Positions 1 through 64,000 of a stretch of 64,000 nucleotides of DNA are shown piece by piece. The translations under genes and the position numbers were made by a program. The stretch spans positions 4,340,001 to 4,404,000 of the forward strand of contig NC_089440.1 in the NCBI RefSeq assembly GCF_026210795.1, read 5' to 3'. Under the pieces are notes generated by a model that was given only the letters and a program-made list of their open reading frames with translations, did no database searches and had not been told where the DNA came from. How positions within the stretch are numbered: position 1 is the stretch's first letter; every line of letters begins with the position of its first letter. The DNA is from Rhizophagus irregularis (taxonomy: Eukaryota > Glomeromycota > Glomeromycetes > Glomerales > Glomeraceae).

Positions 1-57
1 AATGATGTTAAAAACACTATCATTTAAAAAAAAAAAAAGTTTAATTTGAAAATTTAC

Positions 58-867
58 CTTTATGAAATCCATACACTAAATAATTAGATCAAATGGTAAT
101 ACAAATAAATAAATTAATTAATAAATAAAAGATATAATTATAATATATAATTATTATAATAACTTACTATTTAATTGTCTGACAAAACTTTGCCAATTAT
201 TATGTTTAAAATACTGCGGTAAGACCGATTTTGAAAATTCGGTTGGATTAGAAACACTGAAAACGTCACCAGAAGGAGCCCATGAGATCAAATGTTGAAT
301 CGAAGGATCTTCTACCATTCTGTTAATATTTTAATCAAATAAGGTTTTAATATCATTGGACTTTTTTTACGCGTAATTTTCATTAAATTGATAACATAAT
401 TGATTTTTTTAGTGATGATAGAAATTGAATCAACGAAAAACTTGAAATCAAACAGGATTTTTAAAGAAATAATAAAATACTTACGTGTAAAGTTTATTAA
501 CAAAAGCTGCCTGTGTTTTATGAGCAGCAGCTGGTGTCGTTGGTGTGGTCGTCGCTATTGTTGTTGTCGTGGAAGTCGTTGTCGCTGTATTACTATTTGT
601 AGACTGAGCAGGAGGCGATACATTTGTCAAGTTTGTGGAAGAGGTTGGGGAAGTAGTAGTAACTGGAGCGACTAATGGTTCGTGAAAAGGAGATGTAACT
701 AAAGGTGTCGAGGTGGAAGAACCGGGAAGTGAGGTACCAGGCGGTTCAGACTGTGACGTAAAGAAGTCCCCTTTGTTTGTATTATTATTATCTCTTTGAG
801 TGTTGTCGACGTTATTATTACTGGTATTGCCATTATTATTAGAGGTATTATTGCCTTTATGTTCCAT
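58..867 (-). CDS. HSF-type DNA-binding transcription factor, 5' part (three exons, runs off left edge)
   Basis: Exons on the minus strand are 867-485, 319-168 and 75-58, each flanked by GT-AG (donors GTAAGT, GTAAGT and GTAAAT). The joined frame is open. The first ~115 residues are low complexity and rich in Asn, Ser and Thr. The HSF-type DNA-binding domain follows: [20 protein letters not shown], then WQSFVRQLN, then MYGFHK encoded across an 18-nt exon 3. In this family the domain is a winged helix that binds nGAAn repeats; the WQSFVRQLN stretch includes the recognition helix. The ATG at 867 is the first in frame. Everything after the DNA-binding domain lies outside the window, so Hsf1-like, Skn7-like and Sfl1/Mga1-like members cannot be told apart. 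Exon 4 should start left of, or within, the first ~16 bases. Confidence 0.88.
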
Positions 868-1043
868 AATGGGCTTTTGACCAAAAGCGTTGTCTGAAAT
901 ATCTGGAGCCAGGTTGGCGAGGAACCAAAAAAGAAGAAGAAAAAAAGGAATAAACCACGGTAAAAACTCTTTTTCTCAAAAAATAGGGAATGACAAAAAA
1001 AAAAAATAAGAAATAAGCTTGTAAGGAAAGTGGAAAATTTTTT

Positions 1044-1068
1044 AGAAATATTCTCGAAACAAGGGAAT
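1044..1068. promoter_or_regulatory. Heat-shock-element-like cluster upstream of the HSF gene
   Basis: The bases read GAA, TTC, GAA, GAA with gaps of 3, 2 and 6 nt; TTCTCGAA at 1051-1058 is a perfect inverted pair. It lies about 180 bp upstream of the HSF ATG. Autoregulation by HSF proteins is known in fungi. In such AT-rich DNA a chance match is quite possible. Confidence 0.3.
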
Positions 1069-3115
1069 ATCTAAGTCTGATAAGAAAAAAAAAAAGAATA
1101 AAAATAGAAAATATAAGAAAAAAATAGACAACACAGAAAAAGGAATATTTATATATTATGAAACTTGTGCTATTTCGTTTTTATTTTCCCAGAAAAAAAA
1201 AAATTTGTGGTTTTATTTATATATTAATTGTTTAAAAAAAAAAAAAATTATGGTTTGGTGGCTGAAAAGGTGAGTGGATGATAAAAGGAAATTTACATTT
1301 AACGTGTTTTTTATATTATATATATATTTTTTTTTTTACCGATTTACCTATATGGTAACAAGAAAATTTTTGAATGTCAGCTATAAAACTTGTTCTTTAT
1401 ATAATGAAATTTAATGATTAGATAGATGATTGATTTATTAAGAAATTTACCATTAATGAGTCCGGATTTTTCTCAAAAATTTTTTTAAATGTATTATTAT
1501 TATGAATATGTGTGTTCATCTAAACCTAAATACACAAATTTTTTTCGAAAAAAAAAAATTAAAAAAAAAATAAAATAAAATAAAATTGTTTTTTAAAGTT
1601 TTATGAAAATAGTATAAAAAAAAAAATTTATCATATATATATATATTATATATAAAGTGGACGGGGATAATTTATTATTATGCAATTATAAATTTTTTTT
1701 TTTTTTTTGATGGTTATCAAAAAAAAAAGTCAAGTCGAGAATATTCGCTATATTTATAAGAGTTTATTATTATTATAATTATATATGTATATGTATATAA
1801 TATTATTTAATTTTAGTTAAGTATAAAAAAAAAATAAAATAAAATAATTTATATTAGAATATTTAGAATGTGTAAATAATATTACATAAAAAAAAAATTT
1901 TTTTTTTATATTTGTTACTATATTAAAAAAAAAATTTTTTTTTTTTTAGGAAGATCGGTTTCGGAATGCCCGGTAGGATTCACCCTATTGTAAAAAAGAA
2001 GTCTTTTGTGTGGGCGTTTGGAAGATTAAACAACAAGGCTAATAGTAATATCGGACCCTTGAATATATTTCAAAAAAAAAAAAAGAAAAAAAGAATTACA
2101 ATAAAAAAAAAAGAAAAGAAAAAAAATAAATAAATAAAATAAGATAAAAAAATATTTTTTAAAAAAAAATATGAGAAATAAGGATAAAATATTTAAAGGA
2201 AATAGAAGGAAAGCCTTGTTTTGGAGGCGAGTTGTGGCGGTGCTTCCATTTAATATTCTGGAAAAAAAAAGAAACCTATAGAAGGTAACGAAATTATTTC
2301 CCAATGTAAAGAAGATCCCATGGGGTGATACCAATTTCCAACAATAAAGTTACCTAAAATGCCAAGAAAATGAGAGGATTACAAATAAAGTTTAGATTAA
2401 TTATTTATCTACCAAGCAGGTGAACGTGAAAATTTTTATTTCATTGCGCAATAAAATATTCGATAACGTAGTACGATTTTTAGCCCTCCCTCAAATCCAT
2501 AAACTAAAGAAAGTTGCGACATATTTCTTCAAATGGAAAGTTTCACTAAAGATGGAAAACGCCGGGTGAGTCCAATTTTAAAATCATGGAATAATCTCGG
2601 AAAAGTAACAATGAATGATGAATCTCAAAATTTACCATTTATCGTAATGAATAACTTGGTGTAATATCATAACGTTCTCGTAATTTCCTTTCTGTGCTAT
2701 TTAAAAATCCAAATATTTATTTTCATGACATAACATATTTTGCCGAATATAGACCAGTTATAAACTTGTACGATATAAATAATAATTTATAAGAAAGATT
2801 AAAAAAGATTATGAAAGAACCCAGAAATGTTGTCATGCTTTTTATTTTAAATTAAGTGCTTGAATAATGATTTATAGGTTATAATAATATATTGAATATA
2901 TTTGATACGGTAATAATAATAATACTTAATATTATTATTATTTATTATTTACAAGTTTCAAGTGTAACTTGATGACACGTGTTACGATTCTGGTAATCCG
3001 ATAATCCACGCCAAGGTTTTTTTTATTGAAAAGAAATATGTCAAAAAAAAAATATGCTCAAACAAAAAAAAAATTATTATAATAAAAAATAATAAATAAA
3101 TAAATAAATAAAAAA

Positions 3116-3235
3116 TATAAATATAGTATATATATATATATATTATATATATATAAAAATATATGTATATATATATATGTAATATGTAATATATTTATAT
3201 ATATATCATATATATATATTTATATTTATATACCA
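3116..3235. repeat. TA-rich microsatellite tract
   Basis: About 120 bp of nearly pure alternating T and A with short interruptions. It is a simple repeat, with no evidence of another role. Confidence 0.8.
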
Positions 3236-5742
3236 CACCAAGTAAAACACGGACTTTACATACACAATACATATTTAGTAAGTATAACACTTTTTTTTTT
3301 TTTTGAAATTCGAATATTCTGTTTTTCCCCAAATTTAAAATGATCATCCTTTGGCTCATTCACCGGACAATTTTAATTTAGTAACTCCGGATTTATCACT
3401 TTATCACGAATAATAAAATGATGACACAATACAACACAATACATATTTTTTAAGATGAACTGATGAAGATCTTAATTAAAAATATCCCTTCGGAGAAATT
3501 TATAGGAAGGACGGAATCGCGCTAAAATATTAATGCAGTAAATAAACAACAAATAGAATGATTTATGGAAGAATAGAATATATACAATATTAAACTTGTG
3601 ATCAATTGATTTTTTAATTATAAATAAAAATGCAAAATTTTAATGCAAAATTATTTCCCTTGTTTTCTTAAAGGTACTTTTTGATTTGTAGGTTTTTCCG
3701 TTATATTTCCTGATTTAAATCCAGTTATTAAACTAATTAAATGCATTGTTTATTGTTTATCGTAAACAAATGCTTCAGCCCGTACACAAATTTCATATTT
3801 TCACACTTTTTTTTTACCCATGGATAAGGATCAGATGTTCCTTATAAAAAAAATACAGGTTGCATTAAAACGTTTCTAAAATATTTTAGCGTTGCCTAAA
3901 ATTATCTTTTTAATCGTTTAAAATTGTTTAGACTTGTTAAAATTATCTTTTATATCTTGAAAGCTTTTTTTGTTTATAGAAATGAGGCGCATGCAGTAAC
4001 ATTTACACACATATATATATATTTCTTTTATGTACTCCCCCAAAAAAATGCATAATATAATCATCTTGCAGATGCCAGTATCTTGGTGTTTGGTTCACAT
4101 AATTGGTTCAATCCAATTACCATAAAAGAAGTAATGGATTTCGTACTTTTTTTTTGTTTAAAAGAATATCATCATTCATAAATTTTATTACGTAATATAT
4201 AAAATCTAATTTTATAATTTTTAAAAAAGATGAATTCTTTTTTTTTTAAATAGAAGATTTGTTTGTTGAGTTTTGTGTTTTTCCGAATTGCATAATATAC
4301 AACACAATGTACTTACTACGTTAAGCAAGTTGTGTGGTGTCATATTATTCGAAATCTATAAAATTTAGTGTTATTGTTTATAGTGTTACAACTTTGATTA
4401 TGAATAGAAAAAAAATAGATGAAACTTAGAATGATCTGTTTTTCTTTTCTTTTATACAAAGAATCCAAAAAAAGAAAATTTTATGGATCCTTTTTATATT
4501 TTACTATTTAAAATAAAAAGCGTAAGCGTACGATAATATTATTATTATTAATGTTACTATAAATTTCATTTTATTCTAGAAATTGTAATCCAAATTGGAT
4601 TTACAAAAAAGTCACTATTCATTATATTTACAGTTCAAACTATATTGTATACTATTCCTTATCAGTATAAAAAATTTACCAAATTCGAAAGCTAAAAAAT
4701 GATAAGCCACAATACTAAATCTAATTCTGCAATTCGGTAACTCTGTAACAAAATTACCGTGAAATATTTGAAACGAAGAAAGAAAACAAAAAAGGGTTTT
4801 CACTCCCTTTTCTATTTTCTTTTTGAGTTTGAAACTTCTCATGCTAGAACATTGATTAATTTGAATTCCAGTTTCGGTAAACGAAAATTCTATGAAATCT
4901 CCTAAAAATTTCATGTGTAAAATTTATCAAACTTTAACTAAAAAGGATAGTTTCATCTAATTTCCTATCTATTCTCCTTTGTTTATCTTTTCTTCTATTC
5001 CCCCCCTTTTTTTTTCTTTAAATAATAATTTTCCTATCGTCTTTTGAAATGAAGGATTTAATTTTAACCTTTACATAAATTTCATTTCCATTCCGCTTTT
5101 TTTCAATCACCTTTAAGATTTCTCTTTCTTTTTAAATTTATTTCATGATATTTAATAATATATATTTAATGATAATTTAATGATAATTTAATGATATTTA
5201 TTGCTTCGATTCTCATTATTACCCAAATTAATTTTCATTGTTTCATGTGAGTATCTATATTGGGCATGTTATGACCTAATTACGGGTTACAGGTACCTAA
5301 ATTATCGAAAATCATTCCCAAAATTATGTTAATTTTTTTTAATGTGTCCGTAATTTAAAATTTTCGATGTATCGATGTTGGAAGAAAATATTTGATATAT
5401 CAAATTATTAATAGACCATAAAATGTGGGCCAGATTATTTTTTGTCGCTAATTCAGAATATTCTGACCTTTAATTAAGATGACGCAAATTTCAATTTTTA
5501 TAAAGTGCTGCCAGTGTAACCTAAATATCGGTTCATGTTACTTAAATGCTATTACGTTTCATATATAATATCGGTACAATTTAAGTGGGACATGGAAAAT
5601 TTATCGGTGCATGCAATTATCGGTACATAGGAATATAGGATATCGGTACATTTGAGGTTTTACTATAATAATAATAATAAAAAGGATTTAAAGGATAGAA
5701 CATAACGTTATTTATGATTTTCAACTACATTACCTACCAGCT

Positions 5743-5816
5743 ACCGCATCATTCAACCGCATCATTCAACCGCATCATCCACCGCATCATCCACCGCATC
5801 ATCCACCGCATCATCC
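5743..5816. repeat. 12-13 bp minisatellite, six units
   Basis: Six consecutive units of ACCGCATCATYC(A), two of 13 bp followed by four of 12 bp. The tract ends at 5816, immediately next to the stop codon (5817-5819, minus strand) of the first small membrane-protein gene. Confidence 0.9.
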
Positions 5817-6056
5817 TTACCACAATAACCTACATAACCACTTTATCCAAGGTTCACATAATTCTAAATCATTCTTTTCAACATAATTTAATGTTATTTG
5901 ACGTTCATTACCACTAATAGCATAAATTATAAGTAATATTCTATCAATTAACATTTTTCGTTGATAAAATAATGATATTAATACAATTAGAGTACCAAGT
6001 ACTATTTTTAGATTATTCCTAATATATTTAATAACTCTATCAAGTTTAAAATCCAT
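5817..6056 (-). CDS. Small single-pass membrane protein, array member 1 (79 aa)
   Basis: I do not recognise the family. The ATG at 6056 aligns with the starts of the four paralogues, so the longer TTG-initiated frame to 6068 was not used. Layout: a short basic N-terminal helix with an N-N-x-K stretch, one hydrophobic segment (about residues 22-36), a basic loop (Y-Q-R-K-x-L-x-D-R-I), the conserved Y-A-I-x-G-N-x-R-x-I-x-L-N-Y block and a short Trp-containing tail (PWIKWLCRLLW). It is closest to the member at 8376-8660 but has a shorter tail that ends against a minisatellite. It could be a truncated copy. A TATAAATA-like run lies at 6207-6214. Function is unknown. Confidence 0.6.
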   Translation of the reverse strand: MDFKLDRVIKYIRNNLKIVLGTLIVLISLFYQRKMLIDRILLIIYAISGNERQITLNYVEKNDLELCEPWIKWLCRLLW

Positions 6057-6189
6057 AATTCTTAACAATATATATATATATATATGAAATGTTGAGAAAA
6101 AATTTGGTACACAATTTTTTATATAATTTTGTGAAAGAATTTTTCAGAAAAGAAAAAGAAAAGAAATTATTATTTTTTTTTTTTCCTTT

Positions 6190-6285
6190 TATTATTCATA
6201 CAGTTATATTTATACCCATTTGGTAATAATAGGTGGATTTAACCTAAAATCGTAAACTTCTTGAAGAAAAACAAGTTTTTAAAAA
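6190..6285 (-). promoter_or_regulatory. Upstream block of array member 1 (divergent copy)
   Basis: Contains TATAAATA (minus strand, 6207-6214) and a weaker match to the block shared by the array, ending in an AAAACTTGTTTTT-like run read on the minus strand. It is the most diverged of the five copies. Confidence 0.4.
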
Positions 6286-6460
6286 TCATCTACTTTTAAA
6301 ATAAATTTAAATTACGTCATCACTAATAAATAATGACACTACATACACATACAGTTTGAATGGCTTAAAAATGTGATAACTTTTTAAATAATTTTAGAAA
6401 ACCCTTAAAAATGCGATAACTTTTAGAAAACCCAACATTTAGTTTACCAACGTATAATCA

Positions 6461-6772
6461 TCATGGTAATCGTTTCAATATTCCACGTAGCCGATTCTTC
6501 AACCAAGTAGGTTTTTGTATGAGGTCCAAAGTATGTTTTAATTCAATGATTAGATTATCATCACCTCGAATAATATAATAATAAAGTATCACTCTCGCAC
6601 GTAATGTATTTCTTCGATACCAAATATATGATGATGATAATATTATGAGAATTACTTTTAAAATTTTTATTATTTTTGGATTATTTCTAATAAATTCATT
6701 AATATGAGGTACATTTCTTATTGTATTTTCAATTCTATTTAACCATCTTTTAATATTGTCAATATAATCCAT
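6461..6772 (-). CDS. Small single-pass membrane protein, array member 2 (103 aa)
   Basis: Paralogue of the neighbours, most like the member at 7159-7452 at the N-terminus (both start M-D-[YF]-[IL]-D with R-W and a basic amphipathic stretch). After N-N-P-K comes one hydrophobic helix (about residues 38-52), then Y-R-R-N-T-L-R-A-R-V, an I-I-R-G-D-D block and a basic tail with PTWLKNRLRG. The Trp-rich tail of its siblings is reduced here to one Trp. The basic loop follows the hydrophobic segment, which would place the C-terminal half in the cytosol by the positive-inside rule (inference). The gene and about 380 bp upstream form a ~700 bp unit repeated at 7159-7830. Confidence 0.65.
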   Translation of the reverse strand: MDYIDNIKRWLNRIENTIRNVPHINEFIRNNPKIIKILKVILIILSSSYIWYRRNTLRARVILYYYIIRGDDNLIIELKHTLDLIQKPTWLKNRLRGILKRLP

Positions 6773-6867
6773 TATATTATTATATTGAATAAAAATAAAA
6801 GATTTTTTTTAAAAAGAAAAAAAAAGATTTTTTTTTTCTTTCACAAGAATGTAAAAATGTAAAATCC

Positions 6868-6975
6868 GTTTATTTATACCCGTTGTAGATTGTTTCGGCC
6901 AAAAACTATAAATGGTAAAATTAAATTAAATTAGTGTGAATTCTGTGAGAAAACCAAAAGTTTTTTTTTTATATT
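6868..6975 (-). promoter_or_regulatory. Conserved upstream block of array member 2
   Basis: Reading on the minus strand there is a GAATTCACACTAATTT-like stretch, then ACCATTTATA, then GGGTATAAATAAACG with TATAAATA at 6878-6871, about 100 bp before the ATG. The same order recurs at 7553-7640 and 8858-8968. Confidence 0.55.
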
Positions 6976-7158
6976 ACATAATTTAATTTTAAAATTTTAA
7001 TAATCAATACTACGCTCTAACGTATTTACATTGTCATAAAATAATTCACAATATAAATTTTCGTTAACTATGAATTATGAATTTAGAAGCATCAGAGTTT
7101 AGAAAACCAACAGTTTTTACCAGTTTACATACAAAACGGCCAATGAGCCCAACGTTAT

Positions 7159-7452
7159 TTACAACAATGGCGGAGAAACCCAATCCGGCAACCACCAGGG
7201 ATTAGGTTTTAATAAGCGATCCAAGTTAAGTATTAACTGGTCGTCTCCTTCAATAACGTGACGCAAAAGTCTTATTCTCGCACGTAATGTATTTTTTCTA
7301 AACAACATATATGATAATAATGGTACTAAAATAATAGTAATAGTTATTGCTGTTCTTGGATAATTTCTAATAAGTACCCTAAAAAACCTTGCATGTCTCA
7401 CTGTATCTTCAATTATATTGAACCATCTTCTAATAATGTCAAGAAAATCCAT
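7159..7452 (-). CDS. Small single-pass membrane protein, array member 3 (97 aa)
   Basis: Same layout as the other array members: N-terminal amphipathic helix (M-D-F-L-D-I-I-R-R-W-F), N-Y-P-R in place of N-N-P-K, a hydrophobic segment of about 15 residues, F-R-K-N-T-L-R-A-R-I, then V-I-E-G-D-D-Q-L-I-L-N-L-D-R-L-L and a Trp-rich tail NPWWLPDWVSPPLL. The L-K-P-N-x-W-W tail is shared with the member at 7851-8114. No other domain is visible. Conservation of frame, start and stop position across five copies, while the DNA between them has drifted, supports real coding. Function is unknown. Confidence 0.65.
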   Translation of the reverse strand: MDFLDIIRRWFNIIEDTVRHARFFRVLIRNYPRTAITITIILVPLLSYMLFRKNTLRARIRLLRHVIEGDDQLILNLDRLLKPNPWWLPDWVSPPLL

Positions 7453-7552
7453 TATATTTATTATATTTGTTTTAACTCTATTTTAAATCGAATAAAAATT
7501 CTCTTTCAGATAAGAGAATTTTTTTTTTTTCAAAATGTAAAATTTTATCTTC

Positions 7553-7640
7553 GTTTATTTATAGATTATTTCAGCAAAAAATATAAATGGTAAAATTAAC
7601 CTAAATTAGGGTGAATTCTTGATTAAAACCAAGTTTTTTT
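7553..7640 (-). promoter_or_regulatory. Conserved upstream block of array member 3
   Basis: TATAAATA (minus strand, 7563-7556) lies about 104 bp before the ATG, followed further upstream by the TTTTACCATTTATA and GAATTCACCCTAATTT parts of the shared block. It is a close match to the block upstream of member 2. Confidence 0.55.
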
Positions 7641-7850
7641 TATATTATATAATTAAATTCTAAAATTCTAATAATCAATACTATGCTCAAGTGTATTTAC
7701 ACTATCGTAAAATAATTCACGAGAACTTATAATATAAAATTTTGATAACTATGAATTATGAATTTAAAAGCACCAAAACCAACAGTTTTACCGGTTTAAT
7801 ACACAATCGGTCAATGAACCCACGTCATTTTTTTTAAGTAAAAACGTTAC

Positions 7851-8114
7851 TTATAGCAATGACCAAGAAACCCAACGCGGCGACCACCACCGGGCGTTAG
7901 GTTTTAATAAACGATCTAACTTAAGTATTACCTTGTCATCACTAATAATAGCGTAATATATTATTAATATTCTCTCACGTAATGTTTTACGTCGATATAA
8001 TACATATAATAATAAAATAGTAGCAACAAGTCTTTTTACTATTTTTGGATTATTCTTAATAAGTTCTAGAATTTGAGATTCTTTTAATAAATAATTTATA
8101 ATATCGTTTATCAT
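7851..8114 (-). CDS. Small single-pass membrane protein, array member 4 (87 aa)
   Basis: Family signature intact: K-N-N-P-K-I-V-K-R, hydrophobic segment of about 12 residues, Y-R-R-K-T-L-R-E-R-I-L-I-I-Y-Y-A-I, then I-S-D-D-K-V-I-L-K-L-D-R-L-L-K-P-N and a Trp-rich tail ARWWSPRWVSWSLL. The N-terminal helix before N-N-P-K is shorter than in members 2 and 3. The conserved segment after the membrane helix is the best-kept part of the family and probably carries its function. I cannot assign one. Confidence 0.65.
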   Translation of the reverse strand: MINDIINYLLKESQILELIKNNPKIVKRLVATILLLYVLYRRKTLRERILIIYYAIISDDKVILKLDRLLKPNARWWSPRWVSWSLL

Positions 8115-8213
8115 TATATATATTTGAAAATTGAACCGTTTTAAGAAATTTTTTTTTTTGTATAATTAGGAAAAAAAATAATTTTATTTTTCAAAAATTT
8201 TAGAATTAATTAT

Positions 8214-8322
8214 CCATTTATATATATATATGTTGTGCAATTATTTCGGTAAGGAAAGTATGTACGAGGAGACAATTATTCTAAATTAGGAGAATTCTTG
8301 ATGAGAAACATGTTTTTCTAAA
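8214..8322 (-). promoter_or_regulatory. Conserved upstream block of array member 4
   Basis: A TATATATATAAATGG run (8231-8217 on the minus strand) lies about 105 bp before the ATG. Upstream of it are ACCGAAATAATTGCACAAC and the TCAAGAATTCTCCTAATTTAG part of the shared block in partly diverged form. Confidence 0.5.
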
Positions 8323-8375
8323 AAAGTTATTATAGTACTGCAATACTAATTTTTTAAGCTACAGATATGCGACTA

Positions 8376-8660
8376 TTATGATGATGATGTTACGCCGATA
8401 ATTTTATCTACAGGCCAACGTACCCACCAAAACCAACTTTTATCTTTAATAGTTTCAATTTCTCTAATTTCCAACCCATGTCTTAAAAGATAATTTAATG
8501 CAATTTGACGGTCATTACCAACAATAGCGTATGATATAAGTACTATTCTATCACGTAATAACCTTCGTTGATTATAAGATAATATTAAAGTAATAGTAAT
8601 AATTGTTACTTTTAATGGATTATTTTCAACATATTCTTTAACCTTGTTAAAATAATCCAT
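8376..8660 (-). CDS. Small single-pass membrane protein, array member 5 (94 aa)
   Basis: Starts M-D-Y-F-N-K-V-K-E, then E-N-N-P-L-K, a hydrophobic segment (about residues 18-28), Y-N-Q-R-R-L-L-R-D-R-I, the Y-A-I-V-G-N-D-R-Q-I-A-L-N-Y block and a tail with WFWWVRW followed by VTSSS. It is closest to the member at 5817-6056 (shared G-N-[DE]-R-Q-I-[AT]-L-N-Y), so the outer two genes form one subtype (N-[DE]-R-Q) and the inner three another (G-D-D or S-D-D). It is the first gene of the array in the direction of transcription. Confidence 0.65.
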   Translation of the reverse strand: MDYFNKVKEYVENNPLKVTIITITLILSYNQRRLLRDRIVLISYAIVGNDRQIALNYLLRHGLEIREIETIKDKSWFWWVRWPVDKIIGVTSSS

Positions 8661-8857
8661 TGTATTTATTGTTTGAAGATTATATTATGAAGATTATATT
8701 ACGAAGATTATATTATGAAGAAGGTTATATTTATTTATCATTTATTTATTTTGTTTTATTTTGGTTTGGTTTTTTTTTTTAAAGTTGAAATAAAAAGAGA
8801 AAAAAGTGATTTTTTTCAGACAAAAGGATTTTTTTTATAGAATTTATTATTGTCCGT

Positions 8858-8968
8858 TTATTTATACTTCGTTGTAATACAAATCATTTCAGTAAAAAAA
8901 TATATGGAATTAATCTAAATTAATGTGAATTCTTGATAAAAAACTAGTTTTTTTAATATTACCAATTC
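8858..8968 (-). promoter_or_regulatory. Conserved upstream block of array member 5
   Basis: TATAAATA (8866-8859, minus strand) sits about 200 bp before the ATG, preceded by ACTGAAATGATTTG, then TAATTTAGATTAATT and TTATCAAGAATTCACATTAA. It is a good copy of the shared block. From here the sequence also matches 13150 onwards, the start of a larger duplication. Confidence 0.5.
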
Positions 8969-9534
8969 CGGAATTCCGTAGAAGTTTTTCATCGATCATC
9001 AACTATCATCACTAATAATTTTAAATTCCGCCTAAACCTAAAATCAGCCAAATTGATCGGCAGCCGCAGCCAAACGGAAACTCCGGTAGCTGTAAAAAAT
9101 TACTAGTTGAATTCAATTGCTATTTGACATCATTTTGTGCCCTTTCAGGACATATTTATCACGCCACAGTAATATTGTGATTTTTGGATATATTAGTTAT
9201 TGGACAGGGATGTTATTATGCATGTTTCATATAAGCTATTAATAATAAGTTTTACGTGACTTTAGATTAATAACAGTTGTATTGTGATTTTATGGATTTC
9301 GGATCCAAGACAAATGTTTTTTTCTACAAAAATATATAACGAGCTCCAATTGCACATGTATATTATTACTTTACTAGTGTATTAAGTTTTTAATGACCAA
9401 ATCCAAATATACCTTAAATTTTTTAAATTTTCAAAAAAATTCTTTTTGTTAAATCTAATAATAACACATGATTTTAAAACTTTTTAGTAAAACTAAGCAT
9501 TCTTTCAATAAAAATTAAATGTTCTTTTAATAAG

Positions 9535-9812
9535 ATTAAAGAAAGAATCTCTCTTATTGATAATTTGAAATACTTCATATTCTTCTATCCTATTATTAAC
9601 AATTTTCTTTTCGTAAGATATTTTGTTTGTTCATACCATAATAACTGTCATATCTTGGATTTTTCTGGTTCCATAAATCTTGTAAACCAGAAGTGACTCT
9701 GCTTAATATGGGAATTTCCATGAAAATAATGAAAATATAAAGCCATTTGGCGTTTGACATTTATGTTCAATATAAGGATCGTTATGATAATCTAACACTA
9801 CGCCACCTAAAT
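9535..9812 (-). pseudogene. Decayed TLDc-domain fragment
   Basis: Read on the minus strand this matches the last ~100 codons of the neighbouring BTB-TLDc genes, from the equivalent of WRS down to the V-F-Q-I-I-D-K-R-F-S region. It has an internal deletion (the part encoding I-I-W-C-K-x-K-G-P-C-F-G is missing), frameshifts and no open frame. No BTB or BACK part is left nearby. Confidence 0.75.
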
Positions 9813-9817
9813 TTTTA

Positions 9818-9870
9818 TAGAAAAAAATTAGAGTAGACTTAATCTAAATGAGTGATATTCTTGAATTACT
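9818..9870. repeat. Shared upstream block next to the TLDc relic
   Basis: Reads AGAGTAGACTTAATCTAAAT then GAGTGATATTCTTGA on the plus strand, matching the block upstream of the small-protein genes and the BTB-TLDc gene at 12986. Confidence 0.5.
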
Positions 9871-9989
9871 AATAACTTTACGTAATCAATTCTTCCTAAA
9901 ATTCCATTGTGGCTAAATAATCATGAAATATTTCATCTCCGTTTTAGCCTAATTAGCAACTAAAGTCCATTTTTGAATCCCCGGTGATT

Positions 9990-10055
9990 AAAAGTTTATT
10001 ATATATTATGTAATCGCGTCTAATTAATAGTTTATTTATATACATTATGTAAGAA
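9990..10055. repeat. Two units of a TAATCGCGTC-containing tandem repeat
   Basis: Units of roughly 40 bp pair a GTTTATTATATATTATGTAA-type stretch with TCGCGTC. Three or more units of the same kind occur at 14420-14560, in the partner segment. Confidence 0.55.
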
Positions 10056-10254
10056 TCGCGTCTCTATAAAAGTATAAAAGTAAGGATAAAAAACATATAT
10101 ATACACCCACTTTCACCCACTATTTTTTCATTTTTTTTTTAAGAAATACTTCGATTATTTTTTTAAAAATACTAAATACTCTAATATTTTTTAAGATTAT
10201 TTTTTTAAAAATAAAAAATACTTCGCGTTGTAAGTGATTTTACGCGTCGTTAGA

Positions 10255-11060
10255 GACCGTTGCCAACTGACTCCTTCAAGGTAAAGAAGATTTTGAGGAG
10301 CACTACAAACCATTTGTTTATTATTTATTAAGGTAAGCTAAAGATCCCTGCTTAGCCTTCGGTTTGTATGTGTGTTATGTATGTGTGTGTTTTGTGTGAG
10401 TGCGTAAAACACAGGCTTATAGACAAAAAAAGCTGAAGGGAAGGAGAAACTGGCTTTCCTGGATGAGGGTTAGCCTATGTTTCTTGCTCATTTGTTTGGT
10501 ATCCAAACCTTTCCGGACGCTTTTTTTTATGTAGTATGGTGGTGGTTGATTATTTTCTTCCACCGGTACCAACCATATTTACGATGTTTTTTTAATTTTT
10601 TAGCTTATGTTGTTTACAAACCTTTACAACAGTAAGACTTGATCTCAATTTTATAAAGATTCAAGACTCTTTCAAGACAAAGAAGGTTTTGAGGAGCACT
10701 ACCAACCATTTATTTATTATTTATTAAGGTAAGCTAAAGATCCCTGCTTAGCCTTCGGTTTGTATGTGTGTTATGTGTGTGTGTGTTTTGTGTGTGCGTA
10801 AAACACAGGCTTATAGACAAAAAAAGCTGAAGGGAAGGAGAAACTGGCTTTCCTGGATGAGGGTTAGCCTATGTTTCTTGCTCATTTGTTTGGTATCCAA
10901 ACCTTTCCGGACGCTTTTTTTTATGTAGTATGGTGGTGGTTGATTATTTTCTTCCACCGGTACCAACCATATTTACGATATTTTTTTAATTTTTTAGCTT
11001 ATGTCGTTTACAAACCTTTACAACAGTAAGATTTGATCTCGATTTTATAAAGATTCAAGT
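10255..11060. repeat. Dispersed ~400 bp repeat, two tandem copies
   Basis: Two nearly identical units of about 407 bp (about 10255-10660 and 10661-11060) in direct tandem; a third copy lies at 14720-15078. Inside each there is an intron-like segment: a GTAAGCTAAAG donor (10332 in copy 1), a GT-rich tract, a TTTGGTATCCAAA near-palindrome and a T-rich TTTAATTTTTTAG acceptor (about 10602). I find no open frame on either strand. It may be a non-coding transcribed unit or a non-autonomous element. TATAAAAG runs lie upstream at about 10063-10080. Confidence 0.7.
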
Positions 11061-11202
11061 ATAAAAAAATTTAACTCCTATTTATTTAGTTATATATATA
11101 TTTTTTGCTTTAAATAAGTAATAAAAAATAATTATTTTTAATAGTTCAACGATTTAGAAATAATAATTACAACGTAATTAGTTAATATATTCTATTATTT
11201 TA

Positions 11203-12986
11203 TTATCCCGCTATTATTAACATATTAGGAATTAGGAAAATATCACCCTTATATATTCCTACTAATATAAATATTATTCCAAATAATAATACGCACCCTA
11301 TTAGGCTTATAAAAAAAATAAAAATTTTAACTAATAAAGTTATGTATAACTGCTTTATAAGTAAGAAAACAACGAGACTAAACATAATAGTGCAAGTAAA
11401 ATCACATACGGTATATATCAATAATTCTAAGCGAGAATAAATAAATTGTAAAGTTTTCTTAAATATTTTCTTAATAAATTTAAAGAGTGAGAATCTCTTA
11501 TCGATAATTTGAAATACTTCATATTCTTCTATCTCAAAGGTTGTTTTATTAATAATTTTCTTTTCGTAAGATTTTTGTTTACTACTACCGAACATTGAGT
11601 TACTATTGATCCATAAATCTTGTAAACCAAAGCACGGTCCCATGTTTTTATGCCAGATGATTGCTTCTTTTTTAGAAGTGACACGGCTTAATATGGGAAT
11701 ACCTCCATTTGTTGATGAAAATAATGAAAATATAAAGCTATTTGACGTTTTACATTTTTGATCAATAAAAAACCGGTTGTAGTATGAACCTTTATATTTA
11801 ACACTACGCCAATCTAACGAATTATATCCACCAATTATTTCCCCTGATTTCCGAACTTTAATAATAACAACAGTTGATCCCTTATTATCACAACATTCAT
11901 GAAATTTATTAGTATTAAATCCTTCATGACTAGCACGATAAATAAGTTCAAATTTAAAAGGTATGTCTTTTAAATGATAAGGAATTCCTTTTTTCTTATC
12001 AATCCAGCTTGCTATTACTGCTACATCTTTAACATTAATTATTTTAGAATCAAGAGGATATACTGTTACTCTTAATGGTAAATTTTTTAGTAAAGGTTTG
12101 GAATTAGGATCTGAAAAATATTGTAGGATATCATCAACTAGATCTTTAGTTAGAATATGTTTATACCGTTTTCTAACTAAATTAAATACTTTAAAAGACA
12201 TTTGGGAAAATCGAACGTAAGGAATACAATTATGCAAAGTTTTTTCTAATTTACTGAAATCCATTGGAGTCCATTTAATTAAATTTTCATTTGGAATATA
12301 ATCAGTATTTTTAATTCCCCATTTGATTAGATAATCCCAAATTTCAATTTCTTCTAGTTTAAGATTATCACATTTTAAAAGATGAATTAAACAATCTTCT
12401 TCAATTTCAAAAAATTCTTTTGAATCAAAAATAATTTTAGGATTTTTACACACTAATTCTAATATAACTTCATATAAATTATTGAAACGATCACAATATT
12501 GATAAAGTGTAATAAAATCTTTTGGAAATTTCCAAGCCGATTCATTTTCAAGCAAATGTTTCTCGAGTTGTTGATAAATTTCGAGTAATTCAAGTTCGTC
12601 AGATGCAATTAAAACATCAACAAGACTTTCGTTATTTCCAATAAAAAATGTCTCTGAATAAATATGACTACATATTATTTATATTATGTTTATTAAATAA
12701 ATAAATAACGAATTTAGTTTTGTAATAACTGAAGATTTATAAGTTTTACTTACTATATAAGAATTTCAAATACTGTAGGAGAAATATTAAGTTGATTGGA
12801 AATAAAAAATCCTTCTTCTTTCCTTGCCCATTGTTCAGAAAATGCTTTTTTAAAATAATTTGACCTAGAAGATAAAATAAAAGAATGTGCTTTAAACTCT
12901 TTAATATTCGGTTCTTTTCCAACTCTAATTTTTACATCAAAATCGTTGGTATCTTTAGCTAAATTTTGAGTATACTCGTAATCCAT
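11203..12986 (-). CDS. BTB-BACK-TLDc protein with hydrophobic C-terminus (565 aa), gene A
   Basis: Two exons: 12986-12754 and 12667-11203, with an 86 bp phase-2 GTAAGT-AG intron; the sum is exactly 566 codons. The BTB half in exon 1 has D-V-K-I-R-V-G and F-K-A-H-S-F-I-L-S-S-R-S-N-Y-F; exon 2 completes it (H-I-Y-S, then L-V-D-V-L-I-A-S-D). BACK follows at roughly 110-240. TLDc (about 300-475) starts with ASWIDKKKGIPYHL and includes IGGYNSLDWRS and GPCFGLQDLW. BTB domains mediate dimerisation and Cullin-3 binding; TLDc is linked to oxidation resistance and V-ATPase regulation in animals. After residue ~485 come two or three hydrophobic stretches, predicting membrane anchorage. The partner process in this fungus is unknown. 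Confidence 0.85.
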
Positions 12987-13084
12987 AATTTTTTTTTTTT
13001 GTATTTAACAATTATCAGTTAGATACTGTATTTTTTTTTAAAAAAAACTCATTTATTTTGTTTATGTATATTTATGTATACACA

Positions 13085-13107
13085 TGTATAGTATTATTGG
13101 CGTGATC
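13085..13107 (-). promoter_or_regulatory. Core promoter of gene A (TCACGCC element)
   Basis: On the minus strand GATCACGCCAATAATACTAT, about 113 bp before the ATG at 12986. The TCACGCC(A/G)-then-TAxACTATA order recurs upstream of four other BTB-TLDc genes and one pseudogene. Confidence 0.55.
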
Positions 13108-13159
13108 ATATATGAAAGTTTTAAATGGATATATTATTTACAAAACTTTTTGTTATCTA

Positions 13160-13235
13160 AACACGGTAAAAATATAAATGGTAGACTTTATCTAAATTTA
13201 GTGATATTCTTGATAGAAAACGAGTTTTTTAATAA
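13160..13235. repeat. Shared upstream block beyond the core promoter of gene A
   Basis: ATATAAATGGTAGACTT, then ATCTAAATTTAGTGATATTC and TTGATAGAAAACGAGTTTTTT on the plus strand. This is the same block that precedes the small membrane-protein genes. Confidence 0.55.
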
Positions 13236-13916
13236 ATTATTAATAAGTTACGTAATTAATTCTAGAATTCCACAGCCATCATTAACATTGTAAATTTCAT
13301 TGTGGCTAATAATCATGCTACGGAACTTTTAGCTATGGTTTAAACTATAGTTTAAACTAGTCAAATTGATCGGCAAAATTACCTATAATTTTCGCTATCG
13401 TTCATGTAACTAGGAGAAATATTTGTTACACGTGCTTGTTAAATCAATTATTTTTGTTAAAATGAAAAAAATTCAAGTGAAGTAGTGAACTCTATTCAAG
13501 TATCTCCAAATATTTTACTCTTTTATCCTTCTAAACTTTTAATAAAGCTGATATATCAATTGTTGGTTTGTGCTTGAAGCCATTTTCATATTTATCATAT
13601 GTGTATGGTTGAAGTTGAAATGATAAAAAAAAAAGCATTTTTAATTTATCTATATTAATAAATCTTACGTTACTTTAGATGCAAAAACAGTGTATCGTAA
13701 ATCGTAATTTAATGAATTTCAGATCCAAGAAAAATGTAGACTTGTTTCATCTAGAATATATAATGGGCTTCAATTGAGAAGTTAACATTTATGATAGAAG
13801 AATAAGAAGTATCTTATATTATTGATAAGAGCTTCTCTCTCTAGGAAATATTTAATTTACTGAGACTGAGAATGATTAAGAAAATATTTAATTTTAATAA
13901 ATAAAATTAAGAAAAT

Positions 13917-13999
13917 TTGACGTGATCAAATATAAGGATCGTAGTATGATTTATTTTAAATCTAACGGATTATAGCCACCAATTATTTCTCCTAATTTA
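13917..13999 (-). pseudogene. Very short TLDc relic
   Basis: About 80 bp matching, on the minus strand, the part of the TLDc exon encoding G-E-I-I-G-G-Y-N-P-L-D (TCTAACGGATTATAGCCACC on the plus strand). Nothing else of the gene is left nearby. Confidence 0.6.
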
Positions 14000-14009
14000 A
14001 AAATATATA

Positions 14010-14062
14010 TATATAATAGTAGACTTAATCTAAATGAGTGATATTCTTGATAAATTATTTAT
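14010..14062. repeat. Shared upstream block, partial copy
   Basis: AGTAGACTTAATCTAAATGA followed by GTGATATTCTTGATAAAT, identical in its core to the copy at 9818-9870. Confidence 0.55.
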
Positions 14063-14419
14063 ACTGACTGTTACATAATTGTGCGATCTGATTGGTTCTA
14101 CACGTGTAAGGACAGGTAAGAACTGAAATGTCTTATGCTTACGCCTTACGCTTCGGAGAATAAAAATAATAATATCATTTTAAAAGAATTGTATCATTTC
14201 CAATTAAAAAGGTTACGTCGGCAAGCTGTTATTACCTTTTAAGTAAAACAAGCTATTAGAATAAAATAAATATATTCTGTAGCTCGCTAAGACATTTATA
14301 AATTGGTTAACTATAATAGAAATCTTTTTCAACATATTATTGTAATTCAATGGAGAAATGAATAAATTATTTATATTAATAATCAACATCACTCTTTCTA
14401 TTTATTTTATTAATTGATT

Positions 14420-14560
14420 AATAGTTTATTATATCTGATATATTATGTAATAATCGCGTCTAATAGTTTATTATAAATTATGTAAATAAATTATGTAATA
14501 ACAGATAATCGCGTCTGGTTAATAGTTTATGTAATAAAATAGTTTATTATATTATGTAAT
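14420..14560. repeat. TAATCGCGTC tandem units
   Basis: Three to four imperfect ~40 bp units containing TTTATTATA, TTATGTAATAA and ATCGCGTC. They are equivalent to the two units at 9990-10055. Confidence 0.55.
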
Positions 14561-14719
14561 AATAAGTAAGGTAAAAATATATATATATACACCACTTTCA
14601 CCTACTTATACACCCACATTTTTTCGTTTTGTCTCTTTAAATAGAAAAAAAAAATACTTCTATTTATTTTTTTATATCTTTAAAATAGAAAAAAAAATAC
14701 TTCGCGTTGTAACTTGTAA

Positions 14720-15078
14720 GTGAGTTTACGCGTCGTTAGAGACCGTTGCCAACTGACTCCTTCAAGTTAAAGAAGGTTTTGAGGAGCACTACCAACCATT
14801 TATTAAGGTAAGCCAAAGATCCCTGCTTAGCCTTCGGTTTGTATGTGTGTTATGTGTGTGTGTGTTTTGTGTGTGCGTAAAACACAGGCTTATAGACAAA
14901 AAAAGCTGAAGGGAAGGAGAAACTGGCTTTCCTAAATGAGGGTTAGCCTATGTATCTTGCTCATTTGTTTGGTATCCAAACCTTTCTGGATGCTTTTTTT
15001 TATGTAGTATGGTGGTGGTTGATTATTTTCTTCCACCGGTACCAACCATACTTACGATATTTTTTTAATTTTTTAGCT
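14720..15078. repeat. Dispersed ~400 bp repeat, third copy
   Basis: Near-identical to the tandem pair at 10255-11060 over the intron-like segment. Similarity ends abruptly after the TTTAATTTTTTAG acceptor-like end, at about 15078, where the sequence continues into unrelated DNA. Confidence 0.7.
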
Positions 15079-16171
15079 GCAATAACATTGAACTACGGTA
15101 TATAAGCTAGATATTGTAAAAAAATCCACACGAAGGTCTTCCATTTTCCATACAAATTAGCAGCCAGTGAGAAGATGATTATTAAGATTTACCGCAGAAA
15201 ATAGTTTCTTTTTGTCTTTCTCACCGAGCAAGAGAAATTGGATCACGTAAAATAGAATTCTGATTTCTGATGTAGAGAATATATTTGTAAATAGGAGAAT
15301 TCTTTGGTTAACTGAGCCATAAACGCCATTAGATGGTAACTCGGAACATAATTGACTCCTTTAGCTAGTTATACATATTAAAGTTGGTTAGTTTTAGCTC
15401 ACCTATAATGGATTCTTATTTCTTATTAAAATTATTTTTATTTATTCTTTTTAAATTTAATTTCATCATTTGTAAAAAAAAAAAAGATTTTGAGTTCGGA
15501 ATTCGGATTTGTATAATCAACGGGTGATAAGTGATAAAAGTGATAACATATGAAAGAAACGAATTTAAAGTAAATTTTCAATTCCTCATTTAAATATATA
15601 ATTTAACTAAAGTTGAATCAAAAATATTGAAAATTGATCATATAAAGTTAATTCGAAATAAGTATATCTTTTTTAGTTTTTTTTATACCTTTTGGGAATT
15701 GCCAACAATAGTAATCTATGAAGTTTAATTTACCCATTATCGTAAACGGTTGACTAAAGTATTCCTCAATGTATCGTATCCCCTCTTTTTTACCCAAAAA
15801 AAGTTTCATTTCTCTTTATTTTCATTATTAAATATTATAATTTTGCCCAGGCATTGCACGTAAATATTTTTCTACAAGTTATAAATGTATTTTATTTATT
15901 TTAAAAATTCGAGTAATATACCTGGTAGTATAAGGTTAATCCCCTGACCGTTTAGTCCGTTTACGGTAATAAAGGAATTATTAATTAAAAGTTTAATACT
16001 TAAGCTCATAATATTTTTTTTTTTTAATTATATTTCTTCTTGTCTTAGATATTAAGTAATACAAAATCAAATAGCTCAACTACAATTACACGTAAATTAA
16101 GAATATATTTCTACCAAGATAAATTATTTAACCTAAAACAAAAGGAACCGCTAGCGCTAGGTAGTACTACA
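15079..16171. other. 3' flank of gene B with old duplication (partner 31045-32020)
   Basis: No gene recognised. Several stretches match 31045-32020 in the same order: AAAATCCACACGA (15120 / 31048), CATAAACGCCAT (about 15326 / 31632), TATAATCAACGGG (15512 / 31833) and GGGAATT with GTAATCTATGA (15695 / 31976). Both lie downstream of BTB-TLDc genes, so the 3' flank was duplicated along with the gene. Confidence 0.5.
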
Positions 16172-17919
16172 TTAGTTACCGGATTCTATAGAAATTACTA
16201 TTTTTATGAAGGAGTAAATACTTACTATAATATCTTTAACTAATACGCCCCCCAACAGGATTATTAATAAAACATAATTAAAGAGAGTAACACCAAACTT
16301 AAAAAACTTAAATATGATAAATACTAATAACGCTAGATCAGAATGAATGATTTTCCTAACAATTCCCCTAAATTTTTTCTCAACATTTTCCCTAAATCTT
16401 TTCTCAACAGTTTCAATAAAATCATATATTTCCTTAATAAGTTTAAAGAATGAGAATCTCTTGTCAATAACTTGAAATACTTCGTATTCTGCTATGTTAA
16501 AGGATTCATTATCAATAATTTTCTTTTCGTAAGATTTTTGCTTGCTTTTGCCAAATCTTGAATCACTCCGGATCCACAAATCTTGAAAACCAAAGCACGG
16601 TCCTTTGTTTTTACACCAGATAATTGCTTCATTTTTAGAAGAGATTCGGCTTAATATGGGAATTACTCCATTTGTTAATGAAAATAATGAAAACAAAAAG
16701 CTATCTGACGCTTGATATTCATGATCACTCCGCCAATCTAACGGATTATACCCACCAATTATTTCTCCCGATTTCCGAACTTTAATGACAACAACGGTTG
16801 GTCCCTTATTATCACAACATTCATGAAATTTATTAATGTTAAATCTTTCAAGGCTGGCACGATAAATAAGCTCAAATTTAAAAGGTATATCTTTTGTACG
16901 ATAAGGAATTCCTTTTTTCTTATCAATCCAGCTCGCTATTACTGCTACATCTTTAGCATTGATTATTTTAGAATCAAGAAGATATGCTGATGCTCTTAAT
17001 GGTAAATTTTTTAATAAAGGTTTAGAATTAGGATCTGAAAAATATTTTAGGACATCATCAACAAGATCTTTTGGTAGAATGCTTTTAAATTCAAGTTCGT
17101 TAAATACTTCAGGAGGCATTTGGGAAAATCGAATGTAAGGAATACAATTATGCAAAGTTCTTTCTAGCTCACTGAAATCCATCGGTGTCCATTCAGTAAA
17201 ATCATCATTCGAAATAGAATCAGTATTTTCTATTCCCCATTCAATTAAATATTCCCAAATTTCAATTTCTTCTAGCATAAGTTCATCACATTTCAAAATC
17301 TGAATTAGATGTTGTTCTTCTAAGTTTATAAATTCTTTTGAATCAACAATAAGTTTAGGATTTCTACACACTAATTTTATCGCAAATTGATATAAATCAG
17401 TTAACAGCTCGTGTTGACATAGCGTAATAAAATCTTTTGGAAATTTCCAAGCCGATTCATTTTCAAGCAAATGTTTCTCGAGTTGTTGATAAATTTCGAG
17501 TAATTCAAGTTCGTCGGATACAATTAAAACATCAACAAGACTTTCGTTACTTCCAATAGAAATTGTCTCTGAATAAATAAGACTACATATATATGTTTAT
17601 GAAATAAATAACAAATTTACATTCGTAATAAGTAAATCAAAATGATGTTAAGGTATAAAACTTACTTTATAAGAGCTTCAAACACTGTAGGAGAGATATT
17701 AGGTTGATTTGAAATAAAAAATCCTTCTTCTTTTCTTGCCCATTGTTCAGAAAATGCTTTTTTAAAATAATTTGACTTAGAAGATAAAATAAAAGAATGT
17801 GCCTTAAATTCTTTAATATTTGGCTTTTTTCCAACTCTAATTTTTACATCATGAACACTGGTATTTTTAACTAGATTTGATGGATCTTTAGATGAATTTT
17901 GAGTGAGCACGTAATTCAT
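16172..17919 (-). CDS. BTB-BACK-TLDc protein with hydrophobic C-terminus (554 aa), gene B
   Basis: Exons 17919-17666 and 17582-16172, intron 83 bp (phase 2, GTAAGT...TAG); 555 codons in all. Exon 1 encodes V-H-D-V-K-I-R-V-G-K and F-K-A-H-S-F-I-L-S-S-K-S-N-Y-F. BACK is at about 110-235, TLDc at about 290-455 (ASWIDKKKGIPYRT, IGGYNPLDWRS, GPCFGFQDLWI). The loop after DWRS is only about 9 residues, compared with 18-27 in its siblings, and lacks the H-K-C-K-T-S motif (it reads Y-Q-A-S-D-S). A charged stretch (E-K-R-F-R-E-N-V-E-K-K-F-R) precedes two hydrophobic segments near the C-terminus. Its promoter is nearly identical to that of gene D although the proteins have diverged. Confidence 0.85.
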
Positions 17920-17999
17920 TTTTTTTTTTCGAAATAATTATCAGTCGGATAAATAAAATAAAAAAAAAATTTAATGTAAATCATTTAATCAAATTTGCG

Positions 18000-18021
18000 C
18001 TTATATAGTATGTTGGCGTGA
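18000..18021 (-). promoter_or_regulatory. Core promoter of gene B (TCACGCC plus TATA)
   Basis: Minus strand: TCACGCCAACATACTATATA, running into TATATAAG. The element is 7 bp from the TATA-like run and about 95 bp from the ATG. Confidence 0.65.
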
Positions 18022-18310
18022 CTAGACCTTTTTAGAACGGAATTTCTTCTCCAAAAAGAATAAATTAATGCATAAAAATTTTTTTCACCTGATAATATCG
18101 GACTTATTACGAATATGTTGTACAATCGTTTTGACGGATTATATCCCAAACCTAACTGGGCTAGGTCGCTAAGATATTCAATACAATTAACCTATTTAAG
18201 AAAAAAAATAAATATTTTTTGCACGTGCATTTTAAGATATTTATATGAAATAAATAACAAATTTACATTCGTAATAAGTAAATCAAAAATGACGCTAAGA
18301 TATAAAACTT

Positions 18311-18559
18311 ACTTTATAAGAACTTCAAACACTGTAGGAGAGATATTAGGTTGATTGGAAATAAAAAATTCTTCTTCTTTCCTTGCCCATTGTTCAGAAA
18401 ATGCTTTTTTAAAATAATTTGACTTAGAAGATAAAATAAAAAGAATGTGCCTTAATATTTGGCTCTTTTCCAACTCTAATTGTTTACATCATGAACACTG
18501 GTATCTTTAACTAGATTTGATGTATCTTTAGATAAATTTTGAGTGAGTTCGTAATTCAT
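18311..18559 (-). pseudogene. Solo, decayed BTB exon 1
   Basis: Matches exon 1 of gene B over its whole length, from N-Y-E-L-T-Q-N-L to the GTAAGT donor, and keeps some intron sequence (about 18240-18310) and a promoter (TCACGCCGATATACTATATA, minus strand, upstream). It carries one-base insertions (near 18442 and 18483) and a deletion of the codons for K-E-F. No BACK/TLDc exon follows, so it cannot make the family protein. Confidence 0.8.
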
Positions 18560-18624
18560 TTTTTTTCATTATTTCAGTCGGATATTTTAAAAAAAAATGA
18601 AAATCATTTTAGCCAAATTTGCTT

Positions 18625-18647
18625 GCCTATATAGTATATCGGCGTGA
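18625..18647 (-). promoter_or_regulatory. Core promoter left in front of the solo BTB exon
   Basis: TCACGCCGATATACTATATA on the minus strand. The element is intact although the exon it served is frameshifted. Confidence 0.55.
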
Positions 18648-20026
18648 TCACTTGACTGGAGTGTGATCATATATGTTTAGACCTTTTTGGGACGGGATTT
18701 CCTTCAAAAAGATTGACTTATTTGGATTTGTTATTCGACGGATTCCTAATTAGGTTAGTGTATTTCAAGACCAACCTATTTAAGCTTGTATTCGCGTATA
18801 ATCAACGGACCTAGATGTATTTTCGATGGTACCACGTGTTTTGATAGATAATTATCTAAAGTTAATATTCTAAATTCCTTTCGCCGATTAATCAAATATC
18901 AATTTTTTCTGACTTGAAGTCATCGGATTTAATAAAAATTTTATATACAAATTCTGGTATATTTATATACCGTATTGAAATAGTCTGTTTCATACTTGTT
19001 GAAATCATTTGCTGCAACAACAATAATATACCGAATTTATAATGAGTATTCACACCTTTGTACCGGAGGTTTGGATCCAATCTAGCCATTGTTAGAAGTC
19101 TTCCTCGAATCGCCATATATAATCCATTCTCATATTCTTCCCCGACTGAATTTTTAAAATTTTTATGAAAAAGTCAGAAATAAATATTAAAATAGATCTA
19201 TAAATAAATATATGTAAATATATTTAATACGTATTGTTTTTCCTGACATTTAATAAAGTGAAGTTATGGCAGCACCTTTTAAATCTCCTTCACAGGTTGT
19301 TGCAAAGAATCAGCATGGCCTTGAATAACAGTAACAAAAAGTGTATGTAAAGATTTAATCGCTTCTGCGCCAATCCTATAATTAGACTATTAATGGTTAA
19401 TTTAATCATTTAATAATAATGACTATCCGATAATTTTATTACTACGTTGCATACAACCGACCTAAATCTGCATAAGCTTATGAGGACATAAAATAAGGTT
19501 TACCCCAGATATTGATAAAAATAAATAAAAATAGCTTAGGTAAATTTACTAATAATTTAATAATTTGAAGCATTTCATATTCACTTATTCCTTTATTTTC
19601 CTTTCGTAAGAGGTTGTTACTTTTATCAACGATAATAATATTTTAAATGTAGAACACTACTAGATTCAAAATTTGCAAGTCATATCACGACTTTTTGTTC
19701 TCATAACGACTTTTTTTTAGAAGAGATTCAATGTAAGAATTGCCGTTATCGTAGTCAAAGGTTCAATCTAAATATTACCTGTCTCACTCGATCTACAAAC
19801 TATATATCTGTGCAAAGCTTTATTCAATAAGATCTTTATTTTATAATAATTAGTATAGCATTGCCGACATATATTTTTTATGCAAAATGAGATTTATTCT
19901 AAAGTATAACTTAGCGAAAGGGCAAAATTATTTTATAAAGAACCAAGTTGCTGAGGAATTATAAAATTTTTAAAGTTTATTTATTAAATTATATGCATAA
20001 CTTGATTAATCGATGAAAAAAATATT
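18648..20026. other. Duplicated upstream flank plus a TLDc relic, no intact gene
   Basis: 18740-19130 resembles 26090-26480 upstream of gene D (shared TTGACTTGAAGTCA-like and AGCCATTG stretches), so this is a second copy of the same flank. A 74-codon minus-strand frame at 18892-19116 lies in it and is not kept open in the other copy. I do not call it a gene. Confidence 0.5.
19545..19745 (-). pseudogene. Decayed TLDc fragment
   Basis: Minus-strand similarity to the TLDc end: the codons around I-I-x-K-F-x-E-Y-E and the S-R-V-S-S-K motif are recognisable (AATTTGAAGCATTTCATATTC, TTTTTTTAGAAGAGATTC on the plus strand), but the rest is deleted or scrambled. Confidence 0.55.
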
Positions 20027-21637
20027 TTAGAATGGTCCGAAGAATGGTCCTAAAACCGGTCCTAAGACTGGTATTGATAGGACCGATCCAACCCTATTAA
20101 TAAGTTTGTAGGGTGAGAATCTCTTATCGATTATTTGAAATACCTCATAATCTTCTATTTCAAAGGTTTCTCTATTAATAATTTTCTTTTTGTAATATTT
20201 TTGTTTACTCCTACCGAACATTGAGTTATTATTGATCCATAAATCTTGTAAACCAAAGCACGGTCCTTTGTCTTTACACCAGATAATTGCTTCTTTTTTA
20301 GAAGTGACACGGCTTAACACGGGATTTACTCCATTTGTTGATGAAAATAATGAAAATATAAAGCTATTTGACGTTTTACATTTATGATCAATATAAAAAC
20401 GGTTGTAATGTGAACCTTTATATTTAACACTACGCCAATCTAACGAATTATATCCACCAATTATCTCTCCTGAATTTCGAACTTTAATGATAACAACAGT
20501 TGGTCCCTTATTATCACAACATTCATGAAATTTATTAGTATTAAATCCTTCATGACTAGCACGATAAATAAGTTCAAATTTAATAGGTATATCTTTTAAA
20601 CGATAAGGAATTCCTTTTTTCTTATCAATCCAACTTGCTACTATTGCTGCATCATTAGCATTGATTATTTTAGAATTAAGAGGATATACTGATACTCTTA
20701 ATGGTAAATTTTTTAATAAAGGTTTAGAATTAGGATCTGAAAAATATTGTAGGACATCATCAACAAGATCTTTTGGTAGAATACTTTTATATTGTTTTCT
20801 AATTATATTAAATACTTGAGGAAACATTTGAGAAAATCTAATGTAAGGTATACAATTATGTAAGGTTTTTTCTAATTCTCTGAAATCCATTGAAGTCCAT
20901 TTAATTAAATTATCATTTGAAATAGAATCAGTATTTTTAATTCCCCATTTAATTAGATAATCCCAAATTTCAATTTCTTCTAGTTTAATATTATTGCATT
21001 TTAAAAGCTGAATTAGACAATCTTCTTCAATTTTAAAAAATTCTTTTGAATTAAAAATAATTTCAGGTTTATTACACACTAATTCTAGTATAACTTCATA
21101 TAAATTATTGAAACGATCACGATAGTGATAAAGTGTAATAAAATCTTTTGGAAATTTCCAAGCCAATTCATTTTCAAGTAAACGTTTTTCAAGTTGTCGA
21201 TAAACTTCAAGTAATTCGATCTCGTCGGATGCAATTAAAATATCAACAAGACTAATTTTATTATTATCAACAGAAAATGTTCCTAAATATATATAACTTC
21301 ATATATGGATATGTATATAAAACAAAATAATAAATTTAGGCTTGTATTAATTGAATTTTTACAAATGACGACAATAAACTTACTTTATAAGAATTTCAAA
21401 TACTGTAGGAGAAATATTAGGTTGATTGGAAATAAAAAATTCATTTTCCTTCCTTGCCCATTTTTCAGAAAATGCTTTTTTAAAATAAATTGACCTAGAA
21501 GATAAGACAAAAGAATGTACCTTAAATTCTTTAATATTTGGTTCTTTTCCAACTCTAATTTTTACATCGCAATTGCTGGTATCTTTAAGTAAATGTGATA
21601 AATCATTAACTAAATTTTGAGTAGGCTCGTATTCCAT
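20027..21637 (-). CDS. BTB-BACK-TLDc protein without membrane tail (507 aa), gene C
   Basis: Exons 21637-21384 and 21296-20027, intron 87 bp (phase 2); 508 codons. Exon 2 opens N-Y-I-Y-L-G-T-F-S-V-D-N-N. BACK is at roughly 110-240, TLDc at about 300-475 (ASWIDKKKGIPYRL, IGGYNSLDWRS, GPCFGLQDLWI), then V-F-Q-I-I-D-K-R-F-S. It is closest to gene A: both have V-K-Y-K-G-S-[YH]-Y-N-R in the variable loop. In contrast to most siblings it ends soon after TLDc in a short Gly/Pro-rich tail (LGPVLGPFFGPF), with no hydrophobic anchor long enough for a membrane helix, so it is probably soluble. Its promoter lacks a recognisable TCACGCC element. Confidence 0.85.
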
Positions 21638-21699
21638 AATTTTTTTTATTTTTTAATTATCAGTCAAGGATCATATTTAAAATAAGATTTTATATATAT

Positions 21700-21735
21700 G
21701 CATGTACAATATTTTGCCGTTTTTTAGAACGGGAA
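21700..21735 (-). promoter_or_regulatory. Degenerate core promoter of gene C
   Basis: On the minus strand GTTCTAAAAAACGGCAAAAT, then GTACATGCATATATATAAAA. The flanking GTTCTAAAAA matches genes B and D but the TCACGCC core has become AACGGCA. A TATA-like run remains. Confidence 0.4.
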
Positions 21736-21769
21736 TTCTTCAAACATTTTTTAATAAGGAATTTATTAT

Positions 21770-21860
21770 TATGCCCATTGTAGTACCCATCGTAACGCAA
21801 TTATTTCGGTAAAACTATAAATGGTAAGAATCAACTAGTGTAATTCTAGAATTCCACAGA
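21770..21860. repeat. Shared upstream block beyond gene C
   Basis: GCAATTATTTCGGTAAAACT, then ATAAATGGTAAGAATCAA and TAGTGTAATTC on the plus strand, matching the block upstream of small-protein members 2-5. Confidence 0.5.
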
Positions 21861-23371
21861 TTTACTCCTTTTTTTCACTGTGGATAATAATTATGCTACA
21901 TATATTATTCACTTTCAGTTGTTTCAATTGAATTAGTAGTATTCTGGCCGGTTAAAACTTATTACATAATTTTCGGGCAAAACGACCAAACGTCCATACA
22001 ACTAAGAGAAATATTTATTATTCCCAAATGTACCATTTCCTGAAGTTAAAAAAAGAAAACGCTACATAAAACAAGAATACAACGCTAAAATAACCCGATT
22101 GGAAGAGAAGATTAAATCATTAATGTAGAAAATTAAATCAATGGAACAGGGAAGGCATATTAAAATAAGGAATAACATTTTACACAAATACAAAGAATTA
22201 AATCATTATTGTTTTACGAAAAACATTTAGCAGATAAAGGGAATAAGGTCATTATTTTACAGAAAAGTTAAATCATTGTAAAATTTCTTCGAATTTACAC
22301 ACTACTATAACTTTATTATTTTACGTAAACTGTTTATCGTAGTGTTAGGGTTATGATGAACCGGGAAGATATCCTGATTACAATTTGGTTCACCCGCATT
22401 ATCTGTTCACGAGCTTTATTTAATCGGGAATTTCTATTAGTCGTATTATTCTTCGACCATATTCTAATTCGCTAGCTGATTTGTGATTGCTCGTTTCTTG
22501 TTTAAGATCTTGCTCTATAATTTTTCTTCTAGCTAGTAGTGTTAAACTGTAGATTACCATACGTACCTTGCTTAATAACCTATTTTTCGTATTTCTCGTA
22601 ACTCGGCCCCAGTTAAATGAATTTTAGTTTTTCGATAATCAAAAAAAAAAAATGCAAATAGTTTTAATAAGTGTCAATGTAGCCACACAAGATGAAATAA
22701 ATTTTCTGATTGGCATCAATTTTTATTTTGTTCGGATATCCCCGGCTGAAATTTCTTGGCAAATATCACGTGACTGTGAAATGCCAGAAACGGTCATGTG
22801 AGATTTATCACCTGAAAAAATGCGCAGTACGATATACAATAAAGTTTCTTTACTCGTAAGCTGATTGGCTAAAAAGGATTATTACTGTAAAAGATTAAAA
22901 GTTTTATAAAAGGGCAGTCAAATCATATGATACTGCAAAATTTTGATACATTTTCTCCACCGCTTATGAACTGCGTGGGATTTTAACAATGTAAAAAAGA
23001 TTTTCGTGTATTCTAAGAACTATGGTTATACCTTTGGATATGATGTCATTATCCCGTATATATATTGGAGAATTTGGTTATGCGTTTGCTAATGTCAACT
23101 CATAAGAGACGGAAATAGTCAATTTTCTGAATGCTCATTTGAGTCATTTCCCAGAATGCTAATATCTAGACTGTACCTTTTTTTTTAATTTATTATATAA
23201 TATATGACAAATAATTGCGTCAAGAACAATAATTACTGCGTAGTAGATTGCATTGTTATTAATGATCTTTTGTCAGTCGATCATTTTTATGAAAATGGAA
23301 TGGATTAAAAAAGAAATCGATATTAATATTAGAGAAATTAAAGTTTCCAGTTCGCAATCGGAAAAATGACT
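21861..23371. other. Gene-free flank with one coding-like relic
   Basis: About 22030-22125 (plus strand) reads as a charged, coiled-coil-like stretch (K-K-R-K-R-Y-I-K-Q-E-Y-N, R-L-E-E-K-I-K-S) ended by a stop, with more of the same after it. It may be the remnant of a gene from outside the BTB family. Nothing else is recognised. Confidence 0.35.
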
Positions 23372-24112
23372 TTAGAAATATTATATCTCAATGATAGATT
23401 TTTAAGTTATTTGAAAATGTTTATACTACTTAAATATTTAGTCCTTTTATCTTTATAAATGTTACTTTTTATATAATTATTAAACCTGGAACAAAACCCG
23501 GCTACCATAATCTCGAATCTCGATATAATATAAAACGAGACCAAAACTTATGGTGTAGTTAGCCGAAAAACGGAGCCGAATTCCTGATTGCCGATCATCC
23601 GGACCCGGTTTAATCACAGAAAATCCCCTGGCTAAGACGCATTATTTATAATTTGAGCAATAAAGAATAATTTTTTTCATTTGAGTACTTTCCAAATAAA
23701 AACAAAATATGATTTTTTTTACAATTGGTATAATATAATATATTCATAGAAATTGCAGTATTATATTTATGAGTACAATATTTTAATTTAAGACTTTCTC
23801 TTATTATATAGCTAATATAGATTAGGAAGTTATAAGCTTACCGCTTACAGCATGATTGATCCCATATTTTATAGTTGATCAATTTATCTGCATAACTCCA
23901 ATAAATAGAAGACATTAAAACGATAGTATTACGGAGGACTGATATTGATAAGAGCTAAGAGTATTATAAGCTTATAATCATTACTATTTTTTTTTTAGGC
24001 GTATTTTAAAAAGATTTTAATATAATTACCATACATATCTATTTTCTATATAAGTAGTATAAACATTTTCAAATAACTTAAAAAATCTATCATTGAGATA
24101 TAATATTTCTAA
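23372..24112. repeat. Long inverted repeat flanking 618 bp, 3' of gene D
   Basis: Left arm 23372-23432 and right arm 24051-24112 are reverse complements over about 61 bp with one length difference in a T run. The right arm ends about 50 bp below the stop of gene D. No transposase or flanking target duplication is evident. Confidence 0.8.
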
Positions 24113-24160
24113 TGTATAATGAATATTTCTATATTATACAATTATCTAATAATTTTTGTT

Positions 24161-25875
24161 CTATTTGATAATATAAATCATAAACGTGACAAAAAAATAA
24201 ATTAAGAGAATAACAGCAACTTTAATTATAATATCAGCCTCAATAAATTCATATATGAAAAAAATTAATAATGACAAACCAAATAGAGCACCCAGCAGAT
24301 ATAAAAGTATAATTTTACCTTCGTTAAATATTCTCTTAATAAATTCGTAATAAGAGAATCTCGTATCAATAATTTGATATACTTCATATTCTTCTATCTC
24401 AAAGGTTTCTTTATTAATAATTGTCTTCTCATAAGATTTTTGTTTACTCCTACCAGATCTTGAACTACTCTGGATCCACAAATCTTGTAAACCAAAGCAA
24501 GGTCCTTTGTCTTTACACCAGATGATCGCTTCTTTTTTAGAGGAGACTCGGCTTAATGTAGGAATTACTCCATTTGTTGATGAAAATAATGAAAATATAA
24601 AACTATCTGAAGTTTTACATTTATGATTATTATAAAATTCACTATTATTAGATGGCATGTCTTCGCCATTTAATTTAATACTACGCCATTCCAACGGATT
24701 ATATCCGCCAATTATTTCTCCTGAATTTCGAACTTTGATGATAACGACAGTTGGTCCCTTATTATCGCATCTGTTATGAAAAAATTTAAACTCTTCAAGA
24801 CTAGCACGATAAATAAGCACAAATCTAAAAGGTATATCTCTTAAATGATAAGGCGTTCCTTTTTTCTTATCAATCCAACTTGATATTAATGCTGCATCTT
24901 TAGCATTAATTATTTTTGAGTCAAAAGGATATACTGTTACTCTTAAAGGCAAATTTTTTAGTAAAGGTTTAGAATTAGGATCTGAAAAATATTGAAGAAC
25001 ATCATCAACAAGATCCTTTGGTAGAATACCATTAAATTGAGTACTAACTATATTAAATACGTTAGGAGGCATTTGAGAAAATCGAATGTAAGGAATGCAA
25101 TTATGTAGAGTTTTTTCTAGTTCTGTGAAATCATTTGAAGTCCATTTTGATAAATTATTAATAGAATCTGTGTTTTTAATTCCCCATTTAATTAAATAAT
25201 CCCAAATTTCAATTTCTTCTAGCTTAAGATCATCCCGTTTCAAAATCTCAATTAGATGATCTTCTTCCATTTTTAAGAATTCTTTTGATTTAAAAATAAG
25301 ATGAGGTTTCCTACATACTAAATCTATTGCAACTTGATATAAATTGCTGAAATGATCATCATGACGAAATTGACAAAGCGTAATAAAATCTTTTGGAAAT
25401 TTCCAATCCGATTCATTTTCAAGTAAATGCTTCTCGAGTTGTTGATAAATTTCGAGTAATTCAAGTTCGTCGGACGCAATTATAACATCAACAAGACTTT
25501 CATTATTTTCAATGGAAAATGTCCCTGAATAAATATGACTAAATGTATATGTTTATACAGATTTAGACTTGTAATTTGCACCATAAGTAAATTAAAAATA
25601 TTACTAAGATATAAAACTTACTTTATAAGGATTTCAAATACTGTAGGAGAAATATTAGGTTGATTAGAAATAAAAAATCCATCTTCTTTCCTTGCCCATT
25701 GTGCAGAAAATGCTTTTTTAAAATAAATTGACCTAGAAGATAAAATAAGAGAATGTGCCTTAAATTCTTTAATATTTGGCTCTTTTCCAACTCTAATTTT
25801 TACGTCACAATTGCTGGTATCTTTACGTAAATTTGATATATCATTAGATAAATTTTGAGTGAGCTCGTAATCCAT
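24161..25875 (-). CDS. BTB-BACK-TLDc protein with hydrophobic C-terminus (543 aa), gene D
   Basis: Exons 25875-25622 and 25538-24161, intron 83 bp (phase 2); 544 codons. The exon 2 frame is open from the intron, well upstream of the first internal ATG at 25270. BTB half: N-C-D-V-K-I-R-V-G-K and F-K-A-H-S-L-I-L-S-S-R-S-I-Y-F. BACK is at about 110-240, TLDc at about 290-465 (SSWIDKKKGTPYHL, IGGYNPLEWRS, GPCFGLQDLWI). The variable loop carries an insertion (L-N-G-E-D-M-P-S-N-N). The tail has two hydrophobic segments (LLYLLGALFGLSLLIFFIY and a later V-A-V-I-L-L-I-Y-F-F-V), typical of a tail-anchored or hairpin membrane protein. Confidence 0.85.
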
Positions 25876-25952
25876 ATTTTTTTTTTTTCGAAATAATTAT
25901 CAGTCGGATATTTAAAAAAAAAATTAATGTAAATCATTTAATCAAATTTGCG

Positions 25953-25974
25953 CTTATATAGTATGTTGGCGTGA
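25953..25974 (-). promoter_or_regulatory. Core promoter of gene D (TCACGCC plus TATA)
   Basis: TCACGCCAACATACTATATA, then AGCGC on the minus strand, identical to gene B over the core. About 93 bp lie between the element and the ATG. Confidence 0.65.
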
Positions 25975-26040
25975 CTAGACCTTTTTAGAACGGAATTTCT
26001 TCTCCAAAAAGATAAATTAACGCATAAAAATTTTTTCACC

Positions 26041-26918
26041 TGATAATATATGTTGTACCCAAAACTCAATCGTCATTTTAACCGATAACATCCCAAACCT
26101 AACTGGGCTAGTATATTTCAATACAATTAACCTATTTAAGATCGGATTTGCATATACAATAAAATCAGTATATTAATTTCTTTCACTTAATTAAATATCA
26201 ATCTCTTTTGACTTGAAGTCACAAAGTTAAATCAATGTGCTCATTTTTTAATCTGTAAAAAAAAAAAAAAAAAATTTGGAAATTTTACGTACACATACAG
26301 TAAGATCGGGTTGAGAGACATTCTGTTTCACACTTATTGCTGTAACAGTGCAATAACAATAGATATCATTATTATAATAATATACCAAATTTTTTTCTAT
26401 AAATGTTAAGTATAAATTCTTGCACGCTCATTGTAAGACTGCCGGAAGTTTAGATCAAATCCCAGCCATTGCCAGCACACTGATAAGAGTAACTAACTAA
26501 TTACCATTAATTTCTAGTAGTAAAGTTAATTCAATAAAGTGAAAATTAGGTTCGTGAAAATATAAACTCTATTCTCATATCTTGTCGTGACAAACAACAC
26601 ATTATACAATAAATGTACTTTAACACCATTTAGATGCTATGTGCCTATGTCGTATATGTCTGTGCAAAGCGTTTTTTAATACAAAAATTTATTTTACATG
26701 TATTATTAAATATAACTTTGCGACATGACAAAAGTTACGGTTTATAAAGATCCAAAATTACGTTATAAATTTAATAGAAAGTTATTTATTAAAATATATG
26801 TATAACTCGATGAAAATGTTTTTATAAAAAAAGTATATATATATTTTAAGTAAACCTATAACTTCATAAATGCAAAAAAAAAAAATTGAACAGATGTCTA
26901 AAAATTTTAAATCATGAG
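26041..26918. other. Duplicated upstream flank of gene D, no gene
   Basis: Resembles 18100-18250 and 18740-19130 (TTTGACTTGAAGTCA, AGCCATTGCCAG-like stretches). It contains an A18 run near 26255. No open frame of note. Confidence 0.5.
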
Positions 26919-28620
26919 TTATTTGATTATTAAATAATCGGTCAAATCAGAATCAAATCTACACGCAAATCTATACGCTTCCTCCCTACGCATTTTTTTC
27001 TTATCTATTTTTTTCCTAGTTGTTTTTTCCGTTTTCTTGTACATTTTCACACTAAAATTAAACATTTTCTTAATAAGTTTAAGGGGAGAGAATCTCTTAT
27101 CAATAATTTGAAATACTTCATATTCTTCTATATCAAAGATTTCTCCATTAATAACTTTTTTCTCATAAGATTTTTGCGTGCTCATTCCAGATCTTGATTG
27201 TGGACTACTACTCTGAATCCACAGATCATGTAAACCGAAGCAAGGTCCTTTGTTTTCATGCCAGATGATTGCTTCTTTTTTAGAAGTGACCCTGCTCAAT
27301 ATGGGAATTACTCCATTTGTTAATGAAAACAATGAAAATATAAAACTATTTGATGTTTTACATTTATGATCAATATAAGGTTTAGATGTTACTCTTTTAC
27401 TTTTTTTATCTTTTACTGTCTTAATACTACGCCAATCTAACGGATTATAGCCACCAATTATCTCTCCCGAATTTCGAACTTTAATGATAATAACAGTTGG
27501 TCCCTTATTATCACAATATTCATGAAATTTATTAGCGTTAAATCCTTCCCAACTAGAACGATAAATAAGCTTAAATTTAAAAGGAATATCTTTTAAACGA
27601 TAAGGCATTTCTTTTTTCTTATCAATCCAGCTTGCTATTATTGCTGCGTCTTTAGCATTAATTATTTTTGAGTCAAAAGGGTATACTGTTAATCTTAATG
27701 GTAAATTTTTTAATAAAGGTTTGGAATTAGGATCTGAAAAATATTGTAGGACATCATCAACAAGATCTTCTGGTAAAATATTTTTATAATTTTTTCTTAG
27801 TTCATTAAATTCTTTAGGAAACATTTGGGAAAATCGAATATGAGGAATACAATTATGCAAAGTTTTTTCTAGTTCCTTGAAATACATTGGTGACCATTCA
27901 GTTAAATCATCGTTCGAAATAGAATCGGTGTTTTCTATTCCCCATTCAATTAAATAATCCCAAATTTCAATTTCTTCTAGCTTAAGTTCATCACGTTTCA
28001 AAATCTGGATTAGATGTTCTTCTTCCATATTTAAAAATTCTTTTGATTTAAAAATAAATTTAGGATTCTTACACACTAATTCTATCGCAACTTGATATAA
28101 TTTAGTTAAATGATCGTGTTTACATAATGTAATAAAATCTCTTGGAAGTTTCCAAGCCGATTCATTTTCAAGCAAACGTTTTTCGAGTTGTCGATAAATT
28201 TCAAGTAATTCAAGCTCATCAGATGCAATTAAAATATCAACAAGACTAATTTCGTTATTATCAACAGAAAATGTTCCTGAATAAATATGACTATTATATT
28301 ATATTATATATAAAAAAAATAAATTTAGTTATTTGTGCGGTAATAAATTAATTAAAGTAAACTTACTTTATAAGAATTTCAAACACTGTAGGAGAAATAT
28401 TAGGTTGATTGGAAATAAAAAATTCATCTTCTTTTCTTGCCCATTGTTCGGAAAATGCCTTTTTAAAATAAACTGATCTAGAGGACAAGATAAGAGAATG
28501 TGCCATAAATTCTTTAGAATTTGGTCCTTCCCCAACTTTAATTTTTACATCGCAATTGCTGGTATCCTTGCGTAAATTCGATATGTCATCGGATAAATTT
28601 TGAATATGCTCGTAATTCAT
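26919..28620 (-). CDS. BTB-BACK-TLDc protein with basic C-terminus (541 aa), gene E
   Basis: Exons 28620-28367 and 28290-26919, intron 76 bp (phase 2); 542 codons. I chose the ATG at 28620 because it aligns with all siblings and has the conserved promoter about 97 bp upstream; the frame is open further 5' but that part has no family similarity. Domains as in the siblings: BTB (N-C-D-V-K-I-K-V-G-E), BACK, TLDc (ASWIDKKKEMPYRL, IGGYNPLDWRS, GPCFGLHDLWI). The variable loop is lysine-rich (K-T-V-K-D-K-K-S-K-R). There is no membrane segment at the end; instead a strongly basic stretch (K-T-T-R-K-K-I-D-K-K-K-M-R-R) that could bind nucleic acid or act as a nuclear signal (inference). Confidence 0.85.
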
Positions 28621-28704
28621 TTTTTTTTTTGAAAAATAATTTTTTATAAGATCAAATACTGTATTTATTATAAAGTTAATGTAAATCATTTTTGCTTTTG
28701 TATA

Positions 28705-28723
28705 CATATAGTTATAGGCGTTA
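28705..28723 (-). promoter_or_regulatory. Core promoter of gene E (variant TAACGCC)
   Basis: Minus strand: GGTAACGCCTATAACTATAT. One base differs from TCACGCC in the core; position relative to the ATG (about 97 bp) is kept. Confidence 0.5.
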
Positions 28724-28739
28724 CCATTTTTGTTTAGAT

Positions 28740-30684
28740 GACTTTTATAAATAGAATTACACAAGCAAAGCAACATGTTTTTTACAAAACCAGCTTTTTT
28801 ATTAGTGAATATCTCCAGTCTATCGGCACGAGCTTTGAAATAAAATAGAATTTTCAACAAAACTACAAAACATCCAAAGTTCTTTCAAAATGTAAATCAA
28901 CAGTTGAACTTTATTAAAATGTAGCGAGGAAGCAGCAACACTTAGTATCAAAAGGATACCAAGACCTTAGGAAACAAAGTTCAATTGGCTTTGTGAGGCT
29001 TGGCAGAAAACAAAGAACTCCCGTTTAATCTTTCAAAAAAGGAAACGAAGCTCAAACAAAAGGAACAAATAATCTCTCAGAAAGGAAAGAAAATAATTGA
29101 TTTAAATTTAGAAATCTGAAGAAAAAAAGGGGCTATCTTTGATGGTATTAAAAAAGGAATAATAATTGGGAAGTTCGGATGATGATCATGTCCAACTCAA
29201 TCAACATCTACGGTGACTAATGATCAGGTCACGACAGTCACGTCCTCACGTGAAGAAAATAAAAATCAAGAAACAATTTAAATATCAAACAGTAAGAGCG
29301 TACTGTAAATACATTTGAAACATAAATTAGAAAAAAAACTTTTTGGATGGGCATTGGAGTACAACTCTCAGTTTTGATAAAATGATGCTTATGTGTCGGT
29401 GGTTCCCCGGTTCTGCATTTATTACAAATACACGCACGAAAGAGAAAAGCGGCAAGCAATAAAAATTTGTTAGTTAGATGGGTCACAAAATGTAGAGTTA
29501 ATTTTATTAAAGTAATATGAAAATTATTTGCTAGGTCTGTTCAAATTGTAATTTGACATAAAACTTAGTTTACCTTTGAAAATAACGTTAAACTTTGCAA
29601 TCTAAAATAACACTGGGAAGGACTCTGTTGTTACTAATAAGTATTTTCAGTTAAATACTCCAGCTAAATAAATAAAAATAATAATATTTGGTGTGAAGTT
29701 GCAGTTTTCGGTGAGGGACTGCTATTATACTTCTTTTATACTTAGTATTGAATCGCCAGTAATCTATATTTTTATCGACAAGGCGCAGTTTCAATTTCTT
29801 TCAAGTAATTGCGTACATATCAATCTTATTATTGTGGAGATTTGATAAAATAATTTGCTCTTTGCTGAAAAAATATTAATATTTATAGAGAAGAAATGCA
29901 TTATTACATGTCATCACCACCGGTTAATGAAACTATAATTGGATATTTTTTTATTACTAGATTCACAATTATACATTAAATTTGAGATTTTATTAGAATT
30001 ATGTATAATATTAAAATTGATCATTAATAGTCGTAAATATTGAAAATATTAAAATTTTCTTTATATCATAAAACGTAGGACATGATGAAATTAAAATACG
30101 TATTTTATTTTAAAAATTATTCGCTTAAAATCTTTTATAACAGTGTTTTATTTTATATTGAATGTAAAAAATTAAAAATTACTAACTATTGATACTTACA
30201 TAAAGTATTAGATCAAACTAGTGATGAAATATACTTCAACCAGTGGCGCGCGGAAGCATAGGAAATGCAACGAGGAAGAAGTGCACCAGATAGCGCTCTG
30301 GACTTGCAAGGTTCTTTGGTTAGGGACCATTGAGGAATCGCTACCTTCCTTATGTTAAGAATCTTTACTCGCAAACTTCCTTTGTATGTTACAGAAATCC
30401 AAGAGAAAAGTAGCTCCTGCTGTTGGTAAATATCTTATTTTTTTGTCTTTCTCTTTCATAGTTGCACATAATATCAAATACTAATTTTATGCTGCTTCTT
30501 ATCATTATCATCAAACCCGTCCAAAAAATATTCAAGCTACCGGTAAGTGAATCGTAATAACATATTTCATCTCCCAAAACATGCAATCGAAATAGCGAAG
30601 GAACAGACGGAACATGGATTTTATCAGAAATTTAAAGAACTTAGTAAGAATTTCAGATGATGATATAAAGAAGTCTTCCTTTAG
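28740..30684. other. Gene-poor stretch with coding-like remnants
   Basis: About 28985-29115 (plus strand) has a charged, open, coiled-coil-like reading (E-N-K-E-L-P-F-N-L-S-K-K) without a start or domain. The 82-codon minus-strand frame at 29238-29486 looks accidental. 30240-30330 is locally GC-richer than its surroundings. No gene can be supported. Confidence 0.4.
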
Positions 30685-30897
30685 AAGATACAGAAAGAAC
30701 CATTTGAAATCGAAAGAAAACAAGAAGGCGTTGACGTGGATTTTGAATCAAGACTTAAAGAAGAAAACGAATATTTGATAACAGTTATAAACTTGTTAAT
30801 CAATGGTCAGATAGGTTCGATAGAGAAAAATTTCAAAAAATTAATTGATATAAATAGAATTAGAAAAATTTTAGAAACAAAAAAATATGCTAAATGA
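30685..30897 (+). pseudogene. Unknown coding remnant or last exon (70 codons)
   Basis: Open plus-strand frame directly after an in-frame TAG (30682-30684), reading Q-K-E-P-F-E-I-E-R-K, then E-S-R-L-K-E-E-N-E-Y-L-I and G-S-I-E-K-N-F-K-K-L-I-D-I-N, ending in TGA. Composition is that of a real helical protein, but there is no start codon, no donor/acceptor I trust and no recognised family. Confidence 0.35.
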
Positions 30898-31044
30898 CAT
30901 TGTAATTTTATTATTTCAAAGTTTCCATATTTATATATTTTTCTATAATTATATTCGGATTACGCCACTTAAATCGAATATACTGTAACAGATGTGATAT
31001 GAAAGATAATAAGAGTAATTAATAGATTATAGATTTTGATTATA

Positions 31045-32020
31045 GAAGAAAATCCACACGATGCATCTTCTTTCAAATTAACAACCAGCAAGTAGGTGGT
31101 ACTCAAAATTTCACCGCAGAAGAAAAAAAATGATAGATTTATAACAAATGGAATAATTTCTTTTATTTCATCTTTTCTTTCTTGAGCTTTACTTTCAGAA
31201 GCTTGGCTCTTTTATGTAACTGGAATTTTAGCCGTTTGTCCTTTTGGAAGCTTCAGGTCTTTTACGCACCCAGGCTTTTATCTGCTTGTCCGTGGGCTTT
31301 TATTTACAGCCCCAAGCTTATCCTATATTCACTAAAATACTTCAAACCCAAAAGTTAAGCCGGATATTAAGCCAGAAGTTAAACTGGAAGTTATACCAGC
31401 ACGTAAACCAGTTCTTATAAATATTGACGATATTCAGAAACAGTTTCTAAAAAAATTCGAAGGAAGATATGATAAATATTGCTGCACAAAGTTTGAGTAG
31501 AATTAGATTATAAATAGGATCTCATGACAAATATAAAATACTGATTCGAATTTTATTACTTTTGATTTTTTCTACATAATGTTATCTTCATGTGTTTCGT
31601 CGATAAGAAAAATTTCTTTTGATTAACTGAATCGTAAACGCCATCAGTTGGCAGGTATACTGTATACAAATTAAATTAGCTGATTATAGTTTGTTTGTCG
31701 TAGATTCTTAATTTTTTTTCTTTTTTTCTTTTTTTTTTGACTTGGACATTGTATGTTACGAATGCCCGCATTTCTCTAAATAAAAATTGAATTTCACTTT
31801 TAAAAAAAATTGATTATAATTTAGTTCGGGTTTATAATCAACGGGGGACAACATAATAAGTAAAATAAGTGATTTAAATTCCTCAATTAATTATCCTCCC
31901 TCCTATTTACTAGAATCAGTCGGAAATTGATCGTGTAAAGAGCTTTTTTTATGACTTTTATCGTTGATTTACTGGGAATTAGTAAGTAAAGTAATCTATG
32001 ACTATCAAAAGCTTATTTAC
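31045..32020. repeat. 3' flank of gene F, old duplication partner of 15115-15790
   Basis: Shares an ordered series of short matches with the 3' flank of gene B. Here the block holds an extra ~250 bp (31140-31500) with a coding-like remnant that the other copy does not show. Confidence 0.5.
31336..31500 (+). pseudogene. Unknown coding remnant (54 codons)
   Basis: Plus-strand frame between a TAA and a TAG: P-K-V-K-P-D-I-K-P-E-V-K-L-E-V, then A-R-K-P-V-L-I-N-I-D-D-I-Q-K-Q-F and F-E-G-R-Y-D-K-Y-C-C. A K-P-E-V-type repeat followed by a helical segment looks genuinely coding. No start codon and no family assigned. Confidence 0.35.
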
Positions 32021-32261
32021 ATAAACAATAATGGGAACTTAGTATTATCATTTACAAACCTTAGATTTATTTAAATTCTCATGAAGATTCAAGTATTAAT
32101 TTACCAATTATTTTATCTTTAACTGAAAAGTTTATTCAAATTTATTTGTCAAACGTATATAAAAAAAAATTTACAAAAATAAAGTATATAAACTAATAAT
32201 ATTCTATTAATCATATATCTTTTGCTTTAAATAAATAATACAAAAATAAATTTCGAATAGC

Positions 32262-34098
32262 TTAAAGATCTAGTTTATTACAAATATATATGATAATAGC
32301 AGTAATAGCAGCAATAATAACAACAACCAAAATTTTAGTTAAGAAACTAGCCATAATAAACTTGTATATGATAAATGCCAAAAGTGCCAAAGCGCCTAAA
32401 ATACTTAAACCAATGAACAGTTTCTCATATGTTTCTCTTTCTATATTACTAATGAAACGTATGATTGACTGAATAGTTCTTCTCGTAAGTTGAAAAGTTC
32501 CCTTAATTATTCTCCCAGTAAAATTACATGCTTTCTTAAAAAGTTTAAGAGGAGAGAATCTATTATCTATAATTTGGAATACTTCAAATTCTTCTATATC
32601 AAAGGTTTTGCTATCAATAATTTTATTTTCGTAAGATTTTTGTTTGCTCTTACCAGATCTTAAATTACGATTGATCCACAAATCTTGTAAACCAAAGCAC
32701 GGTCCTTTGTTTTTACACCAGATGATTGCTTCTTTTTTAGATTTAACTTGACTTAATTTAGGAATTACTCCATTTGATAATGAAGATAATGAAAATATAA
32801 AACTATTTGATGTTTTACATTTATGATCAAAATAAAAATCACGATTGTTATGCGGTATACTTTCATTTTCTTTCATACTACGCCAATCTAACGGATTATA
32901 TCCACCAATTATCTCTCCTGAATTTCGAACTTTAATGATAACAACAGTTGGCCCTTTATTATCACAACATTCATGAAATCTATCAATGCTAAAATTTTCA
33001 AGACTAGCACGATAAATAAGCTCAAATTTAATAGGCATATCATTTAAACGATAAGGAATTCCTTTTTTCTTATCAATCCAGCTTGCTATTGTTGTTGCAT
33101 CTTGAGCACTAATTATTTTGGAATCAAGAGGATATGCTGATACTCTTAATGGTAAATTTTTTAATGATTGTTTAGTATTAGGATCTGTAAAATATTGCAG
33201 GACATCATCAACAAGATCTTCTGATAGAATATTTTTATATTGTTTTCTAACTATTTCGAATACTTTAGGAGACATTTGGGAAAATCGAATGTAAGGAATA
33301 CAATTATGCAAAGTTTTTTCTAGCTCTTCGAAATCCGTTAGCGTCCACTTATTCGAATCTTCATCTAATATAGAATCAGTATTTTCGATTCCCCATTTAA
33401 TTAGATATTCCCAAATTTCGATTTCTTCTAGTTTAAGATCATCACGGTTTAAAAGTTGAATTAAATGTTCCTCTTTCATTTCCAAGAATTCTTTTGAATC
33501 AAAAATAACTTTAGCATTTCTACATACTAATCCTATTGCAACTTCGTATAACCCAGCGAAACGATCATCTTCACGAAATTGAAAAATTGTAATAAAATCC
33601 TTTGGGATTTTCCAAGCCGACTCATGTTCAAGTAAACGTTTTTCGAGATGTTGATAAATTTCAAGAAAACCAAGTTTGTCGGACGCAATTAAAATATCAA
33701 CAAAACTAATTTCATTATTTTCATTATTGTCAACAGAAAATTTTCCTGAATAAATAAGACTAAATATATATTTAAATTTAAATTTAGTCTTGTGCAAAAA
33801 TAAATTAATTATTAAATTTTTATAACTGGCGATAATAAACTTACTTTAAAAGAACTTCAAACACTATAGGAGAAATATCAGGTTGATTAGAAATAAAAAA
33901 TCCATCTTCTTTACTTGCCCATTGTGGAGAAAATGCTGTTTTAAAATAATTTGACCTAGTAGATAAAATAAGAGAATGTGCCTTAAATTCTTTAATATTT
34001 GGTTCTCTTCCAACTAAAATTTTTACATCGCAATTGCTGGTATCCTTGCGTAAATTCGATATGTCATCGGATAAATTTTGAATATGCTCGTAATTCAT
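32262..34098 (-). CDS. BTB-BACK-TLDc protein with hydrophobic C-terminus (583 aa), gene F
   Basis: Exons 34098-33845 and 33759-32262, intron 85 bp (phase 2, TAG acceptor); 584 codons. Longest of the eight. Exon 1 encodes N-C-D-V-K-I-L-V-G-R and F-K-A-H-S-L-I-L-S-T-R-S-N-Y-F; exon 2 opens N-L-I-Y-S-G-K-F-S-V-D-N-N. BACK is at about 110-245, TLDc at about 300-480 (ASWIDKKKGIPYRL, IGGYNPLDWRS, GPCFGLQDLWI). A basic, amphipathic linker (F-T-G-R-I-I-K-G-T-F-Q-L-T-R-R-T) leads to two strong hydrophobic segments near the end, the clearest membrane hairpin in the family. Its first ~25 residues are nearly identical to gene E, which points to gene conversion or recent shared ancestry of exon 1. Confidence 0.87.
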
Positions 34099-34242
34099 TT
34101 TTTCGAATTTTTATCGGACACCAACCCTTAGAAGGAATAAAATGTAAAAAATAATTAACCAGAGCTTCGGTTTTAAATTGAAAAAGATTAGGCGTAGTTT
34201 TTGTTTTATCAAAAAGAATTTTCATTTGCCTTTTGTATAACG

Positions 34243-34262
34243 TATATGGTATATTGGCGTGA
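34243..34262 (-). promoter_or_regulatory. Core promoter of gene F (TCACGCC plus TATA-like)
   Basis: Minus strand: GGTCACGCCAATATACCATA, then TACG. It lies about 158 bp before the ATG, further than in the siblings. Confidence 0.6.
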
Positions 34263-34809
34263 CCATATATGTTTAGACTTAAAATTCTATAATAAAACAC
34301 ATCTTTGATGTAGATGATAATCCGGTGATTTGTAACATAGGTTAGGTATGACAAATTCTTGTTACCATTCATATTATTAAATGAACTCCGGATTTCCTCC
34401 TTTATATACTGCACGTAGTGCCGCATTAGACTATTATATAGTTTAAATCATCCAATAATAATATTATCGGTTTAACGGGACCGTTCATAATAAACTCCCG
34501 TTACTATCCAATAATTTTATTATTATGCTAATATGAGATAACCGACCTATAAAATAACAATTATGTAAAATCTGCATGAACTGATAATAATTATTATCAT
34601 TTACAAAATCTCATATTATTTAAAAAAAAATACGAGTTTTTTCGATTTACGTTTGATTCAATAATTAGTGGAAGAATATTTTTCAAACTGCTAAATGTGT
34701 TATCGGGTAATTAATATTTTAGAATATATTGATTTTATGGATTTTTTAATTATTTTGTATTTTCTATCTCAATTCTCCTACTAGTAATCTGTCTTATAAA
34801 CAATTCCAG

Positions 34810-35150
34810 ATGAGATCGCTTCTTTTTAGATTTGAATTTGGCTTAATACAAGAATTAAAAACCATAATATTAATAAAAATAATGAAAATATAAAATTATG
34901 CAATATTTACGATCAAAAATATATCAATTATAATTTAGTTATATTATTTAATACGACTACGTCAATCTAACGGTCCCTCGAACTATTTAATTTAATGTTC
35001 TGATTTAGTTTGGAAATTGAATTAATATGTCTCCGAATTTTCAGATTCTGCATATCAATTATAAAGCATATTTGAAAAATTAGGAAGTCGATGTTAAGAA
35101 GTTATAATAAAGTTCTTGGAAATTTATTCGCTGTTTAAATGTTTTCAAGT
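34810..35150 (-). pseudogene. Decayed BTB-TLDc gene with a large internal deletion
   Basis: On the minus strand, 35107-35150 still reads as the start of BACK (Q-L-E-N, a stop, then A-N-K-F-P-R-T, compared with Q-L-E-K-H-L-L-E-N-E-S-A-W-K-F-P-K-D in intact genes). 34810-34980 matches the TLDc end. Everything between is gone. Confidence 0.6.
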
Positions 35151-35302
35151 TGTACATTGGTGATCCAAGATCCCAAATCATAGCTGTTAAATCTTCGGAA
35201 TGGCGAAATCATGTGGATATTTCCCCTGCTATCCTTAATTTGCCAGGTTACAAAAACGAGAAGGTCCTGATTAACATGAATAACAAGAGAAAGCTCCATT
35301 AG
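35141..35302 (+). pseudogene. Unknown coding-like remnant (about 53 codons)
   Basis: Plus-strand frame ending in TAG at 35300: G-D-P-R-S-Q-I-I-A-V-K-S-S-E-W-R-N-H-V-D, then S-P-A-I-L-N-L-P-G-Y-K-N-E-K-V-L-I-N-M. It has natural composition but no start, family or partner exons. Confidence 0.3.
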
Positions 35303-36406
35303 TACCATGCTGGGGCTGATGAAGAAAGCTGTTGTATTTTCTAATTTATTAGTATATTTATGTTATATTATTAAAATTTAGCAATCACACATGATGAAAC
35401 AGTAGTGTGATGATGTAATCGTGATATTAATATTAGTAGAAGGATTGCGAATTAAGATAGTAAACTGGAAGTTAATAGGAATGGACAAAATTAAAAAAAA
35501 AATGTTATTACTTACAGCCACGTGATATTGCGGTTAATTAATTTGGTCGATTAATTATAAAATTCACAAAAAGAGTTTTTTTTTTAATAATCATGTAAAG
35601 TTATTATATTATAATTACTGAGTATTAATAGTAAATAATAATAGTGTCGTGATTTCATCTGATATTATAATAAAAATTTAACGTCTCCTCGTCTCCTTCG
35701 ATTCTTATACTTTAAATCGATTAATCATGACTTATCAATTTATCGATCAAGAAATTTGGGTTTGATCATGTGGATGAGTTAACTATTTTCTTTCTTGGAT
35801 CTTGTGTCTGGCTGATATCTTTGTGCTCCATCTTTTGTGTGACATTGCTGAGAAGGATAGTAGAAGTCAAAAAAGAACATGAGCGTTTGTATTGGTTGTC
35901 GAGTTGTTCATACGTGATTTGAGATTATAGTATGTTCAATTAGTAAAAAAAATGTAGTGTTGATTGTAAAAAAATGTTCCTATAATGTGTTGAATTGTGG
36001 ATAGGTACTACTTCTGGAAAGTTTCGTTTGATTGGAGATGAACAACGTGAAGTACGGCCGCAATTGAAAAAAATAAATAGTGTGTTCGGCCCTTTGATTC
36101 ATGATTTATTTCAAGTTGCATACAATTGTTATTATTGTTATATTACGAACTTTGGATGGTAAACGGCCCACGAGACTAATTAGCACGCTAAAACTAAAAA
36201 GTTATCCATTTTACTGTAATTGGTATATACTGTTTTACCTTATCAGTTAAGGGTTCATACTTTTATATAAGCAGGATTACGTACGTTTATTATGTCCAAT
36301 ACTTCGCGTCACTAGATGTGATCATGTGATCATAAATTACGTAAACTATAAATATATCCTATAAGTGATTGCTGCGATACAAACTTTTCAACAAACTTTA
36401 GCAAAT
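35303..36406. other. Upstream region of topoisomerase II, no gene
   Basis: Low-complexity, AT-rich. It must hold the topoisomerase II promoter, but I see no distinctive element beyond AT-rich TATA-like runs (TATAAATATATCC at about 36347). Confidence 0.4.
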
Positions 36407-39400
36407 ATGTCAGATTCTGACTATATTCCAAACAAAGAGAAACATACCGTAAAAACTACAAAACCGCGTAAACTAGCTAAACCAACGACTAAAGATTCTT
36501 TTTCAGATGAAGAAAGATATACTGTAAAGACTACAAAAACGCGTAAAATAACTAAACCATCGACTCTTAAAGACGCTTCGAATGTAATGGTAATAGATTC
36601 TTCAGACGAAGAGAAATATGGCGCAAAGGCTACAAAAACGCGTAAACCAACTAAAACAACGACCCTTAAAGAAACTTCTAATATAATGGTATTAGACTCC
36701 TCCTCAGACGAAGAAGACGATGAGAAATATACTGTAAACCCTACAAAATCGCGTCAACAACCTAAACAACCGACTCTCACGACCCCTAAAAACACTTTAA
36801 ATGTATTAGATTCTGACTATTCTTCAGATGAGGAGGAATATACCGTAAAACCTACAAAATCGCGTCAACAACTTAAACAAACGACCCTCACGACACTTAA
36901 AGACACTTCAAATGTATTAGATTCTGACTACTCTTTAGATGAAGAGCAATATGCCGTAAAACCTACAAAATCGCGTCAACAACTTAAACAAACGACCCTC
37001 ACGGCCTTTAAAGACACTTCAAATGTATTAGATTCTGACTATTCTCCGGATGAAGAGCAATATACCGCAAAACCTACAAAATCGCGTCAACAACTTAAGC
37101 AAACGACCCTCACGACCCTCACGACCCTTAAAGACACTTCAAATGTATTAGATTCTGACTATTCTCCGGATGAAGAGCAATATACCGCAAAACCTACAAA
37201 ATCGCGTCAACAACTTAAGCAAACGACCCTCACGACCCTCACGACCCTTAAAGACACTTCAAATGTATTAGATTCTGACTATTCTCTAGATGAAGATGAA
37301 TATACCATAAAACCTACGAAAATTCGTAAACCAACTGTTAAAAAAGCTTCTTCAAGTAAGGCTCCTTCTAGCAAAGCCTCTTCTAGTAAGACTTCTTCAA
37401 GCAAAGCTTCTTCAAGCAAAGTCACTTCTAGCGAAGCCTCCTATAACAAAGCTGCCTCCAACGAAACCTCTTCTAATAATGTCACTTCAGCTAATTCTTC
37501 ATCAAATGGAGCTTCGACTCAATCAAAAAAACCAGTAGAAGAAGTTTATCAAAAGAAAACACAACTTGAACATATTTTATTAAGACCTGATACTTATGTT
37601 GGGTCAGTTCAAGCGTCAACTGAAAAATTATGGGTTTACGACTCGGATAAACGAACAATGGTCTACAGAGAAATTACTTATGTTCCAGGTTTATATAAAA
37701 TTATAGATGAAATCTTAGTAAATGCTGCTGACAACAAAATTCGTGATCCCTCTATGGACACCATAAAAGTTGATATTGATGTGGAATCTGGCAAGATTTC
37801 TATATATAATAATGGTAATGGTATACCCATCGAAATTCACAAAGAAGAAAATGTGTACGTACCAGAACTTATATTTGGCCATCTTTTAACATCTTCTAAT
37901 TATAATGATAATGAAAAGAAAGTTACTGGGGGTCGAAATGGTTATGGCGCCAAATTGACTAACATTTTTAGCACAGAATTTATTGTTGAAACTGTTGATA
38001 GTTCTGCAGGCAAAAAATATCGCCAAGTATTCAAAGATAACATGTCTGTAAAGGAACCTCCAAAGATTTCATCTTACTCAAAAAAAGAGGAATATACGAT
38101 GATCACTTTCAAGCCAGATTTTCAGAAATTTAATATGTTCAATGAGTTTGATAATGATATTGTAGCACTCTTGAAGAAACGTGTATATGATTTGGCTGGA
38201 TGTGTAAGAAATGTTAAAGTCTTCTTGAATGGGGAAAGATTGAAAATTAAAAATTTTAAAGAATATTCCCAGATGTATTTGAGTGGAAACAACGATTTTG
38301 TCGATTTACAATCATCAATTATTTACGAAGAAGTAAATCAAAGATGGGAAATTGCATTTGTACCATCTCCTGAAGGAACATTTCAGCAAATTAGTTTCGT
38401 CAATAGTATTAGTACCTCTAAGGGAGGTACTCATGTTAATTACGTCGCAGACCAGATTGTAGAGAAATTTATGGCAGCAGTCACGAAAAAAGCTAAGGAC
38501 GTAAAAAATATTAAAAAACATCAAATCAAAAATCATATGTGGCTTTTTATTAATTGTTTGATTGAAAACGCGACCTTCGATTCTCAAACAAAAGAATGTC
38601 TAACATTGAAAGCTTCATCGTTTGGTTCAAAATGTAATCCGAGCGAAACATACTTTAATAAATTACTTAAAAGCAACGTAATTGAAAGTATATTGGATGA
38701 TGTCAAACACAAACAAAGCAAGGAACTAAAGAAAACCGATGGTAGAAAGACAGGTAGAATCATGGGTATTGCTAAACTGGATGATGCAAATAATGCCGGC
38801 GGTAAAAAATGTCAAGATTGTACTTTAATCCTTACTGAAGGCGATTCTGCAAAGGCTTTGGCAGTTGCCGGATTTTCTATAGTTGGTCGTGACAATTATG
38901 GAGTTTTCCCGCTTCGTGGGAAATTATTAAATGTTAGGGATGGTACACATAACCAGATTATGAATAATGCGGAAATACAACATATAAAACAAATTCTCGG
39001 ACTGAAACAAGGAAAAGTGTATACTTCAACAGGAGAATTACGTTACGGTCATCTCATGATAATGACTGATCAAGATCACGATGGAAGCCATATAAAAGGA
39101 TTAATTATCAACTTCTTGGATTATTTCTTTCCGTCATTGCTTAAAGTTCCAGGTTTCCTAATGGAATTCATAACGCCTATTGTAAAGTGTACAAGAGGTA
39201 ACACTAAAAAATCGTTCTTTACTTTGCCGGAATTCGCTAGTTGGTTGGAAAATAATGATAACGGTAAAGGCTGGAAAATTAAGTATTACAAAGGTCTCGG
39301 TACGAGTACTGCTGAAGAAGCTAAAGAATATTTTAAAGATCTAAGAACACATAAAAAACCATTCAAAACAATTCAAGAAGGTGAACGTGAATTGATTGAC

Positions 39401-41253
39401 ATGGCTTTCAACAAGAAGAAAGCCGATGATCGGAAGGAATGGTTAAGAAATTATGAACCTGGAACTTACATGAATCACAATGTTAAAGAAATCACGATAA
39501 CTGATTTTATAAACAAAGAATTGATATTATTCAGTCGAGCTGATAACGAAAGGTCTATACCGAGTGTCCTTGATGGTTTTAAACCTGGCCAAAGGAAAGT
39601 TCTTTACACTTGTATTAAGAATAAATATAAGAATGAAATAAAAGTCTCGGCATTAGCTGGTGCAGTTCTAGCTGATGCAGCATATCATCATGGTGATTCT
39701 AGTCTTCAAGGTACTATCATTGCAATGGCTCATGATTTTGTCGGTTCAAACAATATCAGCATTCTTCACGGAGTGGGTCAATTTGGTACAAGAAGTCAAG
39801 TAAGTTTTTATATTTTTTAAAAAATCTAAATATGAAATAATCTGATATTTTTAGTTATGTCACTATAATCACAACAGGGTGGTAAAGATGCAGCTAGTGC
39901 ACGTTATATTAGCATTGCAGTTCCCAAATTGGCTAGAATGTTATTTCACCCTCAAGACGACGTTTTACTTACCTATTGTAACGATGATGGTCAAATCGTT
40001 GAACCTGAATGGTATTTACCTATTATACCCATGATTCTCGTTAATGGTTCAGAGGGTATCGGAACCGGTTAGTTTACAATTATTTTAATACAAAAGTTCT
40101 ATTGTTATAGTTAATTAATATATTATTATTATTATTAGGTTGGAGTACATATATTCCAAATTATAATCCACAAGATATCGTCAATAACTTGAAACTAATG
40201 ATTGATGGTAAAGAACCAGTTCCCATGCACCCTTGGTACCGTGGTTTTCGGGGTAGTACTGAACAGGCAGGCAAAGACAAATATAAAGTTAGCGGTATAA
40301 TCGAGCTGGTAAATAACGGAACAGAAGTTAGGATTACCGAATTGCCTGTTCGTTCTTGGACACAAAATTATAAAGAACAACTGGAACAATGGATTTCGGG
40401 AACAGAAAAAGTACCCGCTTGGATAATTGTATGTTATATAATATAATACATAGATAATTCCTTATATGTAATATCTTTAAATTCTTAAATTTACATTTTA
40501 TTAATTTATATATAATAACTTAGGGATACAAAGAGAATCACACGATAACTAACGTCGATTTTACGGTTCAATTAACCGAAGAAAAATTAAATAACGCTTT
40601 AGAAGAAGGACTTGAAAAGAAGTTCAAACTTAGTACTAACATAAACACTTCAAACATGGTATGCTTTGATGGAAAAGGAAGAATTAAAAAATATAGTTCA
40701 GCTGAAGAGATTCTCCTAGAGTTCTATGATTACAGACTAGAGTATTATTTTAAAAGAAAGGATCATATGCTGAAGGTATTAGAACTCGAAGTTAATCAAC
40801 TCAGAAATAAGGCCAGATTTATTCAAATGAAGATAGAACATAAGCTCGAATTTGAAGGGTTTCGTAAAGCAGAAATCATTAAGTTACTCGAGTCTGAAGG
40901 GTTTGAAAGATTTAGAAATGCCAAGGAAGAGAAAAGTGATGATGAAGATCAAACCGACAATGGTGGTGATGGATATAATTATTTAATGAATACTAAATCC
41001 TGGAGTTTTTGTAAGGAAGAAGCACAAAAACTCATGGACAAAAAAACCGAGAAAGAAAAGGAACTTGCTATACTTCGAAAGAAATCTCCACAAGAAATTT
41101 GGGAAGAAGATCTAGATGTGTTTTTGGATGAATGGAACGTAAGTTATCAAAACTTTAAATATACATATTCTACATTCGTGAAGTAATATTACAACTAACT
41201 ATTAACTTATTTTATAAAAAAAGGAATTATTAAACAGTGATCGCAAAAGATAG
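36407..41253 (+). CDS. TOP2: DNA topoisomerase II, five exons (1505 aa)
   Basis: Exons 36407-39799, 39878-40067, 40139-40428, 40524-41138 and 41224-41253; the sum is exactly 1506 codons. The enzyme passes one DNA duplex through another, using ATP. ATPase domain from about residue 380: Y-Q-K-K-T-Q-L-E-H-I-L-L-R-P-D, ATP-binding E-I-L-V-N-A-A-D-N (about 435-443), G-G-R-N-G-Y-G-A-K-L (about 508). TOPRIM: E-G-D-S-A-K-A-L-A (about 811) and D-Q-D-H-D-G (888). The cleavage domain has G-F-K-P-G-Q-R-K-V-L and catalytic Tyr1141 in A-R-Y-I just after intron 1. The coiled-coil C-gate is in exon 4. Residues 1-379 are a disordered, repeat-rich Ser/Asp/Glu/Lys extension, and the protein stops at D-E-W-N-E-L-L-N-S-D-R-K-R with almost no C-terminal domain. 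The ATG at 36407 was preferred to an upstream GTG. Exon 5 (30 nt) is the least certain; reading through intron 4 would give another short tail. Confidence 0.92.
36770..37310 (+). repeat. Coding tandem repeat in the topoisomerase II N-terminus
   Basis: Units of about 114-120 bp encode S-[DE]-Y-[ST]-V/A-K-P-T-K-S-R-Q-Q-L-K-Q-T-T-L-T-T-type blocks followed by L-D-S-D-Y-S-x-D-E. Two neighbouring 120-bp units (37021-37140 and 37141-37260) are identical base for base. Confidence 0.9.
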
Positions 41254-43261
41254 ATAATATATTAGAAGTTATATGAAATTATAAAGTGTTATTGACCACT
41301 TTATTATGATTTCGCATACAGAATGATTTTTCGTTGGTATTATTATCAATTTCCAAAGATACAATTAATGATTTTCGGTTGATTAGAATTTCTTTCGATA
41401 AATAATTTCCTATTTTAAATCAAATTCATGTAATAAACTAAATTTTTAACAAATCATAACTATCTTTAATTATTACTTGATATAAATATCCGTTAACAAT
41501 CGGCTAAATTTTGTCCATAAAAAGTACTGTTTCTATTATCTTTCATTATTCTTATTATACTGTATTACTACGTCGATTTTTATTAAGACTTTGGTAGCAA
41601 TAAATTATTTTCTTTTAAAATAATATGAAAGCCAAAATAAAAAAGTCATCCAAAAACAAGAAACCTCAAAAACAACTGAATTCGATACAAGTAAACATGA
41701 TAGAAATAATTTTACGAACTTCCTTGAAAATCACTCGGGACGTGATCCTTTATCAATAATATCTAATAACTTTTGCACACAAACAGATTTAAATTGCTAA
41801 TTAATATTAATATCTTAATTATCTTATGGTAAATAGTTCATCCAAAACAGAATTAGTTAAAGTACTTTTTCTCCAGTATCACTAACAACCAATCAACAAA
41901 CGCGAAATATAGATCATATCAGATATAGGTTAAATTTTGCAGTTTTGTCATTTTTTATTATCTCGCCGTTAACAAAATAAATTGTTCATGATAAGAATTT
42001 ACTTATCATAGCAACAATAAAGAAGTTATAAAATTTAATATGGTAAAAAATTCCCGCTTATTATATTTTAAGAACGTGAACAACAAAATTATTATAATAG
42101 CTGGCATTACGATTTTTAGAAATATCAATATTAAATGCCAAATTACATGGAATGTCTATATTTTAACATCGTATACTAATTTAGAGCTACGCCGTCAATT
42201 ATCTCCCCTGAATTGAACTTTGACGATAAAAAGCAGCTGGTTCTTTAATGTCGTATTTAACCTATAATGATTAAAGAATTTTCAGATTTTTCAATATCAA
42301 TTCTAACACATATTAAAATGATAAAAGTTCTTTGGGAATTTACACGCTATTTTAAATGTTTCTGTACAGGTTGCATTCGAAGTGCAACGTTTATCCAATA
42401 CAATGTATTTAATTAAATGATGTGGCTAAAAAAAAACTCTTCACCCACGAGAAAAAAAATTGTTGCGCAGTATTTTATTTTCACGTGTCTGTTATTTTAG
42501 AAAAAATTTGTACGACAGTTGATCTTTCTTACATTCCTCAATTTCTGACAAAAAATTCACTTCTTTTCGGTCAACTTGTGAATCTATTTTTTTTTCATAA
42601 GCAGCTAAATAACATGTCAATTGATAATATTGCTGTTATTATTATAAGTCTCTCCAGAGAGACTAAAAATTAGGGATGAAGAAGTGGAAAATTACGTAGA
42701 TTTTGCAAAAAAAAAAAAATTATATATTGTTTAAATTTTTGAAAAGACTATCAAAGAAGTCTGTTTCTGGTATGTTTCTACGATTTATCTGTGCTATCTT
42801 ACATCTCCAATAGTAATGAATAATTACTTATTCTTGTGCATTCCATTCCTGCTTCTTTTAGTCAAAAAACACATTAAAATTACTATAGAATAATTCGTTT
42901 CTGCTAAGTGAGTTAAAATAAAATTAGTCAACGCAAGTAATATGCAACCTGAATAATCATTTTGTGTTAAATATAAACTCACCACAATGATGAAATCTTG
43001 TTGAATGGTTTGGATGCTTCAAGAAAAGTGGTAGTTAATAGCCAATTCCTTAATTTTCCAAGGGCGCTTCTCAACTTATGGGTGCAGATGATCGAGGCTC
43101 TGAAATAACCATTCTGATCATTCATTCATACTTGTTAGAATTTTTATAATATTTATCATTGGCTATTTCCGGAAATCCGGGAACTGGAAACATATTTTAG
43201 GTTTTACTTACTTCTTTCTGCTTTAATTGCAAGAAGCACTTTTCCTTATAATAAGAAATAA
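41254..43261. other. 3' flank of topoisomerase II, no intact gene
   Basis: AT-rich. A plus-strand frame at 42422-42673 has no family and looks accidental. The only recognisable content is the TLDc relic at 42180-42390. Confidence 0.45.
42180..42390 (-). pseudogene. Decayed BTB-TLDc fragment
   Basis: Minus-strand match around the TLDc codons for R-S and I-I-G-G-Y (CTACGCC ... CAATTATCTCCCCTGAATT on the plus strand), then a piece resembling the start of BACK at 42332-42380 (GGGAATTTACACGCTATTT). It has the same deleted structure as 34810-35150. Confidence 0.5.
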
Positions 43262-43708
43262 TACAGTAGATTATATGAAGAACTTAATGTCCAAGTATGT
43301 AAAATTAGCAATACCGTCACGAGATTAGAAAGTTTAGCTAGAGACGTTGGCGTGTTGTTCAACACTTGCCGATGCAAATTTGCAAAACAACACAAGACGG
43401 TTGTATACCTGTATACCACAAAATTCGACAGATTTCTGATTTTATTTAGCGATGACGTATTTTCTCCAATAAAAGGTATCATATTCATGATTTGTGGATT
43501 ATCCGGAAAACAAAGAAGTTTGGTATATTGTGGATGGTGCAAAACCACATTTATGATTTTAATAATATCAAAACAATTGTAAGATTATGCCGGAATGGTC
43601 TTGGAAGAAATTGATAGAAGTACGTATAGAAATGTGCTTTCAAAGATCTTTCTAGAGAATGGTTCAGAAATTATGAGGGATTTACTGCTATTATCATGTG
43701 ATTATTGA
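43262..43708 (+). pseudogene. Unknown coding remnant with one in-frame stop (148 codons)
   Basis: A single plus-strand frame runs from a TAA at 43259 to a TGA at 43706, interrupted only by TAA at 43580. It reads N-V-Q-V-C-K-I-S-N-T-V-T-R-L-E-S-L-A-R, C-K-F-A-K-Q-H-K-T-V-V-Y-L-Y, and after the stop D-Y-A-G-M-V-L-E-E-I-D-R-S-T-Y-R-N-V. The continued frame beyond the stop suggests a pseudogene or a short intron around 43582. Family not recognised. Confidence 0.45.
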
Positions 43709-43721
43709 TTAAAAATTAAAA

Positions 43722-43735
43722 AAGAAAAAAAAAAG
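43722..43735 (-). terminator. RNA polymerase III terminator after tRNA-Ala
   Basis: On the minus strand a run of T's broken by one C starts about 8 nt after the tRNA 3' end, as expected for a Pol III terminator. Confidence 0.7.
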
Positions 43736-43742
43736 GAGAAAT

Positions 43743-43833
43743 TGGAGGACCTGAGTATCGATCTCAGTACCTCTCGCACAACAGGCCCGATAGGCTTGCT
43801 AAGCGAGCGCTCTACCATCTGAGCTAGACCCCC
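43743..43833 (-). tRNA. tRNA-Ala(AGC) with an 18-nt intron
   Basis: The minus strand folds as a full cloverleaf of 73 nt plus an 18-nt intron after position 37. Acceptor GGGGGTC/GTCCTCC (one G-U, one mismatch at 6-67), D stem GCTC/GAGC, anticodon stem CTCGC/GCGAG with anticodon AGC, variable loop AGGTA, T stem CTGAG/CTCAG, discriminator A. The canonical intron site (37/38) fits eukaryotic nuclear tRNAs. AGC is read as alanine. The mismatch leaves a small chance of a weakened copy. Confidence 0.92.
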
Positions 43834-44142
43834 CAAGTTGGTTGTGTAGAAGCAAAATTTCACCCCTTTATAACCATATTTCTCGGTATACCTTATTTAT
43901 GCTCACAATAATGGTCGGCAATATTTACCTTTTTATTCGGTCAACTCCCGAGTTTGCATCTGACTATGTCTCTAAAGGAGTAATAATAAATTCGCAAAGT
44001 TTTACAAGGATCAATTGCTGAATATTGCGAAAACGACTTGCTCATAATAGGAATAGATTATAAATTTTGTTAATTCTGAAACAAAACAGAAGGTTTCAAA
44101 CGGAAGGCCCCAAAGCGAGTGGTCTTTAACAATACTGTACAT

Positions 44143-44553
44143 AAAAAAAAAAATAAATTTAGGATTTCTATACATAGATTTTATTGCAGTCATACGAAAT
44201 AGTGATATGAAAAATATCAATAAAATCCCATACAATGTCAGTACGGAAAAGAGAACTAATACCACCATGCAGAAGCCGCCTAGAGTTGTCGGAGATGATA
44301 AAACAATTGAAAGATTATCCTCATGATTCATTTCAAGCAAACATTTTTTAGTAATTAAAGCTCATCAGACGTAATTAAAATGAACAAGACTTTCGTAATT
44401 CTTGATAGAAATTGTACCTATTCGGGGATTACATATATAAACAAACAACAAATTTAATTGTCGTAGCTAAAAATTAATATTTTCCAACTCTTAGTTTTAC
44501 ATCGCCATTGTGATATCTTTAAATTAATCGTTAGATAAATTTTGAGTGAGCTC
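44143..44553 (-). pseudogene. Decayed BTB-TLDc gene, 5' half
   Basis: 44478-44553 (minus) is a shortened exon 1 (E-L-T-Q-N-L, D-x-T, K-x-K-S-W-K). 44326-44420 corresponds to the start of exon 2 (E-S-L-V, then the S-D-E-L equivalent). 44143-44200 encodes C-R-N-P-K-F-I-like residues (M-Y-R-N-P-K-F-I). Frames are broken and the TLDc part is absent. Confidence 0.6.
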
Positions 44554-44769
44554 TAATTCATGTTGATTGATATTTCCGTATGATTTCAAGTGTAATAACT
44601 AGAAATAAGGCGCATTATTTAGATGAATATAAATTTGGAAACAAAAGAACAACCTTGCATAAAAAAAAAAATTCATATGATAGCATCATCAGAATACGCC
44701 CTATTATGGAAATATTTTCACAGAGATAAAAAGTCTTTATTAAATATAATTATCTAATGCATATACCGA

Positions 44770-46334
44770 TCAAATGATAATAATGACAAAAATAACAATA
44801 AAGACAATTACTGAACAATTAGTATATCTAAAGTTATCAGATGATAATCTCTTTTCAATAATTTGAAATATTTCATATTCTTCTATTTCAAACCTTTCTA
44901 TATCAATAATTTTCTTCTCATAAGAATGTCGTTTGCAGTCACCAGTATCACCATTAACAAATAAATCCTTCAAACCAAAACATGGTCCCATTTTTTTATT
45001 ACAATAAATGGCTTCATTTTCAGAAGATATTCTGCTTAATATCGGAATGGCTCTATTGGTTATTGAAAATATAAAACTATTTGATGTTTTATATATAACA
45101 TTTTTATCATAAGATAATAAATAACTCGTTTCATTATACTTATTAGTGTCATTCCAACCCAATGGATTATATCCACCAATTATCTCTCTTGAATCACGAA
45201 CTTTAATTATTACAATGGTTGATCCCTTGTTATCACAATATTCATGGAATTTACAAACATCAAATCCTTCACGACTTGAACGATAAATTAATTTAAATTC
45301 GAAAGGTATTTCTTGAATACGATAAGGTTTTTCTTGTTTTCTATCAATCCAACTTGATATTAATGCCGCATCTTTCGCTTTAATAATATTTGAATCTAAA
45401 GGATAATTTGACGCTCTTAATGGTACTTCATTAAAAGGATGATCGGACTTTGAATCAAAGAAATAATTAATAATTTTGTCATCAAGTTTTTCAGGAATTA
45501 CATTTCTAAATTGAGTTCGGGTTTGAATATAATCTTCAGGTGACATATGAAAGAAACGAATATGAGGAATACAATTTCGTAGTGTACTTTCTAATTTCAT
45601 AAAATCTAATGGTAACCATCTAGATAAATCATCATCTAAAGTATAATCTGTATTTTCAATTCCCCATTTAATTAAATATTCCCAAATTTCAATCTCTTCT
45701 AATTTGAGATCATCACGTTTTAAAAGTTGAATCAAAATGTCCTCTTTAACTTTTAAAAAATATTTAGATTCAAAAAGAATTTTCGGATGGTTACATACCC
45801 AATCAAGGGAATATTTACTTAAATTAGGAAATTGATCATGTTGAAAACTAATAAAATCTTTTGGAAATTTCCATGCCAATTCATTTTGATGTAAATGGGT
45901 TTCAAGTTGTTCAACAACTTTTGGTAATCCGAAATCTTTTGCTGCGACAATAATATCAACAAGACTATTATTATTTATAGCAAGAATTCCGGTATAAATA
46001 TATCTATATAAAATAATTACGTTAGTTAATAGCATGAAACAATTACAGATTAATATGTATAAATATTATATTAAAGTTATATTTACTTTAAAAGAACTTC
46101 AAATATTAAAGGTGAAACATTATCTTTCTTGAAAGTAATAATTCCATCTTCATATTCTGTTTCGCGAAATGCTCCATAAAAAATTTTTGTCCTAGAACAT
46201 AAAATAATTGAGTGCGCCCTAAATTCTTTTTTTTGTGAATTTTGACTAATTTTAATTTTTACATTATAACCGACTGGATTTTTAAGTAAATTTGAAAAAT
46301 CTCTAGAAATATGTGATGAATGATTGTAATTCAT
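44770..46334 (-). CDS. BTB-BACK-TLDc protein with C-terminal hydrophobic anchor (493 aa), gene G
   Basis: Exons 46334-46087 and 46003-44770, intron 83 bp (phase 2, donor GTAAAT); 494 codons. More diverged than genes A-F: exon 1 reads Y-N-V-K-I-K-I-S-Q-N-S-Q-K-K-E-F-R-A-H-S, exon 2 opens K-Y-I-Y-T-G-I-L-A-I-N-N-N. BACK is at about 105-230, TLDc at about 290-450 (SSWIDRKQEKPYRI, IGGYNPLGW, GPCFGLKDLFV). The variable loop is Y-rich without H-K-C-K (V-I-Y-K-T-S-N-S instead). The protein ends in a single ~16-residue hydrophobic run (VIVFIVIFVIIII), a classic tail-anchor position. It lacks the TCACGCC promoter element of the 11-34 kb cluster and forms a subgroup with gene H. Confidence 0.83.
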
Positions 46335-46663
46335 TTTTTGTAAATTTTTTCACAAACGAAAAATGTACGCAAATATTTATATATATATATATAATTTATA
46401 ATTTGTATACAATATAATAATTTAAAAACTAAACTTGATTTTAAACCCGTTTAAACAATGCAATTTATGTCATATCGCGCATTTACTGCAGTAAGGTAGG
46501 CTGCACCTAGTTTTTCCCAATTCTATATAGTCAGACCTGATATATAATAATAACGATATTTCCCACTATTATGAGAGAACATATACCGATATTTTCCAAT
46601 GATTTTCATATGGGTCCCAAACCATATAATTATATCGGAGTTTGACTGTGTAATAACGGTAGT

Positions 46664-48295
46664 TTATGAACTGCTAGATTTAACAGATAAAAATATAATT
46701 CGAAAAATTAACCAAAATAAAATCAACTTAAGATGAAAGTATGATTTTGACTCACTTCTACTATCAATAATTTGAAATACTTCATATTCTTCTATTTTAA
46801 AATTTTCTCTATTAATAATTTTCTTCTCGTAAGAACGTCGTTTACTTTTACCAACAATATTATTAAGTGGAGAATCATTCTGGATCCACAAATCTCGTAA
46901 TCCAAAGCATGGTCCTTTATTTTTACACCAGATGATTGAAGAGACTCGACTTAATGTAGGAATCGCTCGATTTGTTAGTGAAAATATAAAACTATTTGAT
47001 GTTTTACATTCATATTCATTATAAAAGTCATGATTATATTTAGCACTACGCCAATCCAATTGATTATAACCGCCAATTATTTCATTCGTATCTTGAACCT
47101 TAATGATGACAACAGTTGGTCCCTTATTATCACAACAATCATGAAAGTTTTTAACATCAGATCCTTCCCGACTAGCACGGCTAGCACGATAAATAAGCTT
47201 AAATTCATAAGGTAAATCGTTAAAATGATATGGTTCTCCTTGCTTCTTATCAATCCAACTTGCTATAAAAGCAGCATCTTTAGCATTTATAATCTTAGAT
47301 TCCAAAGGATACGCTAATATTCTTAATGGCAAAACATTATTTGAAGGTTCAGGATTAGGAGGGTTAGGAGGGTTAGGAGGGTTAAGATTTAAGAAATATA
47401 GAATAATTTCATCATCGAGTCCTTGTGGAAGAATATTCTTAAAATCAGTTCTAACTTTTTTGTAATCGTTAGAGGACATTTGAAAGAAACGAACATGAGG
47501 AAGACAATTATGAAGAGTTTTTTCTAAATCCATAAATTTCATTGGCGCCCATTTAGTTAAATCGTCATCTAAAATAGAATCGGTATTTTTGATTCCCCAA
47601 TTAATTACATATTTCCATATTTCAATTTCTTTTAATTCAAGGTAATCGCATTTTAGAAGTTGAATAAGTATAGTTTCATCCATTCTTAAGAAATCTTCTG
47701 ATTCAAAAATAATTTTAGGATTTCTACAAATGAATCCTAATGCAAAATTATATAATTTAGGAAATTGTTTCTGTTGATGAATTTTAATAAAATCTTTCGG
47801 AAATTGCCAATCAGATTCATTTTGAAGTAATTGTTTTTCGAGTTGTTGAACAATGTCACGTAATTCAAGTTCATCTGCTGCGATAATAACATCCACAAGG
47901 TTAAGTTTATTAACTTTATTATCAAAAGAAATTAATCCCGTATAGATATATCTAATTATAAAATTGAAATAAATAAATTTATACATGATTAAATTTATAA
48001 TTCATACATACTAATCACCTTTTAATAATATTAAAACTTACTTTAAAAGAATTTCAAATATCGAAGGTGATATATTAGGTTGTTTGAAAATAATAGGTTT
48101 TTCTTCGCTATTTGCCCAATAATTTAAAAATGCTTTTTGAAAATAATTTGACCTAGCGGATAAGATGATAGAATGTGCTTCAAATTCTCTAACATTTGGT
48201 GTTCTGCCAACTTCAATTTTCACATTATAATCTTCGGAATTTTCAAATAAATTTAAAAAATCTTCAAGTAAATCCGATGTGTGATCGTATTCCAT
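46664..48295 (-). CDS. BTB-BACK-TLDc protein with C-terminal hydrophobic segment (513 aa), gene H
   Basis: Exons 48295-48042 and 47951-46664, intron 90 bp (phase 2); 514 codons. Exon 1: Y-N-V-K-I-E-V-G-R-T and F-E-A-H-S-I-I-L-S-A-R-S-N-Y-F; exon 2 opens K-Y-I-Y-T-G-L-I-S-F-D-N-K. BACK is at about 110-235. A Pro-Asn repeat (N-P-P-N-P-P-N-P-P-N-P) sits in the linker before TLDc, encoded by a 9-bp tandem repeat near 47355-47382. TLDc (about 290-470) has ASWIDKKQGEPYHF, IGGYNQLDWRS and GPCFGLRDLWI. The end is hydrophobic (LILFWLIFRIIFLSV). It shares the K-Y-I-Y-T-G splice junction with gene G and is probably its tandem duplicate. Confidence 0.85.
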
Positions 48296-49043
48296 TTTTT
48301 ATAATTGCTTGAATTAAAGCGAGCTGAAAAAAAAAATTCTAATAATAAGATAATATACAAGAAAAAAATTCTTTAAAAGATATGAGGGGTGCATATAATC
48401 TTTATTACGTTTTCTGAAGATGATCATTCCTTTTAGCTTCTACGGTTGAATCGAGGTTGTGGTTGGCTCTGATACAATTGTATCGCTCTCTTATTAATTG
48501 CATTTACAACATGTGAAGTTATGTCAACTTGTTTTCAAACAGGTAAATATAATGCACGAGAATATGAATGAAAACGAAATCGAATGCAAAATTTCATTTG
48601 GCGTAACTTTTAAAATGTATCACGTGCTCTAAATTTATGGAGTGTGGTGTATTAGTTACTGCGTCATAGATTAATAAGCAACTGCGCCATATGGTAATAT
48701 CTATGTCAATTTCACGGAGTCGCAGGAATATCCCGATTTAGAAAAACTAGATATAATTAAAGATTGGAAGATTAGGAGATTAGATTTAATATGTACTGGA
48801 ATTATTCTTAACGAATCTTTTTAATCCTATTTTGACAATAAATTTCAAAAAAAAAAACTCAATAAAATTAACAAAATTTTTTTTTTTTTGTTTATATCAA
48901 ATATATCAAATTTATCGAATTTAACCCAAATACAATAACATTAATAAAACTGAATGTCGATCGTTTGGTGATTCATAAATACACTATATAAGGTGTGAGA
49001 TTTTTCATTTCATGACCATTTTTTTTTTATACATTTGCATAAA
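48296..49043. other. Divergent intergenic region between gene H and the acyltransferase-like gene
   Basis: About 750 bp hold the promoters of two genes read in opposite directions. I see no TCACGCC element. A TATA-like CACTATATAAGG lies at about 48980 on the plus strand, 60 bp before the ATG at 49044. Confidence 0.5.
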
Positions 49044-51039
49044 ATGGACCGATTAAGAACACCATCGTTACCATTACCAATAAATCCATCTTCATTTTTA
49101 TTGCACACACTGCTTCCAATATTTTTAGTACTAACGACTTTCGGACCTGGTTACCAAACGATTTCTTCTTTTGCTATTATCTATTTTCCTCTTTCTGTGT
49201 ATTACATAAGAACATGCACACGATGGTGGTGGATATTTTTATTTTATATAATGAATAGTATAGGATTTATGTTGGCATATATGAATACAATGAATTTAGG
49301 TGATGATTTAAGAAGCTATAAAGGAATAACTTTTGGTATCGGATTAATTGTAAGCTTGATAATTCTTATACCATACGTCTTTGATAGAATTGCTCAAAGC
49401 AAATTTTCAAGTGATGGATGGGCTAGAATTCTGATCTTCCCTTGTGTTTGGACTGGAATATGGACTATTTTTTTATTTTCGTGGCCATTAGGTGATTGGG
49501 GAAATTATGCGTAAGTTTAATATCATTTTCAATATTTGTTTTTTCTTTTCTTTTTCCTTTTCTCCCCCTTTTTTAGGAAAGAACCAATTTTCTTTTTTAC
49601 TTCTTTGTAGATTTACTTTATTAAATTACGAAGAGATTATGCAGTTGGCATCATTTGCAGGATTAGGAGGAATAAATTTTATATTGTCATGGAGTGGTCC
49701 GGTAGGAAGTGATATAATATATTATCACGTGACAAAGAATCAAAATTCATCTACGGCAACAACGAGCACTGGTTCTATTGTAGTTGATGAAGTATCAATT
49801 GAAGATAACAGCACTGACACTGTATTAAGACATCCACCTACTCGAACTCCGAAAAGGAGTTTAACATTACCAACATTTATTAATTCATTGAGTATTTATA
49901 TTTTTGTGTTGTTTTTGGTTATCACTTACGGTAGCATTAGATTAAATACTAGTTTTATACCGTTTTATCAAAAAAGTATTAAAGAAACTTTTCCTCAAGA
50001 ATTGGTTAATTTTGGCTGTGTTTTAGGAAATTCCGATAATCAAATAGATGATTATATGAGTTACGTAAACCTAACCCAAAATTTGGCAATTTCAGGTAAC
50101 AAAATTATTCTTTGGTCAGAAGCAATGACCGGAATAATTAATGAAACGGATCTCAACTCATTATACGAATCAATTAGAAATATCAGCATATCTTATAATG
50201 TATACATTGGTTTTACTTACGTTGATGTTACTAACCTTAATACTACTATATATAATAAACAAGTAGTAATCAATAATAAAGGTGATGTGGTTATAGATTA
50301 TAAGAAAAGTAATTTAGTACCTTTTGTAGAAGCTAATTTTATAACTAAGGGTAATAATAAGTTGCAAACTTTCCAAAGTGAGGATTTTGGAATTATTGGA
50401 TCCGCCATTTGCTTTGATTTTGATTTTCCTAAATTAATTGGTCAAGCACCTTCAAAGAAAGTTAATTTAATGTTGGATTCTAGTAATACTTGGGTAAGTT
50501 AATTTATTAAAATTTCTTCCTTTTATTGTTATGATTTAGCTCGCTAACGAGGAAAAATTTTAATAATTAAATTCTTAATCTATGTGAATATAATTTATAG
50601 GGTAAGTACCGTATAATAAATTTATATTAAATATTTTTTTTTTAAAAAAAAAAAATTTTTATACATAAAATAATTTTTTTGGCCCAAAATTGAACTTCTT
50701 TATTGTACAGGCCCGGTTGGACCATTACATGCACGTATGAATTCGATACGTTCAATAGAAAATGGATTTACAATATTTCGTTGTAATTCGGATGGAGTTT
50801 CAGGAATATGGAATCAATATGGACAACCATTACATTACATTCCAACAGCGAATACAAACACGACTACTTTTCAAGTTCCAATCAACGTGGTAAAGAATAG
50901 AGTTAAAACTGTTTATTCTGTATTTGGTGAAACTTTTGGATGGATTTGTGTCGGTGGTATCGGTATTTATTTGATTGTTATAGTTGTAGCGATAAAAGGC
51001 AGTGATCAATGGAAAGCTAGAATTATTCATTGGTCATAA
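49044..51039 (+). CDS. Apolipoprotein N-acyltransferase-like membrane CN-hydrolase (559 aa)
   Basis: Exons 49044-49510, 49611-50493, a proposed 1-nt exon at 50601, and 50711-51039; the sum is 560 codons and is not divisible by three without the single base. The N-terminal half has about six hydrophobic segments; the C-terminal half is a nitrilase-fold domain ending in another membrane helix, the layout of bacterial Lnt. The Lnt catalytic triad is present: Glu326 in L-W-S-E-A-M, Lys388 in K-K-S-N-L-V-P-F-V-E, Cys423 in A-I-C-F-D-F-D-F-P. Lnt transfers an acyl chain to lipoproteins; what a fungal homologue acylates is not known to me. The junction gives T-W-G-P-V-G-P-L-H-A-R-M-N-S-I-R, with the R-x-I-E-N-G-F motif of the family. 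The divergent neighbour is gene H. Confidence 0.88.
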
Positions 51040-51248
51040 AAAAGACTTTGTTTACCTTATTAAGAATATCCATGCTGCGGTGATAATCATTTGTCAATCG
51101 GAGTGGTAAAAATATTTCCGTTTACTTAAACCAAAATTATCCTTATTTTGGTATCGTAAACCTGTTTATCTTATCATAACTAATTAATTAGGAATACTAT
51201 CTCTTTTTCTAGTAACATGCTTTTGCCTTTATTTTAATTATTCATAAA

Positions 51249-52074
51249 ATGTTTAAATGTATTTATAAACTTTATATAATTTTTAAACGTAAACGAAAAA
51301 AGTCAACGTATAAAAATAGTAAAGAGATTAGAATGTTCGATAAAAATTTATTAAATTCAATATCATCTACCCAAGATTCTTATGATATTATAGGTAAAAA
51401 ATTACCAGTCAAAGAATTAACCCCTATTAAAAATTCAAATGATAATAACCCCTTTAGAGATAAGGAATTTTTAAGTGAAATTTATAATCAAAATTATAAA
51501 GAATTTCATGTTTACAGTTCCATTCTCTCGAAAGATATTAAATCAAAAATATTTTTATAATGCATTGTCTAATTTTACTAATGATAATGATTTGAAAAGT
51601 ACTGAAAAATATATGATAAAAGAAAATCAAATAGAATTACCTGAGATTAATCCAACAATATTTGAAGTTATTTTTGAGTAAGTATGATCATAAAAAAACT
51701 TACTTTACATTTACTACTTTATGTTTTTAATAAATAAATCTTATATATATTCTTTTTTTATTTTTTAATAGGTTGTTTATAATGGAAATTTGGATATTAA
51801 TAATTTCACTGCTCAAGAAATCATGTCGCTTTTATTTGCAAGTTCTTATCTTGACCTAAAAAATCTTACTTCTTGTCTTTTTACAACCCATTTCACTGAA
51901 ATTATTCATGCATTAAATACTTCTTATTCTACAATTAATCACTTTAATGAAACAATTTATTCACAAAAGATTGACCAAAGAAGATATATAATCAATCATT
52001 TATATTTGGAATATTTTTCAGTAATATTTGGTTCAAATTATTATTTATCATTTCATAAAAATTTGATTTTATAA
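51249..52074 (+). pseudogene. Frameshifted BTB-domain gene
   Basis: The first frame reads to E-F-H-V-Y-S-S-I-L-S and then leaves the family pattern; a second frame picks it up with Y-F-Y-N-A-L-S-N. The switch is at an A5 run (about 51548-51552). A GTAAGT donor follows I-F-E-V-I-F-E (51679), and after the TAG acceptor (51773) the expected V-Y-N-G-N-L-D-I-N-N appears in a third phase. There are therefore two frame breaks. The protein then ends early, without a complete BACK. It could be a pseudogene, or a gene with base-call errors in homopolymers. It is not of the TLDc type seen elsewhere in the window. Confidence 0.6.
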
Positions 52075-55000
52075 TATTTTATCACTGGCATCACACTCCA
52101 CCATGTTTTCACTGTTTATATTTATCTGAGGAACTTAGTTTTTTTTTGCCTCACAAAATTATTTTTTTTACTTCTCTTTAAATGTCACAGTCACATGGGG
52201 GTGGAATTTTAATTATAAAAGTGTTGGTGATACTGGGGTAAATGATTTGACATATAGTCCACATCTTTTCCAGTAATACCACCAAATTTTCACCTTTACA
52301 TAGTAAATTATATATAATATAAACTAAATGAATTACGGTATCCCAAATTATAATTATAACATCCCAAAATAATTTGGGCAGCATGTATAGTTATAATGTT
52401 AATATTATAGAATTTGCATATTCAATAATAAAAATTACAAAAAAAGTCAGATATTAAAAAGTTCATTATCAATTGGTATTATCAATATTTATAATATCAA
52501 ATGTTTTAAATATTTGCTTCAAGAGTTTAAAAGTATATATATTAGATGATCAAGTATAAAATATTGATATTGATACTATATTTTTCAGAAGAAAAATATA
52601 TAGATAAGTTTTTTTTAAATTGCAAAAAAGATTTTAAAGTATTTAGAAAAACTTGATAATATTTGATAATTTAAATAAAGAAGTGTTTAAATAAAAATTA
52701 AATTAATCTTTTATTACCTTATCAAATGATTTTATTTATATTATTAACTTTTTTTTCAATTTCTGCTTTTATATCAAAATAATATATTTATACAATTTCC
52801 AACAAAACTGAATTTAATATATATGTTTAGATACTAATACTTAGAAATGCTTTTTTTGGAAAAGTTGATTTGAAATTAAAATATAAAGAAGTGACATTCA
52901 GATTATATAATAAATTGAAAGAAATTTTGAATATTATTACTTCAAATTAGATGGAAAAGAATTTCTCAAATCATTAAATATTAAAATTTTAGTATAGAAA
53001 GATGGAGCAATAAAATAATAATAAATATATAGAGCAAAAGAATAGAAAACCTATAGGAATTAAAGTATTATTCTAAAATAATATATATAAGATATAAAAT
53101 TAGATGCAATTGTAACATACAATATACTTGCAGGTTAAAAATATAAGCTGTTGATCTTATAAATATTTAAAAAATAATTCCTTATTCATAAAATTTAAAT
53201 AAAAAAAGATGTTTTCTAATCTGCACTTTACTGAATACAAATGCAGTGAGTATAAAGTATAAAATTATAATTGCTAAAAAAGTATAATACTTGAATATTA
53301 TTTTATTAATGTGATTAAGAGCTTAATATGTAAAAAATAAATGCAAAGAAAGTTAAAAAAAATAATGTATATATATTTAGAACTCCAGATATCTCCAAAA
53401 CAGATCATAAGTCAAACTTTTGGCAAATTGGTTCATTTTTTAAGAGTTCAAAAAGATTTAAAGGACCTGATTATGAATTTTGTGAAACTATACAGGTAAG
53501 AAGAAAGAAGAGTACAAAAAATGCTTGAATAAATTTAAAAAATGTATTTTATATAGAATAAACTGAAAAATAATTACATCTTTCAGCTCAGAGGAAATAA
53601 CACTAATATTACCCAATTTTTAATCAATAATAGTAATCACTATTTGGAACATATGAGCAGTTTTATGAACTTTTGCTTTTCAATCATCAGAAAAAATGAA
53701 TTTAGAAACACAAATAATTTATTTGATAAATATTTGAAATTCTTAGTAAAAAATTTTATAAAAATATAACTGAATCAGAAGTTATACTTATCAGTTATGA
53801 ATGTAATATTCTCCAAAAATATGCCAAAACAAGTGATAAAATTCATGATGGATATGTCAGTTCGTTATCATATGAATGTAAAAGGTTAAATAATAGAGTT
53901 AAAATTGAAAATTACTGATACTAATGCAGGCATTAAAAGCAAAGTATGTCCTAATCAAAGAATAATTGGAATACTGCAATCATTCTTTGAAAAACTGTGC
54001 AGAATTAATATCTTAGCAGATTATGAGTTGACAATTGAAGTTCCATTAAAAACCTATCAATTTGTATATATGAATCCTTCTTCTTTTAAATCAAATCATG
54101 ATCAAGAAAATTTGTTCTAAATACCAATATGTGAAAAAACAAATGACTCAATATTGAGTTGCAATAATAGATAAATATTAATTAATATTTTTGAAAGTAA
54201 ATCTAATTGACACAATATTACAACTTTTATTGATTATAAACAACTTATGGATACAGATTCAAAAAATTTAACCTTTTAAATAGCAAATGTTGCAAAATAT
54301 TACTTTGATTATATAATTATTATTGAAAAGGTTAATTATGAGTGGATGTATTTTTCTGTGAAAAGATGAGAATCAGTTGTTATACCCACTTAAAGATTTC
54401 CTTAAAGCACTGCAAAAATATATGAAAAATTAAGATCATCTTATATGAATTATGAAAATAAAAACATATATAAATATATTATAAGACCTAATGTATATAT
54501 ATATGTAAACAATATTATAGTAATATGTATTTGATTTTCAGGATTTACTTAATCTTTTGTATTATTTCTTTTAGGTATATATACTTATTTTTTTTTTTTT
54601 TTAATGATTTATATATGCTTTATTGATATTAAGTTTATATACCATACAAACAAATTATCATGAAGTATATATCTTATTAATGATTAAAATTATTAATATA
54701 TACTATGTTATTTTGCAAGATACTTTATAAATTTAAATTTACAGTATATACATCATGCTTTATCTTTAATTCATATATAGAAATCTATATATAGAATATA
54801 AATAATAGATTTTCTTAAAAAAAAAATATTTCATATTATATAAAATATTGGCTATATTATTCATCATATAATGGACTGCTAGATTTATTAATGTATTTTC
54901 ATTGCACTGCAAAGGTGGTTGACCTATTTTTTGTATTTTTTGTAGTATGGTATATCTATATTGTATAAATTTAAGTGTCATAATTAATAAACTTTAATTT

Positions 55001-55467
55001 AAAAAAAAAAACAAATTTTCTATTTATCACTACTGGTAATCATCACCAGTGTTACATGTTCATAATATTACATAATTAATATTTATTTCAAAATTAAATA
55101 ATTATATATATTATAATTAAAAGCAATATTAAACTACACTTTAACATAAATTATTTTGCTTATATACAATGTCTAATTTAAATGCTACTATTTTCTTTAT
55201 CAGTATTGTGTTTTGCATAACTGCAAATATTATGACCTTTACCTAAATAATAACTACAAGTCCTAAGTACAACTGAAGGTTAAATAGTAGTATTAGCTTC
55301 TGTTAATGATTTAAATCATTTTAGAGGTCATTCCTTTGGCTTATGGTATTTTGGATTAGATACTTTAGTAAGGTTATATCTAAAATTCAAATCAGTTAAA
55401 AGTCACTGATAATTATTACTATTTGATACAATTTTAGCACCAATAGCTTTATCATTCAAATGTAATA
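52075..55467. other. Gene-poor, very AT-rich stretch with unassigned remnants
   Basis: No recognisable gene. Short coding-like pieces include 53905-54120 (plus strand; V-C-P-N-Q-R-I-I-G-I-L-Q-S-F-F-E-K-L) and about 52850-52940. They may be parts of an old mobile element, but no catalytic motif is visible. Confidence 0.45.
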
Positions 55468-55907
55468 CAGTACATACAACTTAGTCCCAACAAAAAAATT
55501 TTTAAGCGGCCAAATTTTTTATATTATGTAATACTTAATCCTGTAATTTTATTGGTCAGATTTATTTAATTTAAGTTATAATTCTTAATTTTAACCAGAA
55601 TTATACATAATTTTAGCCAAATTTACATAATTAATAATTAAACGAAAGTAATTTTGGCCAGAATTACATGTAATTCTGGTCAGAATAAAATGGCCAAATA
55701 TTTAATTTAATAGTAAAATATTTCAACTTTGAATTGCTACTACTTTATTAAAAAATACTTTATAGAAAATTTAAAATCATAGTTTAATTAAACTTAATCT
55801 GATTTATCATTATACGTTTATACTTTATGTTTATCTTTTTTTTTGAATGAATAGTAGTGATTTAAATTTCATCAAATTTAATTGCTGGGACTAAGTTGTA
55901 TGCACTG
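55468..55907. mobile_element. Tc1/mariner-type MITE, 440 bp
   Basis: Terminal inverted repeats CAGTACATACAACTTAGTCC (left) and the complement of CAGTGCATACAACTTAGTCC (right), 22 bp with one mismatch, flanked on both sides by TA. CAGT ends with a TA target duplication are typical of Tc1/mariner elements. There is no transposase frame inside, so it is non-autonomous. A perfect 22-bp palindrome (CCAGAATTACATGTAATTCTGG spans 22 bases; core GAATTACATGTAATTC) lies at about 55661-55682. Confidence 0.85.
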
Positions 55908-56264
55908 TAGGAAGTTATAAAATTTTTCAATATCTAATCCAATAGTATTATGAAATTTCATATTAAATCGTGTAAGCACTAGTAAGTATTATATTTAAAA
56001 TATATTTAATTTAAAAATTGCAAAATACTTATAATATATTTTAATATATCTAAAATATACTTAAAATTATCTTAAAATATATGTCTAATATATTTATTTT
56101 GCCCATATACTTAAAATATATTTAAAATATATTTAAATTAAAATTAAGAGATATTATAAGACTATTATAGATATATTTTTATGAGTGAATTTATTTACTA
56201 CACTTGCATTACTAACGCATCCGTTGCTTTTTGTAAATTGTTTATGTCGATCTTTAGTTTATAC

Positions 56265-56333
56265 ACCGCACCCCCTTAAAATGGCAAATGATAAACATAC
56301 AAATATATATAAATTTGTAACGCAGGGTGCGGT
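56265..56333. repeat. Short inverted repeat ACCGCACCC ... GGGTGCGGT
   Basis: 9-bp arms at 56265-56273 and 56325-56333 enclose an AT-rich core. The arms are unusually GC-rich for this region. TTTAAAATATACTTAAAATA-type repeats lie on both sides (56000-56130 and 56350-56380). It may be a tiny MITE or a hairpin. Confidence 0.5.
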
Positions 56334-56519
56334 AAATACATTATTTCTATTTAAAATATACTTAAAATATATTATGAAATATAATAATTCTTAAAACTCT
56401 TTCCACTGATCGTTCAGTCACAAATTTCGCACTAGTAGTTTGAAGAAATATTTTTTGTTTATTATCATTTAAGTCATAGAAAATATTGTTTTTTCGTTAT
56501 AGAATTTGGGAAGAGTAAT

Positions 56520-58483
56520 ATAGAAGGGGTAGAATTTACCCAACCTTCAGGAAGTAGCACTTCAGCTGCTTTGATGAGTTCTTCGATAGCTCAGCAACCT
56601 ATACAGACGAATAGTAATATTAACATAGGGCTGGATGCCTCTATGCATGCTCAAATCAACGCAAGTTACCCTGGTCAGAATACAACTTCTAAAAAAGTGA
56701 AGAAAGATGACAGTTGGACTATTATTAAAAAGACTCAACGTTTTAGTATTTTCATTCTGCAAGATAGTCTTCCAGGCAATAATATTATTACTAAGAAAAA
56801 TTTTGTATATAGAAAAATTTCAGATGTGCTTAGGCTAATTTCATTGGCACCAACTTCCATTAAAGGTATTAAGGTAATTTAAGCAACATATGAAACGGAA
56901 GCACAAGCGGCTGAAGTTTGTGCCAAGAAAATTGCAAATGATAATGATATAAGATTTGCTAAATTGGAAGTAATCAACAATCAGCAACATGATAATCTTA
57001 ACGATTATGAAATTAAAATCTGGGATGTTCCACTAGATGTGAATAAGCAGATGTTAGAAGTATATTTGAAAAGTTTTGGACCAATTAAAACCCTCAAATT
57101 TAATGTTAAAAATTTATACTATGAAGTAATAGTTAGATTTAACGGCAAACAAGTGGAAGAAAAATTTAAAGACTTATGATCATTGAGATTTTGCAAGTAT
57201 GTGTTTAGGATTTTTCCATCTAACTTAACCAAGGACGAAAGGAATTTACGTTTTAAATATGAGTTGAAATTAGCTAATTTACCTGTAAGTACATACGCTG
57301 CAGATTTGAAAGATATTATCATACAAATAAAGGCAAAATCATGTTTAAATCTTCAAGAATAGGTTTTCAAAAAATTATGAGAAAGAAAGGTTTGCATTTG
57401 TCTTTTTTGATAATGAGAATGACTTTAATAATGCCCTAGGAAAAAAATTCTCTTTTAACAATCGAGGCTTAGTTTTCGTTAATTATGATGCAGTCACGTG
57501 CCACATATGTGGTTCTCCTTATTATCGAGTCAGAACATGTCCAGAAAATCAAAGGAAAAGAAACATGTTATCAACACATGAAGTTTATCAACAGATTTAT
57601 AGTAGATATGGAGTAAAAGCATCCAGACTAAGTATAGGATTCAGACCATTATTTTCTAGAAATTCACAATATCAATCTGGATAAAAGTCAGAAGGCATGC
57701 ACAATTCGGGTAATTATGAAGTCGAACAAGAAATGCCATTACAAGTGGTCTTTCAAGTTATACTGAGCTGCAAAGAAAATTAAGACAATACCCAACGTAA
57801 GAGCAAATGTTTTAACATCAAGTCAAGGTCCATCTCAATCTTACAAAGGAAAAGGAAAACAACAAGAGATATAAGAACCAGTAAGAAAACCTTGGAATCA
57901 ACAGAATATTAATCCTACACCAGTTAATAATGAGGGTGATAGGCTGAATAGATTGAAACGACAGATGGAAAAATTCATGAATATGATACAAAGATTGAAT
58001 GAGAGGGTTTCAAATTTAGAAATTAATCATATTAATCAAGCTGAGATTTTGAGTAATAGAAAAGTAGAATTAATGTTTGCTAAAGATGATAATACGTTCA
58101 TGAATAATAATAATAAAAAGGTAAAAGAATTTCAACAAACACGTGATATATATATCAAAAAAAATATTTCGCCAAATGTACAAACTCGTACATTATCTCC
58201 TATGGAAGAAGATAGTAAAGTAAATAAAACAGTTGGGACAGAAAAGTTCATATATGAACTATCAACCGTGCTGGGTACATCACCTTCGTCCCCAAAAAGT
58301 CAAGAAGGAAATACACAACGATTAGATAATTTTGAAGCCAGAATAGATCAGGCGTTTAGTATTTTGACAGATATGTCTGGAAAATTTGACCATTTAATGA
58401 ACAACCAAATACCATATGTCAATGAAGACAGGGCTAGGGAATTCAATAACGGAACAACTAACCCCCAATATAATCAACAATGA
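56520..58483 (+). pseudogene. LINE ORF1 (RRM, zinc knuckle, coiled coil), broken
   Basis: Pieces in order: a Ser/Gln-rich start (56571-56882), an RRM-like region (I-K-I-W-D-V-P-L-D-V-N-K, L-K-S-F-G-P-I-K-T-L-K-F), a second half with A-F-V-F-F-D-N-E-N-D-F, then C-H-I-C-G-S-P-Y-Y-R-V-R-T-C near 57500. In a CCHC knuckle the ninth residue should be His; here it is Tyr. The tail (57953-58483) is a Gln/Asn-rich coiled coil. Stops at 56880, 57177, 57359 and 57682 and at least two frameshifts mean no full product. In an active element it would bind the element RNA. Confidence 0.8.
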
Positions 58484-58539
58484 TAGTACAACATATAGAT
58501 ATTTAACCATCTATCACTGGTATTAGGAACATTAATAAT

Positions 58540-59280
58540 ACATTTAAGATAACAACAATTAATGTGTCGGATTAAATACAATACTTAAGCAAGAACAAGT
58601 TTTAAATTATATGAAAATTAATAAGATTAGTTGTTTAATAGTCACAGAAACAAAACTTCAAACTGCTAGTGCGAAAATGATTTATAAAGATTATAAGGAT
58701 ATAACGACTTGGTGGTCATGCGATGATAACAACCATTTTTCGACTGGAGTCAGGATTATAATGAATAACGATTATGCAAAATATGTTATCAAAAAAGATA
58801 TCATTAAAGGTCGAGCTTTAAAACTTACGTTACTGTTGAAAGGAAAGATTCATTTCACAATAATCACAATTTATAACTTTTCAAATAATAGTTATAAAGA
58901 TGAAATTTTGGAATTTTATACGAAATTAGAAGAAATTTTAACAGCTGAAAAAAAATTACAAGCTAAAATAGTCTGTGTTGGAGATTTTAATGCAAGTTAT
59001 GATACAGCGATAGCTCAATAAAGAGCAAATCGAAAAAATTTTTGGAAAGATCGTATTTTTCTGATATTAAAAAAAAACATTATGGTTGATATTAATTTAA
59101 TTTACCATGATAAACCGTTGAATACATGGAAGAGATCAGATAAAAAATCTAGAATTGATTACATATGAGTCACAGAAGATTTAGTACCAGATACTATCTA
59201 CGCGTCTACGAATAAAGTCCACATATTTGAAACTGATCATTCAGCTGTAACAGTATATTTCCAAATAGATGACCTGTTTC
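58540..59280 (+). pseudogene. LINE ORF2, APE-type endonuclease domain, broken
   Basis: T-I-N-V at the start, then after a frameshift near 58565 G-L-N-T-I-L-K-Q-E-Q, I-V-T-E-T-K-L (catalytic Glu), V-G-D-F-N-A (58978-58995), S-R-I-D-Y-I and T-D-H-S-A-V (catalytic Asp-His). In an active element this domain nicks the target DNA to prime reverse transcription. In-frame stops at 59019 (TAA) and 59167 (TGA where W is expected in Y-I-W) disrupt it. Confidence 0.82.
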
Positions 59281-60225
59281 ATACAAAACAATTATTTAAA
59301 AAGAAAAAATATAATAATAACAATTTGAAAGTGGATTATAAGAAAATAGATAGTCAATTATGGGAAACATATGCAGAAAAAATAGAAAAGTTATTGGATA
59401 AAGAAAAAGATATAATTGATAACGTAGAAATTTTGATCAATAATATAAATAGAATATGGAATACAATTCGAGATACGTTTAAAAAAGCTAATAATGAATT
59501 GCTGAAAAAGAAAGGTAACCCGAACAAAGAAGTGCTACCAAAAACAATTGTGTTTTATAAGAGATTTTTACATAAATTATCATATATTTTAACAAATTTA
59601 TTTAATGGAAAAAAAGATCATGAGTTTGAATTTAACTAATTATAGAGAGTGTAAAAAATTTATAGAAAAGCATTATGAAACAATATCAGAAATATGTTTT
59701 AAATTTGCAATAGACATAGATGGACTGCTCGACAAAAATATAAAAGAGTTTAAAGAAATAGTCAAGATAGCCTTTAAATTAGTTCAGGTGAATTTTGCTG
59801 AAGAAAGTAAAATATATAAAGAAGAGAAAATGAAGTTTTATATCCAATGACGGTGTGAGGATCTACAAGATAATAAAAAAAGATTCTTAGATTTCATGTT
59901 GAATAGAAAAAGAAGCAAAATTGTTTTGGATAAAATAGTGATAGAAAAAAATTCAGTAAAACAATTAATTTCAGATGAGAAATTGATAGAAAATGAGTTG
60001 ATCGAACATTTCAGATCATTTGCGGGAAAAAAGTTGAATTCAAATGAAAAGTTAAAAGAAAGATGGATTCGTCAATATAGCCCTAAACAAGACATAAATG
60101 AATGTTGGTATAACGAGGTTATTCAACCTATTAGTAAGAGTGAATGGGACCATATGATTAGACAGCTAGCAAATGATAAAGCGCCAGGAATCTCCCAAAT
60201 ATTGAATGAAATGCTCAAACACATG

Positions 60226-61150
60226 GGAACTTCTAGAGCTCCGAACAGGTCAGCCAAATTCAGGTAACCTGACCTGACCTGACCTGAAATTCAGGTCAGG
60301 TATGAAGATTGACCTGACCTGATTGACCTGTTGACCTGAAACTATTGATTCTACTATATAATAAAAGTGAGTTGCAGTATTGCGATTCACTTTTTTATAT
60401 TGATTTTATATAATAAAAGTGAGTTGCAGTATTGCGATTCACTTTTTTATATAGATTCTATATAAAAAAAAGTGAGTTGCGGTATTGCGATTCACTTTTT
60501 TATATTGATTTTATATAATAAAAGTGAGTTGCGATATTGCGATTCACTTTTTTATATTAATTCTATATAAAAAAAGTGAATCACAATACCGCAACTCACT
60601 TTTTTATATAAAATATATATAAAAAAGTGAATCGCAATACCGCAACTCACTTTTTTTATATAAAATATATATATAAAAGTGAATCGCAATACCGCAACTC
60701 ACTTTTTTTATATAAAATATATATATAAAAGTGAATTGCAGTATTGGGATTCACTTTTTTATATGATTTTAATATAAAAATGTTGAATCGCAATATTTCA
60801 AGAAAAAACGTTGCAAAAACGTTTTTTCATAATATTATATTAAAAAAATGTTTCGTAACGTTTTTTTTTTGATATTTCAATAATAACGTTGCGTAAAACA
60901 TTTTTTTCATAATGTTATATTAAAAAAAACGTTTTGCAATATTTTTTTTCAATATCTTAATAAAAAACGTTGCAAAAACGTTTTTAGTTTTTCATAATAT
61001 TATATTAAAAAAAAAAGTTTTGTACCGTTTTTTTTCAATACTTTAATAAAAATAGTCCTGAAATTTTTCAGGTTTCAGGTCAGGTCAGGTCAAACAGACA
61101 ACCTGATATAACCTGACCTGACCTGACCCATTCGGAGCTCTAGGAACTTC
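60226..61150. repeat. 8-bp target site duplication GGAACTTC
   Basis: GGAACTTC at 60226-60233 and 61143-61150, directly abutting the MITE termini. Removing the element and one copy restores an uninterrupted RT frame across the site (K-H-M-G-T-S-M-K-S). Confidence 0.9.
60234..61142. mobile_element. hAT-type MITE / foldback element, 909 bp
   Basis: Terminal inverted repeats TAGAGCTCCGAA / TTCGGAGCTCTA with an 8-bp target duplication, and TAGAG ends fitting the hAT consensus. Subterminal CAGGTCAGGTC-type repeats occur at both ends (60262-60345 and 61070-61135). The interior is two arrays: about eight units of a GTGAGTTGCxxTATTGCGATTCAC palindrome-like motif (60365-60775), the first four in one orientation and the following in the reverse, then AACGTTGCAAAAACGTT-type units (60780-61060). 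No transposase. Confidence 0.9.
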
Positions 61151-62636
61151 AATGAAAAGTGTCATATTAAAATTAGCAAATTTATGTTTACAAGTTGGTA
61201 ATATCCCTGAAGAATGGAGACATGCGTTATTGTATCCTATCCCGAAGACAATGGATTGGAAATACTCATTAACAAAAACTAGACCAATAATCCTTCTAAA
61301 AATCTTGAGAAAAGTGTTAGTGAAAATTGTTACAAAAAGATTATCTAAAGTTATTGCAAAGCATAATATATTAAAAGGAGGTAATCACGTGGGGCTACCT
61401 GGTGGATCTACAGAGGCACCTCTAAGAATCATTAATACATGTATCGAAGATGCAAAGAAGAATAATAAAGAGTTATGGTTGACTTTCCAGGACCTCTCTA
61501 AAGCTTACGATATGGTAGATATTAAGATGCTTAAATTAGTATTATAAAGAATTAAGATTCCAAAGGTTTTGATCTGTTTGATGATTAACTTATTTACAAA
61601 TAGTAAAAAAAAGTGTTATAAAAGAAAAAAGAATAATGAAACAATATACGTCTATTATAGGAATAGATCAAGGTGAGGTCATTTCACAGCTGCTATGGAC
61701 AATTTATTACGATCTATTGCTCGCAAAAATTAATTCATTAAAAATGGAATATGAAATTGAGCATTGCTTTAAAAGTAATGTACAATCAGAGCAAAGAAAA
61801 ACTCAAGATCAATATATCATCACAGTCATACATGAATAACGTCACATGGATTACTAAAAATAAAGCTCAGTTAGAGCAGATCTTGAAAATTGCAGGTGAA
61901 TTCAACATTATGAATAATATACAAACAAATTATGATAAGTTTGAAATGATAACGAATAAAAAGTTAGATAAAGATATTGTTGAAGTTAATTTCAGATCGT
62001 CAAAAAGAATGGTTAAACCATTAACATCAAAAGAATCTGTGAGAATTTTAGGTGTTTGGATTAATTTAGATTTAAAAACTAATTATGTCTTTAATCAATG
62101 CAAGGATATTATTAAAAGATATAATAAAACAATTAGCTTCAAACAAATAACAGATTTGCAGATGAAATATATATATAATCACGTGATTATTCCTCGTGTT
62201 GATTATAAAGCACAATTGTTAGTTTAGACAAATTCTCAAACAGAAAAATTAAATTCTACCTGTAGATATATGTTTAAAAGAAAAGCGTCATTACCACTTA
62301 CTACTCCTAATAGTATTATACATTCATTATTGGGCTACGCTATCAAAGATATTAATACGATTCAAGCTCAAAGACAGTTAAGTAGATTATACAATCAAAT
62401 GATATCAAAGGGTGTGATGAAAGATATTTTTGAAGTAGATTGTAAACAATTGCAAAGTGAATTATTATTTAATAAATCTCCATTAGCAATATGGAATATT
62501 AGTTTAAAAGATTTACAAGTAAAACATTATTTGTTAGCAATTGCTTTTAGCACTTTTATACGACAATATCGCTTAGTAAAATCGAAGTGGTGTGAAAGTT
62601 AACCAGATTAGGGGGATTAATACAATAGTAGAAATA

Positions 62637-64000
62637 TGCTGATGAAAATATTTACAAAGGGAATTAGTAAGGAACTGAAAGGGAAAAATGTTTATTTTGC
62701 TAGTCAGTTAATGTCGTCAGATGGTACATGTCTTTTGAGATATAAAGATTTGAAACACAGAACTAAGATAAATACACAAGGTAGAATCCCTAGTTGGTTC
62801 AAGTTTATAGAAACTAAGCTTATTGAAGCACCTTTAAAATCTAAGAAAGTGAAAACTGATTATCAATTAGGATATAATATACATAGTGTAGACATAAAAA
62901 TTGATAATTTAAAAACAAAAAATTGGATAACAACCTTTCATGATAAACCTATAATAGGGCGTGTTTTAGATAATTCAAATGAGGACAAAATTTGTATAGA
63001 ACATTGGATACAAGACCTAGAAAATGATCAAATATCACCATCAGTACAGTTACCAATCCTTAAAAAATGTGGAAGATGTGAAGTGAAAATGAATCAAATT
63101 AGAAATAAAAAAAGTAACATTAAAGTAAGGTTTATAACAGATATTAATATAGAAAATTGTGTTAAAATTAATGCAAATTTAATACAAAATAATTGTTATA
63201 TAGCAGATATGGCTATTTACGAGGCGTTAGCTCAAGCGGAATGTAAATATTACAGAAAAACGTCTATAAATGAATGTATTATTAAAAAAGTAAATGGCTT
63301 ATTCAAATATATACATCCAAGTGATTATCGTAATGTGTTGATAGAAATTGCAAATAGTTTAACGCAAGAAACTGATATAGAGATTTATACAGATGGGTCA
63401 ATGAAAAATGTAGCGACTAGCGAAATATTGATAGATTATGCATTTGTAATTAATGCTCCTATAAAGAAAAGTTTTAATTGTGAAATTGTAGATAATCTGT
63501 CCTCTAATAAGACTGAATTAATGGCAGTGATATTAAGTTTAATGATCTGTCCTAAAGCTGCAAATGTTGAAATATATAGTGATTTTCAATGGGTAGTTAA
63601 TACATTTAATGATTTAAACTTTTTGACGATTAAAGATATAGAAAGATCAAAAGTTAATTATAAGGTTTTATGGTTATGTTTATTCAAGATAATTAGGATC
63701 TATAGTCTCAAAGTAAAGATAATTAAAGTTAAAGCGCATGGTGATTGTGATTATAATAAGGAAGCAGATAAGCTCACTAGATCTGGTGCTGAGAAAAATG
63801 TATTAATAATAGAGGATAAATTGTTATTACACAATGGTACGATTTGTTGGAGAGATATGCTTATAGAATGTAATCCCATTCTTACGATAAAGGGAATCAA
63901 GGACGTTCAATTTATAGAAGAATTTCTAATGCTACGCCGTAATAAAGTTTATAGACAATCAGATCTATTAAGGCTGATAGATTGGAAAATATCTTTAAAG
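62637..64000 (+). CDS. LINE ORF2 C-terminal part with RNase H, open to the window edge
   Basis: An open plus-strand frame from ATG 62637 to the last base (about 454 codons, no stop in the window), in a different phase from the upstream RT. The first 250 residues form the connection region (C-G-R-C-E-V-K, E-A-L-A-Q-A-E-C). RNase H follows with its acidic set in place: Y-T-D-G-S (63392), K-T-E-L-M-A-V, Y-S-D-F-Q, then K-A-H-G and N-K-E-A-D-K-L. The enzyme would remove the RNA strand after reverse transcription. It is the best preserved part of the element, though probably not translated in context because the upstream domains are broken. Confidence 0.8.

Follow-up and report, generated by a model that had tools for sequence, protein, structure and literature searches.

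The DUP240 genes of Saccharomyces cerevisiae, which include KTD1, are described as lineage-restricted tandem arrays of fungal membrane proteins that turn over by duplication, and their products are reported to be non-essential (PMC9974470, PMC2675101). According to one account all but one lie away from telomeres (PMC9974470), and another calls them subtelomeric with escaped arrays (PMC2675101). The yeast gene YBR196C-A has been presented as a case of TM-first origin, in which a short orphan open reading frame in T-rich DNA encodes a membrane-prone stretch (PMC7005711). Signal- and tail-anchored proteins of the mitochondrial outer membrane carry a short, moderately hydrophobic helix with a basic flank (PMC4010795). 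Arbuscular mycorrhizal fungi are reported to have undergone a burst of lineage-restricted genes (PMC10234402), and the AGL proteins of Rhizophagus are small, Glomeromycotina-restricted and encoded by co-located genes (PMC8786786).

In a window of 64,000 nucleotides from the arbuscular mycorrhizal fungus Rhizophagus irregularis (the whole stretch of DNA analyzed, to which all positions refer unless another contig is named), we examined an array that shares some features with each of these systems. DUP240 proteins are described as having two transmembrane helices joined by a short linker and three conserved domains, whereas each array protein has one short hydrophobic core within 79-103 amino acids. 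Positive selection has been reported for DUP240 and is not established for the array, and the likeness drawn here is one of description; Pfam gave the five array proteins a single sub-threshold match, to a family other than DUP240. Unlike YBR196C-A, the array comprises five genes of one family that diverged long ago and are under purifying selection. It differs from the mitochondrial outer-membrane anchors in that its proteins have no Pfam match above cut-off and their placement is predicted from sequence, and from the AGLs in that the latter are described as secreted, disordered proteins with P/G-rich tandem repeats (PMC8786786), which the array proteins are not.

The array looks like a home-grown, ordinary gene family rather than a new kind of system. 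The reading that we favor, and to which we give an even chance, is that the genes form a tandem family restricted to this lineage and encode short membrane microproteins with signal anchors, which would be non-enzymatic and might bind or tune a membrane partner. Within ~3 kb this compact case brings together five intact paralogues, one of them a clean recombinant within the gene, and upstream elements that are related to one another. Decayed copies elsewhere in the genome serve as internal controls, and the gene set is small enough to suit tests of expression, localization and strain variation.

A Tandem Array of Five Related Genes

Five ATG-initiated open reading frames (ORFs) lie head to tail on the minus strand between positions 5817 and 8660:

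5817..6056, minus strand: g1, last gene; ORF of 79 amino acids; local alignment score of 146 with g5
6461..6772, minus strand: g2; ORF of 103 amino acids; local score of 181 with g3
7159..7452, minus strand: g3; ORF of 97 amino acids; chimeric, like g2 in its 5′ part and like g4 in its 3′ part
7851..8114, minus strand: g4; ORF of 87 amino acids; top profile score among the five
8376..8660, minus strand: g5, first gene of the array; ORF of 94 amino acids; nearest to g1 by local score (146)

The ORF coordinates, with start-to-start spacings of 546, 662, 680 and 716 bp, agree with an earlier note on this DNA, which had reported five minus-strand genes of 79-103 amino acids with starts 546-716 bp apart. 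The genes are apparently single-exon, have a sense-strand T content of 33-39%, and carry A at position −3 in every case and G at +4 in four of five (g5 has this G; g4 is the one without it). Their position is interstitial, at 4.35 Mb on a contig of 5.13 Mb and not at the contig end.

That the five genes are related, as the earlier note proposed, is borne out by shuffle tests on all ten protein pairs and by a family profile. Local alignment scores beat all 2000 shuffles in eight pairs, and the scores of g1/g3 and g3/g5 were reached by 6 and 1 of 2000 shuffles, respectively. The profile, which was made from the same five proteins, recovers all of them in the window with E-values of 6e-28 to 4e-36. 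The shared motifs described previously are present as related blocks, but are looser than was claimed: NNPK is exact in two of the five proteins, RRxTLRxRI in one, and YAIx[GS][DN][DE]xxIxL in two. The alignment has eight invariant columns (M, N, L, R, I, I, L and W). Likewise, the description of a mostly Trp-rich tail is supported by overall composition (Trp makes up 2.9-4.6% of residues, compared with 1.3% on average across 30 background ORFs) but does not extend to g2, whose tail, read from the sequence, contains a single Trp. The tails vary strongly from member to member.

Recombination within g3

The third gene is chimeric, resembling g2 in its 5′ part and g4 in its 3′ part. To the left of the break, MaxChi counts 33 g2-like and 11 g4-like sites, and to the right 2 and 31, a contrast attained in none of 20,000 permutations. 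The predicted breakpoint is as follows:

7240..7248, minus strand: predicted recombination breakpoint in g3 (g3 nucleotides 205-213), from MaxChi and sliding identity

Recombination within coding sequence therefore contributed to the array. The array probably grew by tandem duplication, and at least one event involved an exchange within the coding sequence, most simply unequal crossing-over, that produced g3. A separate copy of two units, on C7, has decayed.

Upstream and Intergenic DNA

Duplication of upstream DNA along with each gene, also proposed earlier, is confirmed, being clear for g2, g3 and g5 and weak for g4 and g1. The elements are:

8915..8934, minus strand: AAGAATTCACATTAATTTAG, conserved upstream element of g5
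7601-7620: related copy of the g5 element, before g3
6926-6945: related copy of the g5 element, before g2, with 2 mismatches
8283-8321: weaker copy of the g5 element (g4)
6246-6284: weaker copy of the g5 element (g1)
8859..8866, minus strand: TATAAATA, TATA-like, upstream of g5, 206 bp before the ATG
8215..8230, minus strand: TATA-like run upstream of g4, beginning 110-116 bp before the ATG
7556..7563, minus strand: TATAAATA, TATA-like, upstream of g3, 111 bp before the ATG
6871..6878, minus strand: TATAAATA, TATA-like, upstream of g2, 106 bp before the ATG
6207..6214, minus strand: TATAAATA, TATA-like, upstream of g1, 158 bp before the ATG

Judged from sequence, these shared elements are probably promoters, such that each of the five genes would sit behind its own TATA-like promoter. 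A genome-wide promoter regulon was considered and rejected. With up to 2 mismatches the upstream element has 70 matches, 35 per strand, versus 31 for a reversed control. Two recurrent variants, with 14 matches each, account for 28 of the 70 and resemble dispersed repeats.

Two of the intergenic regions are copies of each other:

7453..7850, minus strand: intergenic region from g4 to g3, a copy of the g3-g2 region, 77% over query 21-339
6773..7158, minus strand: intergenic region from g3 to g2, the other copy

When aligned, they show 40 differences in 256 bases before the TATA-like element and 31 in 93 after it, and the gaps measure 1, 9, 4, 1, 9, 1, 12, 21, 10 and 18 bases. All gaps in the coding alignments of g3/g4 and g2/g3 are multiples of three. 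The proposal that the proteins are conserved while the surrounding DNA drifts fits the old pair g1/g5, with 51% identity in the flanks and 64% in the coding sequence. In the youngest duplication, however, the order is reversed, and intergenic identity (79.6-79.7%) exceeds that of the coding sequence (66.3-67.0%).

Selection on the Coding Sequences

On average, the array genes are under purifying selection at the coding level. Using purpose-written codon likelihood code for pairwise, four-gene and two-omega fits, we obtained an omega of 0.40 for four genes over 80 columns (profile interval roughly 0.2-0.7; likelihood ratio 9.15, p = 0.0025 against 1) and of 0.42 over the 70 gap-free columns (p 0.0039). 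The dN/dS among the genes, which the earlier note had suggested computing, is thus not near 1 overall. Pairwise omega values range from 0.25 to 1.10 and are significantly below 1 in only three of ten pairs, and the neutral distances in these fits, 0.8 to 2.5 per site, place the pairs near saturation. When two omegas are fitted to g1, g2, g4 and g5, the part after the helix gives 0.54 versus 0.31 for the N-terminal part plus helix (p 0.007), which would be odd if the tail were the working part. In a neutral simulation that included no indels, 0.7% of 3000 copies were still open at 0.3 substitutions per site.

By analogy with DUP240 and KTD1, the paralogues might instead protect a membrane from invaders, secreted toxins among them, with duplication and recombination as the source of their diversity, a reading that we regard as unlikely. 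It would accommodate an interstitial tandem array with a chimeric gene and relic copies, and KTD1 is reported to evolve fast across its transmembrane region (PMC9974470). Moreover, nonsynonymous differences between g2 and g3 over codons 1-59 (∼39.5 of 138 sites, entered as 40) exceed those of the intergenic DNA before the TATA-like element (40/256; Fisher p 0.0024) and of all intergenic DNA (71/349; p 0.043). However, the segment limits were picked after seeing the data, and the intergenic DNA is an unsafe neutral yardstick. The 3′ part of g3/g4 (codons 69-97) gives a neutral-rate estimate of 0.53 per site, greater than the intergenic divergence, and the intergenic DNA may therefore be conserved or converted. 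Positive selection between g2 and g3, suggested at first look by many nonsynonymous and few synonymous differences, fell short of significance by likelihood. Tests for omega above 1 in overlapping stretches gave 3.95 for codons 1-40 (p 0.17), 4.37 for codons 1-50 (p 0.18), 1.79 for codons 1-59 (p 0.44) and 1.76 for codons 1-68 (p 0.38), none of them significant. The lower omega of the N-terminal part plus helix over g1, g2, g4 and g5 also speaks against defense. A more specific version, in which a fungus-specific, KTD1-like family for membrane defense or self-recognition would use intragenic recombination, as in g3, to swap an N-terminal membrane module against a C-terminal module, seems to us quite unlikely. 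A defense family of the KTD1 kind, if true, would have wider importance.

Relatives in Sequence Libraries

Scans of the five proteins against Pfam and NCBIfam gave nothing above cut-off. Matches to Cu_amine_oxidN3 of Pfam in g2 (15.2 bits; cut-off 22.6) and to an NCBIfam model in g1 (11.5 bits; cut-off 491) were set aside as chance. Searching the PDB sequences with the family profile returned only E-values of 1 and 2.1, and a Foldseek search of the PDB with the g1 model returned no matches. A bacterial, archaeal or viral origin was rejected after scans with g4 alone, in which 314 and 113 pattern matches yielded none that was confirmed. Word-based literature searching found no paper describing the family. 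The earlier view that no described family has this layout thus stands within Pfam and NCBIfam, the libraries compared being ones that contain no fungal proteomes.

The lack of relatives in Pfam, NCBIfam, the PDB and the single-member prokaryote and viral scans would also be expected of young, only weakly functional genes with a de novo origin in T-rich intergenic DNA that by chance encodes membrane-prone peptides. Such an origin has been proposed in yeast (PMC7005711), and the array genes are short, apparently single-exon and T-rich on the sense strand. Against this stand the four-gene omega and the near-saturated neutral distances of the old pairs, which suggest ORFs long kept, and we judge the idea improbable; it concerns origin, however, and is still compatible with a present function.

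Copies Elsewhere in the Genome

Protein searches of the fungus's own genome, with E cut-offs of 0.001 in one run and 10 in the others, turned up no convincing intact member outside this array. On C7 the g5 and g4 units recur in decayed form, disrupted by stops and deletions, and C28 carries a promoter relic next to a TLDc-like fragment. DNA searches of the genome with two upstream stretches found no place besides the array, C7 and C28. Other protein matches were weak and were rejected, namely C1 (E 0.24), C28:639836 (E 0.58) and C18 (E 1.4), the last of which sits in a 2014-codon open frame.

The relics on C7 and C28 and the AT-rich region raise the possibility that the array itself is a decaying or non-coding repeat whose ORFs are leftovers that yield no protein. 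Since all five frames are open, the four-gene omega is below 1 and the gaps in g3/g4 and g2/g3 keep the frame, this explanation is very unlikely.

Predicted Membrane Insertion and Function

Each protein has one hydrophobic core of 12-18 residues (bounds set by eye). The usual Kyte-Doolittle threshold for a membrane helix is 1.6, and the 19-residue maxima for g1 to g5 are 1.63, 1.76, 1.77, 1.19 and 0.93. The earlier designation as single-pass membrane proteins is thus supported for three of the five, with g4 and g5 falling under the threshold, and the proteins are probably membrane-inserted, with a weak case for these two. AlphaFold predicts g1 and g4 to be entirely helical, at low confidence (mean pLDDT 66.9 and 61.5), and in the secondary structure of these models one long helix spans the hydrophobic core. 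Net charge over the 15 flanking residues is +1 to +5 before the core and +2 to +6 after it. The C side is the more positive in four proteins, three of them by one charge, and in g1 the N side is.

A leader of 17-39 residues precedes the core, and basic residues (QRK, RR, RK, RR and QRR) come immediately after it. After the hydrophobic core of a signal peptide, a small-residue cleavage region is expected; none was seen on reading the five sequences. These features argue against secreted effectors, in which the hydrophobic stretch would be a cleavable signal peptide. Small, diverged, tandem genes in a plant symbiont could be so explained, but we consider this a decidedly slim prospect.

Under the signal-anchored microprotein reading, a helical N-terminal part would lead into a helix that is short, moderately hydrophobic and flanked on either side by basic residues. 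Next would come a basic stretch with conserved LRxR-type and YAIxGDD-type blocks, and then a Trp-bearing tail that could rest at the membrane surface. The helix may insert as a signal anchor in an internal membrane, either the mitochondrial outer membrane or the ER, leaving the C-terminal part cytosolic; this compartment and topology are predicted from helix and charge pattern. Mitochondrial signal or tail anchors are described as moderately hydrophobic with basic residues on the C side, and moderate hydrophobicity is said not to separate mitochondrial from ER anchors (PMC4010795). The array proteins have such a helix with C-side basic residues, a pattern that alone does not discriminate between the two. 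As a guess, the proteins might act as non-enzymatic membrane microproteins that bind or tune another membrane protein, and divergence among the paralogues might then confer partner specificity.

Neighboring TLDc Genes

It is extremely improbable that the five ORFs are fragments of a longer gene, such as the membrane tails of neighboring TLDc genes, or part of a transposon. TLDc genes with hydrophobic tails do adjoin the array, and TLDc-like fragments occur at the C28 relic and immediately upstream of g5 (tails and fragments identified by eye). Against this, the profile reaches no other stretch of the window below E 0.055, own-genome searches returned no convincing longer homologue (only the array, the C7 relic and the three weak matches at E 0.24-1.4), and DNA searches with two upstream stretches led only to the array, C7 and C28. 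The possibility raised in the earlier note, that homologues would be recognizable as fragments of a longer known gene, is thus countered by searches of the genome that found no larger gene. The next-best profile match in the window, at E 0.055, is a 52-codon open stretch at 46795-46950. The TLDc domain (PF07534) has no Pfam match in the five array proteins and matches all eight of the neighboring candidate ORFs tested.

A tandem array of small, apparently orphan genes

An earlier note had described, from sequence alone, a tandem array of five genes for small single-pass membrane proteins, and ORF calling recovers five head-to-tail minus-strand ORFs of 79-103 aa, here named g5 to g1 in order of transcription. 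The array lies at 4.35 Mb of a 5,132,999-base contig, and is thus away from the contig end.

Array members (window coordinates)
8660-8376, minus strand, ATG ORF g5
8114-7851, minus strand, ATG ORF g4
7452-7159, minus strand, ATG ORF g3
6772-6461, minus strand, ATG ORF g2
6056-5817, minus strand, ATG ORF g1

Protein identity is 27-44% to g1 and 34-43% to g4. Eight of the ten protein pairs outscore every residue shuffle (n=2000 per pair), while the weaker pairs g1/g3 and g3/g5 are matched by 6/2000 and 1/2000 shuffles, respectively. Three motifs proposed earlier are present as consensus-like patterns, but occur exactly in just 2/5, 1/5 and 2/5 proteins; eight alignment columns are invariant across all five.

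No match above cut-offs was found in Pfam or NCBIfam, nothing better than E 1 in a PDB sequence search, and no relative in prokaryote-genome and viral-contig collections queried with g4 alone. As judged against these libraries, the five genes form a genuine orphan tandem family of an unexceptional type that includes one clear-cut recombinant.

The source genome (146,748,485 bases, 32 contigs) was searched with each of the five proteins and with a typed consensus. These searches, which score best candidates only and could let a very divergent member escape, returned the array, one relic on contig C7 and three weak matches (E 0.24, 0.58, 1.4). A DNA search added a trace on contig C28.

Decayed traces of the array
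C7:2859081-2859607, relic: a copy of units g5 and g4 disrupted by deletions and stop codons
C28:2399921-2399994, trace of the g5 promoter

The C28 trace directly precedes a broken stretch that is TLDc-like by eye (trace and stretch together L041:3430-4260, numbered within a segment of C28). Downstream of that stretch, the DNA resembles, also by eye, window DNA upstream of g5.

Recombinant origin of g3

The 5' part of g3 resembles g2 and its 3' part resembles g4. Among 77 informative sites, those left of nucleotides 205-213 of g3 are 33 g2-like and 11 g4-like, and those to the right are 2 and 31; none of 20,000 permutations was as extreme. The g4-g3 intergenic region is a copy of the g3-g2 intergenic region (77% identity, E 1e-63 in a DNA search). 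The simplest account would be one unequal crossing-over between the middle of a g4-like gene and the middle of a g2-like gene, which would have duplicated the 3' part, intergenic region and 5' part as one block and thereby created g3. Gene conversion is an alternative source of g3.

Selection on the reading frames

Because g3 is chimeric, it was left out of the codon model. Maximum likelihood on g1, g2, g4 and g5 gives an omega (dN/dS) of 0.40 and rejects 1 (LR 9.15, p 0.0025, 80 columns); neutral distances are near saturation, which makes the value rough. Restriction to 70 gap-free columns gives 0.42 (p 0.0039). Whole-gene pairwise omega ranges from 0.25 to 1.10, significantly below 1 in three of ten pairs (g1/g2, g2/g4, g2/g5) and significantly above 1 in none. 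In a neutral simulation without indels (3000 copies), 11.5%, 2.9%, 0.7% and 0.3% of frames stay open at 0.1, 0.2, 0.3 and 0.4 substitutions/site. From these results, selection at the protein level seems to have maintained the reading frames.

The earlier argument that proteins are kept while surrounding DNA drifts holds for g1/g5 (64% identity in the CDS vs 51% in the flanks), but is reversed in the youngest duplication of the order that we infer, where intergenic DNA is at 79.6-79.7% and CDS at 66.3-67.0%. The g4-g3 and g3-g2 intergenic regions differ at 40/256 aligned bases before a TATA-like element and 31/93 after it. Over codons 1-59 of g2/g3, ∼39.5/138 nonsynonymous and 5.5/39 synonymous sites differ; the sequences suggest faster N-terminal protein change in this pair. 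The neutral estimate for the 3' part of g3/g4 is also above intergenic divergence. Positive selection in the g2/g3 N-terminal stretch does not reach significance: omega is 1.79 (p 0.44) for codons 1-59 and 3.95 (p 0.17) for codons 1-40, with segment limits set after seeing the data. A two-omega fit to g1, g2, g4 and g5 gives 0.31 for the N-terminal and helix part vs 0.54 for the rest (LR 7.34, p 0.007).

Start sites and repeats

All five starts have A at -3, and four have G at +4. The string TATAAATA precedes g5 by 206 bp, g3 by 111 bp, g2 by 106 bp and g1 by 158 bp, and a TATA-like run begins 110-116 bp upstream of g4; the mean 5' UTR in R. irregularis is 116 nt (PMC10234402). On the minus strand of 4801-9400, TATAAATA occurs at those four sites only and not downstream of g1, and is therefore tied to gene starts rather than ends. 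Six copies of a 12-bp minisatellite, ACCGCATCATCC (5743-5816), run up to the base immediately beside the g1 stop codon (5817). The g5 leader contains 3.4 copies of a 14-bp tandem repeat, TGAAGATTATATTA (8674-8721), partly retained in the C7 relic at a deletion joint.

Protein anatomy and possible function

Hydrophobic cores of 12-18 residues (limits by eye) have basic residues on either side, the C side being more positive in four of five proteins, by one charge in three of those four. Maxima of 19-residue Kyte-Doolittle hydropathy for g1-g5 are 1.63, 1.76, 1.77, 1.19 and 0.93; at least 1.6 is reached by 13% of background ORFs in the window (n=30). Conservation is highest in the block from the helix end onward (46% mean identity, 24 columns), compared with 32% in the N-terminal and helix part and 38% in everything after the helix. 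Models of g1 (pLDDT 66.9, pTM 0.35) and g4 (pLDDT 61.5, pTM 0.28) are all-helical with low confidence, and a Foldseek search of the g1 model against PDB gave 0 matches.

The preferred reading is one of non-enzymatic microproteins that, from this anatomy, would be anchored in an internal membrane, with the C-terminal part facing the cytosol. They might act by binding other membrane proteins. The best analogue for the family's lifestyle is yeast DUP240/KTD1 (PMC9974470). However, two membrane helices are a defining feature of DUP240; the array proteins lack this feature, and so are not assigned to DUP240.

Neighborhood of the array

Eight minus-strand ORFs with TLDc domains occupy 11203-47986; two also carry a BACK domain, and several end, by eye, in differing hydrophobic, membrane-like tails. 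Just upstream of the array is a short fragment, TLDc-like by eye (54-aa ORF, 9596-9760, minus strand). Two near-identical plus-strand ORFs of 52 aa (10477-10635 and 10871-11029), ∼400 bp apart, form a local direct repeat. A DNA topoisomerase II-like gene (36407-41186, plus strand) has its Pfam domains in a first ORF (36407-39820), and a second ORF (40656-41186) looks by eye like its continuation. Broken reverse-transcriptase-like ORFs at 57965-62602 (plus strand) probably belong, judged by eye, to a non-LTR element.
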